Below the pieces are notes generated by a model. The model saw only the letters and a program-made list of their open reading frames with translations, ran no database searches and was not told where the DNA came from. This document shows positions 1 through 64,000 of a stretch of 64,000 nt of DNA, piece after piece. Location of the stretch: positions 124,001 through 188,000 of the forward strand of contig JAGRHC010000001.1 of assembly GCA_020445145.1 (NCBI GenBank), read 5' to 3'. The number at the start of each line of letters is the position of its first letter. Position 1 is the stretch's first letter. Made by a program: the position numbers and the translations under genes. Source of the DNA: Alphaproteobacteria bacterium. GTDB taxonomy: Bacteria > Pseudomonadota > Alphaproteobacteria > Micavibrionales > Micavibrionaceae.

Positions 1-250
1 CGATGTAAAGCTGATGGGGGCTGCCGGGTTATGGCTGGGGCTGGAGGATACATTGCTGGCCGTAACGATCGGGGCCAGCGCGGGTGTGCTGCACGGGCTT
101 GCTGTGGCTTTGCTGCACAAATCCAAGACGGGCGAGAGCATTTCACCGCATAATTTATCAATCCCTGCGGGACCTGCTTTTATTGTGGGAATCGTACTTG
201 TTGGCCTCATGAAGTTTCAGACTTTGTTTGTGTTTTTTCCGCTGTGGTGA
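1..250 (+). CDS. Prepilin peptidase (A24 family), C-terminal fragment
   Basis: The gene enters from the left edge; the reading frame is open from base 2. The fragment begins with DVKLMGAAGLWLG, which matches the second catalytic-Asp motif (GxGDVKLM) of type IV prepilin peptidases of the CpaA/TadV/PilD kind, inner-membrane aspartyl proteases that trim prepilin leaders. Two further hydrophobic segments follow, including the family's typical late SIPAGPAFIVGIVL segment before the end. About 83 codons are visible. The first aspartate motif and most membrane segments lie outside the window, so subfamily cannot be fixed. It reads toward pyrB but is separated from it by about 77 bases. Confidence 0.75.
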   Translation, partial: DVKLMGAAGLWLGLEDTLLAVTIGASAGVLHGLAVALLHKSKTGESISPHNLSIPAGPAFIVGIVLVGLMKFQTLFVFFPLW

Positions 251-327
251 CATCACAATAAAAACTCGGGGGCGGCTTCCAAATTCCGCTGGACAATGCG
301 GCGCGGGAGTGTTTTTGATATCTCATT

Positions 328-1236
328 ATGAAGCATTTACTTGGTATTGATGATTTAAGCGCGGGCGAGATTACAGATGTCCTGCACCGCGCGGAATATT
401 ACGCCCGCGCGATGGATGACGGGCGTTGGGATCGGCATAAACTGGCGGACAAGATTGTTCTGACGCTGTTTTTCGAGAACTCGACCCGGACCGTTACCTC
501 GTTTGATATTGCAGCAAAGCGGCTTGGGGCGCAGGTTGTGAACTGGAACGCGGAGCTGAGCTCCCTCAAGAAGGATGAGAGTTTTTCCGATACGATTGAT
601 ACGCTGGGGGCGATGCGGCCTGATGCGATTGTCATCCGCCATCATGAATATGGGGCGCCTGCGTTTGTGGCCAGCCGAGTCAAGTGCCCGGTCGTGAATG
701 CCGGGGATTCGTGGCGGGAACACCCGACGCAGGCCTTGCTTGATGCCGTGACGATTATGCAGGAAAAGCACACACTTGAGGGCCTGAGCGTTGCGATCTG
801 CGGTGATGTGGCGCATAGCCGGGTTGCCAACTCGAATGCGAAGCTTTTGACAAAAATGGGCGCGCAGGTGCGGTTTGTGGCGCCCGCGTTTATGATGCCG
901 GAGAAGCTTCCGGCGCCGGGCGTGCTTTGCTTTGATACGATGGAAGAAGGGATTTCCGGGGCTGATGTTGTGATGATGCTCCGGGTGCAAAAAGAGCGCA
1001 TGGAACGCTCTGCAATTCCCGATGATTCTACGTATTTCCGTGATTACGGGCTTACTGTGGAGCGGCTTGGGCTGGCGCACAAAGACGCATTGGTGATGCA
1101 TCCGGGGCCGATGAACCGCGGGGTGGAGATTGCCGATGAGGTCGCAGACGATCCGCACCGCTCTTTGATGACGCGGCAGGTTGCGAACGGGGTGCCGACG
1201 CGGATGGCGGTTCTGGATCTGGTGATGGGGGGATGA
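328..1236 (+). CDS. pyrB: Aspartate carbamoyltransferase catalytic subunit
   Basis: Catalyses carbamoyl phosphate plus aspartate to N-carbamoylaspartate, the committed step of pyrimidine synthesis, in the cytosol. The 302-residue product has the usual family length and both signatures: FFENSTRTVTSFD (carbamoyl-phosphate loop, about residues 49-61) and HPTQALLD (about 132-139), plus the late PGPMNRGVEI aspartate-binding loop. The stop overlaps the upstream end of the plsY reading frame by four bases (ATGA), so the two are probably translationally coupled. In many alphaproteobacteria pyrC (dihydroorotase) sits between pyrB and plsY; here it is absent from this position. Confidence 0.96.
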   Translation: MKHLLGIDDLSAGEITDVLHRAEYYARAMDDGRWDRHKLADKIVLTLFFENSTRTVTSFDIAAKRLGAQVVNWNAELSSLKKDESFSDTIDTLGAMRPDAIVIRHHEYGAPAFVASRVKCPVVNAGDSWREHPTQALLDAVTIMQEKHTLEGLSVAICGDVAHSRVANSNAKLLTKMGAQVRFVAPAFMMPEKLPAPGVLCFDTMEEGISGADVVMMLRVQKERMERSAIPDDSTYFRDYGLTVERLGLAHKDALVMHPGPMNRGVEIADEVADDPHRSLMTRQVANGVPTRMAVLDLVMGG

Positions 1237-1994
1237 TGTGCGATAAAATAACTGGCATCGGGTGTATGTCTATCCCGCCGCCTCCGTCTACAATGATGTC
1301 TTATCCACCTGTGCCACCTTCCATTCTTGAATTCAATGACGTGTTTATATCGTTACTGTGGTCTCTTGCATACATTCTTGCTCTATATTTGATAGGTTCA
1401 ATCCCTTTTGGTCTTCTTTTGACAAAAATTGCGGGATATGGGGATATCCGTAAAATTGGCTCCGGAAATGTCGGAGCGACAAATGTTTTACGGACAGGAA
1501 ACAAGGGACTGGCGGCGCTGACTTTGCTGCTTGATGCAGGCAAAGGCGCGGTGTTGGTTTTTTATTTTTTTGGGTTTTCTCTTTTTTCTCTCCCTGACTT
1601 TTCCGGCCCCGATCATCTTCTTTCTGCAGATTCCAGTTATATGCTGGCCCTTATAATCGGCTTCATCGCCGTTCTTGGGCATTGTTTTCCGGTGTGGCTC
1701 AAGTTCAAGGGCGGAAAAGGTGTGGCGACGGCTTTGGGGGTGTTGCTGGCGGCGGTGCCTTATACGGGGTTGGCGGCGTGCGGCGTATGGCTGGCGACTG
1801 CATATTTATTTCGAATTTCTTCTCTGGCGGCGCTGGTTGCGATTGGCACGGCTCCGGTGGTGACTTACTTTATATATGGCGGGATGCCTTCCTTGATTTG
1901 TCTGACGATTGCCGTTCTGGTTTTTATCCGGCATACGGCGAATATCCAGCGTCTTCTTAAAGGTGAGGAGCCGCGGATCGGGGCAAAAAAATAG
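1233..1994 (+). CDS. plsY: Glycerol-3-phosphate acyltransferase PlsY
   Basis: Inner-membrane enzyme that transfers an acyl group from acyl-phosphate to glycerol-3-phosphate, the first step of phospholipid synthesis. The family motifs are clear: GSIPFGLLL, the GSGNVGATNVLR loop (about residues 77-88), GHCFPVWLKFKGGKGVAT (about 149-166) and the late RHTANIQRLLKGEE end. Several hydrophobic segments fit the membrane fold. The frame opens at the ATG overlapping the pyrB stop, giving a proline-rich N-terminal extension of about 40 residues before the first conserved membrane helix; ATGs at 1266 or about 1293 would give a length closer to usual PlsY. Start therefore uncertain, identity not. Confidence 0.93.
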   Translation: MMCDKITGIGCMSIPPPPSTMMSYPPVPPSILEFNDVFISLLWSLAYILALYLIGSIPFGLLLTKIAGYGDIRKIGSGNVGATNVLRTGNKGLAALTLLLDAGKGAVLVFYFFGFSLFSLPDFSGPDHLLSADSSYMLALIIGFIAVLGHCFPVWLKFKGGKGVATALGVLLAAVPYTGLAACGVWLATAYLFRISSLAALVAIGTAPVVTYFIYGGMPSLICLTIAVLVFIRHTANIQRLLKGEEPRIGAKK

Positions 1995-2062
1995 GAAAAC
2001 CGCGAAGCACACGGAGAGCACGAAGATATTGCTCTGTCGCCGCGCCTTAACAGGTGATGATT

Positions 2063-2152
2063 GTCATTGTGAGGAGGCTGATGCGGCCATTCAGTTCAAC
2101 GGGCAGGTCTTCCTTTAGACTGGCTTGCTTTGCGTGCGGCTTGCCATGACGG
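2063..2152. repeat. Degenerate REP-like hairpin (GTCATTG...CCATGAC)
   Basis: The segment starts GTCATTGTGAGGAGG and ends GGCTTGCCATGAC, with a CAG / CTGG pair near the middle, so the halves fold back on each other imperfectly. The pattern resembles the CATTGCGAGGA...GCAATCCAG...CGCAATGACGG dispersed repeats common in alphaproteobacterial genomes. It contains no plausible gene. Assignment rests on pattern memory, not on an alignment. Confidence 0.5.
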
Positions 2153-2160
2153 GATCTTTT

Positions 2161-2200
2161 ATGCTTTTATGCTTTTATGCTTTTATGCTTTTATGCTTTG
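2161..2200. repeat. Five tandem copies of ATGCTTTT
   Basis: The octamer ATGCTTTT occurs four times exactly and a fifth time with a final G, filling 40 bases in the plsY-dprA gap. It is noncoding and a likely slippage locus. Any effect on dprA expression is unknown. Confidence 0.85.
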
Positions 2201-2256
2201 TTCCTGTGTTCTAAAAATTCTTCGTGACCTTCGCGCGCTTCGTGGTAAAAAAGCGA

Positions 2257-3423
2257 ATGCTTGCTTTTCATTCAAAAGATCAGATTTTATCCGATGCTGA
2301 ACGTCTTGCCTGGCTTCGGCTGGTGCGCACCGAGAATGTCGGGCCGATTACGTTTTATCAGTTGATCGCACGGTTCGGGACGGCGACCAAGGCGCTTGAG
2401 GCACTGCCGGAGCTTTCGCGGCGCGGTGGGCGAGCCAAGCCTTTGCGGGCGGCGGCGGAAGGCGATGTTTATAAGGAATATGAGCGGCTTGCAAAATTGG
2501 GCGGTAAAATTGTTGTTGCCGCGGATGAGGATTACCCGCTGGCGCTAGGGGCGCTGGATGATGCGCCGCCTGTTTTATCGGTGATTGGTGATACAAGGCT
2601 GTTTAACCGGTCGAGCGTGGCGATTGTGGGGGCGCGGAATGCCTCGATCAACGGGCGGAAGTTTGCGTCGTCTCTGGCGCGTGATCTGGGCGGGCGCGGT
2701 CAGGTTGTTGTATCTGGCCTTGCGCGGGGGATTGATACGGCGGCGCATGAGGGGGCCCTCCATACGGGAACGATTGCCGTGGTGGCCGGTGGAGTTGATG
2801 TGATTTACCCGGAGGAGAATGCTGCGCTGTATGCAAAAATATGCGAAGACGGCGCGGTGGTAGCGGAAAGTGCGCTGGGGCAGAAGCCTTTTGCCGCAGC
2901 CTTTCCTCGGCGCAACCGGATTGTTTCAGGATTATCAAAGGGCGTTGTGGTGGTTGAGGCGACGCAGCGCTCGGGCTCGATGATTACAGCACGGCTGGCC
3001 GGGGAACAGGGGCGCGATGTTTTTGCTGTGCCGGGATCACCGCTTGATCCGCGGGCGGCAGGGCCTAACCATTTGATCCGCGAGGGGGCGACCCTGGTGC
3101 GCGGGGCGGATGATATTCTGGAAGCTTTGATGAATTTTTCGGGGACAGGATACCGGACGGATACTCCGGCGCAAGGCTATCTGGCTTTTGAAGATAGTGT
3201 GGTTGGCGCCGGATTTTCTGAGGAAACTTTGGCGGATGTTGGCGAGATGGTTCTCGGGCAACTCTCGTATGCGCCCGTGGGTGTGGATGAAATTATTCGA
3301 GCCTTGGGTATGCCTACTGCCTCTATTTTGGGGGCGCTACTGGAGCTTGAACTTGCGGGGCGGATCAAGCGTTTGCCGGGAGGGCGGGTTGTGCTGGAAA
3401 GTACGTCTCCAGATGCTTTTTAA
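2257..3423 (+). CDS. dprA: DNA processing protein DprA
   Basis: Cytosolic protein that loads RecA on incoming single-stranded DNA during natural transformation. The Rossmann-like core is clear: SVAIVGARNAS, VVSGLARGIDTAAHEGAL and AVVAGGVDVIYPEEN, followed by FPRRNRIVSGLS and GSMITARLAGEQGR. An N-terminal helical domain precedes it and a C-terminal winged-helix domain ends in ELAGRIKRLPGGRV. Length 388 residues from the ATG at 2257 is normal for alphaproteobacteria. A GTG at 2224 would add 11 residues, but that stretch lies in a dispersed repeat, so I prefer 2257. It sits in the conserved plsY-dprA-topA order. Confidence 0.94.
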   Translation: MLAFHSKDQILSDAERLAWLRLVRTENVGPITFYQLIARFGTATKALEALPELSRRGGRAKPLRAAAEGDVYKEYERLAKLGGKIVVAADEDYPLALGALDDAPPVLSVIGDTRLFNRSSVAIVGARNASINGRKFASSLARDLGGRGQVVVSGLARGIDTAAHEGALHTGTIAVVAGGVDVIYPEENAALYAKICEDGAVVAESALGQKPFAAAFPRRNRIVSGLSKGVVVVEATQRSGSMITARLAGEQGRDVFAVPGSPLDPRAAGPNHLIREGATLVRGADDILEALMNFSGTGYRTDTPAQGYLAFEDSVVGAGFSEETLADVGEMVLGQLSYAPVGVDEIIRALGMPTASILGALLELELAGRIKRLPGGRVVLESTSPDAF

Positions 3424-3509
3424 ATTTTTTCGTAAAAATCGAAGTGGTTGACAGGGGACGGGTCTTGCCGTTAAGGCTTAGCAAATAATCATATGAGGGG
3501 AATAAACCT

Positions 3510-6053
3510 TTGAGCGCGCAAAATCTTGTTATTGTTGAGTCACCGGCGAAGGCCAAGACGATCGGGAAATATCTCGGGCCGGGGTTTGAGGTTATTGCGT
3601 CATATGGGCATGTACGGGACCTTGTGAACAAGGACGGGTCTGTGTTGCCGGATGAAGATTTTGCCATGAAATGGCAGCTCGGGGAGCGGTCGGGAAAGCA
3701 GGTCAGCGATATAAAAAAGGCTGTAAAGTCTGCGAACGCCCTTTATCTGGCCCCTGACCCTGATCGCGAGGGTGAGGCGATTGCGTGGCATATTTATGAG
3801 ATTTTGCAGGGGGAAAACCTGCTGGGCGGGAAAGATGTTCACCGCGTGACCTTTAACGAGATTACGAAGACGGCTGTGCAGGACGCGTTCAAACAGTCGC
3901 GGGCGCTGGATCATCATTTGATCGAGGCGTACCTTGCACGGCGGGCGCTGGATTATCTGGTCGGATTTACGCTTTCTCCCGTGCTTTGGCGGAAGCTGCC
4001 GGGCTCACGTTCTGCGGGACGGGTGCAGTCGGTGGCGCTGCGCTTGATTTGCGAGCGGGAGACAGAGATTGAGTTGTTCAGGGCGCGGGAATACTGGAGT
4101 ATCAGTACGCGGCTTCATACGCCTGATGGCGCGCCTTTTACGGCAAGGCTGACGCATCTGGCGGGGAACAAGCTGGATAAGTTTGATCTTGCTTCGGAAG
4201 AAGACGCCAAGAAGGCGGTGTCACGGATCGAGCATAAAAAGCTTTCAGTGCAAAAGATCGAGCGCAAGCAGGCACGGCGGAGCCCCTACCCGCCTTTTAT
4301 TACCTCGACATTGCAAATGGAAGCTTCGCGGAAGCTTGGCTTTTCGGCGTCTCATACGATGCGGACCGCGCAAGCGCTCTATGAGGCCGGGTTTATTACT
4401 TATATGCGTACGGACGGGACGACACTGTCTCAGGAAGCCGTGCAACAGAGCCGCTCGGTGATCAAGAAAGAATATGGCGAAAAATATGTGCCGGATGCGC
4501 CGCGGCTTTATAAGTCCAAGGCGAAGAATGCGCAGGAGGCGCACGAGGCAATTCGGCCCACCGATTTGTCAAAGTTGCCGGGACGCAGCGGATCGCCGAT
4601 GTCTGATGAGAGCCAGCGCCGTTTGTATGAGCTGATCTGGAAACGCACGATTGCCTCGCAGATGGAAAATGCGGTGATGGATCAGGTCAAAGTTGATCTG
4701 TCGGACGGGACAGATGACGTGGTTTTGCGGGCAAACGGGTCGGTTATTCTGTTCGACGGGTTCCTGACGCTGTATCAGGAAGACAAAGATGATGACGATA
4801 CGAACGAGGACGGCGAAAGTGGACGCCTGCCGCCGATGAAGGAAGGCGATCCGACAAAGATCGTCAGCATTCATCCGGATCAACATTTCACACAGCCGCC
4901 ACCGCGTTATTCTGAGGCCTCGCTGGTCAAACGTCTTGAGGAGCTCGGGATCGGGCGTCCTTCGACCTATGCCTCGATCCTACAGGTTTTGCGGGATCGG
5001 AATTATGTGACGATGGACAAGAAGCGCTTTATCCCGGAAGACCGGGGGCGTTTGGTGACGACGTTCCTTTCCAAGTTTTTCGCGCGTTACGTGGATTATG
5101 ATTTTACGGCTAACCTTGAAGAGGAGCTGGATGCGATTGCTTCGGGGCATGTGGCCTGGAAAGAGGCCCTACGTTTGTTCTGGGCTGACTTTAAGGAGGC
5201 TGTGGACGAGACGAAAGATCTTACGATTACGGAGGTCATCGATCATCTGGACGCGGAATTGGCTCCTCACTTTTTCCCTGAGGAGAAAGATGACACCGGA
5301 AAATCTGTTGATCCGCGGGTTTGCAAAGCTTGCGGGAACGGGCGTCTTGGTTTGCGTCTCGGGAAATTCGGGGCGTTTATCGGGTGCTCGAATTATCCGG
5401 AATGCAAGTTTACCCGGCCTTTGATTGTACCTGACAAGGACGGGGATGTTTCAGATGGCGGCGAAGCGCTTGCCAACGAGCCGAAGATTTTGGGGCAGGA
5501 ACCGGGGACAGGCCGGATTGTGTCGCTGCGGCGCGGGCCTTACGGGCCTTATGTGCAGCTTGATCCGCCGCCGGAATCGATGCCGGATTTGAGCGGTTAT
5601 GACGCCGAGATGGTGGCATGGGAGAAGGCCAAGGCGGCGGCGAAGGCGGACGGAAAACGCGCGCCAAAAAAGCCGAAAAAGCCTGCTATTCCCAAGCCGA
5701 AGCGTCAGGGCCTCCCTAAGGGGGGATCGCCTGCGGACGTGACTTTGGAGAGTGCGCTCAGTCTGCTTGCCCTGCCCCGCGATGTGGGGACGCATCCGGA
5801 GACCGGCAAAATGATTACCGCCGGGATCGGTCGCTTCGGGCCGTTTGTTCAGCATGACGGGAAGTTTGCTTCACTTCAGAAGGATGACGATGTGATGCAT
5901 GTCGGCATGAACCGCGCGATGGAGCTGTTGGCCTTGAAGGCACAAAGAGATGCGGAAAAGGCGGCGAAAGGCGGCCCTAAAGCCGGGGTTTCCAAGAAGA
6001 AAGCTCCTGCGAAGAAAAAGAAGGCTGCTTCGAAAAAGAAGAAGAGTGCCTAG
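3510..6053 (+). CDS. topA: DNA topoisomerase I
   Basis: Type IA topoisomerase that relaxes negative supercoils through a 5'-phosphotyrosine bond. The Toprim domain opens the protein (LVIVESPAKAKTIGKYLG; acidic triad around APDPDREGEAIAWH), the active tyrosine lies in GFITYMRTDGTTLS (about residue 297), and one four-cysteine zinc finger is seen around residues 606-630 (CKACGNGRLGL..IGCSNYPEC). Two repeat-like GPYGPYVQ and RFGPFVQH modules follow and the last 40 residues are a lysine/alanine-rich basic tail. The start is TTG at 3510, with GAGGGG eight bases upstream. At 847 residues it is of usual alphaproteobacterial length. Confidence 0.97.
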   Translation: MSAQNLVIVESPAKAKTIGKYLGPGFEVIASYGHVRDLVNKDGSVLPDEDFAMKWQLGERSGKQVSDIKKAVKSANALYLAPDPDREGEAIAWHIYEILQGENLLGGKDVHRVTFNEITKTAVQDAFKQSRALDHHLIEAYLARRALDYLVGFTLSPVLWRKLPGSRSAGRVQSVALRLICERETEIELFRAREYWSISTRLHTPDGAPFTARLTHLAGNKLDKFDLASEEDAKKAVSRIEHKKLSVQKIERKQARRSPYPPFITSTLQMEASRKLGFSASHTMRTAQALYEAGFITYMRTDGTTLSQEAVQQSRSVIKKEYGEKYVPDAPRLYKSKAKNAQEAHEAIRPTDLSKLPGRSGSPMSDESQRRLYELIWKRTIASQMENAVMDQVKVDLSDGTDDVVLRANGSVILFDGFLTLYQEDKDDDDTNEDGESGRLPPMKEGDPTKIVSIHPDQHFTQPPPRYSEASLVKRLEELGIGRPSTYASILQVLRDRNYVTMDKKRFIPEDRGRLVTTFLSKFFARYVDYDFTANLEEELDAIASGHVAWKEALRLFWADFKEAVDETKDLTITEVIDHLDAELAPHFFPEEKDDTGKSVDPRVCKACGNGRLGLRLGKFGAFIGCSNYPECKFTRPLIVPDKDGDVSDGGEALANEPKILGQEPGTGRIVSLRRGPYGPYVQLDPPPESMPDLSGYDAEMVAWEKAKAAAKADGKRAPKKPKKPAIPKPKRQGLPKGGSPADVTLESALSLLALPRDVGTHPETGKMITAGIGRFGPFVQHDGKFASLQKDDDVMHVGMNRAMELLALKAQRDAEKAAKGGPKAGVSKKKAPAKKKKAASKKKKSA

Positions 6054-6068
6054 GAAGGGAGTTGTGCA

Positions 6069-6668
6069 ATGCTTTTGATCGGTTCTCTCTCCAGCCCGTT
6101 TGTGCGGATGATCCGTGCTCTGTGCGCCGAGCTTGATGTGGATTTCACGTTTGAGGAAATGCCGCCTTTTACAAAAATGGAGAAGTCTCATATTGCACGC
6201 CTCACGCAAGCGAACCCGCTCATGAAAATACCGGTTTTGATTGATGGCGAGCAGTCTGTTCTTGAGTCTCGGATGATTGCTGCTTATGTGATGGCAAAAA
6301 AACAAGGCCTTGGCGCCTCCTTTGCGGCACCAGGACCTGTTGAACAGGAGAATATTCTTTCTGTGATTTACGGGGTTGTGGATTCAGGTATTTTGCGGTT
6401 TATCATGTCCGGGCAAGGCATGGATCTGGAGAGCGGGTATTTAAAGAAATCGCTCAAGCGGATGCATGCGGGCCTTCAATTTCTTGAAGCACAAAACACG
6501 CTTGGGCAGGACTTTGGCTATAACGAGATTGCCTTGATTTGCGCGATGGAGTGGTTTGAAAAGCGCGGGCTTATTGATTTATCGTCCTATACGCGGCTTG
6601 GCGAAATTCATGCCCTGTATAAAGATCGTTCCTGTCTTGCTACTACACGGATTCCAGAGCAAATTTAA
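6069..6668 (+). CDS. Glutathione S-transferase family protein
   Basis: The N-terminal 75 residues fit the thioredoxin-like GST domain: SSPFVRMIRALCAEL, then NPLMKIPVLIDGEQ with the cis-proline (IPVL) and LESRMIAAYV, which holds the glutathione gamma-glutamyl contact (E-S/R). An all-alpha C-terminal domain follows. The catalytic residue position near SSPF suggests a serine-type enzyme. The 199-residue length is normal. It starts 15 bases after topA with AAGGGAG upstream and lies before rnr, so it may be carried in the topA-rnr transcript. Substrate unknown. Confidence 0.8.
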   Translation: MLLIGSLSSPFVRMIRALCAELDVDFTFEEMPPFTKMEKSHIARLTQANPLMKIPVLIDGEQSVLESRMIAAYVMAKKQGLGASFAAPGPVEQENILSVIYGVVDSGILRFIMSGQGMDLESGYLKKSLKRMHAGLQFLEAQNTLGQDFGYNEIALICAMEWFEKRGLIDLSSYTRLGEIHALYKDRSCLATTRIPEQI

Positions 6669-6687
6669 GGTTTAGAAAGCAAATGAT

Positions 6688-8994
6688 GTGTTGAGCAAAG
6701 AAAAACTTTACGCCTTTATACAATCTTCTTCCGTCCCGGTGAATAAACGGGATATTGCGCGGGAATTCGGGATCAAGGGCGGTGAGAACCGGGTTGCGCT
6801 CAAGCAAATTCTGAAATCCCTTGAGAAAGACGAGGCCGTTATCAAGCATCCGGGCGGGGCGTATAGCGTTCCCAAGGGGCTTCCTGCGGTGGGCGTGGTT
6901 AAAGTTTGCGCGATTGATGTGGACGGGGATGTTCTGGCGGCGCCGCTGGAGTGGGATGAGGCGTTGCAGGGACCGCTGCCTCGGATCGAAATTATTCCTG
7001 ATAACAAACATTACAAGCATTTGCGTGAGGATAGCCGGGCTCTGGTTCGGCTGCACAGGCTCGGTGAAAATCTCTATGAAGCGCGGACGATCCGGGTTTT
7101 GGATGGCGGCGGGCGCGATAAAAAGGGATCTGTTCTCGGGTTTGTGAAGACACTCAAGGGCGGGGCTGTGCTTGTTCCAACCGACAAGAAGGCCAAATTT
7201 GATTACGAGATTGCGCAGGGCGAGCTTGGCGATGCCAAAAACGGCGATCTGGCGGAAGGCGAAATTCTGCCCTCACGGGATTTGAAGCGCAAGAAGGTTC
7301 GGATTACGAGCGTTCTGGGGCAGCGCGATAATCCGAAGGTGATTAGCCTGATCTCCCTGCATGAGGCGGGGCTTCGCGAAGATTTTCCGAAGGACGTTCT
7401 GGAAGAGACGAAGGGCCTGAAGGTTCCGCCGCTTAAAGGCCGGGAGGATTTGAGGGAAATTCCGCTGGTGACAATCGACGGGGCGGATGCGCGCGATTTC
7501 GATGATGCGGTGTTTGCGGAGAAACTGCCAGACGGAACGCATCATTTGATCGTAGCGATTGCGGATGTGGCGCATTATGTGCGGCCCGGATCGGCTCTGG
7601 ACCGGGAAGCTTACCGGCGCGGGAACTCAACCTATTTCCCGGACCGGGTTGTGCCGATGTTGCCGGAAGCCTTGTCGAACGATTTGTGTTCGCTACGGCC
7701 CAAGGAAAACCGAGCTTCGACGGCAGTCCATTTATGGATTGATGATCAGGGGAAATTGCTGCGCTATAAGTTTGTGCGCGCGCTGATCCGTTCTGCGGCG
7801 CGGTTGACGTATGAGCAGGTTCAGGCGGCGCGGGACGGTGTCACGGACGATACGACCGGGCCGCTCATAGAGGCTGTGATTGCGCCGCTTTATGAGGCTT
7901 TTTCTATTCTGGAAGCGGCGCGGAAGAAGCGCGGAGCGCTCGATTTAGACTTGCCGGAGCGGCAAATCGTCATTGACGACAAGGGCAATATGACGGGCGT
8001 GCGGACGCGGGCACGGCTGGATGCGCACAAGCTGATCGAGGAGTTTATGATTCTGGCGAATGTGGCGGCGGCCAGCGCGCTGGAGAAAAGGAATGCCGGA
8101 AAGAAGGGCTGGGGGGATTATCCTTGCATTTACCGGGTGCATGACAAGCCGAGTATGGAGAAGCTCGACGGGGCGCGCGATTTTCTGGACAGTTTTTCGT
8201 TGTCTCTGCCCAAGGGGCAATCGATCCAGCCGCGTCAAATCAATTATGTTCTGGAGGCGGCGGCGAAGCTCCCCTATTCCCATTTGATTTCACAGGTGAT
8301 TTTGCGCACGCAAAGTCAGGCGGTGTATTCGCCGGAGAATATCGGACATTTCGGCCTTGCGCTTCAGAAGTATGCGCATTTTACCTCGCCGATCCGGCGC
8401 TATGCGGATCTGGTGGTGCACCGGGCCTTGATCGGGGCTTACGGGCTGGGCGCGGGTGAGATTGATGAGGGTGAAAAGGCGCGCATTGAAGAGATATGCC
8501 AGCATATTTCGGGAACCGAGCGGACCTCGATGGAGGCCGAGCGCAGCGCTGTGGACCGGTTTACGGCAGCGTTTCTCTCCAGCCAGATCAATGCGGAGTT
8601 CGAGGGGCGAATCAGCGGCGTGACGCGGTTCGGGTTGTTTGTTGAGTTACTGGAAAGCGGCGCGGACGGTCTGGTGCCGATGCGGTCCCTGAGCGATGAT
8701 TTTTATGTCCATGACGAGAAGGCGCATGCTTTGGTCGGGCGGAAAAAGGGGAATGTGTTCCGGCTTGGCGCTTCGGTGCGCGTGCGGATTGCTGAGGCGG
8801 ACGGGCTGACGGGGAGTACTGTGCTGGAGCTTGTCGGGCATGAGCGGGGCGCGGATATTCCAGGGATGGCGCCGCCACGGTCCCTGCCCCCTTCTCGCGA
8901 CGGGAAACGCGGGCGCGGGAAAGGCCGCGGTCATGGCGGACCCGAGCGGAAAGGGCGACGCACACCGGGCAAGACCAGCAAGCGGCGACGCTGA
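6688..8994 (+). CDS. rnr: Ribonuclease R
   Basis: Processive 3'-5' exoribonuclease that degrades structured RNA. Domain order: N-terminal winged-helix (about residues 1-65), cold-shock OB domains, the RNB catalytic domain with GADARDFDDAVFAE (metal-binding aspartates, about residues 264-277) and RGNSTYFPDRVVPMLPEALS, an S1 domain near residues 630-715 (EGRISGVTRFGLFVEL), and a basic Gly/Arg/Lys-rich tail. The start is GTG at 6688 or TTG at 6691; an ATG at 6683 in another frame terminates at once. 768 residues is standard. Synteny with topA supports the alphaproteobacterial arrangement. Confidence 0.95.
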   Translation: MLSKEKLYAFIQSSSVPVNKRDIAREFGIKGGENRVALKQILKSLEKDEAVIKHPGGAYSVPKGLPAVGVVKVCAIDVDGDVLAAPLEWDEALQGPLPRIEIIPDNKHYKHLREDSRALVRLHRLGENLYEARTIRVLDGGGRDKKGSVLGFVKTLKGGAVLVPTDKKAKFDYEIAQGELGDAKNGDLAEGEILPSRDLKRKKVRITSVLGQRDNPKVISLISLHEAGLREDFPKDVLEETKGLKVPPLKGREDLREIPLVTIDGADARDFDDAVFAEKLPDGTHHLIVAIADVAHYVRPGSALDREAYRRGNSTYFPDRVVPMLPEALSNDLCSLRPKENRASTAVHLWIDDQGKLLRYKFVRALIRSAARLTYEQVQAARDGVTDDTTGPLIEAVIAPLYEAFSILEAARKKRGALDLDLPERQIVIDDKGNMTGVRTRARLDAHKLIEEFMILANVAAASALEKRNAGKKGWGDYPCIYRVHDKPSMEKLDGARDFLDSFSLSLPKGQSIQPRQINYVLEAAAKLPYSHLISQVILRTQSQAVYSPENIGHFGLALQKYAHFTSPIRRYADLVVHRALIGAYGLGAGEIDEGEKARIEEICQHISGTERTSMEAERSAVDRFTAAFLSSQINAEFEGRISGVTRFGLFVELLESGADGLVPMRSLSDDFYVHDEKAHALVGRKKGNVFRLGASVRVRIAEADGLTGSTVLELVGHERGADIPGMAPPRSLPPSRDGKRGRGKGRGHGGPERKGRRTPGKTSKRRR

Positions 8995-9143
8995 TTATAA
9001 TGTCAATCCATATGAGATGGGGCCTGCGATATACTTTCCCCCTCTGTTTTGTTGCAAATGGCGCTCTGTTTCCATGCGTTGCGTGGTAAGCTGCTGACAG
9101 CTTGCCACGCCTCATTGTGGGGAAGTGGTTATGCAGATTTTTT

Positions 9144-9425
9144 TCATTCTGTTTTTATCTTTTTCTCTTTTGGCTGCCGATGAAAGCGATGGATCAGGTG
9201 CCATGGGATTATATCCAGAGAAGAAAAGGCTTTCGGTTGTTCAGGGTTCCAGTTCTTGTCCGAGGCACAGACGGCACCTTGCCTGTTGATTCCCAGAAAA
9301 ATATGACACTCAACTTTTTCAACCTTCGCATAAAGGCGCAAAGCATCTGCGATCTCTGGTTTTGTTAGCCCTTCCTGGCTCAAGATGCTGGCTTCAGCTC
9401 GGCCATAGGGATGATAAATGATCAT
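9144..9425 (-). CDS. Small hypothetical protein
   Basis: A 93-residue product with no family I recognise. It starts at an ATG that overlaps the stop of the gene at 9422-9670 by four bases, so the two form a coupled minus-strand pair; this coupling is the main support for its being real. The middle part (GLTKPEIADALRLYAKVEKVECHIFL) suggests a helix followed by a strand, and the C-terminus is basic. It has one internal cysteine pair position only by chance. A plus-strand frame over the same bases (9102-9368) lacks such context. Confidence 0.5.
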   Translation of the reverse strand: MIIYHPYGRAEASILSQEGLTKPEIADALRLYAKVEKVECHIFLGINRQGAVCASDKNWNPEQPKAFSSLDIIPWHLIHRFHRQPKEKKIKTE

Positions 9426-9670
9426 TTTTTTATCTTCTCCAGCGGAATCAGTCGGTATACAATTTCGTTTTCATGTGTTGAGCAGAGGATACGGAGCTCT
9501 TCTCCTGTGTCTGTGAGTTCTCGTTCAATATCCGTTATCATGCGCCGGGATTCTTCTTTTGATTTCCCGGCAATTTGCGCCAATTTATCGAGCGATGCGC
9601 CCTCTTTTTTCTGCATGGCTCCCATAAGCCGCAGCGCTATGTCTACGGCCCCGCCGCCATCTTGTTGCAT
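9422..9670 (-). CDS. Small protein, paralogue of 10964-11215 (winged-helix-like)
   Basis: An 82-residue protein. Its body aligns end to end with the product of 10964-11215: both share an acidic start, a helix ending in AM, the conserved EGASL, then a helix L..A...G followed by E........E, and a final V[FY][YR]L[VI] strand. The helix-turn-helix spacing (EGASLDKLAQIAGKSKEE) suggests a small winged-helix fold, though no family can be named. The gene has GGAGGGGC upstream of the ATG as a good ribosome site. It faces away from the HTH gene at 9882, leaving a 210-base divergent promoter region. Role likely regulatory, inferred. Confidence 0.65.
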   Translation of the reverse strand: MQQDGGGAVDIALRLMGAMQKKEGASLDKLAQIAGKSKEESRRMITDIERELTDTGEELRILCSTHENEIVYRLIPLEKIKK

Positions 9671-9881
9671 GGTGCCCCTCCTTTTCGCTTTTCTTCAAAT
9701 TAAGTCTATACTTCGCCCTTGCGTCTAATGCAGGACGTTGCTATGACTTTTTCGGGAAGGCCATTCCGAAATAAATACATAGCAGATTTATGCTAAAAAA
9801 TAAAGCATAAAACTGCTTCTTGACGTCTCTTTTGGCTTTTTTCTGCTTTTTACTTATCACCTTGATTTTGCTAGGAAAAAA

Positions 9882-10415
9882 ATGTCCCCTCGCAAAGAAA
9901 AAACAGATCTTAATTTTGATTATCTGCCAGACAGGATACGTTTTTGCGCGCAAGTTGCCGGAAGTGGCGATGCCCTTTCGCGCGCCAGCGGCATTCCCCG
10001 GCGCACACTGGAAACTTATTTGACCGGAAAATCCCAGCCGAATACCGAGCGTCTCTTGATTTTGGCGCAAGCCGCAGGGGTGAATCCCAACTGGCTTTTC
10101 AGTGGCAAGGGAGAGGCTTTACCGCATGGCGCTGCTGGAGGTTTTGCCGATGGCAGAATTCACATCGATAGTAAAGCGTTTGCCCTCCCCTCAAGTTTCA
10201 AAAAACCGCCTCAGGATTCTTCCTCTGCCATGGTGCCGCGTGATGCTGTGCGAAATGCCAGCTTTGCTTTGAAAAGCTGGATTGAGAAAGAGGGGCGCGA
10301 TATGAGCCCGGAGATTTTTGCGGAAACCGTTCTTGCGATTGTAGAGCTTGCGCCTGAGGCCGACAAAATTGATACGACTCTCGTTGCCAAGCTGATGACG
10401 TTTAAGGACATGTGA
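9882..10415 (+). CDS. XRE-family HTH regulator, phage CI repressor-like
   Basis: The first 85 residues match the helix-turn-helix domain of phage CI-type repressors: SGDALSRASGIPRRTLETYL, then the recognition and capping helices TERLLILAQAAGVNPNWLFSGKGE, a wording typical of that family. The remaining ~90 residues are not a recognisable LexA/CI peptidase domain (no Ser-Lys dyad seen) and look helical (FAETVLAIVELAPEADKI). It therefore is probably a non-cleavable repressor. No phage genes adjoin it. It lies between rnr and rpmG, where alphaproteobacteria usually carry unrelated housekeeping genes, so it is likely an acquired regulator. Confidence 0.78.
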   Translation: MSPRKEKTDLNFDYLPDRIRFCAQVAGSGDALSRASGIPRRTLETYLTGKSQPNTERLLILAQAAGVNPNWLFSGKGEALPHGAAGGFADGRIHIDSKAFALPSSFKKPPQDSSSAMVPRDAVRNASFALKSWIEKEGRDMSPEIFAETVLAIVELAPEADKIDTTLVAKLMTFKDM

Positions 10416-10502
10416 CGTCTCTTTTCTTTCTGTGCAAGAAACGCTTGACAAGCGTTCTAAAAGGCTTCATAAAGCGGGCTTCGAATACAGGAGTTTTTAG
10501 AC

Positions 10503-10703
10503 ATGGCAAAGGCAACCTACATTAAGGTCCGTCTGGAAAGTGAAGCGGAAACAGGCTATCGCTACTATGCGAAGCGTTCCACGCGCGCGGAATACAAACT
10601 GAAAAAGAAAAAATACGATCCTTGGGCTGTAAACCCTGAGACCGGTAAAAAAGGCATGCATGTTTTCTTTGTTGAAAAGAAAATGCCGCCTTCAAAGAAA
10701 TAA
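10503..10703 (+). CDS. rpmG: Large ribosomal subunit protein bL33
   Basis: Small 50S protein. The start MAKATYIKVRLES, the AETGYRYYAKRSTR stretch and the KKKYDP motif are diagnostic of alphaproteobacterial L33. It lacks the paired CxxC motifs and so is the zinc-independent form. At 66 residues it is about ten longer than the usual 55, with an extra VFFVEKKMPPSKK-type basic tail. An AGGAG ribosome site precedes the ATG, and a strong terminator follows. Confidence 0.93.
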   Translation: MAKATYIKVRLESEAETGYRYYAKRSTRAEYKLKKKKYDPWAVNPETGKKGMHVFFVEKKMPPSKK

Positions 10704-10728
10704 GCGTAGTTTATACGAGAATTAGAGG

Positions 10729-10754
10729 AAGCGCCCTGATGGGGCGCTTTTTTG
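10729..10754 (+). terminator. Rho-independent terminator of rpmG
   Basis: The stem AAGCGCCC pairs with GGGCGCTT across a five-base loop and runs into six Ts. It ends the rpmG transcript. Confidence 0.9.
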
Positions 10755-10963
10755 TTATACTTTACTGATATCCTGAATAGTACTAAATAAATACTCTTTA
10801 ATAGTGCCACCCCCCTCAATATTCACTTCCCCACCATAACAAAGAATACTATTGCATTCATTTTTTACTTTCACTTATATTGAATCTTAATAAGTAAGGG
10901 ATACAACCTTACACCCAATTATTACATATAGATTAAAAATACACATGGTGAGGGGCGTAACAC

Positions 10964-11215
10964 ATGGAAAATATTACAAGAGATCATAATGATGATTCCG
11001 TTGAGATGGTTCTTTGCATGATAGAAGCCATGCATGGCTCAGAAGGGGCTTCTTTGTGCAGCCTGGCCATACTATGCGGACGTACTCGTACTGAGACAGA
11101 GCAACTTCTTTCAGAGTTGGCGGAAGACATTCGCGCGATGGGAGATAATTTACAGCTTATTCGTTACACAAATGACGAATCTGTTTTTTATAAACTTGTT
11201 TCAAAAAAAGCATAA
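10964..11215 (+). CDS. Small protein, paralogue of 9422-9670 (winged-helix-like)
   Basis: An 83-residue acidic protein. From residue 11 on (DSVEMVLCMIEAMHGSEGA...) it aligns without large gaps to the product at 9422-9670, sharing the EGASL, G...TE/EE and ES/EIV[FY] positions. The pattern helix, helix, helix, strand suggests a tiny winged-helix or adaptor. It is preceded by an AT-rich, geneless 210-base stretch and followed by the MMPL exporter gene 116 bases downstream on the same strand. A GAGGGG ribosome site sits before the ATG. Function unknown; a regulatory role is inferred from fold appearance only. Confidence 0.65.
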   Translation: MENITRDHNDDSVEMVLCMIEAMHGSEGASLCSLAILCGRTRTETEQLLSELAEDIRAMGDNLQLIRYTNDESVFYKLVSKKA

Positions 11216-11330
11216 AGTCGTTTGCCTAAATTATGTCTTGCTCTTTCTATTTTCCCTTATAAATCACAGCAAAACTGTTTAGAGTGTATTTTCTAGTAAC
11301 TGCCGCGCGTGGGGGCCTTGCGTATCTAAT

Positions 11331-13592
11331 ATGTTAAGAATAAAGCCTTATCTTTTTGTATTTCTGCTACTGTTGTTTTTGGTGGTTACAGGGGTATCAC
11401 TGCTTTTTGTAAATGTTAATCATAATGTTGATGTTTACTTTTCACCGAGCGATCCTGTTTACAAACTCAGTCTCTCCCTCAGTGATGATTTTCCGGACGG
11501 GAAAGATTTTGTCTTTCTTTTTGAGGGGGATGACTTACTTGGTGATGCTTTCTTAGAGCGGCTTACGAAAGCCATTCAACGTTTGAAGAAAACCGATACT
11601 TTAGAGCGCGCTGTTACGCTTACGACCAGCGATCACATTCAGGGAAGCGAAGACGGGTTTACTGTTACGCCCCTTTTTGATCCCGACAAAGATTTTCTAC
11701 TTAGTTTACAGGACCGCAAAGCCAAAATATTTAGTGACCGCTTTGCGCCGGGGACACTTATTTCCAAAGATGCAAAGGCTGTCGCACTGCTTTTGCGTCC
11801 TATAAAGAATTCTGATACTGCGGCTTATACATCGCTTCGAAAAGATGCGTTTGAAATTCTTGAGCAGGAAAATCTTATGCCTTACTTCTCCGGCATATCG
11901 GGCACAGCGGAGATGAACTATACCCAGTTAGAATCTATGTTTAGTACGCAAAAGATTTTTATTCCGCTGATTTTTATCATCAATATTGCCTTGATTATGT
12001 GGATGTTTCCTCGCCTGCTGGTGTTTATTATTTTTCCTATTCTTCTTGGGATTGCAACACAGACACCAACATTTTTCCTTGTCTTGAGCGGTCAGGATTT
12101 TACCATGATCCATACTATGGCGCCGTCCCTTATGTCCGCGTTGTGTGTCGCGCTTCTTATTCATTATTTTAATCGTATCAAATATTTTTCACATTTGGGT
12201 ATACCGTCCTCTATTAGAGCCTACAGAGCACGTGATGAAATCATAAAGCCTGCCGCTTTTGCAGCCCTGACGACAGCAGCAGGCCTTGCATCACTTGCCA
12301 TTGCGCCGCTGCCTCCTATACAAAGTTTTGGCTTAACGTCTGCAGCTGGCATTGGGGTGCTATTTTTTGTGATCATGTATCTTTTGCCCCCCATTATGGC
12401 GAAATGGGATCCTGACAAACCGTGGGTTCGTGGCCTGAATATCGATATGTTCATGGCGGGGACCGCTCTTTCCTGTTCTAAATTTGCCGTTAGAAACAGC
12501 CGTAATGTTTTGATCGTTACCAGTCTGATCATGATATGCGGCGCCCCGTTTTTACTTAAGGTTAAGGCGGAAACGAATGTCTTCTCTTTTTATGGCGAAA
12601 ATCATAGGATTAATCGCGATACGAGGAAAATTGAGCAAAAACTTGTGGGGGTGACCTCATTTGATATCCTTCTGACCGGTCAGGGGTTGGACTCCCTTAA
12701 GACGCCGGAAGCTCTTTCTTATATGATTCAATTACAGAAGTGGCTCGATCAGCAGGACGATATTGATTTCACAATGTCCTACGCCCAGATGGTTGAACAG
12801 ATGAACGAGGCATTTCATAGCGGCAACCCTCAATTCAGAGCCATACCCCACAACCCTGAGTTGATCAGCCAGTATTTATTTATTACCGACTCGACTGATC
12901 TTTACGACTTTGTCAACCGCGACTTTGACAAGGCGCGCATCCGGGTTAATTTCAGTCTTCACTCGGCTGAGGAAATTAATATTTTGGCGGAACATATCAA
13001 GTCTCACCTTAGAGAACTCCCTCCCCCAGCGGATGTTACAGCCGAGGTCACTGGTTTTGGGACTTTGTATGTTAATCTGGCTCATCTTGTTGTTAAAACG
13101 CAGGTTCTTAGTTTGTTTTATGCTCTCCTTATGATCTTTTTCTTTATGGTTCTTATCTTCAGGTCTATCAGGGATGGCTTTCTTTGCATGTTTCCAAATA
13201 TTGCCCCGGTTTTGATAATTTTTATTCTGATGGGCGTTTCAGGGGTTTGGCTTGACATGGGCACAGCCATGATTGCAAGTGTGGGTGTTGGTATTGCAGT
13301 TGATGACACGATTCATCTTTTCAATGCTTACCGTCGACGGCTAAATCAAGGAAATGGGCAGGTGTATTCCCTTATGCGTGCATATCAACATGAGGGGAAA
13401 TCCGTTATGGCGACTACTTTTGTACTGGTTTCTCAGTTTATGGTACTGGGGCTATCCGACTTTGCTCCGATTATATATTTCGGGCTTTTGAGCGCTGTCG
13501 GCGTTACAAGCGCCCTTGTTTTTGATTTGCTCGTATTACCCGCGCTTGTGATTGCGACAGGAAAACCAGCCAAGCCTAAAGGGAGGACATAA
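11331..13592 (+). CDS. RND-superfamily MMPL/HpnN-like exporter
   Basis: A 753-residue inner-membrane transporter made of two repeats: membrane segment near residues 5-25, a periplasmic loop of about 170 residues, five membrane segments (about 205-345), then the same pattern again (one at about 385, loop to about 590, five to 745). The second half holds the GVGIAVDDTIHLF motif with the proton-relay aspartates typical of MMPL proteins; the equivalent place in the first half reads ALCVALLIHYF and lacks acidic residues. Families of this size move lipids, hopanoids or lipid-like products rather than drugs. Its 3' end converges on the acyltransferase gene 24 bases away, and the LolA-like and barrel genes nearby are frequent partners of such exporters. 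Confidence 0.85.
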   Translation: MLRIKPYLFVFLLLLFLVVTGVSLLFVNVNHNVDVYFSPSDPVYKLSLSLSDDFPDGKDFVFLFEGDDLLGDAFLERLTKAIQRLKKTDTLERAVTLTTSDHIQGSEDGFTVTPLFDPDKDFLLSLQDRKAKIFSDRFAPGTLISKDAKAVALLLRPIKNSDTAAYTSLRKDAFEILEQENLMPYFSGISGTAEMNYTQLESMFSTQKIFIPLIFIINIALIMWMFPRLLVFIIFPILLGIATQTPTFFLVLSGQDFTMIHTMAPSLMSALCVALLIHYFNRIKYFSHLGIPSSIRAYRARDEIIKPAAFAALTTAAGLASLAIAPLPPIQSFGLTSAAGIGVLFFVIMYLLPPIMAKWDPDKPWVRGLNIDMFMAGTALSCSKFAVRNSRNVLIVTSLIMICGAPFLLKVKAETNVFSFYGENHRINRDTRKIEQKLVGVTSFDILLTGQGLDSLKTPEALSYMIQLQKWLDQQDDIDFTMSYAQMVEQMNEAFHSGNPQFRAIPHNPELISQYLFITDSTDLYDFVNRDFDKARIRVNFSLHSAEEINILAEHIKSHLRELPPPADVTAEVTGFGTLYVNLAHLVVKTQVLSLFYALLMIFFFMVLIFRSIRDGFLCMFPNIAPVLIIFILMGVSGVWLDMGTAMIASVGVGIAVDDTIHLFNAYRRRLNQGNGQVYSLMRAYQHEGKSVMATTFVLVSQFMVLGLSDFAPIIYFGLLSAVGVTSALVFDLLVLPALVIATGKPAKPKGRT

Positions 13593-13616
13593 CTTCTCCC
13601 TCCCCAATAGGCTTGG

Positions 13617-14483
13617 CTAATTTATGCGGAAACAACTTGAAGACTGTTTTTCGTATATCTCAAGAGCACGGTAATGATTCTTGCCCTCAACGGTGACGAT
13701 TTGCCATGGATCCTGATATGCATTCATACTTTTGTCGAATGTTTCCAAAATATTGCAAATAAATGGTACGCGCTTGCCGTGATATTCCATTTCAGGCCCA
13801 ATCTCCTCGTAGACCAGTCCGGTTTGTACAAGTCGTGAAATATTGACGGCTTCCATTACACCAAAAATATTCAGGATTTCATGTTTCATGGCTAGCTCAA
13901 ACGCCCCGCGGATCAGTCCTAGTGGTGCAAGAGCTAACACAATATTCAAGAACGGCTTTTCATAGAAATGAATTTTTGTGTCAAGTGGGGTGCCTCCCGG
14001 TCCGGCGCGCATATGCTTTTTCATGATCAGGCGGCGCTCACTTGAAATGCAGAGTCTTGAAAATTCACAGGCATTCTTAACGTAGGTATAATCGTGTAAG
14101 TAATGAGAATCGCATATTCCTTGAAGCGGGAAAGATTTTTGCCAGTTTCCTTCATCATGGCGAATGACACGCACTGTTCCAATCGCCAAATCTAGGGGTT
14201 TATACATAAGTAGAGCATGTTCTGCCCTTTTGTCATACGGATCACTTTCCAGACCATCCGGATGGCTCTCCGGGTTCTCGTAATGATCGTGCTCATTACA
14301 AAAAACCTGATATCGGATGCGGTGCGCCTCATCTTTCAGCTCTTTTGTATCGGCGTGAACCACGTCGAATAATTTGTAGAACAAATTGTATATTAGTTTT
14401 CTTTGTTTGCTACTGGATATGTCATCCAAGCAAAGGAGCGGCTGATAGCGCCCGTACTCTAACGCAGTCTCAATTGAACTCAT
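13617..14483 (-). CDS. PEP-CTERM/exosortase-associated GNAT-like acyltransferase
   Basis: The 288-residue protein closely fits the exosortase-system-associated acyltransferase family, relatives of LuxI autoinducer synthases: ADTKELKDEAHRIRYQVFC near residues 44-62, then NPESHPDGLESDPYDKRAEH and GTVRVIRHDE, and later CEFSRLCIS. The family is found beside exosortase genes, but no exosortase and no PEP-CTERM tail is seen in this window. The enzyme is expected to acylate a small substrate from acyl-ACP or acyl-CoA. It lies 190 bases downstream of the E1-nitroreductase gene on the same strand and convergent with the MMPL exporter. An AGAGGG ribosome site precedes the ATG. Confidence 0.82.
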   Translation of the reverse strand: MSSIETALEYGRYQPLLCLDDISSSKQRKLIYNLFYKLFDVVHADTKELKDEAHRIRYQVFCNEHDHYENPESHPDGLESDPYDKRAEHALLMYKPLDLAIGTVRVIRHDEGNWQKSFPLQGICDSHYLHDYTYVKNACEFSRLCISSERRLIMKKHMRAGPGGTPLDTKIHFYEKPFLNIVLALAPLGLIRGAFELAMKHEILNIFGVMEAVNISRLVQTGLVYEEIGPEMEYHGKRVPFICNILETFDKSMNAYQDPWQIVTVEGKNHYRALEIYEKQSSSCFRIN

Positions 14484-14606
14484 ATTACCCTCTACTAGCC
14501 TACGCAGTATTTATTTTTTTATTTATATTTTTGTAAGTCTGTAATTTAGTTATCGTTATGCTGATTATGCAATAAAAAAATGAAATTTTCGTTACAGACA
14601 ATGCCT

Positions 14607-14632
14607 ATAATTTTATTCTAATATAAAATTAT
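14607..14632. terminator. AT-rich inverted repeat, possible weak terminator
   Basis: ATAATTTTAT pairs exactly with ATAAAATTAT across six bases, in the 190-base gap between the E1-nitroreductase gene and the acyltransferase gene. It is AT-only, so termination would be weak; it could equally be a protein site. Confidence 0.35.
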
Positions 14633-14673
14633 GGAAAAAGTAAAACTTATTATGGCTGCACTTGTTTCTCGGG

Positions 14674-16647
14674 CTATTTGTGTGCGCTATAATCACTAAC
14701 GATTATATCTTTCAAATCCTTACGGACTGACCTTGGTCTATTTTTCTTTACAGGGATCCCTACTCTACCGGAAAAGAAGACTTCATTAAATGCTATGTTA
14801 TGGGGGGAAATTATGTCTTCGACAAAAGTTTTATGCACGCCCAGTCCTTTTTCCAATAGCCGCGAATTCTCTGTAAACTTTATATCGTTTTTGATATAGG
14901 ACGCGATCATCAGGGGAATGTACCATGGCTGCATACTGATGTTATGCTTCGTCATTGTCAGCCAAAATCTCTGAAGATTTCTGCCTGCACGAATGTAGTC
15001 CTCGACTGACGGGGACTCTTTTTTCAGTCCGTCGAAATGCATAATGAAATGTCCGGATGAGCATAGCGCCGGTATTAAATCCAATTCAATTTGAAAAGGG
15101 AGCGTCGCTCCTGGGAGCTTTAAAAACATGTCATTTCTGTTTTTATTGGCTAAGGCCCATTTCATTAAACGCTCCGCCAGCGGATTTATTCCCAGCGAGG
15201 CAGACGGCATTTTATCTTTGCTATCTTTTCCGGACCAATCAATCATATTTTGGTGAATTTCGAAGGTCTCTTTTAGGCGAACCCTGATATCTGTTGTCTT
15301 CATCAGAAGTTTTGCAACCTGCTGGCGCTCTGCAAAACTCTCGAGCCAAACGATTTTAATATCGGGATCGAGTACTTTTTCTGCGGCCTCTTTAAGGGAT
15401 TCCGGCAACGGACAAATTTTGTAGCGAAACCGATTCACAGAACGACTTTTTATATAAGGCAAGAGTAACGATTTAGCAGAACCACTTACTTTTTCGAGTT
15501 TTGCTTCTAGGAGATTGCCCTTAATTTTGTATTTGAGTTCATAGGATTTTTCTCTTGCTGCTATTGCGGCTGTTTCAAGGAAAATACCTATGGTCAAAAG
15601 ATCGGGCATATCCATCAGATTGTAGACATTTTTTTTATGCGCGCTCAGGTCCAGAGTGAATGTGTCTTCTGCAGTAATTGAAATCTTCCACGGCTGCTCG
15701 TTATCACCGCTTGGGGCCCATCTGGCTTCATTTAATATCCATTCAATATCTCTTTTATATTGATGGGGCTGATCGAATGTTTCTTTTGGTTTTTCGATCA
15801 TATGGTGGACAATTTTAATTTTGAGTTTGTTTATAGGGTTCGCATTGCCCCATAGATTATAAATTTTACGATAGCGATTCTGATACATATCGAACTGGAT
15901 AGCCCATGGCGCTGCATAAGTTTTTCCGCGCCCTAAAAGAATTTTCATTGCTTCTGCGGCGGCAACGGCTGAGCAGGCGTAGCAGGCCGGCGATAACGAT
16001 GATCCTTTTTGCTGACTAAAATCTACGTAGCGCAAATCGACAAAATGAGATTTTTGTGCCAATGACGGCGTAAGGCCTACGAGGAATTGCAGCGCTTTTT
16101 CGTACTGGCTTTTCCCTTCCAATCGAAAATATTCTTCGAAAGACATACCTGCCGGATCAAAAATGAGGCAGGCGGTAGAGAGACCAATCGGACCGGCCGT
16201 TATGGCCGGGATACCTTTTTGCCTGCATTTCGCAAAGAGCTTTTCCCGAATATCCAGCACAAAGAAATCAAGACCATCGACATAGATATCTACGCCGTCC
16301 AAAAAGGCGTCCATGTTCTCCTCAGTCACTCCAGATGGAAATATTGTGATTTCACTTTCGGGATTAATTAACGATGCCTGCTTTTGCATTGTTTCGGCTT
16401 TTTCTTTGCCGATTGTCTCAAAATTTGCGCCGGCCTGACGGTTGAAGTTGGCCTGCTCAAACGTATCCATATCTGCGATATGAAATCTTTGTATGCCCAT
16501 ACGGGTTAAGGCAATGAGATGCGATCCGCCAACACCGCCCATTCCTGCTATTGCTATTTTTTTATTACGCAGAATTTCCTGTTCGGTTTGCGTCAGAAGT
16601 CCAAGATTGCGACTGAAGGCATCTTCGTAGTGAAATTTTTTGCTCAA
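14674..16647 (-). CDS. E1/ThiF-like adenylyltransferase fused to nitroreductase-like domain
   Basis: 657 residues in two parts. Residues ~1-260 are a ThiF/E1 Rossmann domain: GMGGVGGSHLIAL nucleotide loop, the NFNRQAG arginine motif, GKEKAE lysine and VDGLDFF aspartate. Only one CxxC (PACYACS) is seen, so the usual four-cysteine zinc site is reduced. Residues ~290-600 resemble a nitroreductase: ILNEARWAPSGDNEQPWKI is the FMN-side signature. The same fusion is known from mycobacterial Rv1355c-type proteins, whose reaction is not established. Start is TTG with GGAG upstream, 12 bases after the barrel gene, so it shares that operon. Likely activates a carboxylate or peptide end by adenylation and then oxidises or reduces the product; inference. 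Confidence 0.82.
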   Translation of the reverse strand: MSKKFHYEDAFSRNLGLLTQTEQEILRNKKIAIAGMGGVGGSHLIALTRMGIQRFHIADMDTFEQANFNRQAGANFETIGKEKAETMQKQASLINPESEITIFPSGVTEENMDAFLDGVDIYVDGLDFFVLDIREKLFAKCRQKGIPAITAGPIGLSTACLIFDPAGMSFEEYFRLEGKSQYEKALQFLVGLTPSLAQKSHFVDLRYVDFSQQKGSSLSPACYACSAVAAAEAMKILLGRGKTYAAPWAIQFDMYQNRYRKIYNLWGNANPINKLKIKIVHHMIEKPKETFDQPHQYKRDIEWILNEARWAPSGDNEQPWKISITAEDTFTLDLSAHKKNVYNLMDMPDLLTIGIFLETAAIAAREKSYELKYKIKGNLLEAKLEKVSGSAKSLLLPYIKSRSVNRFRYKICPLPESLKEAAEKVLDPDIKIVWLESFAERQQVAKLLMKTTDIRVRLKETFEIHQNMIDWSGKDSKDKMPSASLGINPLAERLMKWALANKNRNDMFLKLPGATLPFQIELDLIPALCSSGHFIMHFDGLKKESPSVEDYIRAGRNLQRFWLTMTKHNISMQPWYIPLMIASYIKNDIKFTENSRLLEKGLGVHKTFVEDIISPHNIAFNEVFFSGRVGIPVKKNRPRSVRKDLKDIIVSDYSAHK

Positions 16648-16659
16648 ATTTTTCTCCGA

Positions 16660-18285
16660 TTAGAACTGGTACCGCCAGCCTGCTGTAATCAATGAGTTGT
16701 TGCGATAATAGTCCCCAAAAGTCTGAGGTGCGCCATCGAAATAATGGCCTTCGAGGTAAATCTCGTGGGCATCAAATCCTTTGTAGGTAATGCCTGGATT
16801 TATATATAGATCATATTCATCAAGGCCGATCGTAAAATCGATGTTTGCTACCCATTTCCCCTGAAAGAATGTGTCTTCAATGCTTCCGCCTAATGAATAT
16901 GTATCTGTGCGGTCAAGAACATCGTGGGCTCCCGGCATGATCTGCGCCATGCCTTGCAGGATAACGCGCAGTTCGTCATCTCCGGGATAGAACTCTCCTC
17001 CAGCTACAAAAATGTAAGCATCTTCAGAGCCTTTTGAATAATCACTCTTATAGACCGGCATGTCGCTCAGCCATGCACCTTCTGCGCGTAAGACGGCACT
17101 GCCAACCGGAACCGCAACATCGCCACCGACGACCCACATCCAGGGGTATCGCGCTGTGACTGTATCCCCGGTTGACGTTGCCATTGCGACAGGCAGCGAT
17201 ACACCGTTTTTGACCGCGTCCGTAATCTCAGGGTTTACTTCATAGTATGGTATTGTGCGGCGCGCTCTTTGGACGGTTAAGGCATAATCGGCTGATCCGC
17301 CGGTTTTGCTTGCTCTAATACCTCCACCGCCAATACCGCTATCATCTTTGCCAAATGTCGCATTTGATATAATTTGGTTCAGGGCTGGATTCTCTGCTAA
17401 TCCCGCTATGCGGCCCCGGTGCGGATCAACTATACCCCACATGCTTTCCCGGTTTGCAACTTCACTCTCCCTCAGGTCGAAGACGAATAGGCCGTCAAGT
17501 TTGTAGTCCCCGGTGTAATACTCTCCCCGGACTGCCGGGACTGCACGGCGCGTGTCTTCGTAATCACGAATAAATGCTTCCCGTAAATCAAGAGATCCAA
17601 GCTGGTCGGTTGGCTTCATGCCGTCGACTCGGCCCCATATTACTTTTTGTGACCCAAGTGTTAGTGCATATTTTTCGCCTGTGTGGCGCAGATATATTTC
17701 GTTGTAACGTACAGCGCCCATATCATAGTCGCGCGTACCGTATTCGCCGTGGTAATCCAGATCATAAGATAGTTTTGCATCCCATCCCTTGCCGATCCAC
17801 CATTTTACTTCAGGTGTAAAGCGCTCTGTTGTCGTTGACGTTACGCCAGGACTGTTCCCGACGACGTAACCTGCCTGTGCTTCGATCTTTCCGGAAAACT
17901 CCAATTGTTCTGATGATTTGGATTCCTGTGTTGTGGTTTGTGCCGACATATTGGCGACAGGTTCTTCTTCTGCACTGCCGAAGGTAAAGCTTTCAGTCTG
18001 CTGAACTGCCTCGCTCTCAGCATGCTCTTCTTTATCCCCCGCCTCTCCTGCGCCGGGCTGCAGAGCCGGTAAATTGACATTATGAGCTGGGTGAAAATAA
18101 GTTTGAGCAGGCTTTTCTCCGGGCAACGCCACGCCTGTATCGAGGTTATAAATTATTTTTGTGCGCGTGCCAGAATTGCCACTGATCACAGGAGCCGATT
18201 GAATTTTGTTTTCCTCAGCGTGAGCAGAATTACAGACGCCGAGCCCCATCATGACAGTTGAAAGTAAAAAGAAAGAGGTACGCAC
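16660..18285 (-). CDS. Outer-membrane beta-barrel protein, DUF1302-like
   Basis: 541 residues beginning with a signal peptide cleaved after NSAHA. Residues ~25-130 are a low-complexity, Glu/Gln/Ser/Thr-rich linker; from ~135 on alternating strands (WWIGKGWDAKLSYDLDYHG, YALTLGSQKVIWGR) and a terminal aromatic (WRYQF) mark a barrel. The GSQKVIWGRVDG and SLDLREAF motifs are like those of DUF1302-type porins that occur beside MMPL exporters and LolA-like proteins. Start is GTG with AGGAG five bases upstream; the LolA-like gene ends 20 bases before it. Probably the outer-membrane exit or acceptor of the exported product. Confidence 0.78.
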   Translation of the reverse strand: MRTSFFLLSTVMMGLGVCNSAHAEENKIQSAPVISGNSGTRTKIIYNLDTGVALPGEKPAQTYFHPAHNVNLPALQPGAGEAGDKEEHAESEAVQQTESFTFGSAEEEPVANMSAQTTTQESKSSEQLEFSGKIEAQAGYVVGNSPGVTSTTTERFTPEVKWWIGKGWDAKLSYDLDYHGEYGTRDYDMGAVRYNEIYLRHTGEKYALTLGSQKVIWGRVDGMKPTDQLGSLDLREAFIRDYEDTRRAVPAVRGEYYTGDYKLDGLFVFDLRESEVANRESMWGIVDPHRGRIAGLAENPALNQIISNATFGKDDSGIGGGGIRASKTGGSADYALTVQRARRTIPYYEVNPEITDAVKNGVSLPVAMATSTGDTVTARYPWMWVVGGDVAVPVGSAVLRAEGAWLSDMPVYKSDYSKGSEDAYIFVAGGEFYPGDDELRVILQGMAQIMPGAHDVLDRTDTYSLGGSIEDTFFQGKWVANIDFTIGLDEYDLYINPGITYKGFDAHEIYLEGHYFDGAPQTFGDYYRNNSLITAGWRYQF

Positions 18286-18305
18286 AGGGACTCCTATTAA
18301 ATTTA

Positions 18306-19133
18306 TCAGGGGCGGTAGGTTTTTTCACGGGATGGGTCTTGCAGGAAAGAATCCGAAAACAGCTCGTTTGGAATCTGCTTATCGTAGATTATGTTTTCGC
18401 TTTTTATTCTGGTTGTGTGATTTGCTTTATAGTCCTTGATAACAGTTTCCATGACAGTCCAGAACCCGTCAATTTTCTCAATCTTTTTGACATTCAGGGT
18501 TTTTATGGGCGCATCCGCATTGTCTCGATAGAAATCTACGCGGATGGGGATGAGTGTTTGCGGGTGAACCCACACAACACGCTTAGAATAAGATGAGTTT
18601 TTGGGATCGACGGGGATGCTTTCTATGACATCGCAGAGGGCGCCCTCGAGTTTTTCCTGCCTTAGAAATTTATGGCTGTCTTTATTCACTTTGCGATCCT
18701 GGAGATCTTCATAATAGATATCGGAATCTACGAAACGCCCGCCCTTGCGATCTGCGGCAATACGGCGAATACGTTTCAGGGCCGGCAGATATATCCATTG
18801 ATCATCTTCACCACTAGCGTGGCTTTGGGTAAGAAGACCTGTATCTGCGACATCCGCAGGCAACGTAAAGCGGATAAGTGACGCCTTTTCTCCCCCGCCA
18901 TTGTCGGTGCTGTAGGCATAAAACTGACGCGTCCGCGACTTACCTGTGCCCTCCAGGACCATCGTTGTCAGTGCAATCATTGTTTTGCCTGTTGGACGAT
19001 CGTAAACGGCTTGCGCTATTTGCCTGCCTTTGTCGCCATCTTCCGCATAGAGTTTTTGTGCAAATACGGCGCTCGAAAATACCAGCATCAGAACACCGCA
19101 CATCAACAAATTTAAATTACGCATGAGCATCAT
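18306..19133 (-). CDS. LolA-like outer-membrane lipoprotein-sorting protein
   Basis: A 275-residue periplasmic protein with signal peptide (cleavage after SSAVFA). The core resembles the LolA-like family that pairs with RND/MMPL exporters: SRTRQFYAYS, DQWIYLPALKRIRRIAAD, RFVDSDIYYEDL and the late MLI/TLIPIRVDFY and YKANHTTRI segments. The concave half-barrel of such proteins carries a lipid tail across the periplasm. It is first in the minus-strand operon LolA-like, barrel, E1-nitroreductase. Two ATGs (19133 and 19124) are possible starts. The substrate is unknown; it is not the general LolA, which lacks this motif set. Confidence 0.8.
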   Translation of the reverse strand: MMLMRNLNLLMCGVLMLVFSSAVFAQKLYAEDGDKGRQIAQAVYDRPTGKTMIALTTMVLEGTGKSRTRQFYAYSTDNGGGEKASLIRFTLPADVADTGLLTQSHASGEDDQWIYLPALKRIRRIAADRKGGRFVDSDIYYEDLQDRKVNKDSHKFLRQEKLEGALCDVIESIPVDPKNSSYSKRVVWVHPQTLIPIRVDFYRDNADAPIKTLNVKKIEKIDGFWTVMETVIKDYKANHTTRIKSENIIYDKQIPNELFSDSFLQDPSREKTYRP

Positions 19134-19234
19134 TTTATTCCTTTGTTTTGATTATGCATATTTTTTTAAGAAAAGAAAAATGATCTATCCCATCATTCCA
19201 CTTATAAACATTGATTGAAGCCTTCAGTCTTGTT

Positions 19235-20134
19235 TTATCGGCCAAGTAAATTGTCCAATGCCTTTGAAACTCCGTCTTTCCAACTTCCTTGGGAAACACC
19301 AAAAACATCTTTGATTTTTTTACATGATAGAGCCGAATATGCAGGCCTCTGGGCAGCCGTAGGGTATTCCTGTGATGTGATCGGTACTATTTCGTGGGGC
19401 GTTTTCAAACCTCGCCTTTTCAGTTCATCCATAATATACAATGCCAGATCATACCAGCTTGCAACCGGTGAATCCGCATAGTGATATGTTCCCCAGCCGT
19501 TAAAGTTATTCTGTTCTGCTTGTACGGCTATCGCTTTTATTGTAGCGGAGAGGTTTCCGGCATAGGTTGGCGTTCCGATCTGATCACTTACAATTTTTAA
19601 TGTGTTTTTTTGTTCAGCCAAAGACACCATAGTTTTTAAAAAGTTCCGGCCATACGCACTGAAAAGCCAACTTGTTCGTAATATGATGTGGTGCGGCGCA
19701 TATTTTCGTACTGCCTGCTCACCTGCTTCTTTGGATGTACCGTAAACACTTATTGGATTTACCTTATCCTCTTCGGTGTAAGGCGCATTTTTTTTGCCAT
19801 TGAAAACATAGTCGGTTGATATATGTATTATTGGCATTTCCAGTTCTGCTGCAATCTTTGCTATATTTCCTGCGCCCTCTCCGTTCACTTTCTGAGCCTC
19901 CTCGGGATACTCTTCCGCTTTATCCACATTTGTCCACGCAGCAGCGTTTATAACAACTCTGCAAGAGTTGTCTTCTTTGAGGCTCACCAATCTACTTCTT
20001 ATTTTATGCGGACACGTTATGTCGCATTGTTCCCTGCTCAAAGGAAATAAATTAAGACTGTTTTTTTCTTGTTGTGCCATCGCTTTCATCGAATGACCCA
20101 ATTGGCCGTTAGCCCCTAGTATAATTATGTTCAT
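19235..20134 (-). CDS. rmlD: dTDP-4-dehydrorhamnose reductase
   Basis: Last step of dTDP-L-rhamnose synthesis, NAD(P)H-dependent reduction of the 4-keto group. The N-terminal GANGQLG nucleotide motif, ISTDYVFNG, and the catalytic YGTSK (Tyr-x3-Lys) in NPISVYGTSKEAGEQ are all present; ILRTSWLFS follows. The 299-residue length from the ATG at 20134 is standard; this start overlaps the stop of the hexapeptide-transferase gene by four bases, and an upstream ATG at 20203 would add 23 non-conserved residues. It ends the sugar operon; no rmlB is found in the window. Confidence 0.94.
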   Translation of the reverse strand: MNIIILGANGQLGHSMKAMAQQEKNSLNLFPLSREQCDITCPHKIRSRLVSLKEDNSCRVVINAAAWTNVDKAEEYPEEAQKVNGEGAGNIAKIAAELEMPIIHISTDYVFNGKKNAPYTEEDKVNPISVYGTSKEAGEQAVRKYAPHHIILRTSWLFSAYGRNFLKTMVSLAEQKNTLKIVSDQIGTPTYAGNLSATIKAIAVQAEQNNFNGWGTYHYADSPVASWYDLALYIMDELKRRGLKTPHEIVPITSQEYPTAAQRPAYSALSCKKIKDVFGVSQGSWKDGVSKALDNLLGR

Positions 20135-20826
20135 GGACAACCCGAGCTTGTTTGAGTTTGCCCCCCCCTCTTCCCGACCATGCGCGCAGGCGTTCCGACC
20201 CATATCTCATTTTCTCCGACAACCGTCCCTTTTGTTATAAGCGCTTGAGCTCCAATGATAGCGCCGTCTTTGATTTGCGCACCGGCCATGATCATGCTTT
20301 GCGCCCGGATGGTTACGTTGTTTCCTATTTCAATTGGATAAAATGCCAGCCTATCTCCTTCGATAACATGAGGGACAACCAATGCCTGCAGCCCAACAAT
20401 AGAATTTTTTCCCATTTTAACGAAAGCTGGGTCCGTTAAAACGCCAGATGGAAATGAATTTTTACCAATTTGAGCTCCTAAAAGAACATATAGCACTTTT
20501 CTTAGCGGGATTGGGACTAGCGACGTTTCAATGAGTGGGTTGAAAATAAATAGAAAAAAAAGAGTGTGTACGAAATAAGTGAACTCCGTGTGTGTTCTCT
20601 GCTCTATTTCGCCGAAAGGTAATGGCCTCATCCCGATAAGAACTCTTTGCGCCAAAATCATATAGAAGACGAAGCAGATTAAAAAGCTTGCGATCATGGC
20701 AATTTCTCGAAAACTGTCTAGCGGCAGTGTTCTTAGAGCAAACCAGACCGTTACGCCGGCGAACAATATTGCAAAACTATATATGCACGCGAACAGAGCG
20801 ATGGCTGGCAACGTCATTTTATGCAT
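20131..20826 (-). CDS. Membrane-anchored hexapeptide-repeat (LbH) transferase
   Basis: The N-terminal ~110 residues hold two or three membrane segments (AIALFACIYSFAILFAGVTV; MIASFLICFVFYMIL). The C-terminal ~110 residues show left-handed beta-helix hexapeptides: VLLGAQIGKNS, FVKMGKNSIVG, IEIGNNVTIRAQS, GAQIKDGAIIGAQAL, ending with the usual IWVGTPARMVG. Such enzymes acetylate or acylate sugars. Start at 20826 overlaps the glycosyltransferase stop; 20817 is an alternative. Coupling with rmlD and the glycosyltransferase puts it in glycan or glycolipid decoration. The exact donor and acceptor are unknown. Confidence 0.8.
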   Translation of the reverse strand: MHKMTLPAIALFACIYSFAILFAGVTVWFALRTLPLDSFREIAMIASFLICFVFYMILAQRVLIGMRPLPFGEIEQRTHTEFTYFVHTLFFLFIFNPLIETSLVPIPLRKVLYVLLGAQIGKNSFPSGVLTDPAFVKMGKNSIVGLQALVVPHVIEGDRLAFYPIEIGNNVTIRAQSMIMAGAQIKDGAIIGAQALITKGTVVGENEIWVGTPARMVGKRGGQTQTSSGCP

Positions 20827-22051
20827 TTTTTTTGCTATCCTGACAGGGCCCCAGAACCCATGAGAGCCAATCATCAAGACTTTCCTTCATGTTGATCTGT
20901 GCCATGGCATTTTTTTGCCGGAGAGCCTCTTGCCTGTATGACTGATCGGCTAGCATTTCATCAATATTTTTTGTTACTGCTCTTGCGTTCACACGATCAC
21001 TGCGCAGTGTGCGGACGGCGCCTGTTTGTTCCAGATGTGCGCTGCACAAATATTGATCCATATTATGAGGTATGCCTAGTGCGGGGACACCTGCTGCCAA
21101 GGCGAGGTAGCTGCTTATACCACCGTTCCCTATGAAAAGCGTACAGTTTTGCAGAGCCTCTTTTAATGGCAAGAAATCCGTCACAAAGATATTGGATGTG
21201 GTCTCAATGTTTAATTGATTTCCTGCGGTGATCACTACGCAGTTTTCTTTTCGGCCCAGAAGGCTTTTGATTACAGAAGTGAAAATCTCCGGTTTTCCCG
21301 ATGACCCAATACAAATGAGAATTAACGGCTGGTCTGAGGAAATGTTTGGCCACCACTCAGGGAAAGGCTGCCTCAAAGACCAATTTATCGGGCCAATATG
21401 CTTTTCTGTTCTATGCGGACACTTTGAATGATTATATGATAAAGGATCATCGTATAGTATGTAGTCGCCCTGTAAATATAGATTTTCAATATTCTCAAAA
21501 TTTATTGGAATATTGTATTTTTGGGCAACTATATTTATGGGATCACAGAACTCCTTGAAAACTTTTGGCGATAATCTATCAAATATTGCTTGTGCCACCC
21601 TGATTGGAATAAATGATGTGAAAGGTGCGAGATCAGGCACTATATATTTCTTTCCCTCTTCTTTTTTCCAGTAAATGCTCGAGAGATTACAGTAAGGCAC
21701 ATTTGCTATTTTTGAGCTGATTGCCAACGAGAGTCTAAAATCTCCTATGATGAGATCAGGCTTAAAGCTTTCGATAGCGTCTAGTTCACTCTTGACATAT
21801 TTCTCGATTGTTTCCGCATTGTAGGCAGGCTTGCCCCTTGTAACGCTATCGATAAATGACTTCCCGTCTATTGTTTCGATATCATAGTTTTTTGCAAAGC
21901 AAGCCGGGACCATGTGCGAGACTTTCGACGATACGGCAATTCCACATTCATATTTTTCAGGATCCAAAATTTCAGCCAAAGCGAAACATCGCCCCGGATG
22001 TGAAAGCGTAATGTATTCTGCTACAAAAAGAATTCTCTTTTTTAAAGTCAT
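20819..22051 (-). CDS. Glycosyltransferase, GT1 (UGT/MGT)-like
   Basis: A 410-residue GT-B protein. The N-terminus ILFVAEYITLSHPGRCFALAE is the acceptor-side Rossmann start; the C-terminal donor-binding part has CTLFIGNGGISSYLALAAGVPALGIP, equivalent to the HGG..S..EAL..G.P signature of UGT-like enzymes (His replaced by Asn), and then NMDQYLCSAHLEQTGA. Such enzymes often move dTDP- or UDP-sugars onto lipids or small molecules, which suits the neighbouring rmlA, rmlC and rmlD. It begins one base after the rmlA stop codon, so it is in the same operon. Confidence 0.8.
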   Translation of the reverse strand: MTLKKRILFVAEYITLSHPGRCFALAEILDPEKYECGIAVSSKVSHMVPACFAKNYDIETIDGKSFIDSVTRGKPAYNAETIEKYVKSELDAIESFKPDLIIGDFRLSLAISSKIANVPYCNLSSIYWKKEEGKKYIVPDLAPFTSFIPIRVAQAIFDRLSPKVFKEFCDPINIVAQKYNIPINFENIENLYLQGDYILYDDPLSYNHSKCPHRTEKHIGPINWSLRQPFPEWWPNISSDQPLILICIGSSGKPEIFTSVIKSLLGRKENCVVITAGNQLNIETTSNIFVTDFLPLKEALQNCTLFIGNGGISSYLALAAGVPALGIPHNMDQYLCSAHLEQTGAVRTLRSDRVNARAVTKNIDEMLADQSYRQEALRQKNAMAQINMKESLDDWLSWVLGPCQDSKKNA

Positions 22052-22052
22052 A

Positions 22053-22964
22053 TTATTTCAATTCGTTGAACCCTGATGGTGAATAATAGTTTTCTCTTAC
22101 AATTTTTTTCAAATATTTTCCGTAGTCGTTCCCTTTATAGAGATCCGACATACTCAAAACCTCTTCAGCGGATATCCATTTTTTATAGAAAGCGACCTCT
22201 TCCGGGCAAGCTATTGCTGTTGACTGGTGGGTTTGTATGGAGTGCACCATTTGGGAGGCTTCGAGCATTGTCCGATGTATGCCGGCATCAAACCAACAGC
22301 ACCCTCGCCCCATAAGCTCCACATGTAACTCGTTTGCTTTGAGGTATTGGTTGAGAATATCAACTATCTCAAGTTCGCCACGCGCCGAAGGCCTCAATGT
22401 CTTTGCATATGAAGGTACATTTTCATCAAAGAAATAAAGACCGGTTACCGCCCAGTTTGATTTTGGATTCTGAGGTTTCTCTTCAATGGAATGTATTTTT
22501 TTCTCTCTATCAAATTCGACTATTCCGTATCGGTTGGGATCGCTTACCTGATGCGCGAATACTGTGGCTCCGTGTGTTCTATTCGACGCTTTTTGCAAGT
22601 GGTCGCCGAACTTGTGAGCATAGAATATGTTGTCGCCAAGTATCATTGCACAAGGCGAGCCATTCAGAAACTTCTCTCCAATTGTGAAGGCCTGCGGCAA
22701 GCCCTCGGGATTGGCTTGTACTTCATAATTCAACGAAATCCCCCATTGCGCTCCATCCCCCAGAAGTTGCTGAAAGAGATGTTGTTCGTGCGTGGTTGTA
22801 ATGATCAAAATATCCTGAATATCTGCCAGCATAAGCGTTGTCAGAGGATAGTAAATCATCGGCTTATCGTAGATTGGCAATAATTGCTTGCTGATGCTTT
22901 TGGTCGCAGGGTAAAGACGTGTGCCGCTACCTCCTGCCAAAATGATGCCTTTGCGATGTTTCAT
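22053..22964 (-). CDS. rmlA: Glucose-1-phosphate thymidylyltransferase
   Basis: Makes dTDP-glucose from dTTP and glucose-1-phosphate, the entry to dTDP-deoxysugars. Signature GIILAGGSGTRLYPAT at the start, YDKPMIYYPL, ALGDN-equivalent ILGDNIFYAH and the EEKPQNPKSNWAVTGLYF segment are all intact. Length 303 residues is normal. It lies in the operon between rmlC and the glycosyltransferase. A ribosome site GAGGAATT precedes the ATG. Confidence 0.96.
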   Translation of the reverse strand: MKHRKGIILAGGSGTRLYPATKSISKQLLPIYDKPMIYYPLTTLMLADIQDILIITTTHEQHLFQQLLGDGAQWGISLNYEVQANPEGLPQAFTIGEKFLNGSPCAMILGDNIFYAHKFGDHLQKASNRTHGATVFAHQVSDPNRYGIVEFDREKKIHSIEEKPQNPKSNWAVTGLYFFDENVPSYAKTLRPSARGELEIVDILNQYLKANELHVELMGRGCCWFDAGIHRTMLEASQMVHSIQTHQSTAIACPEEVAFYKKWISAEEVLSMSDLYKGNDYGKYLKKIVRENYYSPSGFNELK

Positions 22965-22987
22965 ATAAAATTCCTCAGTCCTGACTT

Positions 22988-23569
22988 TTATATTTCCGGG
23001 GTGGTAAAAGGGGTTTTAAAATCTTCCCAAGACGGCAGCGTTTTATCTTTTTCCGAGAGGGTTACCGTTTCACTTTTTACCGGCCACTCAATTCCGAGAT
23101 CGGGGTCGTTCCATAAAATGCCGCCATCATGTTCTTTTGAATAAGGTGCGTCGACCTTATAGATAACTTCTGTATTTTCCTCGAGAGTGCAGAATCCATG
23201 GGCAAAGCCCGCTGGGACGAGGACCTGCTTTCGGTTTTTACCGCTTAGTTCTATTGCCCCACTTCTTCCATATGTTTTCGAGTTTTTGCGGATATCTACA
23301 ATTACATCGAGAGCGGAGCCTACAATCACGCGCACCAGCTTAGCTTGTGCGAAAGGAGGTGCCTGGAAATGCAAGCCGCGGAGCGTTCCTTTGGGAATGG
23401 AAAGAGAATGGTTATCCTGTATAAAATTGTAGTGCAGGCCTGCCTCTTCCAGTGTTTGTTTCTTGTAGCTTTCGGAAAAATAGCCACGATCATCTTCGAA
23501 TTTTGCAGGCGTGATAAGATAAACATCTGCAAACGGCGCCATTTTTTCTATATGTAATTGTCTATTCAT
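22988..23569 (-). CDS. rmlC: dTDP-4-dehydrorhamnose 3,5-epimerase
   Basis: Cupin-fold epimerase acting on dTDP-4-keto-6-deoxyglucose. The catalytic-histidine segment LRGLHFQAPP, the VDIRKNSKTYG stretch, the FAHGFCTLEENTEVIYK motif and the final YSKEHDGGILWNDPDLGIEWP are typical. The 193-residue length is standard. The ATG overlaps the stop of the upstream SDR gene by four bases. Its substrate needs RmlB, which must be encoded elsewhere. Confidence 0.95.
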   Translation of the reverse strand: MNRQLHIEKMAPFADVYLITPAKFEDDRGYFSESYKKQTLEEAGLHYNFIQDNHSLSIPKGTLRGLHFQAPPFAQAKLVRVIVGSALDVIVDIRKNSKTYGRSGAIELSGKNRKQVLVPAGFAHGFCTLEENTEVIYKVDAPYSKEHDGGILWNDPDLGIEWPVKSETVTLSEKDKTLPSWEDFKTPFTTPEI

Positions 23570-24501
23570 TTTTTATGTCCGTATGATTGGTTTTTTAATA
23601 CGAGTAAAGTTGCAATGATTTCACGGAAATATACTTCAATGTCTTGCCCTTCATACTGAGTAGGGTCACAAGACTTAAAATCCATGATAATTTCACTTAA
23701 TATGTCTTTTGAATTTTCTGGCATTTCAACCAAGCATTTTTCTTGTGTCACTTCCGAGTAGGCGGTAGCGCACATCAACGCCACATCGTATATTGTAGAA
23801 TCACAAGACCCTATCGGGTTTTTTACAGTCAGGCCCTTTGCGTTCTTGCTCAAAAGAAAATTGGCAACATGTTTTCCAATGGCAGCAGTGCTGATAAAAT
23901 TGCGCCTAATTTTATTACTTCCAGGTAAAAGCCGTATTTTTCTGTCTTCGACAGCCAGACGGGGAAACTTATAAGGCACAAGTCCCCACCTAGAAAAAGA
24001 CATTAATTTTTGAGGCATTCCATAAACTGATGATGGCCTTAAAATGATTGCACACGCTTCATTTTCAGCTTTTGTGATTATCCGTGTTAAAATGCGTTCT
24101 GTGGCATAATGGGAGATTGCATAATCAGAAACCGGATTGCATGGTGTTAGTTCTGTTATTGTGCCTGACAGTGATCCGTATACATGCGCGCTTGAGATAT
24201 AGACGAATTTTCTTATACCTGCATCAAAGGCTGATTCAAAAAGCTTTTTGGATGCGTATGTTCCTTTCAAATAGGCCTTGCATGCAGATTCTAAAAAATC
24301 CTCATCTCTGACCCCGGCGCAATGAATTAGAGCCTCATGGCCCTGAAATAAGCTGACCGATATATCCTGCGGACGATCTATATCAAGCATTTTATCATTG
24401 TGCTCTCCCTTACCAAATTTTGTAATTTGATGGGATGCACTTATTTCATTTAATATCGCCGAGCCAATTACTCCGCTGGAACCTAAAAAAGCTATTCTCA
24501 T
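23566..24501 (-). CDS. NAD-dependent epimerase/dehydratase-like SDR with altered catalytic Lys
   Basis: An extended SDR of 311 residues. The nucleotide loop GSSGVIGSAI and KFVYISSAHVYG are present and RPSSVYG follows, so the fold is secure. The catalytic motif, however, reads DYAISHYATE where the family has YxxxK: the lysine is replaced by histidine. It therefore may have lost or changed activity, and is not simply RmlB. Its start overlaps the stop of the sigma-54 activator by four bases and its stop overlaps the rmlC start. It could finish a deoxysugar or act as a binding protein. Function unassigned. Confidence 0.78.
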   Translation of the reverse strand: MRIAFLGSSGVIGSAILNEISASHQITKFGKGEHNDKMLDIDRPQDISVSLFQGHEALIHCAGVRDEDFLESACKAYLKGTYASKKLFESAFDAGIRKFVYISSAHVYGSLSGTITELTPCNPVSDYAISHYATERILTRIITKAENEACAIILRPSSVYGMPQKLMSFSRWGLVPYKFPRLAVEDRKIRLLPGSNKIRRNFISTAAIGKHVANFLLSKNAKGLTVKNPIGSCDSTIYDVALMCATAYSEVTQEKCLVEMPENSKDILSEIIMDFKSCDPTQYEGQDIEVYFREIIATLLVLKNQSYGHKK

Positions 24502-25922
24502 TGCTCTCTATTTTTCTTATCTTGTTCAAGTTTTTTGTAGAGGGTTGATTTTGCTATCCCCATGGCACTTGAAGCCCGCGTTATATTACCCTGATAATAT
24601 TTAAGAATATATTGAATTGCCTCCAATTCAATTTCACGAGATGTTTTAAAGTTTCCATCAGGTTTCATCAAATTTATGGCGTGATTTGCGGTCAGATTGA
24701 TGCCGGACGGCGCTTCGATCTCTAATGTTTTTTGACGGTCAGTGGCGAGGATATCTGAAAAGTCTTCCGGCTCGAGGATAGCTCCTTCGCTCATGACGAG
24801 GGCACGACCTATGGCATTCTCAAGCTGGCGGACGTTTCCGGGCCAGATGTAATTGACGAGTTCTTTCATCGTCTCATTTGATAGCGGTTTAGCGATGTGA
24901 TTGGTTTTGGCACTGAACCGCTCAATAAAATGCATAATCAGCGGAACGATATCTTTTTTTCGCTCACGCAGCGGCGGCATTTCGGCCTGTAAGACGTTGA
25001 GACGGAATAATAAATCTTCGCGGAAGCGGCCTGCCCTTACTTCTTCTTCCATATTTCGGTTGGTGGCTGAAATGATGCGGACATCGACAGGTACCGGACG
25101 CCCTGCCCCAACGGGCTCTACTTCCTTTTGCTGCAAGACGCGCAAAAGTTTGACTTGTGCGTCGAGGGGAAGCTCGCCGACTTCATCCAGAAAGATTGTT
25201 CCCCCGTGTGCCTCGCGGAATTTTCCAAGAACTTTTGAGGTTGCACCTGTAAAGGCGCCCTTTTCATGACCGAACAGCGTACTTTCGACCAATTGTGGCG
25301 GGATAGCACCGCAGTTTACGGCAATGAATGGTTTTCCGGCGCGCTGTGATTCTCCATGGACAGCTTTGGCAAAAACTTCTTTCCCCGTCCCGGTTTCTCC
25401 TGTGATGAGGACAGGAAGGTCCGAGGATGCGGCTTTGCGCCCGAAACGCACGACGGAAGCCAGCCCTGTTTCTGCGCCGATGAGTTGATGGAAGCCCAGC
25501 TTTCCTTCCTGTTCGCCGCTCAGTCTTTTGACTTCTTTGCGGAGCATATTGAGACTTAGCGCGTTTCGAACGGTCAGGACCAGCCTTTCATGCTCGAAAG
25601 GTTTGGTCAGGAAATCGACGGCTCCGCGTTGTATGGCCTTGATTGCGTCGTTTATATCTTTACTGCCTGTCAGCATAATGACCGGGAGGCCCGGATATTT
25701 CTGGCTCAGAATTTCCAGCGTTTCCATTCCGCTCATGACAGGCATGGCAAGGTCCATGATAACCAGCCGGATATTCGAGAGCGTGTCTTTGTCGAGTATC
25801 GACAAAGCTTCGCGCCCGTTGCCGGCGACGATTGCCTCATATTGCAATTTGCGGTGGATGAGCGTGGCCAGCATATGGCACTGGAGTTCGTCGTCTTCCA
25901 CGATCAGGATTGTTTCTTGCAT
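24498..25922 (-). CDS. NtrC-family sigma-54 response regulator
   Basis: 474 residues in three parts: REC domain (acceptor Asp in VIMDLAMPVMSG, about residue 56; Lys in LTKPFEHE), AAA+ sigma-54 activation domain with Walker A GETGTGKE and the sigma-54 contact loop GAFTGA, Walker B GGTIFLDEVGEL, and the arginine-finger FREDLLFRLNVL; then a Fis-type helix-turn-helix ending in ASSAMGIAKSTLYKKLEQ. It needs a partner kinase; none is adjacent on its strand, but the hybrid kinase at 27950 lies across a divergent 250-base gap. It is the first gene of the sugar operon and may control itself and the sigma-54 promoter at 26095. Confidence 0.93.
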   Translation of the reverse strand: MQETILIVEDDELQCHMLATLIHRKLQYEAIVAGNGREALSILDKDTLSNIRLVIMDLAMPVMSGMETLEILSQKYPGLPVIMLTGSKDINDAIKAIQRGAVDFLTKPFEHERLVLTVRNALSLNMLRKEVKRLSGEQEGKLGFHQLIGAETGLASVVRFGRKAASSDLPVLITGETGTGKEVFAKAVHGESQRAGKPFIAVNCGAIPPQLVESTLFGHEKGAFTGATSKVLGKFREAHGGTIFLDEVGELPLDAQVKLLRVLQQKEVEPVGAGRPVPVDVRIISATNRNMEEEVRAGRFREDLLFRLNVLQAEMPPLRERKKDIVPLIMHFIERFSAKTNHIAKPLSNETMKELVNYIWPGNVRQLENAIGRALVMSEGAILEPEDFSDILATDRQKTLEIEAPSGINLTANHAINLMKPDGNFKTSREIELEAIQYILKYYQGNITRASSAMGIAKSTLYKKLEQDKKNREQ

Positions 25923-26094
25923 GGCTTTGACCGGTCCGTTCTTTGCGCCCTCTTCTTTCAGGCTAGTTGAGAAAGATTAAAAAACCGTTCGATTTTCGGA
26001 CGCTTTAGAGGATTTTCTCATTTTTAGACGTTTGATTTTGAGACTTTTATTTTTAGATTACCCACAACCCATTGTTATTTCATTATTTTTAAAC

Positions 26095-26110
26095 TGGCAC
26101 GAGTGTTGCA
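26095..26110 (+). promoter_or_regulatory. Sigma-54 (-24/-12) promoter
   Basis: TGGCAC, five bases, then TTGCA: an exact match to the RpoN consensus with the required GG-to-GC spacing of ten. It points at the response-regulator gene starting 63 bases downstream. The NtrC-type activator gene is divergent on the other side of the gap, which fits local control. Confidence 0.88.
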
Positions 26111-26172
26111 ATTATGAAAACAGAAAGATCAGTTATTTCTAAGGGACAAGCGGTATAGCGAGAGGGAAAGGA

Positions 26173-27078
26173 ATGCTGGTATTTGTTAAAGATGCGGAAG
26201 AAACCCTACTCCGGGACCTGAAGAAACACCGGGACCTGTTTCCGACCCATCGATGCCTGTACCTCAAGTTTTCGCAACTGAATGAAGAAAAAGAAGAATG
26301 GTTTTCGGCCCTTATAGAGATAATCAGGGACCGCGGCCAAGATGATTTGAACCAGATTTACGTGTGTCACGATAACGATGTTTTTATCCTCTCACGCGGT
26401 ATGACTCACAAGAGCCTTGAACAGTTTTTAGCCCACCTAGCCCCCAAACTTACGCCAGCTCCCTTACCGGAGCTGGCGGTTCTTTTTGAAATCGGTGTGG
26501 ACTGGGCCAGACTTGGATTAATTTGCGAGCGTAAGATTGAGGCGAAGATTGAAGCCTTGAAAGCTCTTCAAGCGCAAGAGAGCTCAGATGAAGAAATGCT
26601 GGCGCGGAAGGAAGCTCTTCTTAAGTTGAATCGTGAGATGGCTGCAAGCTTACCGGATCGACGTGAAAAACGAAAAGAACCAGAAATTTTGATTGTCGAG
26701 GATGATCCTTTTACGCAGCGACTTGTGGGGAATGCACTGAAAGATAAATATCCCTTTAGCGTGACCGGCAGCGGCCAAAATGCGATCTCGGAATATTTAA
26801 GCAAGGCGCCTGATATTTTATTTCTTGATATCGGGCTGCCGGATATGAGCGGGCACTCTGTCTTGCAGCGGATCTTCCAAATTGACCCGCAGGCCTATGT
26901 TGTCATGTTCAGCGGCAACGGAGACCGCGAGAATGTCCTTCGTGCGATTGATCAAGGCGCCAAGGGATTTGTTGGCAAACCGTTTACGCAAGAAAAGCTG
27001 TTCCAGTATATCGAAAAATCGCCTTTCATTCAGACCAAGCTCAAGAAGGAGACCCTCCATGGATATTCTCAATCTTAA
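26173..27078 (+). CDS. Response regulator with novel N-terminal domain (copy 1)
   Basis: 301 residues. A C-terminal REC domain starts near residue 172 (ILIVEDDPFTQRL; acceptor Asp in ILFLDIGLPDMSG; Lys in VGKPFTQ). The N-terminal ~125 residues are an unassigned domain shared with the next gene; a linker helix rich in Glu/Lys/Leu (residues ~120-160) joins them. The stretch IYVCHDNDVFILSRG sits where a GGDEF-type cyclase would have its GGDEF strand-turn, so a degenerate nucleotide-cyclase fold is possible, but no active-site residues remain. It is the first gene after the sigma-54 promoter and overlaps copy 2 by 20 bases. Confidence 0.85.
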   Translation: MLVFVKDAEETLLRDLKKHRDLFPTHRCLYLKFSQLNEEKEEWFSALIEIIRDRGQDDLNQIYVCHDNDVFILSRGMTHKSLEQFLAHLAPKLTPAPLPELAVLFEIGVDWARLGLICERKIEAKIEALKALQAQESSDEEMLARKEALLKLNREMAASLPDRREKRKEPEILIVEDDPFTQRLVGNALKDKYPFSVTGSGQNAISEYLSKAPDILFLDIGLPDMSGHSVLQRIFQIDPQAYVVMFSGNGDRENVLRAIDQGAKGFVGKPFTQEKLFQYIEKSPFIQTKLKKETLHGYSQS

Positions 27079-27913
27079 TGCAGAACAAAAACTTGTTCAT
27101 ATTGCGGCTTCGATCGGCAGAGATCCCTTGAGCTGGCGTGGCTGGCAGTGTCTTCATGTCATTCTTGGCGAAATGGATGAGGCGTTGGAGCAAGACTGCC
27201 TGCTCTGGACACGCTCGATTGTGGAGTCATATCTGCGCGGTGTAGAGGGCCGTGTTTATTATTGTGATAATGGCGATATTCATGTTCTTTGCCGGGATGT
27301 GAATGAGGATATTTTACATCAGGCAGGGACACAAATCTGCGATCTGGTATTTAGTGAAAGTGCGGTACGCGCAACCTTCTGTATTTATAATCTTGTCCGA
27401 GAAGGCCAGGGTTATGCCGATGTCGTTCTCAAGAGTGCCAGTTCTACGTTGTTTCCATCAGAGAGTGAGGAGAACAGTCCTTCCGGCCCGGATCATGTCA
27501 GCGATCGTTTGCTGCCTGCGCAGGACGGCGGTTCCTATAGACCAAAACCCAGCCGTGTTGACGAGATGCGTGTTCTTCTTGTTGAGGACGACCCGGTCAC
27601 GCGGTGGATGGTGCGCAATGCCTTGAGAGATACTTGTCATTTTGTCACCGCCCCGTCGGCCCATAAAGCCTTTGCCATGTATAGCTCTTTCGATCCCGAC
27701 ATTGTCTTTCTGGATATTAATCTGCCGGACCAAAGCGGGCATACCGTTCTGGAATGGATCATGAGGAATGATCCCGGTGCATACGTGGTTATGTTTTCCA
27801 GCGATAATAATATGGACAACATCGCGAGTGCATTAGAGGATGGGGCTCAGGGTTTTATTTCTAAACCGTTCTTAAAAGAGCAACTGCTGCATTATATGCA
27901 GGGGCTGTCTTGA
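27059..27913 (+). CDS. Response regulator with novel N-terminal domain (copy 2)
   Basis: 284 residues from the ATG at 27059, chosen because AAGAAGGAGA lies just upstream; the frame is open further back but only inside copy 1. Architecture repeats copy 1: an N-terminal ~130-residue domain (VYYCDNGDIHVLCRD corresponds to the copy 1 segment), a spacer, and a REC domain (VLLVEDDPVTRWMV; acceptor Asp in VFLDINLPDQSG; Lys in ISKPFLKE). The two RECs are clearly paralogous, with shared AYVVMFS and GAQGF/GAKGF. No DNA-binding output domain is seen, so both likely act by protein contact in the phosphorelay of the kinase that follows. Confidence 0.85.
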   Translation: MDILNLNAEQKLVHIAASIGRDPLSWRGWQCLHVILGEMDEALEQDCLLWTRSIVESYLRGVEGRVYYCDNGDIHVLCRDVNEDILHQAGTQICDLVFSESAVRATFCIYNLVREGQGYADVVLKSASSTLFPSESEENSPSGPDHVSDRLLPAQDGGSYRPKPSRVDEMRVLLVEDDPVTRWMVRNALRDTCHFVTAPSAHKAFAMYSSFDPDIVFLDINLPDQSGHTVLEWIMRNDPGAYVVMFSSDNNMDNIASALEDGAQGFISKPFLKEQLLHYMQGLS

Positions 27914-27949
27914 AATTTCCATCACTTTGCCTGCTTTGGGAGGGCGTTG

Positions 27950-30874
27950 ATGCAGGTTGATACGAAACGTATATTCAGGCTTTATAACGCAGCGTTTGCG
28001 GTGATGGCTGCCTTGTGCCTTTTATCTTTTTTTGTCCTTGATGTTATCTCCGGCGGGCACGAGGACAACGCGACTATTCTGAATATGAGCGGGCGCCAGA
28101 GGATGCTATCCCAGCGCACGGTCCTTTTGGCCAGTCAGTTCGTTATGAGCCAGGACTCTGAGCAAAAGAAAAAAATTTCGGATGACCTCTCCACGATGAT
28201 TGTCCTTATGGAACACTCCCATGAGGAACTTGTTTCCAGTTTTGGCAATTTGGACCGCATGCCTGCAAATTTGCGGGACCTCTACTTCGGAAAAGAATTT
28301 TCATTAGACCAGAATGTCCGCGACTTTCTTCGGAACCTGAGTTCTTTGATCGCCGGAGAGTATGATGGTCAAAGCACAAGATTTAGAGACCTCTTACAGC
28401 AAAGTCAGACCCTTCTCCTGGCACTGGATAAAGCGGTTAATCTGTATGAGGATGATTTTAATTCCCGCTTTTTTGCCCTAAGAACTCTGCAGAAAAGCAT
28501 ATTGTTTATGATCTTGATTAGTCTGGTTGTTCAGCACTTTTTTATTTTCAGGCCGGTCAACCGCTCCCTGATTGTGCATAGTCAGGAGATGGAAAAAGCC
28601 AAGAACAAGGCGGAGCAGATTGCTCTTATTCCGATTAACAATCCAAGCCCCGTGATTCATATTGATGTTGACGGACATATCGTCTTTGCAAACCCGGCAG
28701 CGCTTCGGAAGTTTCCGGATATTGAAGAAAAGGGGTTTGAGGATGATGCACTTTTGGGATTGAAAATTTTTGCCCATGATCTTCCAGAGGGAAAAAAGAA
28801 AGTTATCTCACGTGAAGTGACTTGCGGCGATACAGTCTATCAGCAGACTGTCACCAGTGTCGTAGCGGATGGTCGCCCGACGCTTGTTATTCATTCCTAT
28901 GATATCACGGCAATCAAGGAAGCTGAAAGCAAAGCCCGCCTGCTGGAAGCGGCCATTGTTAATGCCAAGGATGGGGTGATTATTACAACGGCCGATCTTG
29001 AACACCCTGAGATCGTCTATGTGAATGAGGCGATCTCTCGTATTTCGGGCTACGAGGCGGAGGAATTGATTGGAAAAACGCCCCGTATTTTGCAAGGCCA
29101 CGATACAAATCCCCAGACGCTTGAAGAATTGAAGAATAGCCTGAAACGCGGCAAGCCTTTTAAGGGCGAGCTTATGAATTACACCAAAGACGGTATTGCG
29201 TACTGGCTTGAGATCAGCATTGTTCCGGTTCGAGATCATCATGGAACGGTTACTCATTTTGCGGCGATCGAGCGCGATACCACGCAGCGAAAAGCTTACG
29301 AGAAGGCCATTCAGGTAAACCGGGAGGCTGCAGAGGTTGCCAGCCGGGTGAAGGGGGATTTCCTTGCCAATATGAGTCATGAGCTTCGCACGCCGATGAA
29401 CGGAATTATCGGATTATCCGAGCTTTTGATGGAGATGGAAGTTGGTGCCGAGCCGGCGGAGCTGGCGACGGCCATTAACTCGTCCTCGCGCAACCTCTTG
29501 ATTTTGCTGAATGACATTCTTGACTTGTCGAAGATTGAGGCTGGTGAGTTGACATTGGAGCATATTCCTTTTGATACACGGCGTACGGTCCGGCAAACGA
29601 TGGACCTTCTGACACCTCTTGCATCCCGCAAGGGCGTGGTTCTGGAGAGCACGATTAACCCGATTGTTCCAGAACGCCTGATGGGCGATCCTTCGCGCCT
29701 TCAGCAAATCCTGAATAATCTTGTCAGTAATGCCATCAAGTTTACTGAGGTCGGTTTTGTCCGGGTTGATGTCTCCAGCGCGCGCGATCATATCGGAGAC
29801 CCTGAGCTTGTTATTCGTGTTGAGGATTCCGGGATCGGTATCCCAGAGGACAAGCGGCATAATGTTTTTAATAAGTTTACACAGGGCGATGTTTCGACGG
29901 CGCGAAAATATGGCGGCACCGGCCTTGGCCTTGCGATTACCAAGGAACTCGTGGATATGATGGGAGGGACGATCTCCTTTGATAGCGCGCTTGGTAAAGG
30001 CACGACGTTCTACGTGTCTTTACCGATTGAACTTGCAAAAACATCTGTCAGTGATGAAAAGGTCAAAGCCAGTTCTGTCCCGATCAATAAAGAAGCACGG
30101 CTTTTGGTCGTGGACGATCATCCGGTTAATTTGCTTTTTATGAGGAAGGTCTTGAAAAAGATTGGCTTTGCACATGTCGATGAAGCGACAAGTGGAAAGG
30201 AAGCCATTGATATGGCCGAAGACCGTACGTATGACTTGATCTTCATGGATTGCCAAATGCCGGAAATCGATGGTTTTGAAGCCTCAACGATCATACGCGA
30301 GCGTGAAGAGTCTATCGGCGACATCAAGATTATCGCCGTAACGGCGGATGCGATGAAGGGGGCGCGCGAAAAGTGCCTTGATGCCGGTATGAACGATTAT
30401 ATCAGCAAACCGGTTGATATCGAGAAACTCAAAAATGTTCTCGGGCGCTGGCTGCCTTTGGAGAACACCAAGCAGGAAACTCTTGAAGAGCATGCTCCGG
30501 CTAAAAACAATTCCCCTACCCCGGTTGATACCTCAGATTTGATGGTCATGGATTGGGAACGGCTGGAGATGTTTACAGATGGAAATTCTAATGAAGAAAA
30601 GGCTCTCATCGGCTTGTTTACGACTTATGCCGTTGAGTCGCTTGATACTATGCGCTCTGAATGCAAAGATGGTCCGAATGCGGAGTGGAAAAAGGCCGCT
30701 CATAAAATCAAAGGTTCTGCGGCAAACCTTGGCGCACAAGTTTTGTCTTCTGTCTGTTATGAGGCAGAGTTGGCGTTTGATGCTCCTGCGGTTGAAAAGT
30801 CAGCGATCCTGCACCGCGTGCAAGATGCCTATGATGAAATATGCGAGACGTTAAGAGAACGTGAGAGTGCATAA
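27950..30874 (+). CDS. Hybrid histidine kinase (PilJ-PAS-PAS-HisKA-HATPase-REC-Hpt)
   Basis: 974 residues. Order: membrane helix (about 10-30), periplasmic PilJ/NarX-type sensor with ILNMSGRQRMLSQR, second membrane helix (about 180-200), PAS (about 215-320), a second PAS with PAC (about 325-445), HisKA with the phospho-His in FLANMSHELRTPMNGI, HATPase (DSGIGIPEDKRH; GGTGLGLAI), REC (acceptor Asp in LIFMDCQMPEIDG; SKPVDIEKL) and a C-terminal Hpt with AAHKIKGSAANLG. All phosphorelay residues are intact. ATG at 27950 follows GGGAGGG; a TTG one codon earlier is possible. Probable phosphodonor for the two response regulators before it, and perhaps the NtrC-type activator. Confidence 0.93.
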   Translation: MQVDTKRIFRLYNAAFAVMAALCLLSFFVLDVISGGHEDNATILNMSGRQRMLSQRTVLLASQFVMSQDSEQKKKISDDLSTMIVLMEHSHEELVSSFGNLDRMPANLRDLYFGKEFSLDQNVRDFLRNLSSLIAGEYDGQSTRFRDLLQQSQTLLLALDKAVNLYEDDFNSRFFALRTLQKSILFMILISLVVQHFFIFRPVNRSLIVHSQEMEKAKNKAEQIALIPINNPSPVIHIDVDGHIVFANPAALRKFPDIEEKGFEDDALLGLKIFAHDLPEGKKKVISREVTCGDTVYQQTVTSVVADGRPTLVIHSYDITAIKEAESKARLLEAAIVNAKDGVIITTADLEHPEIVYVNEAISRISGYEAEELIGKTPRILQGHDTNPQTLEELKNSLKRGKPFKGELMNYTKDGIAYWLEISIVPVRDHHGTVTHFAAIERDTTQRKAYEKAIQVNREAAEVASRVKGDFLANMSHELRTPMNGIIGLSELLMEMEVGAEPAELATAINSSSRNLLILLNDILDLSKIEAGELTLEHIPFDTRRTVRQTMDLLTPLASRKGVVLESTINPIVPERLMGDPSRLQQILNNLVSNAIKFTEVGFVRVDVSSARDHIGDPELVIRVEDSGIGIPEDKRHNVFNKFTQGDVSTARKYGGTGLGLAITKELVDMMGGTISFDSALGKGTTFYVSLPIELAKTSVSDEKVKASSVPINKEARLLVVDDHPVNLLFMRKVLKKIGFAHVDEATSGKEAIDMAEDRTYDLIFMDCQMPEIDGFEASTIIREREESIGDIKIIAVTADAMKGAREKCLDAGMNDYISKPVDIEKLKNVLGRWLPLENTKQETLEEHAPAKNNSPTPVDTSDLMVMDWERLEMFTDGNSNEEKALIGLFTTYAVESLDTMRSECKDGPNAEWKKAAHKIKGSAANLGAQVLSSVCYEAELAFDAPAVEKSAILHRVQDAYDEICETLRERESA

Positions 30875-30952
30875 ACTTGTCTTTAAAAAAACCTGAAAGC
30901 TCTTGCCATTTGTGCTAAAAATACGTATCTGTTGCGTGTTTATTGCCCGTGC

Positions 30953-31028
<76 letters not shown>

Positions 31029-31055
31029 TTTTCAAGCGGGTTGAGGTTTCGAAAT

Positions 31056-31964
31056 TCAAGCGCACGTCACAAAAGTTCTCACGCAATAGTCGTGGATGTA
31101 GTCGATGAAGAGGCGGGTTCGGCTCGGGATATACTGGTTGGGCGGGAAGATGGCGTAGAGACCTCGCTCCGGGTCGGTTTTGTAGTCTTTCAGGATTCCC
31201 ACAAGCTTTCCCTCTTCTATTTCCTGTTTCACAAAAATTTGCGGGGCGATGAAAATTCCTATGCCGGCGAGCGCGGCTTCTTTCATCATTTCTACGGAAT
31301 CGCAGCGGAAATTGCTCTGAAGATTGACGGCTCCTTTCTCACCGTTTTTATCCTGATATTGCCAAACATGGCCGGACGGGCTTCGCGTGTAGACGAAGAC
31401 GTTATGATCGGTCAGGTCTCCGGGGGTTTTGATTGGCGTGTTTTGTGCGAGATAACCGGGGCTCGTGAAGGCATGGATCGGGATATCGACCAGTTTCCTC
31501 GCGATCAGGCTTGAGTCTTTCAGGATTCCAATCCTCAGGGCCAAGTCGAATTCTTCTTCGGCAATATTGACTTGTCGATCTTCGAAGTGGACTTCCATCG
31601 TGACGTCCGGGTATTTCTTTGCGAATTGCGCGATGGGTGTCTTGAGATATTGCAATCCCAGAGACAAAGGGATTGTTACTCTCAGGAGTCCTTTGGGCGT
31701 GGATTTCAGGTCGAATAGTTCCTTGCAGGCGTCATCAATACTTTCGATTGCGTTTCTTGCACGATGGTAGAGCAGATGCCCCTCCTCCGTCAGCGAGACT
31801 TTGCGGGTTGTACGGTTGAGGAGTTTGACCTGCAGGTCTTCTTCGAGGTTCTGGATCTGGCGCGAAATGGCCGAGCCAGTAATTCCGAGATTTCGGGCGG
31901 CGCCGCTAAAGCTTTCCTGCTTGGCGACTTCAACGAAGATATTCATACGCGCGAGATAATCCAT
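31056..31964 (-). CDS. LysR-family transcriptional regulator
   Basis: 302 residues. The N-terminal winged HTH is typical: MNIFVEVAKQESFSGAARNLGITGSAISRQIQNLEEDL, then LLNRTTRKVSLTEEG and YHRARNAIES. A two-lobed effector domain follows (LLRVTIPLSLG, EFDLALRIG). It lies divergent from the yceI-pirin-flavodoxin genes with a 120-base gap, the usual LysR position for a regulator of those genes. The effector is unknown; the pirin and flavodoxin neighbours suggest oxidative or quinone stress. Confidence 0.93.
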   Translation of the reverse strand: MDYLARMNIFVEVAKQESFSGAARNLGITGSAISRQIQNLEEDLQVKLLNRTTRKVSLTEEGHLLYHRARNAIESIDDACKELFDLKSTPKGLLRVTIPLSLGLQYLKTPIAQFAKKYPDVTMEVHFEDRQVNIAEEEFDLALRIGILKDSSLIARKLVDIPIHAFTSPGYLAQNTPIKTPGDLTDHNVFVYTRSPSGHVWQYQDKNGEKGAVNLQSNFRCDSVEMMKEAALAGIGIFIAPQIFVKQEIEEGKLVGILKDYKTDPERGLYAIFPPNQYIPSRTRLFIDYIHDYCVRTFVTCA

Positions 31965-32084
31965 TTGCTCCCTCAGTATTCATGATTTTTTGGAATAAAT
32001 GTTTTGCTTAATAACTATATTATCAAATTTTTTGCAGCAAATATACTAGGAACATAACCCATCTTCCACACGAGGAGTTTCACG

Positions 32085-32675
32085 ATGACCAATTTGAGTA
32101 TGAAAAAAATAAATATGCTGGCGTTAACCGGGGCCTTCCTGTTCCTTGGAACGTCGCCAGCGCATGCGGAGGCGCAGACTTATACGCTGGACCCGACACA
32201 TACGGCGATTACATTCCACATTGACCATTTCGGGTTTTCAAAACCTTCGGGCAAATTTATGGATGTTAGCGGGCAGGTTGTTCTTGATGAGGAAAACCCA
32301 GCGGCCAGCAGCGTGAGTGTGACGATTCCGGTTGCGGACGTGAATACCGGTGTTGCTAAACTTGATGAACACCTGAAGACTGCTGATTTCTTTGATGTCG
32401 CGCAATTTCCGACCGCTGAATTCAAAAGCACCAGCGTTGAGTTGACGGGAGAAAGCACTGCGAAAGTGCATGGTGATCTTACCCTGCACGGTGTGACAAA
32501 GCCGGTGACGTTGGATGTGACGTTGAACAAGCTCGCGGAAAATATGTTCAAAAAACAGACTGCAGGCTTTACGGCCAGCACAACCATTAAACGCTCTGAT
32601 TTCGGGATTACGACCTACTTGCCTAATCTTGGCGATGAGATCGCGCTGAATATCGAAAGCGAAGCAAATTTGTAG
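32085..32675 (+). CDS. YceI-family periplasmic lipid/isoprenoid-binding protein
   Basis: 196 residues with a signal peptide (cleavage after PAHAEA region). The mature protein is the YceI lipocalin-like barrel: YTLDPTHTAITFHIDHFGFS, GVAKLDEHLKTADFFDVAQFP, FKSTSVELTGESTAKVHGDLTLHGVTKPVTLDV and TIKRSDFGITTYLP are signature blocks. Members bind polyprenoid quinones or fatty amides in the periplasm. The gene has CGAGGAG upstream of the ATG and leads a likely three-gene unit with pirin and flavodoxin, divergent from LysR. Confidence 0.93.
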   Translation: MTNLSMKKINMLALTGAFLFLGTSPAHAEAQTYTLDPTHTAITFHIDHFGFSKPSGKFMDVSGQVVLDEENPAASSVSVTIPVADVNTGVAKLDEHLKTADFFDVAQFPTAEFKSTSVELTGESTAKVHGDLTLHGVTKPVTLDVTLNKLAENMFKKQTAGFTASTTIKRSDFGITTYLPNLGDEIALNIESEANL

Positions 32676-32710
32676 ACGTGGACATTGAACCCTTTTCAAG
32701 GAGACAGACC

Positions 32711-33412
32711 ATGATGAACATCATTCCTTATAACAATCTGGGAAAGGCCAATTATGGCTGGCTGAATGCGCATTACCACTTCAGTTTTTCCCGGTACTAT
32801 AATCCAGACCGTATGGGCTTCGGGCCGTTGCGGGTTGTGAATGATGATATTGTGGCTGCAGGGAAAGGGTTCGACCCGCATGGCCACGATAATATGGAGA
32901 TCATCACTTATGTTCGCAAAGGGGCGATCTCTCATAAGGATAGTCACGGCAATGTGGGGCGCACCGAGGCAGGCGATGTTCAGGTTATGAGCGCCGGCAG
33001 CGGGGTTGTGCATTCGGAATATAATCTGGAAGACGAAGATACCCAGCTCTACCAGATCTGGATCATGCCGGATAAACTCGATGTTTCGCCGGCATGGGCG
33101 CAGATGAAGTTTCCCAAAGAGCCGGTCGATGATCATCTTACGCTTGTTGTTTCCGGCAATCCTGACGATCAGGCTTTGCATATTCATCAGGATGCCGCGA
33201 TTTATGCCGGGCGGCTGGAGGCCGGGACTGTGCTGCGGCATGTGTCGGAGAAGCCGAGTTATATTCTGGCTTCAGATGGGAAAATGACTATCAACGGCAA
33301 CCTCATTACCAAAGGTGATGCGGCGGAGGTTGATGAGCCTGAAGCACTTGTGATCGAGGCTCTGGAGCCCTCTGAAGTCTTGATTATCGAAGTGCCTTAT
33401 AACGACAGATAG
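32711..33412 (+). CDS. Pirin-family bicupin protein
   Basis: 233 residues. The N-terminal cupin has the metal ligands in FDPHGHDNMEIITYVRKG and VMSAGSGVVHSEYN (His residues at about 57, 59, 101 and the Glu at 103), and the C-terminal cupin is shorter and lacks them. Bacterial homologues such as YhaK/YhhW dioxygenate quercetin-like flavonols or act as redox sensors. Start ATG at 32711 follows AAGGAGACAGACC; a GTG at 32678 would add 11 residues that are not conserved. It lies 36 bases after yceI. Confidence 0.93.
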   Translation: MMNIIPYNNLGKANYGWLNAHYHFSFSRYYNPDRMGFGPLRVVNDDIVAAGKGFDPHGHDNMEIITYVRKGAISHKDSHGNVGRTEAGDVQVMSAGSGVVHSEYNLEDEDTQLYQIWIMPDKLDVSPAWAQMKFPKEPVDDHLTLVVSGNPDDQALHIHQDAAIYAGRLEAGTVLRHVSEKPSYILASDGKMTINGNLITKGDAAEVDEPEALVIEALEPSEVLIIEVPYNDR

Positions 33413-33425
33413 AAAAGAGAAAAAA

Positions 33426-33989
33426 ATGACTAAAATCGCGATCGTTTATCATAGTGGATACGGGCATACAGAGAAGCTTGCCTCTCATGTTGAAAAGGGG
33501 GCGTCCAGCGTAGACGGCGTTGAGACGGTCTCTCTTAAGCTTAAAACCGGATTGGAAGATTTTGAAGCGCTTCTTGATGCGGATGCGATTATCTTTGGCT
33601 CCCCCACCTATATGGGGTCTGTGAGCGCGGTGATGAAGCAATTTATGGAGAAGACCTCTAAATTGTTTTATGTACGCGGGTGGAAAGATAAATTTGCTGC
33701 GGGATTTACGCTTTCGCACAGTTTGAGTGGCGATAAGCTCAACGCCCTGATGCAGATGAATATCTTTGCCATGCAGCACGGTATGATCTGGGTCGGGTTT
33801 GACCAGTTGAACCAGTCTCCTGATGGTGAGCCGGGGAAAAGTGATGTGATGAACCGGATGGGTGCTTTTCTGGGGCTAATGGGGCAGACAGAAAACGCCT
33901 CGCCCGAGATCACACCTCCTTCTGGCGACCTTGCCAGCGCGGAGCATTTTGGGCAGCGTATTGCAGAAGTTGCCAAGCGTTTTGCCTGA
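33426..33989 (+). CDS. Flavodoxin/WrbA-like NAD(P)H-quinone oxidoreductase
   Basis: 187 residues of the flavodoxin fold. KIAIVYHSGYGHTEKLA binds FMN phosphate, and FGSPTYMGSVSAVMKQFME and later GFTLSHSLSGD form the flavin-ring loops. Shorter than WrbA by about ten residues and without all its motifs, so the exact subfamily is open. It starts 14 bases after the pirin stop and is probably cotranscribed. Likely two-electron quinone reduction, inferred. Confidence 0.88.
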   Translation: MTKIAIVYHSGYGHTEKLASHVEKGASSVDGVETVSLKLKTGLEDFEALLDADAIIFGSPTYMGSVSAVMKQFMEKTSKLFYVRGWKDKFAAGFTLSHSLSGDKLNALMQMNIFAMQHGMIWVGFDQLNQSPDGEPGKSDVMNRMGAFLGLMGQTENASPEITPPSGDLASAEHFGQRIAEVAKRFA

Positions 33990-34063
33990 TTTAGGCAATT
34001 TGTTGATGTCTTCACCACGATCCATGAAACCGGATGCATTTGCGGTACGAATATTATAGCATC

Positions 34064-35770
34064 ATGTTTATGCGGGTGTTTTTGTGCAGTTTTCTAATGG
34101 TTTTAATGCTTTCTTCGCAAGCGGCGCAGGCGGGGGAGGATAGCCTCACGATTGCGCGCCAGACGGTCAATGTGACCGGCCATCCGGTTCAAAAGCTGAC
34201 AATTAACGGGACGACCCCCGGTCCTACCCTGCACTTCAAGGAGGGAGAGGATGTTACGGTGCATGTGACCAATACGATGAGTGTGCCGACGTCGATCCAC
34301 TGGCACGGGTTTCTGATTGATCCGGCAATGGACGGGGTGCCGGGCATGAACGGGTTTAAGGGTATTCTGCCTGGGCAAAGTTTTACCTATCACTTCAAAA
34401 TACGCCAGAGCGGCACCTACTGGTATCACTCGCACAGCCAGTTTCAGGAGCAGGATGGGCTGTACGGGGCGATTGTGATTGAGCCGAAGACGCCGGATTC
34501 AGTGAAAGCCGACCGGGACTATGTGGTGGTTCTTTCCGATTTTTCCGATGAGAACGGGCGCGATATTATGGGCAATCTCAAGATGATGTCCGATTACTAT
34601 AATTACGCGCGGGTGACTGTTGATGATTTTTGGGAAGATGCCAAGCGACAGGGCTTTTCAAAGGCCTGGGACAATATGAGCATGTGGAACCAGATGCGGA
34701 TGTCTCCCAGCGACTTATCGGATGTCAGCGGCTATACGTTTCTGATAAACGGAAAGACAGCGGCGCAGAACTGGACCGGCCTGTTCAAGCCGGGCGAGCG
34801 GGTGCGATTGCGGTTTATCAATGCTTCGGCGATGTCGTTTTACGATGTGCGGATACCGGGCCTCAAAATGCAGGTGGTGTCGGCGGACGGGCAGAATGTC
34901 GAGCCTGTGCCGGTCGATGAGTTTCGTTTTGGCGTGGCCGAAACGTATGACGTGATCGTGACACCGAAAGAGGATAAAGCCTATACGATTGCCGCCGAGC
35001 CGATCGACCGGACCGGGTTTGCGATCGGGACGCTGTCGCCACGCGAAGGGATGACTGGCGATATGCCTGCCCCGCGTTGCCGGGCGCAGCTCACGATGGC
35101 GGATATGGGGATGGGGCATATGGGCCACGATATGAGAGGGATGTCACATATGGAGCATAATATGAGCTCTATGGATCACGATATGAGCAGCATGGATATG
35201 TCCGGTATGGATATGGAGAGCGGCTGGGCGCAGGCCGGGACACCGGAGGGGGATAAGGCTCTGTCCTATTCCGACCTGAGATATCGCGGCACGCAGAAAG
35301 ACACGCGCGCCCCCGAGAGAACGATTGAAGTTCGCCTGGGTGGTAACATGGAGCGCTATATCTGGACGATGAACGGGAAGCGTTATCAGGATAGCGGGCC
35401 GATGAAGCTGCGTTACGGCGAGCGGGTCAGACTGAAATTTGTGAATGAGACGATGATGGCGCACCCGATGCACCTGCACGGGATGTTCGTTCAGCTTGAG
35501 AACGGGCAACCCATCGACAAACTGCCGAACAAGCACACGGTCATCGTGCCGCCGGGGGGGAGCTACTCTGTTCTTCTCACGGCGGATGAGGCCGGTGAGT
35601 GGGCGTTTCATTGTCACCTACTATATCATATGGCGGCGGGCATGATGACCAAGGTGGTTGTGGCAAAACTTGATGAGGCCGATATTCCGCCGGATAAGAG
35701 GGGCGCTTCGTCACACATGGATATGGACATGGACCACGACATGACGGACGGGCATCATCATGCGCACTAA
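34064..35770 (+). CDS. copA: Multicopper oxidase, copper resistance protein CopA
   Basis: Periplasmic copper(I) oxidase/binder. All four copper-ligand groups are present: SIHWHGFLID, GTYWYHSHSQFQ, HPMHLHGMF and EWAFHCHLLYHMAAGMM. Between residues ~345 and 390 is a Met/His-rich stretch of repeated MSxMDHDM-type units that binds extra copper, and the C-terminus adds another HMDMDMDHDM tail. ATG at 34064 (or 34070) starts a signal peptide; the frame extends back to an ATG at 34034. The signal peptide lacks the twin-arginine usual in CopA, so Sec export or an unnoticed start is implied. It overlaps copB by 11 bases. Confidence 0.93.
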   Translation: MFMRVFLCSFLMVLMLSSQAAQAGEDSLTIARQTVNVTGHPVQKLTINGTTPGPTLHFKEGEDVTVHVTNTMSVPTSIHWHGFLIDPAMDGVPGMNGFKGILPGQSFTYHFKIRQSGTYWYHSHSQFQEQDGLYGAIVIEPKTPDSVKADRDYVVVLSDFSDENGRDIMGNLKMMSDYYNYARVTVDDFWEDAKRQGFSKAWDNMSMWNQMRMSPSDLSDVSGYTFLINGKTAAQNWTGLFKPGERVRLRFINASAMSFYDVRIPGLKMQVVSADGQNVEPVPVDEFRFGVAETYDVIVTPKEDKAYTIAAEPIDRTGFAIGTLSPREGMTGDMPAPRCRAQLTMADMGMGHMGHDMRGMSHMEHNMSSMDHDMSSMDMSGMDMESGWAQAGTPEGDKALSYSDLRYRGTQKDTRAPERTIEVRLGGNMERYIWTMNGKRYQDSGPMKLRYGERVRLKFVNETMMAHPMHLHGMFVQLENGQPIDKLPNKHTVIVPPGGSYSVLLTADEAGEWAFHCHLLYHMAAGMMTKVVVAKLDEADIPPDKRGASSHMDMDMDHDMTDGHHHAH

Positions 35771-36464
35771 GGTTTTTATGATGGCTTTGTTGCCGTTGCT
35801 TGCTTTGTCTTCTCCGGCGCTGGCGGGTGAAGATCATCACAGTATGCTTTTTCATGCTTTCCGGTTTGAGGCTGATTATGGCGGCGGTGAGCACGGGCCG
35901 GTGGCACGGTGGGACCTCGATGGCTGGGTCGGCGGCGATTACGATAAACTCTGGCTTAAGAGCGAGGGTGAGCATTCCGGCGGAACGTTGGAAAAGGCTG
36001 AAACGTGGGCGTTATACAGCCGAAATGTTGCGACGTTCTGGGATGCGCAGGCAGGTGTTCGGTATGATTTTCTGCCGCGCGGAAATGCTTATCTCGCGCT
36101 TGGCGTGAGCGGGATTGCCCCTTATCACTTCGAGACAGAGGCGCATTTGTTTGTCAGTGATGACGGCGATGTCAGTGCACGTTTGCGCGAAGAAAACGAT
36201 TTTCTTCTGACGCAGCGCCTGATCCTGCAGCCTTATGCCGAGGTCAATTTGTTCGCGCAGGATGTCCCGGAGCAGGATGTGGGCGCAGGCCTATCGGACG
36301 GCGAGATCGGCTTGCAAACGCGTTATGAGTTCAAGCGTGAAATTGCACCTTATATCGATTTTCGTTATGAGCGGAAATTCGGCGAAACATCCTCTATTGC
36401 CAAGCATCACGGCGAAGATCCTGACAATTTCATTGCCGGGGTCGGTTTAAGGGTGATGTTCTAG
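35760..36464 (+). CDS. copB: Outer-membrane copper resistance protein CopB
   Basis: 234 residues with a signal peptide (cleaved near SSPALAG). The mature protein follows the CopB pattern: FRFEADYGG, WDLDGWVGGDYDKLWLKSEGE, AQAGVRYDF, PYAEVNLFAQD, GLQTRYEFKREIAPYIDFRYERKFG and a C-terminal Phe, that is, a small outer-membrane barrel. Usual N-terminal Met-rich repeats are absent, so it is shorter than the plasmid-borne protein. Start overlaps the copA end, so translation is coupled. No copC or copD is seen. Confidence 0.92.
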   Translation: MRTKVFMMALLPLLALSSPALAGEDHHSMLFHAFRFEADYGGGEHGPVARWDLDGWVGGDYDKLWLKSEGEHSGGTLEKAETWALYSRNVATFWDAQAGVRYDFLPRGNAYLALGVSGIAPYHFETEAHLFVSDDGDVSARLREENDFLLTQRLILQPYAEVNLFAQDVPEQDVGAGLSDGEIGLQTRYEFKREIAPYIDFRYERKFGETSSIAKHHGEDPDNFIAGVGLRVMF

Positions 36465-36541
36465 GATCAGGTCCTTCCTATTCAATCCTTCCTTTCCCTT
36501 TTCCCCTTTTAAGGGGGAGAGGGTTGCGTAGTCTTGGCAAG

Positions 36542-36733
36542 CTAACGGCGCGACTGGCTGAAGCTGGGTGAGGAGGGACGATCCGAGGGAAATATACCTT
36601 CAATCTCGGCAAGCGGGTTGAAAGTTGCAGGCTTCACCACATCAGCCACAGCTCCGGAAGGGTCGAGAATATGCGCCCCGCGATAAGGCAGCCCGCCGCC
36701 TGTCGGTCCACCGCATGTGCTCTTCCTTCGGAT
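36542..36733 (-). pseudogene. Possible gene remnant in the copB downstream gap
   Basis: The gap 36465-36925 has no intact gene. On the minus strand a frame of 63 codons without a start reads as protein-like: TGGGLPYRGAHILDPSG, then a segment ending SPSFSQSRR at the stop. A start in another frame (ATG at about 36718 with GGAAGAG before it) would need a frameshift to reach it. This looks like the 3' end of a decayed gene, but I recognise no family, and the composition alone could mislead. The TCCCC/GGGGGA inverted repeat near 36507-36523 may end copAB transcription. Confidence 0.35.
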
Positions 36734-36925
36734 CTAACACTCAAACCGCGAAAGCGGGCTAGACCTTTACCGTGTCCAGACTGTAGCACCCCTTCGCCCT
36801 CTCTCCAAGAGTAGCACATTCCCCGCGACCAAACTTTTAAGTAAACATTCAGCCTTTGCTGTGCTAATCAAGTTATCTGATATATTTTGAGTTTTGGAAA
36901 ATCTCAAGCCTATGTAAGAAAAAGA

Positions 36926-37246
36926 ATGTTTAAAAAAGCCCCAGACACAAGCATTGACGCTATTCTCATAGAAATTCAAAAAATTCGTGATCTCAATGAT
37001 GGGACTTTTAATGAGGAGGAATACCGCGCAAAATTACAAAAACAATATAAAGACCATCTAACACAAAGCACATATAAAAGACTAACTTTTATAATTCTTG
37101 TAATAGCTCTTTGGGGCAGTGGTTTTCAATACGGAAAGAAATACGCAGAAAAGCATATTTTACCCTCTAAAATTGAAAAGGCCTTAAAACATAAAGAACT
37201 TACAGAGACACTAGAAGCTATTAAAAATAAGGGGGCTGACACCTGA
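36926..37246 (+). CDS. Small single-pass membrane protein, unknown
   Basis: 106 residues from the ATG at 36926 (a TTG at 36887 would add 13). The N-terminal 55 residues are charged and helical (IDAILIEIQKIRDLNDG); one membrane segment follows (TFIILVIALWGSGFQYG), then a basic/acidic C-terminal helix. DNA here is much more AT-rich than copAB, which with the adjoining broken transposase suggests acquired DNA. The gene ends inside the left half of the inverted repeat at 37236-37268. No family recognised. Confidence 0.55.
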   Translation: MFKKAPDTSIDAILIEIQKIRDLNDGTFNEEEYRAKLQKQYKDHLTQSTYKRLTFIILVIALWGSGFQYGKKYAEKHILPSKIEKALKHKELTETLEAIKNKGADT

Positions 37247-37268
37247 CTTGGGATAAGTTAGGTGTCAG
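37236..37268. repeat. Inverted repeat CTGACACCT...AGGTGTCAG
   Basis: CTGACACCTGAC faces GTTAGGTGTCAG across nine bases with one mismatch. It overlaps the 3' end of the small membrane gene and lies 51 bases before the transposase remnant. It could be an insertion-sequence end or a terminator stem, but no T tract follows. Confidence 0.6.
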
Positions 37269-37318
37269 TTATGTACGTAAAGCACTGTAAATTAACACGT
37301 TATCAGCAATTATAACTG

Positions 37319-37576
37319 ATGAAATACTTCGTGGCAGGCACTCGAGCCCGAACAGCCGCCGATCTGGCCAGTGTTCATCGCAATTCCGCCATCCGTTTTT
37401 ACCACAAATTGCGCTGCGCAATTTGTGGTGAAATCGAAGTTGATGAAAGTTATTTTGGCGGCATATGCAAAGGTAAACGCGGCGGCAAGGTCTACACCGT
37501 GCCCGTCAGCAACGTCCGCCGTGATACGTTAACCCTGATAATCCAGCGGAAAGTCAAGCCTGACAGCGGAGTCTAG
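37319..37576 (+). pseudogene. IS1595-type (ISXO2-like) transposase remnant
   Basis: 85 codons keep recognisable pieces of an ISXO2-like transposase: RTAADLASVHRNSAIRFYHKLR, GEIEVDESYFGG (catalytic Asp region) and GGKVYTVPVSNVRRDTL..VKPDS. Compared with the family as I know it, sequence is missing before the DESYFGG block and between GKRG and GGKVY, and the C-terminal half with the remaining catalytic residues is gone. The gap before DESYFGG coincides with a perfect 29-base palindrome. It is therefore inactive. Confidence 0.8.
37401..37429. repeat. Perfect 14-bp palindrome inside the transposase remnant
   Basis: ACCACAAATTGCGC is followed by one base and its exact reverse complement GCGCAATTTGTGGT. 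It sits exactly where the transposase coding sequence has lost a segment, so it probably marks the rearrangement. Confidence 0.95.
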
Positions 37577-37781
37577 CCTCTGCATCGCTCGTTCTTGTAG
37601 CATACAGCAATGATCTGCGTTCATTAAGCGCGGCAAAAGCTTTTATTTCTTTAATGTGCTGTTAACGCCCTTTCGGGTCGTTGTTTGCGCTTCCGGTACT
37701 CAAATATTTTGGTGTATGTTCCGTTCCGGTTCTCGAAACCCATTGTTTTCGTTGACTTTATAAAAGCTGCGAGTCTGAACC

Positions 37782-38801
37782 CTAGATCGTGACAGTGCGA
37801 CGCTGTTCCTCTAGACCCATAGACAGGAGGAAAGGATTTTTCTCCTGGCGGGTGGTGAAGGCTTCTTTGGCCTGAATGCCATGCCAGTCGATGAAGAGCG
37901 CGCTTTGCGCGACCGCACCGCCCAGCGTGTTGCCGGGGCCGGGGATGATGAGGATCTCGGGGGCAAATTCCTTCAAGGTGACCTGTACGGCGCGGGTGAA
38001 GTCGTAGGTTTTTGTGACCTGATGATCCAGCGTATAGGCGTAAATCTCCGCGGGGTCGGTTGCGTATTTGCTCCAGATTTTTCCACGCCCGTCGATGAGA
38101 GGAATGGCCGGCGCGCTGAAAAGATCAGGGCTCAGGAGCGCCCTGCCCTTTGCAGCGATGGGTTCCATGATCGGTGTGTGATATGCACCGTGACCGGGAA
38201 GCCTTAAAGGGAAGCGGCCTTGCGGCTCCAGTTTTGTCAGCAGCGTTTTCAGGGCTTCGTCAGTTCCGGCAAAGACGATCATGCCGCCAAGTTCGATGGA
38301 GATATAAAGGTCCGGGATTTCGTTTGTCAGGTATAGAAGCTCTTGGCGCTTTCCGGGGATTTCCCGCCAGTTGTCATCGATAAAGCTGTAGAGTACCTGC
38401 CCGCCGGTCTGGCGCTCCTGCATCAGGGTGCCCATGGTGTTGACGACCTCCATGCCACCTTCGGGGGAGAGCGCGCCAGCGCAAGCGAGCGCGATATACC
38501 AGCCCATCGAATTTCCGGTGACGGCGACGATGTCGATTTTGCTTTGGTCGATGGAAAGGAAGTCTGCGTAGGCGCAGGCGTAGATCAGGGGTGATGCATT
38601 ATCGCCGCGCAAGTGATCCTGCGGGGAGAAGGTTTCGGCGGCGTCGAGGATGCTGATAAGCGGCTGGCTATTCTTCTTGCGGAAATCATCGAGGGTCTGG
38701 ATGAAGGCGGATTTGTCGGCGTGGTGGCGCCTCAAGTAACCGAGTTCGTCCTTGTTGTACGTCCCTCTTCCGGGGCAGATGATGGCGGCTGTTTTTTTCA
38801 T
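37782..38801 (-). CDS. FabD-like acyl-carrier-protein acyltransferase
   Basis: 339 residues from the ATG at 38801; a TTG at 38894 would add 31 unconserved residues. The malonyl/acyltransferase fold is indicated by CPGRGTYNKDEL (family has PGQG), the nucleophile-elbow serine in TGNSMGW, and the His in GHGAYHTPIME (family GAFHSxLM). Late LIIPGPGNTLGG matches the family end. The ATG overlaps the stop of the E1 dehydrogenase gene by four bases. FabD itself is normally with fab genes; here it is paired with a keto-acid dehydrogenase, so it may load an unusual acyl group onto ACP. Inference only. Confidence 0.75.
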   Translation of the reverse strand: MKKTAAIICPGRGTYNKDELGYLRRHHADKSAFIQTLDDFRKKNSQPLISILDAAETFSPQDHLRGDNASPLIYACAYADFLSIDQSKIDIVAVTGNSMGWYIALACAGALSPEGGMEVVNTMGTLMQERQTGGQVLYSFIDDNWREIPGKRQELLYLTNEIPDLYISIELGGMIVFAGTDEALKTLLTKLEPQGRFPLRLPGHGAYHTPIMEPIAAKGRALLSPDLFSAPAIPLIDGRGKIWSKYATDPAEIYAYTLDHQVTKTYDFTRAVQVTLKEFAPEILIIPGPGNTLGGAVAQSALFIDWHGIQAKEAFTTRQEKNPFLLSMGLEEQRRTVTI

Positions 38802-40996
38802 CTGGTTTCCCCCATCAGCTCCAGCGCGGCGGCGATGATACTGTCCTTGCTCGGGAGCGTGCTGGCCGAGGCACGGCCCAGCGGGATGAAGCAATCGGTG
38901 GCGGCCAGTCTTTTGATCTTCGGCGGACTTTCAAGATTTTCATGCAGCAGGGTAAAGATTTCTTCGCCGGGGCCTGCGGTTTTGCGGCATTCATCGACGA
39001 TCAATACATGCCTGCAAGGTTTTGAGGCTTCGATCATGGCGGCTTCTGGCAAGGGGTGGAGCCAGCGCAGGTCGATCACGCGTACATTGATGCCCTTGTT
39101 CTCCAGCACTTTTGCGGCCTGCCGGGAGAGGTAGTAGCCGTTGCCGTAGGTGAGGATGCAAAGGTCCGTTCCTTCCCCGTGCTGGCCGATGCTGCCGAAG
39201 GGGACGGTTTTATCTGCTCTGTATTGGAAGCTCCAGAGGCCGTCTTTAGGCTCATGAAGGTCGCGGGTCATGTAGAGCGCGATGGGTTCGAGGAAGACCA
39301 CAACGCGCTGCTCTTCCCTTGCCAGTCTTATGCATTCCCGCAAGAGGCCGGGGGCGTCCGCGCCGTTTGAGGGGCACGCAACGATGATGCCCGGAATATC
39401 GCGCAAAACCCCAAGGGCGTTGTCATTGTGGAAGTGACCACCGAAGCCTTTTTGGTAGGCGAGTCCTGCGATCCGTATTACCGCCGGATTTGTGTATTGG
39501 CCTTTTGAGAAGAAGCTGAGCGTTGCCGCCTCTCCGCGGAGTTGGTCTTCGGCGTTATGGAGATAGGCGAGAAACTGGATTTCGGGAATCGGCAACAGGC
39601 CGTTATGGGCAAGACCAAGGGTCAGGCCGAGGATGCTTTGCTCGTCGAGGATGGTATTTAGCACGCGCGCGCCGCCAAAGCGGGCGTGGAGGTTTTTGGT
39701 GACTGTGTAGACGCCGCCCTTGGGGCCAATATCCTCGCCTGCCAACACAATTTCCGGGTGCTCCAGCATCAGGTCGTGCAGGGTCCAGTTGATGATGCGG
39801 GCGAGATGCTGCGGCTGGCTCAGGAGGACGAAGTCTTCTCCGAAGGTTTGTTCGCGTACCTTAGCGGATGGCGGCGATTTTTCTGGCAGCGTTCTTTCCG
39901 GCGGGATCAGGCTGGCGGCGATCTCTTCCGGCGTTACTAACTTCGGGCGCTTGATGACGTGCTCGGCGGCGCGCTCTATGCGTTCGCCGATTTCGTTGTA
40001 GAGGTCGATAATCTGTTCCTTACCCAAGGCTTTGCTGCGGATCAGGGTGCCCGCGGTATAGAGCAGCGGATCGAGGGCTTCCATGCGCTCGATTTCCTTT
40101 GTGCTTAAGTAGCTGTTTTGCACATCCGGGCCGGCATGGCCGAACAGACGCGTACACTCCATATGCAGGAAGGCGGGTTTACGATTCGCGCGGATATAGC
40201 TTTCGGCTTCGCGCGCGCATACGTACGTCTCCAGAATATCCAGCCCGCTGCAGGAAAAATATTTTATCCCCACCCTGCTCTTCATGCTTGCGGCAACCCA
40301 TCCTTTTGGGGTGATGGTGGAGATGCCAAGGCCGTTGTCCTCGCAGATGAAAAGGATCGGCATTTCTGCGCCCTGATAGGCGCTCCATGCGGCAGTGTTG
40401 ATGGCGCCTTGCGCGGTGGAGTGATTCAGGGAGGCATCACCGAAGCTGCACAAAATGATGGAGTCTGCGGGCAGTTTTCCTTCGCGCTCCAGCCTTTTGT
40501 TCAGGCCGACCGAGAAGGCGGCGCCCATGGCCTTGGGGAGGTGCGAGGCAATGGTGCTGGTTTGCGGGGGAATGTTCAGCGCAAGGCTACCCAGAACCTT
40601 GTGGCGTCCACCGGAAATCGGGTCTTCGCTGGACGCTGTGAAGCTTAAGAGCATGTCCCAGAGGATGGTTTCACCGGGCTTTTGCTTAGATCGTTGGATG
40701 AAAAATGCGGCATCCCGGTAGTGAAGAAAGGCCATATCGGTTAAACGAAAGGCCGCGGCGATGGCGGCATTCCCCTCGTGACCGGAAGAGCCGATCGTGT
40801 AGAACCCCTCACCTTTGGCCTGCAATTTACGGGAGATATTGTCGAGTTGGCGGCTTAAGACCTGACTTTCGAAAAGGTCGATGAGCTGTTGCGCTGTCAG
40901 GCCGGATTGAGCCAAAGACGTGGCGGTTTGCGGCAAATTTTCTGCCGCTACTTTTTGAAGAAAATTCTCGTGAACGATTTGTGCGCGATCCTGCAT
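38798..40996 (-). CDS. 2-oxoacid dehydrogenase E1, alpha-beta fusion
   Basis: Thiamine-diphosphate enzyme decarboxylating pyruvate or branched 2-oxoacids. Residues ~1-330 are the alpha part: GSSGHEGNAAIAAAF, the cofactor motif FGDASLNHSTAQGAINTAAW..ICEDNGLGIST. Residues ~395-730 are the beta part: EDIGPKGGVYTVTKNL, NTILDEQSILGLTLGLA, PEIQFLAYLHNAEDQL and the C-terminal VIDLRWLHPLP. The fused form occurs in several bacteria. ATG at 40996 preferred over GTG at 41038, because the latter lies in a dispersed repeat. No E2/E3 genes adjoin, so it depends on distant partners or hands its product to the coupled FabD-like enzyme. Confidence 0.88.
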   Translation of the reverse strand: MQDRAQIVHENFLQKVAAENLPQTATSLAQSGLTAQQLIDLFESQVLSRQLDNISRKLQAKGEGFYTIGSSGHEGNAAIAAAFRLTDMAFLHYRDAAFFIQRSKQKPGETILWDMLLSFTASSEDPISGGRHKVLGSLALNIPPQTSTIASHLPKAMGAAFSVGLNKRLEREGKLPADSIILCSFGDASLNHSTAQGAINTAAWSAYQGAEMPILFICEDNGLGISTITPKGWVAASMKSRVGIKYFSCSGLDILETYVCAREAESYIRANRKPAFLHMECTRLFGHAGPDVQNSYLSTKEIERMEALDPLLYTAGTLIRSKALGKEQIIDLYNEIGERIERAAEHVIKRPKLVTPEEIAASLIPPERTLPEKSPPSAKVREQTFGEDFVLLSQPQHLARIINWTLHDLMLEHPEIVLAGEDIGPKGGVYTVTKNLHARFGGARVLNTILDEQSILGLTLGLAHNGLLPIPEIQFLAYLHNAEDQLRGEAATLSFFSKGQYTNPAVIRIAGLAYQKGFGGHFHNDNALGVLRDIPGIIVACPSNGADAPGLLRECIRLAREEQRVVVFLEPIALYMTRDLHEPKDGLWSFQYRADKTVPFGSIGQHGEGTDLCILTYGNGYYLSRQAAKVLENKGINVRVIDLRWLHPLPEAAMIEASKPCRHVLIVDECRKTAGPGEEIFTLLHENLESPPKIKRLAATDCFIPLGRASASTLPSKDSIIAAALELMGETR

Positions 40997-41005
40997 ACAA
41001 TCTTT

Positions 41006-41094
41006 TACCACAAAGGCACGAAGAACACGAAGATTCACAAAGTTTTTTCATTAATTCTTTGTGATTCTTTGTGCGCTTGGTGACTTCGTGGTGA
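41006..41094. repeat. Dispersed hairpin repeat (ACCACAAAGG...CTTCGTGGT)
   Basis: The left half ACCACAAAGGCACGAAG... is matched by a right half ...TTGTGCGCTTGGTGACTTCGTGGT in inverted orientation across a central TTTTTTCATTAA. It is the same word family as the arms at 1998-2246 and lies exactly between two divergent genes, E1 and the acyl-CoA dehydrogenase. Could affect both starts. Confidence 0.75.
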
Positions 41095-41144
41095 GAATCT
41101 GCTTTGTTTATATTGTAATAATTTTATTTCAGGAAAATCGTAGA

Positions 41145-42326
41145 ATGGCTCAAAATTCCTTCCACTGGGACGACCCTCTTCTCCTTGAGCAGCAACTCAG
41201 CGAAGAGGAGCGCATGATCCGCGATACGGCGCGCAGTTTTGCGCAGGATGTTCTGGCCCCGCGCGTTCAGGAAGCTTTCCGGGAGGACAAGTTCGAGCCG
41301 TCGGTCATGCGCGAAATGGGGAATTACGGATTGCTTGGCGCGACGCTGCCGGAGCAGTTTGGCTGCGCGCAGGCGAGCTATGTTTCTTACGGCCTGATTG
41401 CGCGCGAGATAGAGCGTGTGGATTCCGGGTATCGCTCGGCGATGTCGGTGCAATCTTCGCTCGTGATGTATCCGATCTATGCGTTCGGGACAGAAGAGCA
41501 GAAGCAAAAATATCTGCCGGGGCTGGCGAAAGGCGAACTGATCGGCTGTTTCGGCTTGACGGAGCCGGATGCGGGGTCCGATCCGTCGGGGATGAAAAGC
41601 CATGCGGTAAAGGTTGATGGCGGCTACGTGCTGAACGGGTCAAAAATGTGGATCAGTAATTCGCCGGTGGCGGATGTGTTTGTGGTCTGGGTGGTGTCCA
41701 AGGCGCACGCGGAGAAGGTGAAAGGCTTTATCCTTGAGAAAGGTATGAAGGGACTCTCCGCCCCGGCGATTGGCGGCAAGCTCTCGCTCCGCGCCTCGGT
41801 GACGGGCGAGATTGCGATGAACGATGTGTTTGTGCCGGATGAGAATTTGCTTCCGAACGCGGAAGGCATGCGCGGACCGTTTGAGTGCCTGAACCGGGCG
41901 CGGTACGGGATTGCCTGGGGCGTGATGGGCGCGGCAGAATTTTGCTGGATGGCCGCGCGTAGCTATACGCTGGAACGGCACCAGTTCGGTCGACCTCTTG
42001 CCGCAACGCAGCTTATTCAGAAGAAGCTCGCCGATATGCAAACGGAGATCACGCTCGGTCTACAGGGCGCCTTGCGCGTGGGGCAACTGATGGATAAAAG
42101 CATGGCGGCGCCGGAGATGATCTCGCTGATCAAGCGCAATAATTGCGGCAAGGCGCTGGAGATCGCACGGACGGCGCGGGATATGCATGGCGGGAACGGG
42201 ATTACCGAGGAGTATGGCGTGATGCGGCATATGTGTAACCTCGAAGCCGTAAATACCTATGAGGGAACGCACGATATTCACGCCCTGATTTTGGGCCGGG
42301 CACAGACGGGGCTGGCGGCGTTTTAA
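41145..42326 (+). CDS. gcdH: Acyl-CoA dehydrogenase, glutaryl-CoA dehydrogenase type
   Basis: 393 residues from ATG at 41145. Flavoprotein that oxidises an acyl-CoA; features fit glutaryl-CoA dehydrogenase: [36 protein letters not shown] (FAD/substrate loop), [18 protein letters not shown], the [11 protein letters not shown] segment with the substrate-binding arginine, [21 protein letters not shown], and [30 protein letters not shown] with the catalytic Glu in YEGT. It would decarboxylate glutaryl-CoA to crotonyl-CoA in lysine/tryptophan breakdown. The frame is open back to 41061, but only in repeat DNA. Confidence 0.88.
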
Positions 42327-42383
42327 ATGAAGCCTTGCTTTTTTGTGCGGGCCGGACTAGATAATCGGAATATCATTTCTCAA

Positions 42384-42458
42384 GCGGGAATAGCTCAGTG
42401 GTAGAGCATCAGCTTCCCAAGCTGAGGGCCGCGGGTTCGATCCCCGTTTCCCGCTCCA
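42384..42458 (+). tRNA. tRNA-Gly (anticodon CCC)
   Basis: 75 bases including encoded CCA. Acceptor GCGGGAA pairs with TTCCCGC, anticodon stem TCAGC/GCTGA encloses TTCCCAA, giving CCC, and the T arm CGGGTTCGATCCCCG is standard. No integrase or att repeat is seen immediately downstream. Confidence 0.95.
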
Positions 42459-42507
42459 AGTTTTCCAGTTGTATTGGTTTTATTTTGATCTATTCGTGGA
42501 TCTTTTA

Positions 42508-42930
42508 TTACTGCTTTGCCAATGGCACGCTTTTTACTATGGCAAGAAAGATAATTAGAATGCTCAAAATAAGAGCTATGAGGACAAAAATACCTGAGCT
42601 CATATAATCTGGAAGCTGACCAGAAAGATAATGAGCAAGAGCAATTCCACCCATGGTCAAAACAAAAGTTAAACACATGAGACTGAATGCAATATAGGGA
42701 AGCCAAAAAAGGCTTTTAAGCAAAGAACTAATTTTAAATGAAAAGTGTCTGTTTATCAGCCATAAGCTAAACGGGATATATAAACCAAAATAACAAAAAC
42801 CATACAAAGTAGGCAAAAGTCCAGATAGAAGATCAAAAGATTTTAAAACGAAAAACAATGCCGCAGGTAAAACACCATAAATTAAAGGGTACTGAATTCC
42901 TCGTACTCCCGATAAGAACTTCAAACTCAT
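42508..42930 (-). CDS. Four-helix membrane protein, unknown
   Basis: 140 residues with four likely membrane segments: YPLIYGVLPAALFFVL, LYGFCYFGLYIPFSLWLI, IAFSLMCLTFVLTMGGIAL and FVLIALILSILIIFLAIV. A charged loop (NRHFSFKISSLLKSL) separates helices two and three. The gene is AT-rich, more like the small gene at 36926 than the flanking metabolic genes, and sits alone between tRNA-Gly and an exported protein gene. It looks genuine from its hydrophobic pattern, but belongs to no family I can name. Confidence 0.6.
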   Translation of the reverse strand: MSLKFLSGVRGIQYPLIYGVLPAALFFVLKSFDLLSGLLPTLYGFCYFGLYIPFSLWLINRHFSFKISSLLKSLFWLPYIAFSLMCLTFVLTMGGIALAHYLSGQLPDYMSSGIFVLIALILSILIIFLAIVKSVPLAKQ

Positions 42931-43084
42931 TCCATCCCCATTATAAAATAATTAGATAATTAATCGCACTTTATACTAATAAAAAGACACGGATCACCTG
43001 TCAAAAAATTATCGTCTCTTATTGAATGTTTTTTAAATCACATTAAAGACCAGAAACGGAAACAGAATTTTACTGATCCGCAAG

Positions 43085-44215
43085 TTACTGCTTTTCTCCT
43101 GATAAACCGGGCGCATCCAAACCCCGGCCGCCGCCCAGCATTTTTCCTTTGTAGCACATTGGCGGGGCGTGGGGGGCGATTGGTTGTCCTCCTCCGGCGG
43201 CATGGTTTTTCGTGCTGGCGGCGAAGGTGTTGTTCAAGACTGGCCTGAGTTGCCTGACCAAAGCCGGAAAATCTTCGCGTAATATCTCGATGACTTCTTT
43301 GCTGACATATTGGTCGGTTTGAATGGACATGGCTTTTGCGCCTTGACGGTCCACGACGTAGGCACCGTAGCGTTGCATGGCTTGCCCTACTTTTTGGCCG
43401 TAGGACGACAGGCCCTGCGTGGTGATGTCGGCGTCCGGGGGAATGGCGAAAAGCTGGCCGTAGGGAATGGCGCCCCAGTTGAGGAACGAAAATCTGTCCT
43501 TGCAGCTTGCGGGCCAGACGATGTCTTGAGAAAGCTGGAAGGAGCTGAGGTCTAGCGCTATGGCGTGATTGATTGATCCGGCCTCTTCCAATTCCCATTT
43601 GCGGATCAGGCCGCCGGCATTATCGCCACCAAAGGCCCGCGTCCCAATCGAGAGAACACATTTTTTCCCTGTTGTGTCATAGCTCGCAACGCCGGTTTCC
43701 AGCAGGCTGGACTTTCGGCTTAGTTCGGCGGTGTAGGCGCCGGATATGCCCTCGAAGACAATGAACTGATCGGTGCGGTAGCCGCTCGGATCGATGACAA
43801 CGACGTTTTTGTCGGGACCGGACTCCCCGATGATCCCGGCCGGAGCCAGGATTTCCAAGACACCTTTCTCTCCGCCGTTTAAGGACTGCACCTCCATTTT
43901 TTGCAGTGGGTCGCCGGGGGTGGCCTGATGCATGGCGATGCCGGGATAGACCCAGAATTTAGAGACTTTTTGCAATGAGCGGGTCATGGGGTGGGTTGGC
44001 GCGCCGAACTGCGCACCGGTGCCGATCGGGGTGTTCCATGCAGAGGTCCAGTCAAACGGCCAGAGCCATGGTTGGCGCGTGCCCTCGGGGCAGATGTTTT
44101 CCGGCTTGGCGGAGCGCTCCTTGTCTGTTGCTGCCGGCGCTGTCGTTGCGTTGGTTGCCACAAGGATGGATAGAGCCAAGATTAAATATGCTGCGCTTTT
44201 TATTCGGTTTTTCAT
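43085..44215 (-). CDS. Exported protein of unknown function
   Basis: 376 residues. Signal peptide near residues 1-28 (LILALSILVATNATTAPAA). The mature protein has a WPFDWTSAWNTPIGTGAQF segment, then predicted beta-rich stretches (VVVIDPSGYRTDQFIVFEGI, AFGGDNAGGLIRKWELEEA, NHAIALDLSSF) and a RYGAYVVDRQGAKAMSIQ segment. The AWNTPIG and INHAIAL words occur in secreted proteins of varied bacteria that I cannot link to an activity. The C-terminus is Gly/Pro-rich. It points away from the cassette array, and the IS1-family element was inserted in the divergent region behind it. Confidence 0.65.
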   Translation of the reverse strand: MKNRIKSAAYLILALSILVATNATTAPAATDKERSAKPENICPEGTRQPWLWPFDWTSAWNTPIGTGAQFGAPTHPMTRSLQKVSKFWVYPGIAMHQATPGDPLQKMEVQSLNGGEKGVLEILAPAGIIGESGPDKNVVVIDPSGYRTDQFIVFEGISGAYTAELSRKSSLLETGVASYDTTGKKCVLSIGTRAFGGDNAGGLIRKWELEEAGSINHAIALDLSSFQLSQDIVWPASCKDRFSFLNWGAIPYGQLFAIPPDADITTQGLSSYGQKVGQAMQRYGAYVVDRQGAKAMSIQTDQYVSKEVIEILREDFPALVRQLRPVLNNTFAASTKNHAAGGGQPIAPHAPPMCYKGKMLGGGRGLDAPGLSGEKQ

Positions 44216-44520
44216 TGTGCAGCTCCGGCCCCCTGCTCTCGCATTGGAATGTTCTTTTTCATGGGTACATGCCTTGCTTGCGCGATGTCAAGATTATTGA
44301 AATTTGGGTAGTGTCTCAGTTTGAATATGTTAATATTGGGTAATCATTAATAAAAGGTTAAAAATCCTTGACTTTTCAGGCGCTTTATGATTAACCCTAG
44401 GAGAATCCAGCTTTTTGTAGTACACTATATATAACTTGCCATGGGGCAATTTTTACCCCTTGTCAAGAAAAACGTATGGGATACAATTATTCCGTACGAT
44501 GTTTGTACAAGGAGTGAACC

Positions 44521-44739
44521 ATGCCGATAGGGCCAAAAGGACAGAAAAGACCGGCAGACACAGTCGGTTGTGCTATATCTGTAGCCCGAATCGCTGTGGG
44601 TGAAATTGAGGATACAATAAAAGAGCCTACAGGGAAAAAAAATAGCGGTAAGGCTGGAGCAAAAGCAAGGGCTGAGGCGTTAACGAAAGAACAACGTTCT
44701 GCTATAGCTAAAAAAGCAGCAGAAAGTAGATGGAGATAA
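44521..44739 (+). CDS. IS passenger 1, small basic protein
   Basis: 72 residues. N-terminus MPIGPKGQKRPADTVGC and a Lys/Ala-rich C-terminus ending TKEQRSAIAKKAAESRWR. The C-terminal words resemble small accessory proteins often seen near mobile elements, probably nucleic-acid-binding. An AAGGAG ribosome site is six bases before the ATG. Followed after four bases by passenger 2, so cotranslated. Function unknown. Confidence 0.7.
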   Translation: MPIGPKGQKRPADTVGCAISVARIAVGEIEDTIKEPTGKKNSGKAGAKARAEALTKEQRSAIAKKAAESRWR

Positions 44740-44743
44740 GATA

Positions 44744-44932
44744 ATGGGCGAACAACTAGAATTAGCTAAAAAGCGCCTTTTTGATAGCGATTCATTAAAT
44801 ACAGGTAACATTAAATTGTTTCCTGGGACTGACCGCGACACAACTCCGGAACAAATAGCCGAAGAGATCAATAAGGCCATTTCACAAATTGAAGCTGGTG
44901 ATTCCGAAATAGTAGACAGCTTTGAAGAATAA
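44744..44932 (+). CDS. IS passenger 2, small acidic protein
   Basis: 62 residues, acidic, starting four bases after passenger 1. It has a short KLFPGTDRDTTPEQIAEEIN segment and an acidic tail. A strong terminator follows its stop, so passengers 1 and 2 form one transcript. An acidic-plus-basic small pair suggests antitoxin- or anti-restriction-like partners, but nothing in the sequence proves this. Confidence 0.6.
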   Translation: MGEQLELAKKRLFDSDSLNTGNIKLFPGTDRDTTPEQIAEEINKAISQIEAGDSEIVDSFEE

Positions 44933-44937
44933 GTGCA

Positions 44938-44970
44938 AAATCCGGTTATATTTTAAATAACCGGATTTTT
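44938..44970 (+). terminator. Terminator after IS passenger 2
   Basis: AAATCCGGTTAT pairs with ATAACCGGATTT across about six bases and runs into five Ts. The next start codon lies only about four bases after the T run, so passenger 3 has no room for a usual ribosome site downstream of the stem. Confidence 0.88.
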
Positions 44971-44973
44971 ATT

Positions 44974-45546
44974 ATGAGCTATAAAGACTTCTATGATCAT
45001 TGCCAGACATTAACACCTAAAGTTCGCCGCAATGATCTTATGGCCAAAGCCCTTGAAATAAATGGCATTCCCAAAATACAGACCAGAAAAACAGATTTGA
45101 ACACAAAGGTGTGTCGCGGGTTTTATCTTTCGGCGAGAAATATAGAACATCCCTTTGTTAAACAGCATGGCTGTCATTTGATTGTTCTTCCCAGAGAAGG
45201 CCTTAATGTTTGTGAAGAGCGGTTTGTATGGGTTAAAGAGCTTATGCATGTATTTGATGACCCCAAAGAAGCCACAGACACGGGAGAGAATTTTGAAAGG
45301 GTTCTTAACGAGCTACAACCCGGCGCGATGGAAAGATCATTGCAAACCATGTCCGAAATTCGCAGTTTCTGGATGGCGCTCGCCGCTTTATGTCCGGAAA
45401 GCGCTCGCATTCAATTTGAAAAGGATAGAAGCGCTGGGCACGTTAACGATTATGGGATCGCCCTGAAGCTTAGAATACCAAAACAATATGTTCCTCTTCT
45501 TTTTGGTGATCGGTTTATCAATATAAGAAACCAGCTTTTAAAATGA
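44974..45546 (+). CDS. IS passenger 3, possible degenerate IrrE/ImmA-like protein
   Basis: 190 residues. The segment CEERFVWVKELMHVFDDP resembles the zinc-helix region of IrrE/ImmA metallopeptidases (family HExxH after an RF..AHE lead), but the first histidine is replaced by Lys (KELMH), so metal binding is doubtful. The rest is helical (ERSLQTMSEIRSFWMALAALCPESARIQFEKD). The start abuts the terminator hairpin, with no normal ribosome site. It may be translated leaderlessly, or from read-through. Name given only as a hypothesis. Confidence 0.6.
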   Translation: MSYKDFYDHCQTLTPKVRRNDLMAKALEINGIPKIQTRKTDLNTKVCRGFYLSARNIEHPFVKQHGCHLIVLPREGLNVCEERFVWVKELMHVFDDPKEATDTGENFERVLNELQPGAMERSLQTMSEIRSFWMALAALCPESARIQFEKDRSAGHVNDYGIALKLRIPKQYVPLLFGDRFINIRNQLLK

Positions 45547-45591
45547 AAAAAATGCTTGCTATTTAGATTCATCCCATTTATATAATGGGTT

Positions 45592-46449
45592 ATGAACAAG
45601 CTGCCTATTGAAAAACGAGTCCAAATTTTGCACATGCTTTGTGAAGGTTCATCAATGCGGGCCATTTCACGCGTTGTGGGTGTATCCATTAATACAGTTG
45701 CCAAATTACTGGCAGACGCAGGAGAAGCCTGTGAGACATATCACAATGACAATGTGCGCAATGTTAAAGCTGAGCGCGTCCAGTGTGATGAAATCTGGTC
45801 CTTCTGCTATTCAAAACAAAAGAACGTTCCTACAGGCAAAGAAGGCGAGGCCGGAGACGTATGGACATGGACGGCGATAGACAGCGATAGCAAACTGATT
45901 ATTTCTTGGATGGCTGGCGGACGAGATGCTGATTCCGCCAATGATTTTATGGGTGATCTGAAAACACGCCTTGCAAACAGGGTTCAGCTCACCACGGACG
46001 GGCATAAAGCCTATTTGGAAGCGGTGGAAAAAGCTTTTGGTGATGATGTTGACTATGCGCAGCTTGTGAAGCTGTACGGTGAAGCCACAGGAGGTCAGAA
46101 ACGCTATAGTCCGGCGCAGTGTGTTGGTGCAAGAAAGATGCGCGTTAACGGCAATCCTGATCCGAAAAACATAAACACGTCTTATGTGGAGCGCCAGAAC
46201 CTTACAATGCGCATGAGCATGAGAAGGTTTACGCGCCTGACCAATGCGTTTTCTAAAAAACTGGAAAATCACTGTCATGCGCTGGCGCTATATTTCGTAT
46301 GGTACAATTTTGTTCGTATTCACAAGACATTAAAAATGTCTCCGGCAATGGCGGCGGGTGTTACTGACACATTGTGGAGCATGGAAGACTTGGTTAACAT
46401 GATTGATGTTTATGCGATTAAAAAAGAAAGATTGTCATATTCAAACTGA
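45592..46449 (+). CDS. IS1-family transposase
   Basis: 285 residues in one uninterrupted frame, without the ribosomal frameshift of classical IS1. The N-terminal HTH is EGSSMRAISRVVGVSINTVAKLL; the DDE residues appear in RVQCDEIWSF, LTTDGHKAYLEAV and SYVERQNLTMRMSMRRFTRLTNAFSK, with HCHALALYFVWYNFVRIHKTL as the usual C-terminal block. All look intact, so transposition-competent in principle. The stop is nine bases before the right end of the element. Confidence 0.93.
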   Translation: MNKLPIEKRVQILHMLCEGSSMRAISRVVGVSINTVAKLLADAGEACETYHNDNVRNVKAERVQCDEIWSFCYSKQKNVPTGKEGEAGDVWTWTAIDSDSKLIISWMAGGRDADSANDFMGDLKTRLANRVQLTTDGHKAYLEAVEKAFGDDVDYAQLVKLYGEATGGQKRYSPAQCVGARKMRVNGNPDPKNINTSYVERQNLTMRMSMRRFTRLTNAFSKKLENHCHALALYFVWYNFVRIHKTLKMSPAMAAGVTDTLWSMEDLVNMIDVYAIKKERLSYSN

Positions 46450-46521
46450 GACACTACCGAAATTTGTTATTTTGTTTGTATTTCTATAGACTTGCGCCAC
46501 ATGAAAACGGGGATGGGGTCT

Positions 46522-46884
46522 ATGGCGTTTGAGATCAAGACTGACGAGAATGGGGACAAGTATCTGGAGGATCGGGAGAACGATATTATCTTTCGACGCA
46601 ATGACGTTACGGGGCGGACTGATGAATGGATTGAGAGAGGATTTGACTTAATTTGGAAGGGACAAGAATGTAGAGTTTTGGCACATGAAAAAAATATGAG
46701 TTCACATCTTGAATTGCGTGATTGGGAAGTAGCATTTGATTTCCTCCCCTCTGAACTGGCCTCAAAATCAGAGGAATTAAAAAAAGCACTTATACTGGCA
46801 TTTAAAATTTATGGTTTTGATTATAATCCAGAATTCAGAACTCGTGATGTAAATATTAATTATTCAGGGGGGACCGTTCCATGA
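46522..46884 (+). CDS. Cassette protein 1 (MAFEIKTDENGD family)
   Basis: 120 residues. It begins MAFEIKTDENGDKYLEDREN like two following paralogues and ends FKIYGFDYNPEFRTRDVN..YSGGTVP. The shared N-terminal 30 residues are nearly identical, the middle varies. The acidic, Trp/Phe-containing body looks like a small alpha/beta domain, perhaps an immunity protein, chaperone or adaptor. It is followed by a 28-residue stub whose ATG overlaps its stop. The IS1 element ends 63 bases upstream, so its original promoter may be cut. A further upstream TTG start (46492) is less likely. Confidence 0.65.
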   Translation: MAFEIKTDENGDKYLEDRENDIIFRRNDVTGRTDEWIERGFDLIWKGQECRVLAHEKNMSSHLELRDWEVAFDFLPSELASKSEELKKALILAFKIYGFDYNPEFRTRDVNINYSGGTVP

Positions 46885-46967
46885 CACAAGATATAAGAGC
46901 GCAAGAAGATTTGCGGCTATCGCCCTATGTGGCGGTAGAGGATTGGAGAGCACAATATGGCGTTTGA
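46881..46967 (+). pseudogene. Effector stub 1 (28 residues)
   Basis: A 28-codon frame starting ATG ACA CAA GAT ATA, whose ATG overlaps the stop of cassette protein 1 and whose stop overlaps the start of cassette protein 2. Product begins MTQDIRAQEDLRLSPYVAV and ends EDWRAQYGV. It is alike to stub 2, and its MT.DI...AAV/VAV..ED pattern matches the start of the 751-residue protein, so I read it as the truncated N-terminus of a former effector copy. Confidence 0.5.
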
Positions 46968-47322
46968 GATAAAGACTGACGAAAACGGCGACAAGTATCT
47001 GGAGGATCGGGAGAATGATATTATCTTTCGGCGCAATGAAGTTACGGGGCGAGCAGATTTGTGGATTGAAATGGGATTTGATTTGATCTGGAAAGGCACA
47101 GAATGCCGGGTTTATGCGCATGAAACCCATCCTTATGGGACAGATATGGAGCAAGACTGGCATGTCGAGTTTGAGTTCCTTCCACAGTCTCTGGTGCCGG
47201 AACTTGAGAAAATTAAGCTGGCATTTATTGAGGCGTTTAAAATTTATGGCTTTAATTTTAATAATACTGACTTCAAAACACGTGAGGTTAAAGTTTATTA
47301 CGGGGGGGAAGTTTTACCATGA
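46957..47322 (+). CDS. Cassette protein 2 (MAFEIKTDENGD family)
   Basis: 121 residues, about half identical to cassette protein 1, with the first 30 residues almost unchanged, then FDLIWKGTECRVYAHE and the C-terminal AFIEAFKIYGFNFNNTDFKTREVKVYYGG. The start ATG lies inside the last codons of stub 1; the stop overlaps the start of stub 2. These nested overlaps show the array arose by tandem duplication that kept reading-frame coupling. No known domain recognised. Confidence 0.7.
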   Translation: MAFEIKTDENGDKYLEDRENDIIFRRNEVTGRADLWIEMGFDLIWKGTECRVYAHETHPYGTDMEQDWHVEFEFLPQSLVPELEKIKLAFIEAFKIYGFNFNNTDFKTREVKVYYGGEVLP

Positions 47323-47414
47323 CACAAGACATAAAGGCCCAAGAATCCCTTGTGCAATCGCTCTATGCGGCGGTAAAAAATAAAGAAGATTGGAGAGCAC
47401 AATATGGCATTTGA
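47319..47414 (+). pseudogene. Effector stub 2 (31 residues)
   Basis: A 31-codon frame with product starting MTQDIKAQESLVQSLYAAVK and ending EDWRAQYGI. Both ends overlap neighbouring cassette genes as for stub 1. The sequence aligns with the first ~26 residues of the 751-residue protein (MTDDIACRVVDDLNTAAKSG..ED). It keeps AAVK and ED at matching distance. Probably an abandoned N-terminus, or a real microprotein maintaining translation coupling. Confidence 0.5.
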
Positions 47415-47775
47415 GATCAAGACTGACGAGAATGGTGACAAGTATCTGGAGGATGTAGATACAAACATAATCTTTCGGGTTAACAAAACCAGACTCCGGG
47501 GAAGAGGTGCGCCGGATATATTTGACATTGTAACGCTTGACGGCATAATTGAACTAGATGCATTTTCAGATTTAATTCAAAATGATGATGGAAGCTCTGA
47601 AGTCATTTGGCATGTTGATCGGCTTTTTGTGCCAGCAAAGCTTTTGATTACAAACGAGGAGGCTTTTTCGATCGTTGCGAATGCATTAAAAGCTTATAAA
47701 TTTAACTTTAACGACAGGTTCTCTGTTAAAGAAATATTTCCTAACAGCCAGAATTATGATAATTACATATTATGA
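47404..47775 (+). CDS. Cassette protein 3 (MAFEIKTDENGD family)
   Basis: 123 residues. It shares MAFEIKTDENGDKYLED with the other two, then diverges (IIFRVNKTRLRGRGAPDIF) but keeps the C-terminal layout AFSIVANALKAYKFNFNDRF. The stop overlaps the ATG of the 751-residue protein by four bases, so this copy is translationally coupled to the only full-length partner. The conserved-leader/variable-body pattern is what one sees in immunity or adaptor families that match a changing partner; this is inference. Confidence 0.68.
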   Translation: MAFEIKTDENGDKYLEDVDTNIIFRVNKTRLRGRGAPDIFDIVTLDGIIELDAFSDLIQNDDGSSEVIWHVDRLFVPAKLLITNEEAFSIVANALKAYKFNFNDRFSVKEIFPNSQNYDNYIL

Positions 47776-50027
47776 CTGATGATATTGCTTGCAGAGTTGT
47801 TGATGATTTAAATACTGCGGCTAAGTCAGGACGCGCAGAAGATGTCGTTCGTATTTTAGGTAATATGCCGCCTGGCACGATTCTACCTCTAGAAACTCTG
47901 AAAGATTTACCTGATCTTATGTCTGCTCACGTTAATGGCTCCGTTGTGACTATGCCTTATAGTGGAGTTCTTGGAATCGACGAATATGCAAATAATGCAA
48001 TTTTACAGGCATGGCATGCGGGTGAATTCATTGGCAGTGCAAGTGATGGAAAAGTAGCTACTATTGGACAAACTGATGTCTTTGATCTGTTGATGAGTTC
48101 TCAGTACAGAGATTCTTTGGAACGAGCAGCTGGAACAAACTATAAATCTGTATATGCACAACAATGGCATGACCAATCATCACGATTTATCAAGGCTAAC
48201 CAAAACCCACAGGTCAGCATAACGCCTTTTGCTCTGGATAATGCTGTTTATGCTAAAAGCGAACTGCCAACATCATATCATCAAACAAACACCCCTTCGT
48301 ATGAGGGAATTTTACGCCAAGATTATGCCCCAATTATTCCGGAGAGCGGAAGCACTGTTGCTATGAGAGAAACGACGTCTTTGCTCTCTGCGCATAATGT
48401 CGGTGATATTGTTTACGGGTATGACGAGGCGGGGCGGCTGCATCTGGATACGCATGAGTTCTGGGGGGATAAATTTCCCGAGATCCCGCGGCAGAGTTTG
48501 CCGGCGAATGTGAAAGAATACAGGACTGTGGCCTCGGTGGCGATGGGGGCCAGCGCGGAGCAGGCGCGCACGCTGGGGCGCGGTTTGACGGGGCTGGAGA
48601 CGATTGCCGGGCATTCTGATACGGGCGCGAAGCTCCTGCAAGAGATCCGGGAGACGAAGTGGCTGGCCGGGCTGGCGAAGGGCGGGAAGGCCAGCGTTAT
48701 TGCGACGGTCGCCTTGTCCGGGGTGAGCCTCGCACTCACGCGGCATGCGCTGGCGGCGCAGCGGGATCTGGCGGATGATTATGCCGCGAAGGGCCAGCTT
48801 GGCTCCGATCCTGAGACGCTCAAAGAGTACAAGCAGCTTCTGGATGACATGCAGCCGTTTATGGAGACGGCGGCCAGCGACCCGTTCGTTGTCACGTCCC
48901 TCGGGCAGACGGCGCTTGTTGAAACCAGTTTGCATCAGCGCTATTCCGAATTCCTGAATGCTCACCGCGATATTTCTCCGCAAGTGGCGGCGGCGTTGCA
49001 GCCCGGCATGGTTCATGTTGACAGCCTGCAGGAGAAGATTTCGGATGTGGCGTATGATAATCTACCTGACGATCCGTCGCTTGCTCCGGCTGCGCTACAG
49101 AACCTTGCACGTGCGACGCAGGACATGAAGCTTGCCGGGCAGGCTTTCGAGCTCGAGCTGGGACGGCATGTACCGATGAAAACGATTTTTGATATAGACC
49201 CGACACCCCCGGCTCTGGCCGCGCTCAAATATCCGGCTGTACAGGAGGCCGGGATGGTGCTGAACAACAAGATTATAACCTATCAGGCGGAGCTTGGCGC
49301 TGTGATGGCGACGCCGGAGGGGGTTCAGGCGCTGACGGAAGCGATGAATAACAAGCAGCTTCTGGCGATGGTGGAGGCGACGGCGCCGCATTACAAGGGC
49401 GAGGCTATGGACCCGCTGGTCAAGCAGTATCTTGATACGGCGGATGACAAGCGGGAGGAATGGCGCGGGAATGTTTCCGTTCAGGTTACGGCAGAGTCCC
49501 ATAAGGATGCTGTGGCGGCCTTGTCGGCGCGGCCAGATGTGATGCGTGGGTTCCTGCAGGATGTGTTCAAGCCCCCTGCCCCGGATATGCCTACGCAGAC
49601 CGCCGAGATGGGGGCGCCTGAAAGTACGCACCCGCTTTTGGTGAATGATGTCGATGCGATCCGGATTGAGCGCGGGGAGGAATATTCGCGGATGGCGATC
49701 CCGCTTGCGAATATGCGTGACGGGATTGAACTGCACCCGCTTGAGGAGCAGGATATGCTGCGTATTCTGGCTAAACCTGATGATCCGCAAGTCCCTTTGC
49801 TGGCCGGGCAGCGTTTTCCGGATCAAGTGGGCGCTATTTTGCACAAGCAGGAACAAGAGCGCCTCGATGCGCAGCTTCAGGCCGAGCGCCAGCGAACATG
49901 GGAAGAGGAACAGCGGCTTCAGGCGGCGGCCCGTGCGGCGGAGCAGGAGCAGAAAGCCGATTCCAACGATCCGTTTGCCCTGCCCGGCATGAAGGGCGCA
50001 CAGCCGTCTATGGCTTTAGGGAAGTAG
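47772..50027 (+). CDS. Large cassette-associated protein, possible effector
   Basis: 751 residues, no family recognised. Residues 1 to ~210 are encoded by AT-rich DNA, the rest by GC-rich DNA like the core genome, with the switch near 48330-48420. A hydrophobic segment at about residue 308 (KASVIATVALSGVSLAL) may cross a membrane. The middle is helical and Ala-rich; residues ~690-735 form a charged coiled coil (EQERLDAQLQAERQRTWEEE) and the end reads DPFALPGMKGAQPSMALGK. No signal peptide is seen. The size, mosaic build and upstream cassette array suggest a polymorphic effector or surface protein with exchangeable N-terminal module; function unproven. Confidence 0.72.
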   Translation: MTDDIACRVVDDLNTAAKSGRAEDVVRILGNMPPGTILPLETLKDLPDLMSAHVNGSVVTMPYSGVLGIDEYANNAILQAWHAGEFIGSASDGKVATIGQTDVFDLLMSSQYRDSLERAAGTNYKSVYAQQWHDQSSRFIKANQNPQVSITPFALDNAVYAKSELPTSYHQTNTPSYEGILRQDYAPIIPESGSTVAMRETTSLLSAHNVGDIVYGYDEAGRLHLDTHEFWGDKFPEIPRQSLPANVKEYRTVASVAMGASAEQARTLGRGLTGLETIAGHSDTGAKLLQEIRETKWLAGLAKGGKASVIATVALSGVSLALTRHALAAQRDLADDYAAKGQLGSDPETLKEYKQLLDDMQPFMETAASDPFVVTSLGQTALVETSLHQRYSEFLNAHRDISPQVAAALQPGMVHVDSLQEKISDVAYDNLPDDPSLAPAALQNLARATQDMKLAGQAFELELGRHVPMKTIFDIDPTPPALAALKYPAVQEAGMVLNNKIITYQAELGAVMATPEGVQALTEAMNNKQLLAMVEATAPHYKGEAMDPLVKQYLDTADDKREEWRGNVSVQVTAESHKDAVAALSARPDVMRGFLQDVFKPPAPDMPTQTAEMGAPESTHPLLVNDVDAIRIERGEEYSRMAIPLANMRDGIELHPLEEQDMLRILAKPDDPQVPLLAGQRFPDQVGAILHKQEQERLDAQLQAERQRTWEEEQRLQAAARAAEQEQKADSNDPFALPGMKGAQPSMALGK

Positions 50028-50080
50028 TGGGTGTGATATAGCTTTGCTGTAACTGTTTTTCAGATTTGGAATTATCCCTG

Positions 50081-50713
50081 ATGTTCTTTGTTTATCTGGC
50101 TTATGCTTCTTTTGTGGCCTTGCCGTTTTTGATGTTGTGGCGCGCATATAGCGCTGCTGTAAAAAGCGATACTCCAATTCAGACATTTGATAAATTTGCG
50201 TTAATGTATCGACATGGAGTTCCTAAACTTGTTTTTTTAGGAGGTTTTTTAGCCCTTATCGGCTTGTTTTTTATGCCTGACACGACAACCGGAATGTTTT
50301 ACGAGTACCGGGATGTTTACATGATGGTGCTGGCGTCTTGCTATCCTCTGACAATGCTCTGTTTATATCTGCTCAAAGAAAAGCTCCTCAAGCTTTGCTC
50401 TGAGCATGGCCTTATCCATAAATTCCGCATGCAGTTTCTGAGTATTGTCCTTACTGACCTTGTTATTTACTGCATTGCCTTCGCAGCCTTTAACTTTATG
50501 GGTCAGCATTCTCCTTCAAAACCCGTTTCAAACCATTTTACATTTGCGACATTGGAACAGCCATCAGGCGATAGCTATTATCCCAGATATGTCGCGCCTC
50601 CCAAAAATAACTATTGCGCTCAAAATGAGAATTATTTTGATGCTATCTGCTCACAATATCGCAGTGAAGTCGACCGTTTCAAAGGCTTGTTTAAAGATGA
50701 TCAAAACCGATAG
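50081..50713 (+). CDS. Multi-pass membrane protein, unknown
   Basis: 210 residues from the ATG at 50081 (TTG at 50066 possible). Four likely membrane segments: VYLAYASFVALPFLMLW, KLVFLGGFLALIGLFFM, MVLASCYPLTMLCLYLL and IVLTDLVIYCIAFAAFNFM. A polar C-terminal tail of about 55 residues has three cysteines (NYCAQNENYFDAICSQY). It overlaps the start of the MoeB-like gene by 17 bases, so both may be translated together. It is AT-richer than that gene. Might belong with the cassette locus, but no evidence beyond position. Confidence 0.6.
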   Translation: MFFVYLAYASFVALPFLMLWRAYSAAVKSDTPIQTFDKFALMYRHGVPKLVFLGGFLALIGLFFMPDTTTGMFYEYRDVYMMVLASCYPLTMLCLYLLKEKLLKLCSEHGLIHKFRMQFLSIVLTDLVIYCIAFAAFNFMGQHSPSKPVSNHFTFATLEQPSGDSYYPRYVAPPKNNYCAQNENYFDAICSQYRSEVDRFKGLFKDDQNR

Positions 50714-51770
50714 ATACGCACGTCAGATTGTTTTGCCGGAGATTGGTGAGGCCGGGCAGGATAGGCTTGCGCGAGCTTCGGTGCTTTGTGTCGGGGCGGG
50801 AGGGCTTGGGTGCCCTGCCCTGCTGTATCTTGCGGCGGCGGGAGTTGGACGGATCGGGGTTATAGACGCCGATACGGTTGATCTCTCGAATTTGCAGCGG
50901 CAGGTTCTTTTTAGCACGGCGCAGGTTGGTGAGAACAAGGCTTTGGCGGCGGCAGAGCGTTTACGGCATCTCAACCCGGAGATTCAGGTTGAAGCTTATC
51001 CGGAGCGGCTTACAGCTGAAAATTCTGTGAAGCTGTTTCCTGCGTATGACCTGATTATTGACGGGACGGATAATTTTTCCTCGAAGTTTTTGATTAACGA
51101 CGCATCGCTGGCTTGCGGCGTTCCCTTTATTTACGCTTCGATCCTCGGGTTTGAGGGGCAGATCGGTGTGTTTGGTCTGGAGGATGGCCCCTGTTACCGC
51201 TGCCTCTTCCCTCATGCGCCGGAGGGGGATGTGCCGACATGCGCGCAGGCCGGCGTGATCGGCGCTCTGGCGGGGATGATGGGGGCGATGCAGGCGATGG
51301 AGGCGGTAAAGATTATTGTCGGGCATGAGCGCTTTGCACCATTATCGGGCAAGCTCTGGACGATTGATGCGCGCGATATGGCCCCGCGTGTTCTGAGCTT
51401 GCCGCGGAGCCCGGATTGCCCTATATGTCATGAAACAAAGGAGCACATCATGTTTGGCCTGTTTCAAAATTCCTCTCCCCGCGTTCCCGACCTTAGCCCC
51501 GTAGAGGCTCGTTCGCATTCAGGTGCGCTTTTTGTCGATGTTCGTGAGGCGAATGAGTGGGATGCCGGTCACATTGAGGGAGCCCAGCATTTTGCTCTTT
51601 CAAGGCTTCTTCAGGGACAAACACCCGACTGGCCGAAGGACCGCGAGATTATCCTTTATTGCGCCCACGGCCAGCGCAGCTTGCAGGCGGCCAAAATTCT
51701 TCAGAAGCAGGACTACACCAACCTGTCAAACATGGCCGGTGGCTACGCCGCGTGGTGCAGCGCGCGATAG
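50697..51770 (+). CDS. MoeB/ThiF-type adenylyltransferase with rhodanese domain
   Basis: 357 residues from the ATG at 50697; the longer frame from 50445 overlaps the membrane gene. Residues 1-240 are MoeB-like: RYARQIVLPEIGEAGQDRL, VGAGGLGCPALLYL (ATP loop), DLSNLQRQVLF (arginine), DGTDNFSSKFL. Two Cys pairs (CYRCLF and CPICHE) bind zinc. Residues ~260-357 are a rhodanese domain with the persulfide Cys in LYCAHGQRS. Activates the C-terminus of MoaD/ThiS-like sulfur carriers and loads sulfur. It contrasts with the E1 fusion at 14674, which lacks the second zinc pair. Confidence 0.92.
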   Translation: MIKTDRYARQIVLPEIGEAGQDRLARASVLCVGAGGLGCPALLYLAAAGVGRIGVIDADTVDLSNLQRQVLFSTAQVGENKALAAAERLRHLNPEIQVEAYPERLTAENSVKLFPAYDLIIDGTDNFSSKFLINDASLACGVPFIYASILGFEGQIGVFGLEDGPCYRCLFPHAPEGDVPTCAQAGVIGALAGMMGAMQAMEAVKIIVGHERFAPLSGKLWTIDARDMAPRVLSLPRSPDCPICHETKEHIMFGLFQNSSPRVPDLSPVEARSHSGALFVDVREANEWDAGHIEGAQHFALSRLLQGQTPDWPKDREIILYCAHGQRSLQAAKILQKQDYTNLSNMAGGYAAWCSAR

Positions 51771-52486
51771 AGGATTTGCCAGCTTATTTTTCCGGCATGC
51801 TTTTCGTCACATATTTTTATGGCCTGCTGCATTTCATCAGGACTTAGCGGGTGATACCCTTCCTCCGGCAGATCCGCGCCCGTGCGTTTCAGGGTGCGGA
51901 GGAACTCTAAAGTCGATCCATAATCGATGGTGAAGATTTCTTCCTCTGTTTCACCGGGAAGCGTCTCACATTTTTCAAGTGCAGGCTCCTGTGTACGCAG
52001 GGCCTCGCGCCATTCCGGGAAGTTACAGGGACCGGGGATCGTGTAGTGCAGCATACCGCCGGGGCACAACATACCCAGCAGCGATTTTAGTGCAGCATTT
52101 TTGTGGATAAACCAGTGGAAAACCATGTTAGCAACAATCAAATCATATTGCTGCAAAAGGTCCGGCGCCTCCCCGTCCATTTGGCGCCAATCGATTTTTT
52201 GCTGCGCGCCGGGTGATATGTTTTCTCGCGCCTTTGCAAGCATGGGCGCTGAAATATCCGTGATGGTGAAGGTGCCGTCCGGGTAACGTTCGAGAAGATG
52301 TTTCGACATCAAGCCCGTCCCGCAGCCGATTTCCAGGATACGCGGGGCCTTGAGGTCCGGGAGCCTTGCGGCAAGGCTTTGGGCAATATGTTCCTGCGCG
52401 GCGGCATGCGCGTCGTAGATCGGGGCCTTTGCGCCAAAGCGGTGCGCGATTTTAGATTTACGGTTTTGCCGCATCGAGAAACTCAT
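51743..52486 (-). CDS. bioC: Malonyl-ACP O-methyltransferase-like (BioC)
   Basis: 247 residues. SAM-dependent methyltransferase: RILEIGCGTGLMSKHLL binds SAM, TDISAPMLAKA follows, then LIVANMVFHWF typical of BioC (..SNLALQW), and a C-terminal LKRTGA segment. BioC masks malonyl-ACP to start pimelate synthesis. The start (52486 or ATG at 52474) overlaps the end of the hydrolase gene by 28 bases, and its own 3' end converges with and overlaps the MoeB-like gene by 28 bases. Pairing with a hydrolase supports BioC rather than a general methyltransferase. Confidence 0.83.
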   Translation of the reverse strand: MSFSMRQNRKSKIAHRFGAKAPIYDAHAAAQEHIAQSLAARLPDLKAPRILEIGCGTGLMSKHLLERYPDGTFTITDISAPMLAKARENISPGAQQKIDWRQMDGEAPDLLQQYDLIVANMVFHWFIHKNAALKSLLGMLCPGGMLHYTIPGPCNFPEWREALRTQEPALEKCETLPGETEEEIFTIDYGSTLEFLRTLKRTGADLPEEGYHPLSPDEMQQAIKICDEKHAGKISWQILYRALHHAA

Positions 52487-53096
52487 TTATTTTTTCCGCG
52501 CACCAGTCTGCATGGGTTTGCGGCAGGCTGTGGCCCGCCTCTTCTTTTATGTGCATGGGGGTGTTTTGCCAGTGGGCTTTCATTTTTTCAAGAGGTAGAA
52601 TTTTGTCTTCTGATCCGGCCAGTACGAGGATGGGGACATCCAACGCCTTCACAGCCTCTTCTTCGTTCCAGTGCGCGAGCCAATCCAGACCTTCGGATAG
52701 GCGCTCGATGTTAAGAACTGATGTGGGCGGCGTTTCCGTTGCATCGGCGTTTAGCCAGAATTCCGTCATCTGGTTATGCGGATCGCTTTGCAGGCGGCGC
52801 TTCATGGCTTCGAGGACACGGTGTGAGGTGAACGGGGCGAAGCTCGCGAAGCCGTTTACGACGACCAATGCCTTCATTTGAGGGCGCTTGTGCTTCAAAG
52901 TCCAAAGCGTTCCGAGGGAATGCGTGATATAGATCGCCTCATCCCTCTCTTCGTGGCCGGATAATGCGCCGTAATAGCCTAGATCAACAAAAGATGTCTG
53001 TTTTTTAGGAAAATGAGGCACCAGATGACGCCAGATGCCCGGAGACCCGCTCCAGCCATGGACAAAAACGTATTTTTCCGGACTTTTACTTTGCAT
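52458..53096 (-). CDS. Alpha/beta hydrolase, BioH/BioG-like
   Basis: 212 residues from the ATG at 53096 (the frame extends upstream to 53156). The fold opens with YVFVHGWSGSPGIWRHLVPHF (oxyanion HGW), the nucleophile Ser is in THSLGTLW, Asp probably in LAGSEDKILP, and the His in EEAGHSLPQTH. HGWxxS at the start is shared with BioH. With bioC downstream, it is the likely pimeloyl-ACP methyl-ester esterase closing the pimelate cycle. bioA/B/D/F are not here, so the biotin operon is split. Confidence 0.78.
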   Translation of the reverse strand: MQSKSPEKYVFVHGWSGSPGIWRHLVPHFPKKQTSFVDLGYYGALSGHEERDEAIYITHSLGTLWTLKHKRPQMKALVVVNGFASFAPFTSHRVLEAMKRRLQSDPHNQMTEFWLNADATETPPTSVLNIERLSEGLDWLAHWNEEEAVKALDVPILVLAGSEDKILPLEKMKAHWQNTPMHIKEEAGHSLPQTHADWCAEKINEFLDAAKP

Positions 53097-53180
53097 AAGG
53101 CTTCTTTTCTTTGCTATCATGTAGTGGTAGTTAATCCTACAGGGTTGTATAAACAAGATAATTTTAACGGGTTGTGACGA

Positions 53181-53966
53181 TTGCCGAGTATTTTTGAAAT
53201 ATTTTCACCGACTTACTGGGGGGAAAGCCTTGTAGAAGAAGGCGTTCCCGAGACCAGTGCGCCGCTTGTCGGGGCTTATTTGCATGCACAAGCCTTTTAT
53301 GAGGATAAGGGCGATTCTTTGATGGAATGCGCCTTTAAAAAGGCTAAAGATCAAGAATGCGATGATATTGATGTAAAAGGGGAAATCAAGGATCGTGCGA
53401 CCTCTCATGTTCTTGGCATCCTCGATAAAGGTGTCGGCGGTTCGGGACTGCCTGGTTTATTGAATTTAAGTCCTTCTGCCATATTTGTGGCAGGCGGCGC
53501 TGCAATCAACGCCTTGAATATCTACAAAGATACTGTGAAACTTTTGGCTGAAAATGATGTTCCCGGTTTTGAGTACAGGGAAGTTTATATTGAAGGGGAG
53601 CCCGTTCGAATATGGGTTGATGCGTCGAACGAACCCAATGACATTGTCGTCAACCATCAACTGATGGGCGTTTCTGTCGAACCCGAAAAAGCGGCGCTTA
53701 TTCAAAAAGGCATCGAAGCGGAAGTGAACAAGATGCAGAATGAAGCGCTTGATGGCGTCTATAATTATAAAGCCATGCACGGCGGGGATGAGGGATACGC
53801 AAAACTTCTTACCCAGCTTGTCGAAGGCGACGATATTATGAATTTCTATGGCGTTAAATTTGCTGAAGAATGGCAAGCTAATCAGAAACGTCTTGCCGAG
53901 ATTGAAGCTTCGCAAAAGGCCCAACCCAATCAAAATATGGCAGGCTACCCTGCTCCCGGCAACTAA
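53181..53966 (+). CDS. Hypothetical protein
   Basis: 261 residues if it starts with TTG at 53181; other starts cannot be excluded. No family recognised. N-terminal third acidic (SIFEIFSPTYWGESL), then a glycine-rich hydrophobic stretch GGSGLPGLLNLSPSAIFVAGGAAINAL, a strand-rich section (FEYREVYIEGEPVRIWVD), and a charged helical C-terminal half ending in PNQNMAGYPAPGN. No clear signal peptide. Converges with queF, ten bases apart. The Asn/Pro/Gly-rich end is similar in style to that of the 751-residue protein, though not homologous on inspection. Confidence 0.6.
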   Translation: MPSIFEIFSPTYWGESLVEEGVPETSAPLVGAYLHAQAFYEDKGDSLMECAFKKAKDQECDDIDVKGEIKDRATSHVLGILDKGVGGSGLPGLLNLSPSAIFVAGGAAINALNIYKDTVKLLAENDVPGFEYREVYIEGEPVRIWVDASNEPNDIVVNHQLMGVSVEPEKAALIQKGIEAEVNKMQNEALDGVYNYKAMHGGDEGYAKLLTQLVEGDDIMNFYGVKFAEEWQANQKRLAEIEASQKAQPNQNMAGYPAPGN

Positions 53967-53975
53967 TCGGAAAAC

Positions 53976-54443
53976 CTATCCCCTGCCGCGATAAGGCGGG
54001 ACGCCTTGTTCTGGGACCCAGACATTCTCTGGCGCGGGTCCCGTTTGATAGAAGACATCGATCGGGATGCCGCCGCGGGGATACCAGTAGCCGCCGATGC
54101 GCAGCCATTTGGGCTGTATGGTTTCCACCAAGCGCTTTGCGATCTCCAGCGTACAGTCCTCATGGAAGGCTCCATGATTGCGGAACGCGCCGAGGAAAAG
54201 CTTTAGGGATTTGCTCTCGACCAGCCAGCCCCCCGGTACGTAGTCGATCATCAGGTGCGCAAAATCCGGGGCGCCGGTCATCGGACAGAGAGATGTGAAT
54301 TCGGGCGCGGTGAAGCGCACGAGGTAGTCCATATCCTTCTTCGGATTTTGCACGCGCTCCAGCACCGCCTCTTCCGGGCTCCCAGGCAACGGCGTTTTAT
54401 TGCCGAGCTGGCTCAGGTTTTCATAGATAGTTTTGTCGGTCAT
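53976..54443 (-). CDS. queF: NADPH-dependent 7-cyano-7-deazaguanine reductase
   Basis: Reduces preQ0 nitrile to preQ1 amine in queuosine synthesis. 155 residues: short (unimodular) form. The nucleophilic Cys is in [17 protein letters not shown], substrate segment [16 protein letters not shown] is the family's ESKSLK motif, and [12 protein letters not shown] follows. It lies three bases after queE and completes the operon. Confidence 0.95.
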
Positions 54444-54446
54444 TTT

Positions 54447-55145
54447 TTAAACTCCCCGTTTATTTCCCCAGAGCATCACGTGGAGCTGGGGCAGGATTGT
54501 GATATCGAACCATTTGTCGTTTAGAGCCTTTTCCGTCAGCCAGAGCATGCGATCATTGCTGACGGGCTGATTTATATCGTTGCCGGGCTGAAGGTAGAGC
54601 GGCAGGAATGGGTAACGCTCGGCGGCTTGCCTGGCGTAGAGATAATCCTCATCATTGAAGATTACAATTTTCATAGCGATGTCCGGCCCTTCTTTGGCAG
54701 CGTCGATGCAGTGCCCTACTTTGCGCCAGTCGGTCGTTTCACCGCTGGAGGGGGCTTTGGGACTTAGGGTCAGAACATCAAGCTGAGCGAACCATTTCTG
54801 AGCTATTGAGCCTTGCGTTTCGAGGGCGAAGTCGTAGCCTTCTTTTTTGCCTAGCGCGATGAGCGCGCCAAAGGGCTGGATTGCGGGGTTGCCACCGGAC
54901 AGGCTGACTGTCAGAGGCTTTCCACCGGAGAGAAGCTGAACCTGCGCCCAGATTTCTTCGGTGCTCATGGCTTTCCATTCCCCACGGAATTCGCTGTCGA
55001 CGGCGTGCGCTGTATCACACCATGCGCAGCGGTAATCGCAGCCGCCGGTGCGGACGAAGACCGTGGGGCGGCCGATCATAGCGCCCTCCCCTTGAATTGT
55101 GGGGCCGAAGATTTCGCTGATGCGGATGGTTTGTTCTTCGCTCAT
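54447..55145 (-). CDS. queE: 7-carboxy-7-deazaguanine synthase
   Basis: Radical SAM enzyme that contracts 6-carboxytetrahydropterin to carboxydeazaguanine. 232 residues from ATG at 55145, which overlaps the queD stop; the upstream frame to 55223 is not conserved. [24 protein letters not shown] precedes the cluster motif CDYRCAWCD (C-x3-C-x2-C), and the [16 protein letters not shown] region binds SAM. Late YLQPGNDIN is typical. Confidence 0.94.
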
Positions 55146-55498
55146 GGTCTGTATTCCGCCCAACTTCTCGGGGTTTCGCTGACGCGCACGGCGGAGACTT
55201 CGGGCCAGCGGGATTTGCACCATTCGTAGAAATGCTGCGCGATCTGCTCGGCGGTGATGTTGTGCTCGCCCAGCACTTCGTTCAAGTGGCGGTGATCGAA
55301 GGTCTCGTCAATATAGGTTTTGAGCGCATCGAGTTCGCGGTAATCGCGAACGAAGCCATTGTGATTTAGCTCTTCGGACTGGAGTTCAACCTCGACGATA
55401 TAATTGTGTCCGTGCAGGCGGGCGCAGGGGTGATCCTCCGGCAGGTAAGCCAGTTGGTGCGAGGCGGAGAAATGATATTGTTTGGCGATCGTAAACAT
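55142..55498 (-). CDS. queD: 6-carboxytetrahydropterin synthase
   Basis: 118 residues, usual length. Converts dihydroneopterin triphosphate to carboxytetrahydropterin. Zinc ligands: His in [10 protein letters not shown] and the HGH in [15 protein letters not shown], where the Cys is catalytic; the DHRHLNEVL block follows. Starts one base from the queC stop and overlaps queE, so tightly coupled. Confidence 0.95.
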
Positions 55499-56209
55499 TT
55501 AGACAATTCCTCTTTTCTTTGCATCGGCGACAGCCTGCACCCAGAAGTCTGCGTCGCTATAAGGGGTCGGGTCGGCTACGCCTGCCAGATCGAAGGCTTC
55601 GCGGCGCTCTACGCATGTCCCGCAGCGGCCGCAATGGATTTCTCCGCCCTTGTAGCAGGACCATGTTTCAAGGAACGGGACGTTCAGGCGCGCGCCTTCG
55701 GATGCGATGAAGGCTTTATCTTTTCGCAGGAACGGGGTGTAGAGATCAATATCGGCAACGCCGTCCAGCGCATATTTTTGCATTTGAGCGAAGGTCTCGA
55801 TGAAAGGCGGGCGGCAGTCTGGATAGATAAAATGATCGCCGCCATGGACAGCTGTCGCAACGGCGTCCGCACCTCTTGAGGCCGCTATACCGTAGGCGAT
55901 GGTCAACATTATCGCGTTGCGGTTGGGCACGACGGTGATGCGCATGGTTTCCTCGGCGTAGTGGCCATCCGGGACTGTGACATCGTCTGTCAGGGCCGAT
56001 CCGGTCAGCTGGGCACCGATGCGCGTAATGTCCATCAATGTGTGCGGGACGCTCAGGCGGCCTGCGCAAGCTTCGGCGTAGCCGAGCTCCTTCTTGTGGC
56101 GCTGGCCGTAATCGAAGGAGACAAGACCGATGAGATCTTGTTCTTTTGCTACTTTGTGCGCCAGCGTTACCGAGTCGAGCCCGCCTGAGCAAATAACGAT
56201 CGTTTTCAT
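55499..56209 (-). CDS. queC: 7-cyano-7-deazaguanine synthase
   Basis: ATP-dependent conversion of carboxydeazaguanine to preQ0. 236 residues. N-terminal PP-loop VICSGGLDSVTLAHK; VPNRNAIMLTIAYGIA; zinc cysteines CYKGGEIHCGRCGTCVERR near the C-terminus. It leads the operon queC-queD-queE-queF and lies just downstream of a preQ1-I riboswitch whose 3' end contains its ribosome site. folE, which would complete the path from GTP, is not here. Confidence 0.95.
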   Translation of the reverse strand: MKTIVICSGGLDSVTLAHKVAKEQDLIGLVSFDYGQRHKKELGYAEACAGRLSVPHTLMDITRIGAQLTGSALTDDVTVPDGHYAEETMRITVVPNRNAIMLTIAYGIAASRGADAVATAVHGGDHFIYPDCRPPFIETFAQMQKYALDGVADIDLYTPFLRKDKAFIASEGARLNVPFLETWSCYKGGEIHCGRCGTCVERREAFDLAGVADPTPYSDADFWVQAVADAKKRGIV

Positions 56210-56216
56210 TTGTTTT

Positions 56217-56254
56217 TCCTTGTTTTCTTAAACCGGGTAGGGTCTGCGACCGGT
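56217..56254 (-). promoter_or_regulatory. preQ1-I riboswitch upstream of queC
   Basis: Read on the minus strand: stem ACCGG, a 13-base loop starting TCGCAG and holding ACCC, the pairing CCGGT, then an A-rich tail TTAAGAAAACAAGGA. This is the H-type pseudoknot layout of preQ1-I (type 2) aptamers: short GC stem, loop with UCGC and the ACCC region, A-rich tail ending in AAGGA. The tail holds the queC ribosome site, so ligand binding would block translation. A second stem GTCCG/CGGAC lies just upstream at 56255-56272. Confidence 0.82.
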
Positions 56255-56594
56255 GTCCGTTTTTGATCGGACGGATGCTGTATATACGATTGTCTCCGAC
56301 TTTGCAAAAATTATACACAGCTTTACCTAAAATTATTGCCGCGGCGCAGCAGAGTCCCGGGGATTGTTATAACCCCCTCATATTGCTTCATGAATCAGGA
56401 CTCTTTCAATCCAAATTGCTGCGGTGCACAGGAAAAACCCTTAAATTACAATGAGTTCCGCGGCCTTTTTTGTTGCTTTTTTTAGATAAAAAGGTAATTC
56501 TTGGGCCGTAAAGTTAAAGGAAGAGCGGTGAAACCCCGGCTTCCTTTTTGAATTTTCAGGGACTGGAAATAATTTTTGAAGGGGAAGGACGTAT
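56255..56594. other. Intergenic region between queC and kamA-like gene
   Basis: Apart from the small GTCCG/CGGAC stem next to the riboswitch, I see no gene here. It must hold the two divergent promoters. A frame at 56264-56454 has no family features or ribosome site. Confidence 0.6.
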
Positions 56595-58166
56595 ATGGAC
56601 GCTGCAGATAAAATCACCAGCAGAGGTGTGGATATTCCCAAAACGTACATGAAGCATGTGCGTCCGCTGCGCGGGCGTTTTACGCACCACCGCGTCAACG
56701 AACTGCTGAGCAGCATCTATGACCCTGAAGAATACCGCCAGATGAAAGAGTCGGGTGTGGACAAGCGGATGATGTTCGGCACGAACCCGCACTATCAGGC
56801 CCTGATTATGGGTGAAGAGTTGCAAGACGATGAAGGGAATGTCCTTGTTCCCAAGATGCCGCCAAGTCTGCCGATTGCCGCATTGATCCTGCCGCGCCTG
56901 AATGAAAGCTTTAGCCTTGATGGCGCGAAAGACCCTTCGAACCAGATGAAATTCACGCCGGGCAGCAACAGTCTGCATGGGAAGTTGCTGCACAAGTATG
57001 ACGAGATTGTGCTGGGGTATTCTTCACCGACCTGCTCTGCGCACTGCCGTTATTGCTACCGCCTTGACCTGTTCAACAAGGATACAGGCAAGATCAGTGT
57101 GCGCCCTGAAGAGCTGCGCGATTATATTCTGAATTATAATCAGAATTTGAAGAACAATGATGGCGTTGATCCGAAGACCGGCGCGCGGCGTTATCCGATC
57201 CGCGAGCTTTTGCTGTCGGGCGGCGACATCATGGTCTTGCCGAACCGTACGATCTATCGTTTTGCGGTTGCGGCGGGTGAGGCCGGCGTTCATATTCTGC
57301 GTCTGGGGACCAAGGAGATTGCGTTCCGTCCCGAGCGGTTCGATGATGCTCTGGTTGAAACGCTGAAGATTATTCATGAACAATTCCCGCACCTGCATAT
57401 CAATTTTGTGACGCACCTCACCCACCCGGATGAGTTTTTGATGCGGGATGAGGACAATAACTACATTCCGAACGAGAATGGTCCGGGGTATCAGTGGATG
57501 CCGATTTCGAAGGCGGCTGTCGAGCGGATGTTATCTTTGCCGTTTGTGACGCTGGAGAACCAGACTCCGATCGTTCGCAAGGTGAACGACGATTCCGAGG
57601 CGCTTCGGGTTTTGCATGAAGAAACGCGCCGGATGGGGATCAAGCCGAAATATCTTTTCCAAGGCCGCGACATTGAAGGTCACAAAGCCTTCTCCCTTCC
57701 GGTTGAGACAGCCTGGAGGCTTCATACAGATACGATGAAGGGCTTGTCTGATACGGCGCGCTCCCGTTTTTCGATGTCGACGGAATGGGGCAAGATGGAA
57801 GTTGTCAGCGTTATTGAGGGCATCAATGATGACTGCAAGGATTTTGACATCTTGCCGCTCGCGCTCCGGATGGCATTGAAGGAAATTCTGGGTGACGGGC
57901 TGGTGATTTTCAGATCGCACCGCTCCCCGCATGAAGCGCGCTCTCAGGGCGATCTGATCATTGCAAAAAGAAACCCCGAAGCGCTGTGGATTTCCGGCTA
58001 TGAAGACCGGATTATCTATGATACAAGGCGCGGCGATGGAGAGAAATATGCTGGTCTGGTGTCTCTTTTGATCGAGAGTTTCGGTGCGGAATTCTTCGAA
58101 AAATTCGGAGATAAAGCGGCCGGTGAAAACCCATTTGCGCCTTGGGACGTCGCCGGTGCGGCTTAA
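56595..58166 (+). CDS. KamA-family radical SAM aminomutase-like protein
   Basis: 523 residues, about 100 more than classical lysine 2,3-aminomutase. The iron-sulfur motif is CSAHCRYCYR (C-x3-C-x2-C, about residues 149-156), after YDEIVLGYSSPT; LLLSGGDIMVLP and LRLGTKEIAFRPERF match the SAM/barrel part. In place of the PLP-lysine loop GGGGK the sequence reads STEWGKME, so the cofactor loop is altered. The C-terminal ~90 residues (LIIAKRNPEALWISGYEDR) are unlike the classic enzyme. GGAAGGA precedes the ATG. It heads a two-gene unit with an aminotransferase. Substrate uncertain: lysine or a related amino acid. Confidence 0.85.
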   Translation: MDAADKITSRGVDIPKTYMKHVRPLRGRFTHHRVNELLSSIYDPEEYRQMKESGVDKRMMFGTNPHYQALIMGEELQDDEGNVLVPKMPPSLPIAALILPRLNESFSLDGAKDPSNQMKFTPGSNSLHGKLLHKYDEIVLGYSSPTCSAHCRYCYRLDLFNKDTGKISVRPEELRDYILNYNQNLKNNDGVDPKTGARRYPIRELLLSGGDIMVLPNRTIYRFAVAAGEAGVHILRLGTKEIAFRPERFDDALVETLKIIHEQFPHLHINFVTHLTHPDEFLMRDEDNNYIPNENGPGYQWMPISKAAVERMLSLPFVTLENQTPIVRKVNDDSEALRVLHEETRRMGIKPKYLFQGRDIEGHKAFSLPVETAWRLHTDTMKGLSDTARSRFSMSTEWGKMEVVSVIEGINDDCKDFDILPLALRMALKEILGDGLVIFRSHRSPHEARSQGDLIIAKRNPEALWISGYEDRIIYDTRRGDGEKYAGLVSLLIESFGAEFFEKFGDKAAGENPFAPWDVAGAA

Positions 58167-58230
58167 GGTGTTTCGAGTAAGGATATAACGGCTTTTAACT
58201 TTTTGTTTTGTGACTTTTGCGGAGATAATG

Positions 58231-59586
58231 ATGATCAAGTTGACACAGACAATCCAAGACCTGCCCCACTCCCCGACTTTGTGGGCAAACGACCTTGTGC
58301 ATCAGAAGCGCAAGAGCAATGAAACCGTTTACCACATGGGGTTTGGCGAGTCTCCTTTCCCCGTACCGGAGCGTCTGAATATTGCGCTTGGTGAGGCGGC
58401 GCACCGTAAGGATTACCTTCCTGCGGACGGTTTACCGGAACTGATTGAGGCTGTGCGAGAATATTACCGCCCTCTTCTTGGTGATGACTATGTCGACAAC
58501 AGCGATATTCTGATTACACCGGGCAGCAAGCTTTTCCTTTACTCCGTCCAGATGGCGGTCGAGGGTGACCTTTTGATGCCGGTTCCAAGCTGGGTCAGCT
58601 ACGGACCGCAGGCGCATATGCTTCACACACAAGTTGTGAAAGTGCCTGCTCGCCTTGACGATGAAGGGTATCACATCGATGCAGAGACCCTGCGCGCGGC
58701 GATCCATGAGGGGCGCAAGGCCGGGAAGAACCCGACCAAGCTGATCCTGAACGCGCCGAACAACCCGACAGGTCTTGTCATTCCGGATGCCGAGCTTGAA
58801 GCGATTGCTCAGGTTTGCCGCGAGGAAGAGATTCTGATTATCTCTGACGAGATTTACGGTCTGGTTGATTACGAGAATACCTATCGCAGCATTACCAAGT
58901 ATGCGCCGGATATCACGACGGTTTCGACCGGTCTTTCCAAGCATTTGTCTCTGGGGGGCTGGCGGATTGGCGTCGGGTTTGTGCCGAAGGCTCTTGGCGG
59001 TCTGCATGGGGCATTGCGGGTAATTACCAGCGAAACATGGTCCTGCGTCCCCTCCCCGATCCAGAAAGCCTCTGTTGAAGCCTACAAACGTCATCAGGAT
59101 GTTGAAGACCACATCAAGGCCTGCACGGAAGTTCATGCTCTGATGAACCGGACGATTTCGGACGGACTGAAGGCACATGGGATTATCTGTCCGCGCACGC
59201 AAGGGGCGTTCTATAACTACCCGAATTTCGAGCCGTTCCGTCAGGGACTTGCTGCGAACGGGATTGTGACGGGACAAGATCTGCATGTGACCTTGCTTGA
59301 GAAATACAACCTCGCGCAGATTTCAGGGAAAGCTTTTGGTGAGAATGCCGATGTGCTGACCCTGCGTCTTTCCGGCTGTGATTATGACGGGGCGGTTGCT
59401 CTGGCCGCGTATCAGGCTGGAGAAGAGCTGAATTACGCGTTCGTGCAGAAGTACGCGCCGCGTGTTATTCGGGCGATCGAGATTTTCGGTGAGTTTCTTG
59501 ATGCATATGCCAAGCCGAAAACTGACTCAATGATCCCTGTTTACAGTGTTTCCGAGACACAAACTTCACGGGCCGCCCGCAAGTAA
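58231..59586 (+). CDS. Class I/II PLP-dependent aminotransferase
   Basis: 451 residues from ATG at 58231 with GCGGAG upstream; ATG at 58228 or GTG at 58210 are alternatives. Fold-type I markers: NAPNNPTGLVIPD, IISDEIYGLVDYE, and Schiff-base Lys in STGLSKHLSLGGWRIGVGF. The C-terminal ~50 residues extend beyond aspartate-aminotransferase length. It follows the KamA-like gene by 64 bases and is ended by a strong terminator, so the two act in one pathway, perhaps making or using a beta-amino acid. Substrate not known. Confidence 0.88.
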   Translation: MIKLTQTIQDLPHSPTLWANDLVHQKRKSNETVYHMGFGESPFPVPERLNIALGEAAHRKDYLPADGLPELIEAVREYYRPLLGDDYVDNSDILITPGSKLFLYSVQMAVEGDLLMPVPSWVSYGPQAHMLHTQVVKVPARLDDEGYHIDAETLRAAIHEGRKAGKNPTKLILNAPNNPTGLVIPDAELEAIAQVCREEEILIISDEIYGLVDYENTYRSITKYAPDITTVSTGLSKHLSLGGWRIGVGFVPKALGGLHGALRVITSETWSCVPSPIQKASVEAYKRHQDVEDHIKACTEVHALMNRTISDGLKAHGIICPRTQGAFYNYPNFEPFRQGLAANGIVTGQDLHVTLLEKYNLAQISGKAFGENADVLTLRLSGCDYDGAVALAAYQAGEELNYAFVQKYAPRVIRAIEIFGEFLDAYAKPKTDSMIPVYSVSETQTSRAARK

Positions 59587-59610
59587 TTTGTGTTTTTGAG
59601 CTAAAAATTA

Positions 59611-59645
59611 AATTGCCGGCTTCCCTCGAGGCCGGCAATTTTTTA
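59611..59645 (+). terminator. Rho-independent terminator after aminotransferase
   Basis: AATTGCCGGC and GCCGGCAATT pair perfectly across a ten-base loop and lead into a run of Ts. Closes the aminomutase-aminotransferase unit. Confidence 0.95.
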
Positions 59646-59673
59646 TGCTGCGCGCGAAAGACAAGAGTAAAAT

Positions 59674-60348
59674 ATGACCGACAGGCCTTTTATATATGAT
59701 CCGCCGCAGGAGCCTTTTTTAACGATCCTGTATCAGGACAAGCATCTTGTGGCTGCGCTCAAGCCTGCCGGGCTCTTGAGTGTTCCGGGCAAGCCTGCCG
59801 AGCATTCCGACTCTCTGGCGCTGCGGGTGCAGAGCCGTTTCCCACGGGCGACTGTTGTGCACCGTCTGGACCTTGCGACATCGGGGGTGATCGTGATGGC
59901 GCTGAACCTCAAGGCTCATCGCCATATCAGTATGCAGTTTGAAAAACGCGAGACGTCCAAAACTTATATCGCCCGGGTCTGGGGACACATGCAAGACGAT
60001 CACGGCGAGGTGAACCTGCCGATGAAATGCGACTGGCCCAACCGCCCCAAGCAGATGGTGGATTATGTGGAAGGGCGCCCGGCGCTGACGCTATGGGATG
60101 TGGTCGCGCGGGAGGAGGAAAACGGACATGCTGTAACGCGTGTTTCCCTGAACCCGATTACGGGCCGATCGCATCAGTTGCGGGTTCATATGCTTAGTCT
60201 CGGGCACCCTATTTTGGGGGATGATCTTTATGCGCATAAAGATGCCTATGAAGCGGCTCCGCGTATGCAGCTTCATGCGCAGAGCCTGACGTTGCGGCAT
60301 CCTGTTACGGAAGAAGAAATGACCTTCGAAGCCCCCTGCCCTTTTTAA
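59674..60348 (+). CDS. rluA: RluA-family pseudouridine synthase
   Basis: 224 residues, close to E. coli RluA (23S U746 and tRNA U32). The catalytic Asp is in VVHRLDLATSGVIVMAL; HLVAALKPAGLLSVPGK is the family start, and NPITGRSHQLRVHMLSLGHPILGDDLYA the usual finish. No S4 domain, consistent with RluA rather than RluC/D. Starts after the terminator, so separately transcribed. Confidence 0.88.
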   Translation: MTDRPFIYDPPQEPFLTILYQDKHLVAALKPAGLLSVPGKPAEHSDSLALRVQSRFPRATVVHRLDLATSGVIVMALNLKAHRHISMQFEKRETSKTYIARVWGHMQDDHGEVNLPMKCDWPNRPKQMVDYVEGRPALTLWDVVAREEENGHAVTRVSLNPITGRSHQLRVHMLSLGHPILGDDLYAHKDAYEAAPRMQLHAQSLTLRHPVTEEEMTFEAPCPF

Positions 60349-60393
60349 TCTCTGCTTTATTGCGGACCGAAGCCCGTCTATACTCCCCTGATC

Positions 60394-61083
60394 ATGACCA
60401 TAGAAAAGCGAAACACGGATTGCGATGCCTGCCTGCTGACGCGGGAGGGACGCGCTTTTGAGGATATCGGGCGCGGCATTCGCATCTGGTGGGAATTCAT
60501 GCGTGGCTTTATTGCGCTGCGCGGGGCGAAGAATTGTGTAACCATTTTTGGATCGGCGCGGTTTGACGAAAAGCATCCTTATTACCAGATGGCGTACCAG
60601 ACGGCTTATGAACTGGGCAAGGCCGGCTATACGATTATGACGGGCGGCGGGCCGGGAATTATGGAGGCTGCGAACCGTGGCGCGCGCGATGCGGGCACTT
60701 GCTCGATTGGCTGCAATATCGTTTTACCGCATGAGCAACGTCCGAACCCCTATACTGATATTCAGGTGACCTTTCGTCATTTCTTTGTACGCAAAGTGAT
60801 GTTGCTGCGCTATTCGCAGGCTTTCATCATTTTTCCGGGCGGCTTTGGCACGATGGATGAGGTTTTTGAAACCGTGACCTTGATGCAAACAGGAAAAATC
60901 CGGGACTTTCCCATCGTTGTTATGGGGAGTGCGTACTGGCAGCATATGCGTCAGTTTCTTGTGAATACCATGCTGGAGAACGGGACGATTGATGAAAAAG
61001 ATTTGAGCTTTGCCCGCCTGACGGATGATCCGAAAGACGTGCCGGAGCTGATCCGTCTGCAAAAAGTTGGTAGAACTTTATAA
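60394..61083 (+). CDS. LOG-family protein (nucleotide 5'-monophosphate phosphoribohydrolase-like)
   Basis: 229 residues. The Rossmann fold carries YTIMTGGGPGIMEAANRGA and the catalytic PGGFGTMDEVFE, both diagnostic of lysine-decarboxylase-like LOG proteins (TIGR00730). Members split AMP or cytokinin ribotides to base plus ribose phosphate. The late RLTDDPKDVPELIRLQ is typical. It overlaps no neighbour; the CDF transporter begins 28 bases later. Confidence 0.9.
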   Translation: MTIEKRNTDCDACLLTREGRAFEDIGRGIRIWWEFMRGFIALRGAKNCVTIFGSARFDEKHPYYQMAYQTAYELGKAGYTIMTGGGPGIMEAANRGARDAGTCSIGCNIVLPHEQRPNPYTDIQVTFRHFFVRKVMLLRYSQAFIIFPGGFGTMDEVFETVTLMQTGKIRDFPIVVMGSAYWQHMRQFLVNTMLENGTIDEKDLSFARLTDDPKDVPELIRLQKVGRTL

Positions 61084-61111
61084 CCCCTTAGAAAAACAGG
61101 AAGATCAATTT

Positions 61112-62017
61112 ATGTCCTCAGGATCAAAGAAAGTTATTCTTGCCGCTCTGGCCGGAAACTCCATGATTGCCGTTACGAAATTCGGAGCTGCGGCCTATAC
61201 GGGCAGTTCGGCGATGATTTCCGAAGGGGTGCACTCTCTCGTCGATACGGGCAACCAGTTTTTGCTTTTGCTCGGAATGAAGAAAGCCGCCAAGCCCGCA
61301 GATGAGCGTTTTCCGTTTGGTCACGGGAAAGAAATCTATTTCTGGAGTTTTGTTGTCGCGATTCTCATTTTCGCTCTTGGCTCCGGGATTTCTATTTATG
61401 AAGGTATCCAGCATATGATGCACCCTTCGGAGATGAAGAATGTCTACGTGAACTATATCGTTCTGGGGTTGTCGATCCTGTTCGAGAGCTTTTCCCTGTA
61501 TATTGCGGTCATAGAATTTAATAAGACGCGCGGCTCACAAAGTACGTTCAGGGCTGTGCGGGATGGGAAGGACCCTTCCCTCTTTGTCGTTTTGTTCGAG
61601 GATTGTGCGGCGATGGCAGGTCTGGCCGTGGCGTTGATCGGAATTGTTATCGCGCAAATTACGGGCGCGCACTGGGTGGACGGCGCTGCGTCTGTTGTTA
61701 TCGGGCTTATCCTTGGCGGAACGGCGATCTGGCTGGCGAAGGAAACCAAGGGGCTGTTGATCGGTGAAAGTGCGGAGCCGGAAACCGTTGAATCCATCCG
61801 CGCCATGGCCGCAGCACAACACGGCGTTTGCCATGTGAATGAAGTCCTCACCTTGCATATGGGGCCGGAGTTTATTCTGGTTACGATCAGCATCGATTTT
61901 GCGGATGAACTTCCAGCGGGGCAAGTCGAGCAGACGATTCAGGAGCTTGATAAAGCGATTAAAGAGAAACATCAAAGAGTTAAGCGCGTCTTTGTTGAAG
62001 CCGAGTCAAAAAAGTAG
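61112..62017 (+). CDS. Cation diffusion facilitator transporter
   Basis: 301 residues from ATG at 61112 (the frame opens further upstream inside the LOG gene). Inner-membrane Zn/Fe/Mn-proton antiporter of six helices. Metal-site residues are seen in SSAMISEGVHSLVDTGNQ (HxxxD) and later MAGLAVALIGIVIAQITGAHWVDGAAS (A/DxxxD), with FPFGHGKEIYFWSF between. A C-terminal cytosolic metal-binding domain (VLTLHMGPEFILVTISIDF) follows. Metal specificity cannot be read here; iron genes follow. Confidence 0.9.
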   Translation: MSSGSKKVILAALAGNSMIAVTKFGAAAYTGSSAMISEGVHSLVDTGNQFLLLLGMKKAAKPADERFPFGHGKEIYFWSFVVAILIFALGSGISIYEGIQHMMHPSEMKNVYVNYIVLGLSILFESFSLYIAVIEFNKTRGSQSTFRAVRDGKDPSLFVVLFEDCAAMAGLAVALIGIVIAQITGAHWVDGAASVVIGLILGGTAIWLAKETKGLLIGESAEPETVESIRAMAAAQHGVCHVNEVLTLHMGPEFILVTISIDFADELPAGQVEQTIQELDKAIKEKHQRVKRVFVEAESKK

Positions 62018-62121
62018 AATTTTTTGACTTATGTTCTTGCGTTTCGGATTTGACTCATTATATTGCGAATTATACTGAGAATTATTCGCAGTTGACTTTA
62101 ATCAAAGACCGGGATGTTACC

Positions 62122-62835
62122 ATGCAAAAAACCACCTTCGCTCTGGCTGCGGCCCTTCTCACTTTCGGAACCGCTGCGCCGCTTTCTGTTTCTTATGCAG
62201 AAGAAGAACAAGTGGAGCGTGTCGAGCATTATCATTTCGAGCAACCCAAAGATAAAGACGCCGCCTTTACGATGCTGTCGACCACCATGGACGACATTAC
62301 GAAGACGATGACCTCCGAGGGCGATCTTGGCGAAGCGAAACTCGAAGAGATTCACAAAGACAGTTATGCCCTTGAAGCGGCGACGGATTTTCTTCGCTCC
62401 GAAGGATCTACCGATGCGGCTCTGGTTGATTCTCTGGATGAGGCTGTGCAGGCCCTTCATTATGCCTCCGAGAATGTTGAGGCAGAGCAGACCAAAGAAT
62501 GGTTCGGCAAACTTGGTCCGATTCTGGAGCAGGTTTATGCGTCCAAACAGGCAAGCGCGCCTTTGGAGAAGAAAGACTTCTATGAGATCGCGATTAAGGA
62601 TCATGCTTTTTCTCCGGCCGAGATTCGCGTTCCTGCCGGCGAGAAAGTTAAGCTCAAAGTCCATAATCAGGACGCCACACCGGAAGAATTTGAAAGCCAT
62701 GATCTGAACCGCGAAAAAGTGATTGCGGGTGGTCAGATTGCCACGATTTTCGTCGGGCCTCTGGAGCCTGGGAAGTATCATTATTTCGGTGAATTCAATA
62801 TGGATTCAGCACAAGGTTACATCATCGCGGAGTAA
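62122..62835 (+). CDS. Periplasmic cupredoxin-domain protein of iron uptake
   Basis: 237 residues from ATG at 62122; a frame open to 62050 is not signal-peptide-like. Signal peptide cleaved near SVSYAEEE. Residues 25-135 are a helical domain (YHFEQPKDKDAAFTMLS..), then a cupredoxin domain (EIAIKDHAFSPAEIRVPAGEKVKLKVHNQD..EEFESHDL) ending in GKYHYFGEFN. This is the cupredoxin typically coupled to FTR1 permeases (EfeO-like/P19-like role: binding and oxidation of iron). The stop is seven bases before the FTR1 start. Confidence 0.85.
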   Translation: MQKTTFALAAALLTFGTAAPLSVSYAEEEQVERVEHYHFEQPKDKDAAFTMLSTTMDDITKTMTSEGDLGEAKLEEIHKDSYALEAATDFLRSEGSTDAALVDSLDEAVQALHYASENVEAEQTKEWFGKLGPILEQVYASKQASAPLEKKDFYEIAIKDHAFSPAEIRVPAGEKVKLKVHNQDATPEEFESHDLNREKVIAGGQIATIFVGPLEPGKYHYFGEFNMDSAQGYIIAE

Positions 62836-62842
62836 GAGACCC

Positions 62843-63694
62843 ATGTTCCAAACAGCCACTATCGTCTTTCGTGAAGTTCTAGAAATCGCCCTTGTGCTTA
62901 GCCTTATTCTGGCGGCCACGCGCGGGCTTCCCAACCGCTTTACGTTGACGCTTGCCGGGCTGGGGCTTGGAATTGCCGGTTCGGCGGCGATTGCTGTTTT
63001 TATCGAGCAGATTTCCTCGGCGATTGACGGGGTCGGTCAGGAAGTTTTTAACGCCGGTGTTATGTTCCTTGCGGTTGGTTTCCTGAGCTGGACGGTGATC
63101 TGGATGAAGCGTCACGGGCGTGAGTTGGGGCAGCATATCCGCAATGTCGGGCGTGATGTTCTTGAAGGGCGCAAGCCGCTTTATGTGATTGTCAGTATTG
63201 TAGCCCTGTCGACTTTGCGTGAAGGGTCCGAAGTTGTGCTCTTTACAAACGGGATGCTGGCGTCTGGGAATATCACGCTGTTTGCCGTTATCGGCGGTGG
63301 TCTTTTGGGTGCGGCCGGCGGCGCTCTTGCCGGGGCGATGCTTTATTTCGGGATTTTGCGCGCGGCGCAGAAGCATCTGTTTACGGTTACAAACTGGCTG
63401 TTGATTTTCCTGACTGCCGGGATTGCGGCGCAAGGTGCGAGCTTCCTGATTGCTGCGGGGATTTTGCCAGAGCTTAGCGCTCAGGTCTGGGATACATCTG
63501 CGTTCATCTCCGGTCAGGGGATTACCGGGACCGTTCTCAAAGTTTTGATTGGGTACACGCCGCGCCCGACGGGTATGGAGCTTGTTTTCTACCTCACGGC
63601 CTTGATCGGGGTTGGCGCGGCTTACAAAGCGGTTGGCAATGCAAAGCCCGCTCCTAAAGCCGTTCCTGCTGCGACTATGGCTCCGGCAGAGTAA
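62843..63694 (+). CDS. FTR1-family iron permease
   Basis: 283 residues from ATG at 62843. Inner-membrane high-affinity iron permease with seven segments. Both iron motifs are present: FREVLEIALVLSLIL (REVLE, near the start) and STLREGSEVVLFTNG (REGSE, about residue 121). Mid-protein GGGLLGAAGGALAGAMLYFGIL is typical. It follows the cupredoxin gene by seven bases and completes a two-component iron uptake unit. A haem peroxidase (EfeB) is not seen. Its 3' end converges with the ZntB-like gene, 6 bases away. Confidence 0.92.
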   Translation: MFQTATIVFREVLEIALVLSLILAATRGLPNRFTLTLAGLGLGIAGSAAIAVFIEQISSAIDGVGQEVFNAGVMFLAVGFLSWTVIWMKRHGRELGQHIRNVGRDVLEGRKPLYVIVSIVALSTLREGSEVVLFTNGMLASGNITLFAVIGGGLLGAAGGALAGAMLYFGILRAAQKHLFTVTNWLLIFLTAGIAAQGASFLIAAGILPELSAQVWDTSAFISGQGITGTVLKVLIGYTPRPTGMELVFYLTALIGVGAAYKAVGNAKPAPKAVPAATMAPAE

Positions 63695-63700
63695 GTCTGC

Positions 63701-64000
63701 CTAAAACCACTTCATCTTTCTGAAGAGTAGAAGCTGGAGGATCAGGATCATCAGGCATAGCCCGAAGACGATCCAGAAGGCTTGCGGGTCGTTTGCACCC
63801 GGCATTCCGCCGACATTGATCCCCAGCAGCCCCGTAATAAAGCCCAGAGGCAGAAAGATTGCTGCGACGATCGAGAGGACATACATGTTTCTGTTCAGGC
63901 GGTCGGACAGTGCGTTGATCAGTTCGTCCTTTACAATCTGCGCCCGCTCACGGATCGCGTCGAGGTCTTCGACATAGCGGGTGACGCGGTCGAGGTTTTC
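63701..64000 (-). CDS. CorA/ZntB-family divalent cation transporter, C-terminal part
   Basis: Partial at the right edge; about 99 codons are visible in an open frame. It reads VTRYVEDLDAIRERAQIV and DELINALSDRLNRN, the long stalk helix, then MYVLSIVAAIFLPLGFITGLLG, the first pore helix, and GINVGGMPGANDPQAFW, the ZntB version of the CorA GMN loop. A second membrane helix and a basic RKMKWF end complete it. GMPG rather than GMN points to ZntB (zinc) transport. Confidence 0.9.
   Translation of the reverse strand, partial: ENLDRVTRYVEDLDAIRERAQIVKDELINALSDRLNRNMYVLSIVAAIFLPLGFITGLLGINVGGMPGANDPQAFWIVFGLCLMILILQLLLFRKMKWF

Follow-up and report, generated by a model that had tools for sequence, protein, structure and literature searches.

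The window, a 64,000-nucleotide stretch of an alphaproteobacterial contig from the family Micavibrionaceae, carries five genes between positions 11331 and 19133. On the minus strand they are joined upstream by a further run of sugar-nucleotide and transferase genes.

11331..13592, plus strand: MMPL/HAE3-like RND exporter, 753 aa (PF03176, 3.7e-35)
13617..14483, minus strand: N-acyl amino acid synthase-like GNAT acyltransferase, 288 aa (TIGR03694, exosort_acyl)
14674..16647, minus strand: E1/ThiF cyclase fused to a nitroreductase-type flavin oxidase, OxzB/TrzS-like (E1-NTR), 657 aa (ThiF PF00899, 1.9e-40)
16660..18285, minus strand: DUF1302-type outer-membrane beta-barrel, 541 aa (homologue matches and AlphaFold model)
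18306..19133, minus strand: LolA-like periplasmic lipid carrier, its start resembling a signal peptide, 275 aa (PF17131, 1.3e-59)
19235..20203, minus strand: RmlD, dTDP-4-dehydrorhamnose reductase (TIGR01214, 307 bits, cut-off 224)
20131..20877, minus strand: membrane hexapeptide (left-handed beta-helix) transferase (Hexapep, 4.2e-09)
20819..22051, minus strand: GT1-type glycosyltransferase, EryCIII/UDPGT-like (PF06722, 3.5e-13)
22053..22964, minus strand: RmlA, glucose-1-phosphate thymidylyltransferase (TIGR01207, 439 bits, cut-off 361)
22988..23569, minus strand: RmlC, dTDP-4-dehydrorhamnose 3,5-epimerase (PF00908, 1.9e-67)
23566..24501, minus strand: NAD-dependent epimerase/dehydratase, not a clear RmlB (PF01370, 2e-18; reaches no NCBIfam equivalog cut-off)
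24498..25922, minus strand: sigma54-dependent response regulator, first gene of the minus-strand run (Response_reg and Sigma54_activat)

A first-pass annotation had described the first five genes as a tight operon of three with two more beside it. Their positions and family calls hold in the ORFs and in the Pfam and NCBIfam matches, and so does the arrangement. According to the ORF coordinates, LolA, barrel and E1-NTR are separated by gaps of 20 and 12 bp. The acyltransferase gene follows on the same strand as E1-NTR, 190 bp further on, and the MMPL gene is convergent with the operon on the opposite strand, 24 bp from the acyltransferase gene. The same-strand run reaches upstream beyond LolA (19235-25922), from the regulator to rmlD. 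The sequence at the overlaps places the likely start of RmlD at about 20134, within the hexapeptide transferase gene, and that of the hexapeptide transferase at about 20825, overlapping the stop of the glycosyltransferase gene. The genes from rmlA through glycosyltransferase and hexapeptide transferase to rmlD abut or overlap, and a gap of 101 bp separates them from LolA. No sigma54 promoter was found for the minus-strand run; one perfect site faces the divergent plus-strand genes. Scans of the locus for sigma70 promoters and terminators yielded hits at chance level only. An assignment of the regulator as PrsR was discarded, as TIGR02915 (PEP-CTERM-box regulator) scores 390 bits, below its cut-off of 503.

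The E1-nitroreductase fusion and its acyltransferase partner

E1-NTR matches PRK08223 with 395 bits (cut-off 266) and PRK14851/14852 over nearly its full length. It is homologous to the Rv1355c (TrzS) family, albeit with 124 bits against a family cut-off of 476. The C-terminal half matches Rv3131/Acg-type FMN oxidoreductases (7e-20). Superposition of the model gave a TM of 0.80 on target for ThiF and of 0.73 on target for Acg (2ymv), the template used for TrzS, which was also matched by the oxidase half in the profile comparison. The closest solved relatives of the E1 domain include ThiF, MoeB, TcdA and eukaryotic E1 structures, and TcdA is the closest solved E1 by sequence. TcdA, too, is a ring-closing enzyme that acts on the activated carboxylate of an amino acid. 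The GxGGVGG motif of the ThiF domain is intact and invariant, and the adenylation residues are intact. In 26 fused homologues, residues R13, D61, N67, R70, Q71, K83, D127 and R134 are invariant, as are S313, G314, D315, N316, Q318 and W320. N316, R402/R406 and Q573 are presumed to belong to the FMN site. In PHROGs, the ThiF part matched only families without known function, and the viral contigs searched contained no relatives. In the Foldseek comparisons for the locus, AclA (9egb) was among the top matches.

The acyltransferase scores 156 bits for TIGR03694, above the curated cut-off of 111.95, and also matches Acetyltransf_5 (1.2e-11) and FeeM (3.6e-05); a sequence search of the PDB gave no match. 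One relative annotated as TIGR03694 produces N-acyl-ornithine/lysine. Among 349 genomes sampled from the phylum, 12 have the E1 gene, 24 have the acyltransferase gene and 11 have both, each time at a distance of at most 5 kb (p = 1.4e-13). E1 is present in 11 of the 24 genomes with the acyltransferase and in 1 of the 325 without it. The first-pass annotation would have taken its grouping as chance if acyltransferase genomes rarely carried E1; the counts favour the grouping. In 49 of 80 E1 loci, an N-acyl amino acid synthase is encoded no more than 300 bp away from E1, and a protein of 974 aa from Nitratidesulfovibrio unites all three domains in a natural FeeM-ThiF-nitroreductase fusion. Synthase and nitroreductase were the sole sought families present in 21 of the 80 loci.

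Export genes and sugar genes recur beside the core

The LolA-like protein scores 201 bits for PF17131 (cut-off 30) and 31 bits for DUF1329 (cut-off 23); its solved relatives are 9tp6, 3bk5 and 4z48. The best subfamily match of the MMPL protein is HAE3 (TIGR00921), with 120 bits against a cut-off of 352, and its PDB sequence search gave no match. The barrel protein itself matched no Pfam family, and a PDB sequence search with its profile was likewise negative; DUF1302 was matched by six of 13 aligned homologues. In the AlphaFold model the barrel begins at about residue 127, and residues 1-123 have low confidence. The model aligns best with barrels of the OprD/Occ/AlgE/MOMP type (VIA, Z about 20-23). 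Foldseek matches to 16-stranded porins were given less weight than the VIA alignments to OprD/AlgE/MOMP, which were better; for this predicted fold, neither set of matches indicates a function.

In 19 of 50 genomes with the E1 gene, a LolA-like gene lies within the same 20 kb or so, where 0.44 were expected; the members of this set were selected for an E1 resembling that of the window, and they include close relatives. This enrichment is about 40-fold over genome density, and the corresponding P of about 7e-28 assumes independent rows. In the less biased sample of 349 genomes, LolA is found within 10 kb of E1 in two of the 12 E1 genomes, one of which is the window; LolA_like as such occurs in 156 of the 349 genomes, mostly without E1. 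The coupling of LolA and barrel across loci is pronounced (p = 5.6e-10), and the full set of synthase, E1, LolA, barrel and pump is present in 12 named loci. On the E1 tree the export label requires at least 11 changes, and the linkage recurs in several branches. In some related loci a LolCE-type ABC permease adjoins the LolA-like gene.

Homologues of the glycosyltransferase were counted at 19 of the 80 E1 loci (raw count). The gene directly follows or overlaps E1-NTR in five of them (L049, L055, L058, L068 and L099). L049 comes from the culturable Halioglobus japonicus BC5_1 and holds the whole set. Hexapeptide transferase homologues occur in nine loci, each time together with the glycosyltransferase. 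In the window the two genes (20131-22051) belong to the same run as rmlC, rmlA and rmlD. Because both recur with the core and sit just upstream, the border of the five-gene system proposed in the first-pass annotation was too narrow. Their grouping is not due to chance, as the co-occurrence of acyltransferase and E1 and the excess of LolA demonstrate.

Comparison with known systems

The first-pass annotation knew of no characterised product for this combination of genes. For the core this is incorrect: acyltransferase, ThiF cyclase and nitroreductase-type oxidase constitute the pathway to acyl-oxazolones and N-acyl-dehydrotyrosine (OxzAB, TyzABC, TrzAS; PMC10404671, PMC12856293, PMC12479983). 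OxzB and TrzS are ThiF-nitroreductase fusions that have been characterised as making oxazolones. OxzAB of Pseudoalteromonas rubra is proteobacterial and resembles the locus in combining a separate N-acyltransferase with a single fusion protein, but its descriptions contain no export or sugar genes (PMC10404671, PMC12856293). The putative kinship of E1-NTR with OxzB rests on domain make-up, similarity to the TrzS family and genomic context. The mycobacterial systems TrzAS (Rv1356c-Rv1355c) and TyzABC share acyltransferase, ThiF cyclase and flavin oxidase with the locus (PMC12856293, PMC10404671). TrzS is a fusion of the same type as E1-NTR, although the latter scores far below the Rv1355c family cut-off; moreover, the window acyltransferase belongs to another subfamily (TIGR03694), and reports on the mycobacterial systems mention neither a LolA nor a barrel of the outer membrane. 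In M. tuberculosis, tyz adjoins mmpL9 (PMC12856293, PMC10404671). Tyrazolone was detected in cell pellets and not in supernatants. A published three-gene cluster has N-acyl amino acid synthase, ThiF and nitroreductase in operon-like order; it differs from the locus in that ThiF and nitroreductase are unfused, the export trio is missing and no oxazolone was observed. Producers of N-acyl dehydrotyrosines showed no oxazolones.

With their LolA-like protein, their putative DUF1302-type barrel and their putative HAE3-like pump, the export genes resemble the monoterpene efflux system AmeABCD of Castellaniella defragrans, which unites a DUF1302 protein, a LolA/DUF1329 periplasmic protein and an HAE3 RND pump in one cassette; it differs by the presence of AmeC (COG4447) and is tied to monoterpene use rather than lipid synthesis (PMC6394551). 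The run from LolA via the barrel to E1-NTR leaves no room for an AmeC gene, and the Pfam-scanned neighbours belong to other families. LolCDE-LolA is the system for lipoprotein sorting. The LolA-like carrier and the LolCE-type permeases of some related loci resemble it; however, PF17131 is not classical LolA, a barrel replaces LolB, the pump is of the MMPL type and the likely cargo is a small lipid. A search covering mainly freely accessible papers found none that joins LolA and MMPL to an N-acyl amino acid synthase, which is weak evidence of novelty.

Proposed pathway and alternative explanations

The locus probably encodes an oxz/tyz/trz-like lipid pathway together with a dedicated export route through the envelope. 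This is in line with the acylated, adenylate-activated and redox-tailored lipid with dedicated export proposed in the first-pass annotation, which is still the best reading. The support consists of gene content, intact catalytic motifs and statistical linkage. It is very likely that the core produces a fatty-acid-capped amino acid that is ring-closed to an acyl-oxazolone. Judging from its family, the GNAT/FeeM-like acyltransferase would N-acylate an amino acid with a fatty acyl group. By analogy with characterised relatives, the ThiF domain would then adenylate the free carboxylate, whereupon attack of the amide oxygen would yield the oxazolone ring, and the FMN-dependent nitroreductase domain would use O2 to desaturate the C-alpha/C-beta bond; alternatively, hydrolysis of the ring might give an N-acyl dehydroamino acid. 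Oxazolone rings are opened by acid and by methanol. The identity of product and acceptor is not readable from sequence.

Dedicated export of the lipid is plausible, and we infer that the exporter carries the product of the core. As suggested by the conserved linkage, the MMPL pump would take the lipid out of the inner membrane, the LolA-like protein would ferry it through the periplasm and the DUF1302-type barrel would insert or release it at the outer membrane. In relatives, a LolCE-type ABC permease appears to take the place of MMPL. The recurrence of lipid exporter and sugar genes beside the core suggests the cell surface as the destination of the lipid. The opposite strand of the MMPL gene and the published detection of tyrazolone in pellets speak against this scheme. 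In the weakest step of the scheme, glycosyltransferase and hexapeptide transferase might decorate the product, with dTDP-rhamnose genes alongside in this genome; glycosylation by the linked genes is speculative.

Alternatively, two neighbouring systems might lie side by side, namely a core for oxazolones or N-acyl-dehydroamino acids and a separate module of LolA, barrel, MMPL, glycosyltransferase, hexapeptide transferase and rml genes for another glycolipid or a surface polymer. We consider this rather unlikely. LolA loci lean towards PEP-CTERM/EPS neighbourhoods (16 of 19 versus 19 of 35, p = 0.04), and part of the linkage could therefore belong to those surroundings. The tight packing of rmlA to rmlD before the 101-bp gap, the many loci with the core alone (for the families sought) and the abundance of LolA_like in genomes without E1 point in the same direction. 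In contrast, the spacing of 12-20 bp between LolA, barrel and E1-NTR, the enrichment of LolA near E1 in several branches and the five loci in which the glycosyltransferase gene directly follows or overlaps E1-NTR argue for a single system. The same neighbourhoods raise the question of whether the acyltransferase makes an N-acyl amino acid for an exosortase/EPS-type surface layer, as the name of TIGR03694 implies, with E1-NTR and exporter serving that system. Many homologous loci do adjoin XrtA/PEP-CTERM genes, and the acyltransferase exceeds the cut-off of this family. This explanation is nevertheless improbable: the absence of an exosortase, which the first-pass annotation had claimed, extends to the whole assembly (no match to PF09721), no PEP-TPR lipoprotein exceeds the cut-off in this genome, and EPS markers are absent from three loci that hold LolA.

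The least probable of the explanations considered treats E1 as a conventional activating enzyme whose target is a ubiquitin-like protein or sulfur carrier, the nitroreductase as its redox partner and the acyltransferase as a bystander. It could draw on the solved relatives of the E1 domain and on TyzB of M. tuberculosis, which long carried the annotation MoeW. It was rejected because the E1 domain contains only one CxxC, whereas MoeB-like enzymes have two zinc pairs; in an alignment, the relative L026 lacks a CxxC at the corresponding place. The pairing with the acyltransferase, the natural three-domain fusion and the oxazolone products of TrzS and OxzB also contradict it.

Significance

The core chemistry of the favoured lipid pathway is already known, and the novelty appears to lie in its recurring link to export and sugar genes. 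The association of the core with a LolA-like carrier, a DUF1302-type barrel, a pump (MMPL or LolCE-type ABC), a glycosyltransferase and a hexapeptide transferase across Proteobacteria appears to be undescribed. As a tentative and rather doubtful extension, the loci might specify a widespread, unrecognised class of outer-membrane or secreted glycolipids. Enzymes of the oxz type would make its N-acyl dehydroamino acid or oxazolone backbone, which would be glycosylated and delivered by a Lol-like route; MMPL and LolCE-type ABC pumps would be interchangeable extraction engines in front of a common LolA-like carrier and DUF1302-type barrel.

Acyl-oxazolones are a recent addition to the known bacterial lipids, and what role they play in physiology has been called a major unresolved question (PMC12856293). 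The conserved link to pump, periplasmic carrier, barrel and glycosyltransferase yields predictions about the destination and the finishing of the lipid that can be tested directly in culturable bacteria. LolA_like/DUF1302/HAE3 cassettes are common, but for most of them no substrate is known; the link offers a candidate cargo for them. It also suggests that an MMPL pump and a LolCE-type pump may substitute for each other before the same carrier.

Gene content of the locus

The open reading frames of the window place all five genes where the first-pass annotation had put them:

11331-13592, plus strand: MMPL pump, nearest to HAE3 pumps
13617-14483, minus strand: acyltransferase; TIGR03694 above cut-off, Acetyltransf_5 match, weak FeeM match
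14674-16647, minus strand: E1-NTR, 657 aa; ThiF (E1) cyclase at residues 12-261 fused to an Acg/Rv3131-type nitroreductase (NTR) from about residue 300
16660-18285, minus strand: DUF1302-type outer-membrane barrel; no Pfam match for the window protein, DUF1302 in 6 of 13 homologues
18306-19133, minus strand: LolA-like protein (PF17131), with relatives of solved structure

The LolA-like, barrel and E1-NTR genes are separated by gaps of 12-20 bp and the acyltransferase lies 190 bp past E1-NTR; the MMPL gene, on the opposite strand, ends 24 bp from the acyltransferase. In the barrel model, strands begin at residue 127 with pLDDT mostly >80, and the best alignments are to OprD/Occ, MOMP and AlgE barrels.

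The core very probably belongs to the acyl-oxazolone pathway

An acyltransferase, a ThiF cyclase and a nitroreductase-type flavin oxidase constitute the acyl-oxazolone pathway, represented by TyzABC and TrzAS of mycobacteria and by OxzAB of Pseudoalteromonas rubra; TrzS and OxzB are ThiF-oxidase fusions (PMC10404671, PMC12856293). Producers of N-acyl dehydrotyrosine are marked by the identical trio (PMC12479983). The window core has the acyltransferase and the fused ThiF-oxidase in common with OxzAB and TrzAS. It belongs to an already known kind of system, and the initial claim that the combination has no characterised product fails for this part. In TrzS, Asp217 of the ATP site and Arg540 and Gln651 of the FMN site are important (PMC10404671, PMC12856293); D127 and Q573 of the window protein presumably correspond to D217 and Q651. 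Among 26 fused homologues of E1-NTR, the adenylation residues R13, D61, R70, K83, D127 and R134 and the FMN-type residues are invariant. The solved E1 nearest in sequence is TcdA, which activates an amino-acid carboxylate, leading to ring closure. A MoeB-like carrier enzyme is disfavoured, because the E1 domain contains one CxxC motif and not two. A second ThiF/MoeB-type E1 gene (50445-51770, plus strand; match 50706-51176) lies away from this cluster.

Acyltransferase and E1 occur together

In a phylum sample of 349 genomes, scored above cut-off, the E1 family (PRK08223) was found in 12, TIGR03694 in 24 and both in 11, which is beyond chance (Fisher p = 1.4e-13); the two were ≤5 kb apart in 11/11. 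In a second sample, made up of E1 loci from 80 named records, an N-acyl amino acid synthase was present in 63 and ≤300 bp from E1 in 49. The synthase was of the TIGR03694 type or, in many Betaproteobacteria, of a FeeM-like type linked to it through PRK14852. The E1-NTR fusion occurred in 35/80 and any NTR in 62/80. In Nitratidesulfovibrio vulgaris, FeeM, ThiF and nitroreductase form a single 974-aa protein (plasmid locus L024, 9074-11998). It is flanked by PEP-CTERM protein genes on one side and an XrtA/PEP-CTERM EPS operon on the other; genes for a sigma54 regulator and for ABC transporters come next.

Within the window's family, strong E1-NTR matches were confined to three of 36 other genomes (G002, G014, G033) with differing neighbours, a patchiness consistent with horizontal transfer or with gain and loss. 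In G033 (L027, 4947-10956), E1 and nitroreductase are unfused; tldD/pmbA-type genes separate the two, and next to E1 lies an acyltransferase of the Acetyltransf_5/FeeM type.

Export genes recur beside E1

Among 54 E1 loci >16 kb, LolA-like, barrel and MMPL genes were each found in 19 and a LolCE-type permease in 11. Fifty of these genomes carry 75 LolA_like copies in all, a density at which 0.44 loci would be expected to hold one; 19 do, giving P ~7e-28 if rows are independent. Full independence does not apply, since some loci are related, such as several Halioglobus-like ones. On the E1 tree, however, the label for export switches 11 times or more, in Beta- and Gammaproteobacteria as well as in the alphaproteobacterial-type genome of the window. 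Synthase, E1, LolA, barrel and pump occur jointly in 12 named loci. All five window families recur in L084 and L108; the nitroreductase is a separate gene in L108 and was not found in L084. Loci that lack MMPL often have LolCE-type permeases instead: in L070, L071, L090 and L101 these stand beside LolA-like and barrel genes near E1, a possible exchange of one pump type for the other. On a 48 kb plasmid of the predator Bdellovibrio sp. HAGR004 (L026, 8074-12852), E1 accompanies a weak LolA match, an ABC ATPase and a LolCE/MacB-type permease, with no acyltransferase in the stretch examined. In G002, HlyD, FtsX-permease and ATPase genes sit between acyltransferase and E1. In the 349-genome sample, LolA was ≤10 kb from E1 in only two of 12 E1 genomes, one being the window. 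PEP-CTERM/EPS surroundings were commoner for LolA loci (16/19 vs 19/35, p = 0.04).

Sugar genes and the upstream run

The same-strand genes 5' of LolA encode a sigma54 response regulator, epimerase, RmlC, RmlA, glycosyltransferase (GT), hexapeptide transferase and RmlD, neighbours overlapping or having short gaps:

24498-25922, minus strand: sigma54 response regulator
20819-22051, minus strand: GT1-type GT
start ~20825, minus strand: membrane hexapeptide transferase, overlapping the GT stop
start ~20134, minus strand: RmlD, overlapping the hexapeptide transferase stop

RmlD is 101 bp from LolA, and we infer that these genes form one transcript. A perfect sigma54 promoter consensus, TGGCACGAGTGTTGCA (26095-26110, plus strand), lies between the regulator and divergent response-regulator and hybrid-kinase genes (26173-30874, plus strand).

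Homologues of the GT occur in 19/80 E1 loci, and in L049, L055, L058, L068 and L099 the gene immediately follows or overlaps E1-NTR. All nine loci with a hexapeptide transferase have the GT. L044 and L049 contain acyltransferase, E1-NTR, GT, hexapeptide transferase, barrel, LolA and MMPL.

Proposed pathway

The literature searched, which excluded most subscription journals, yielded no report of the core being repeatedly linked with a GT and with export through a Lol-like or MMPL route; the novelty appears to lie in this coupling and not in the core. By analogy with characterised relatives, the product would very probably arise through N-acylation by the acyltransferase, ATP-dependent ring closure and O2-dependent desaturation. 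For export, AmeABCD is an exporter composed of DUF1302, LolA/DUF1329 and HAE3 proteins (PMC6394551), and in M. tuberculosis mmpL9 adjoins tyz (PMC10404671, PMC12856293). Together with gene linkage, these precedents make it reasonably probable that MMPL would take the lipid out of the inner membrane, the LolA-like protein carry it and the barrel pass it through or insert it. More tentatively, gene linkage hints that the product might be glycosylated.
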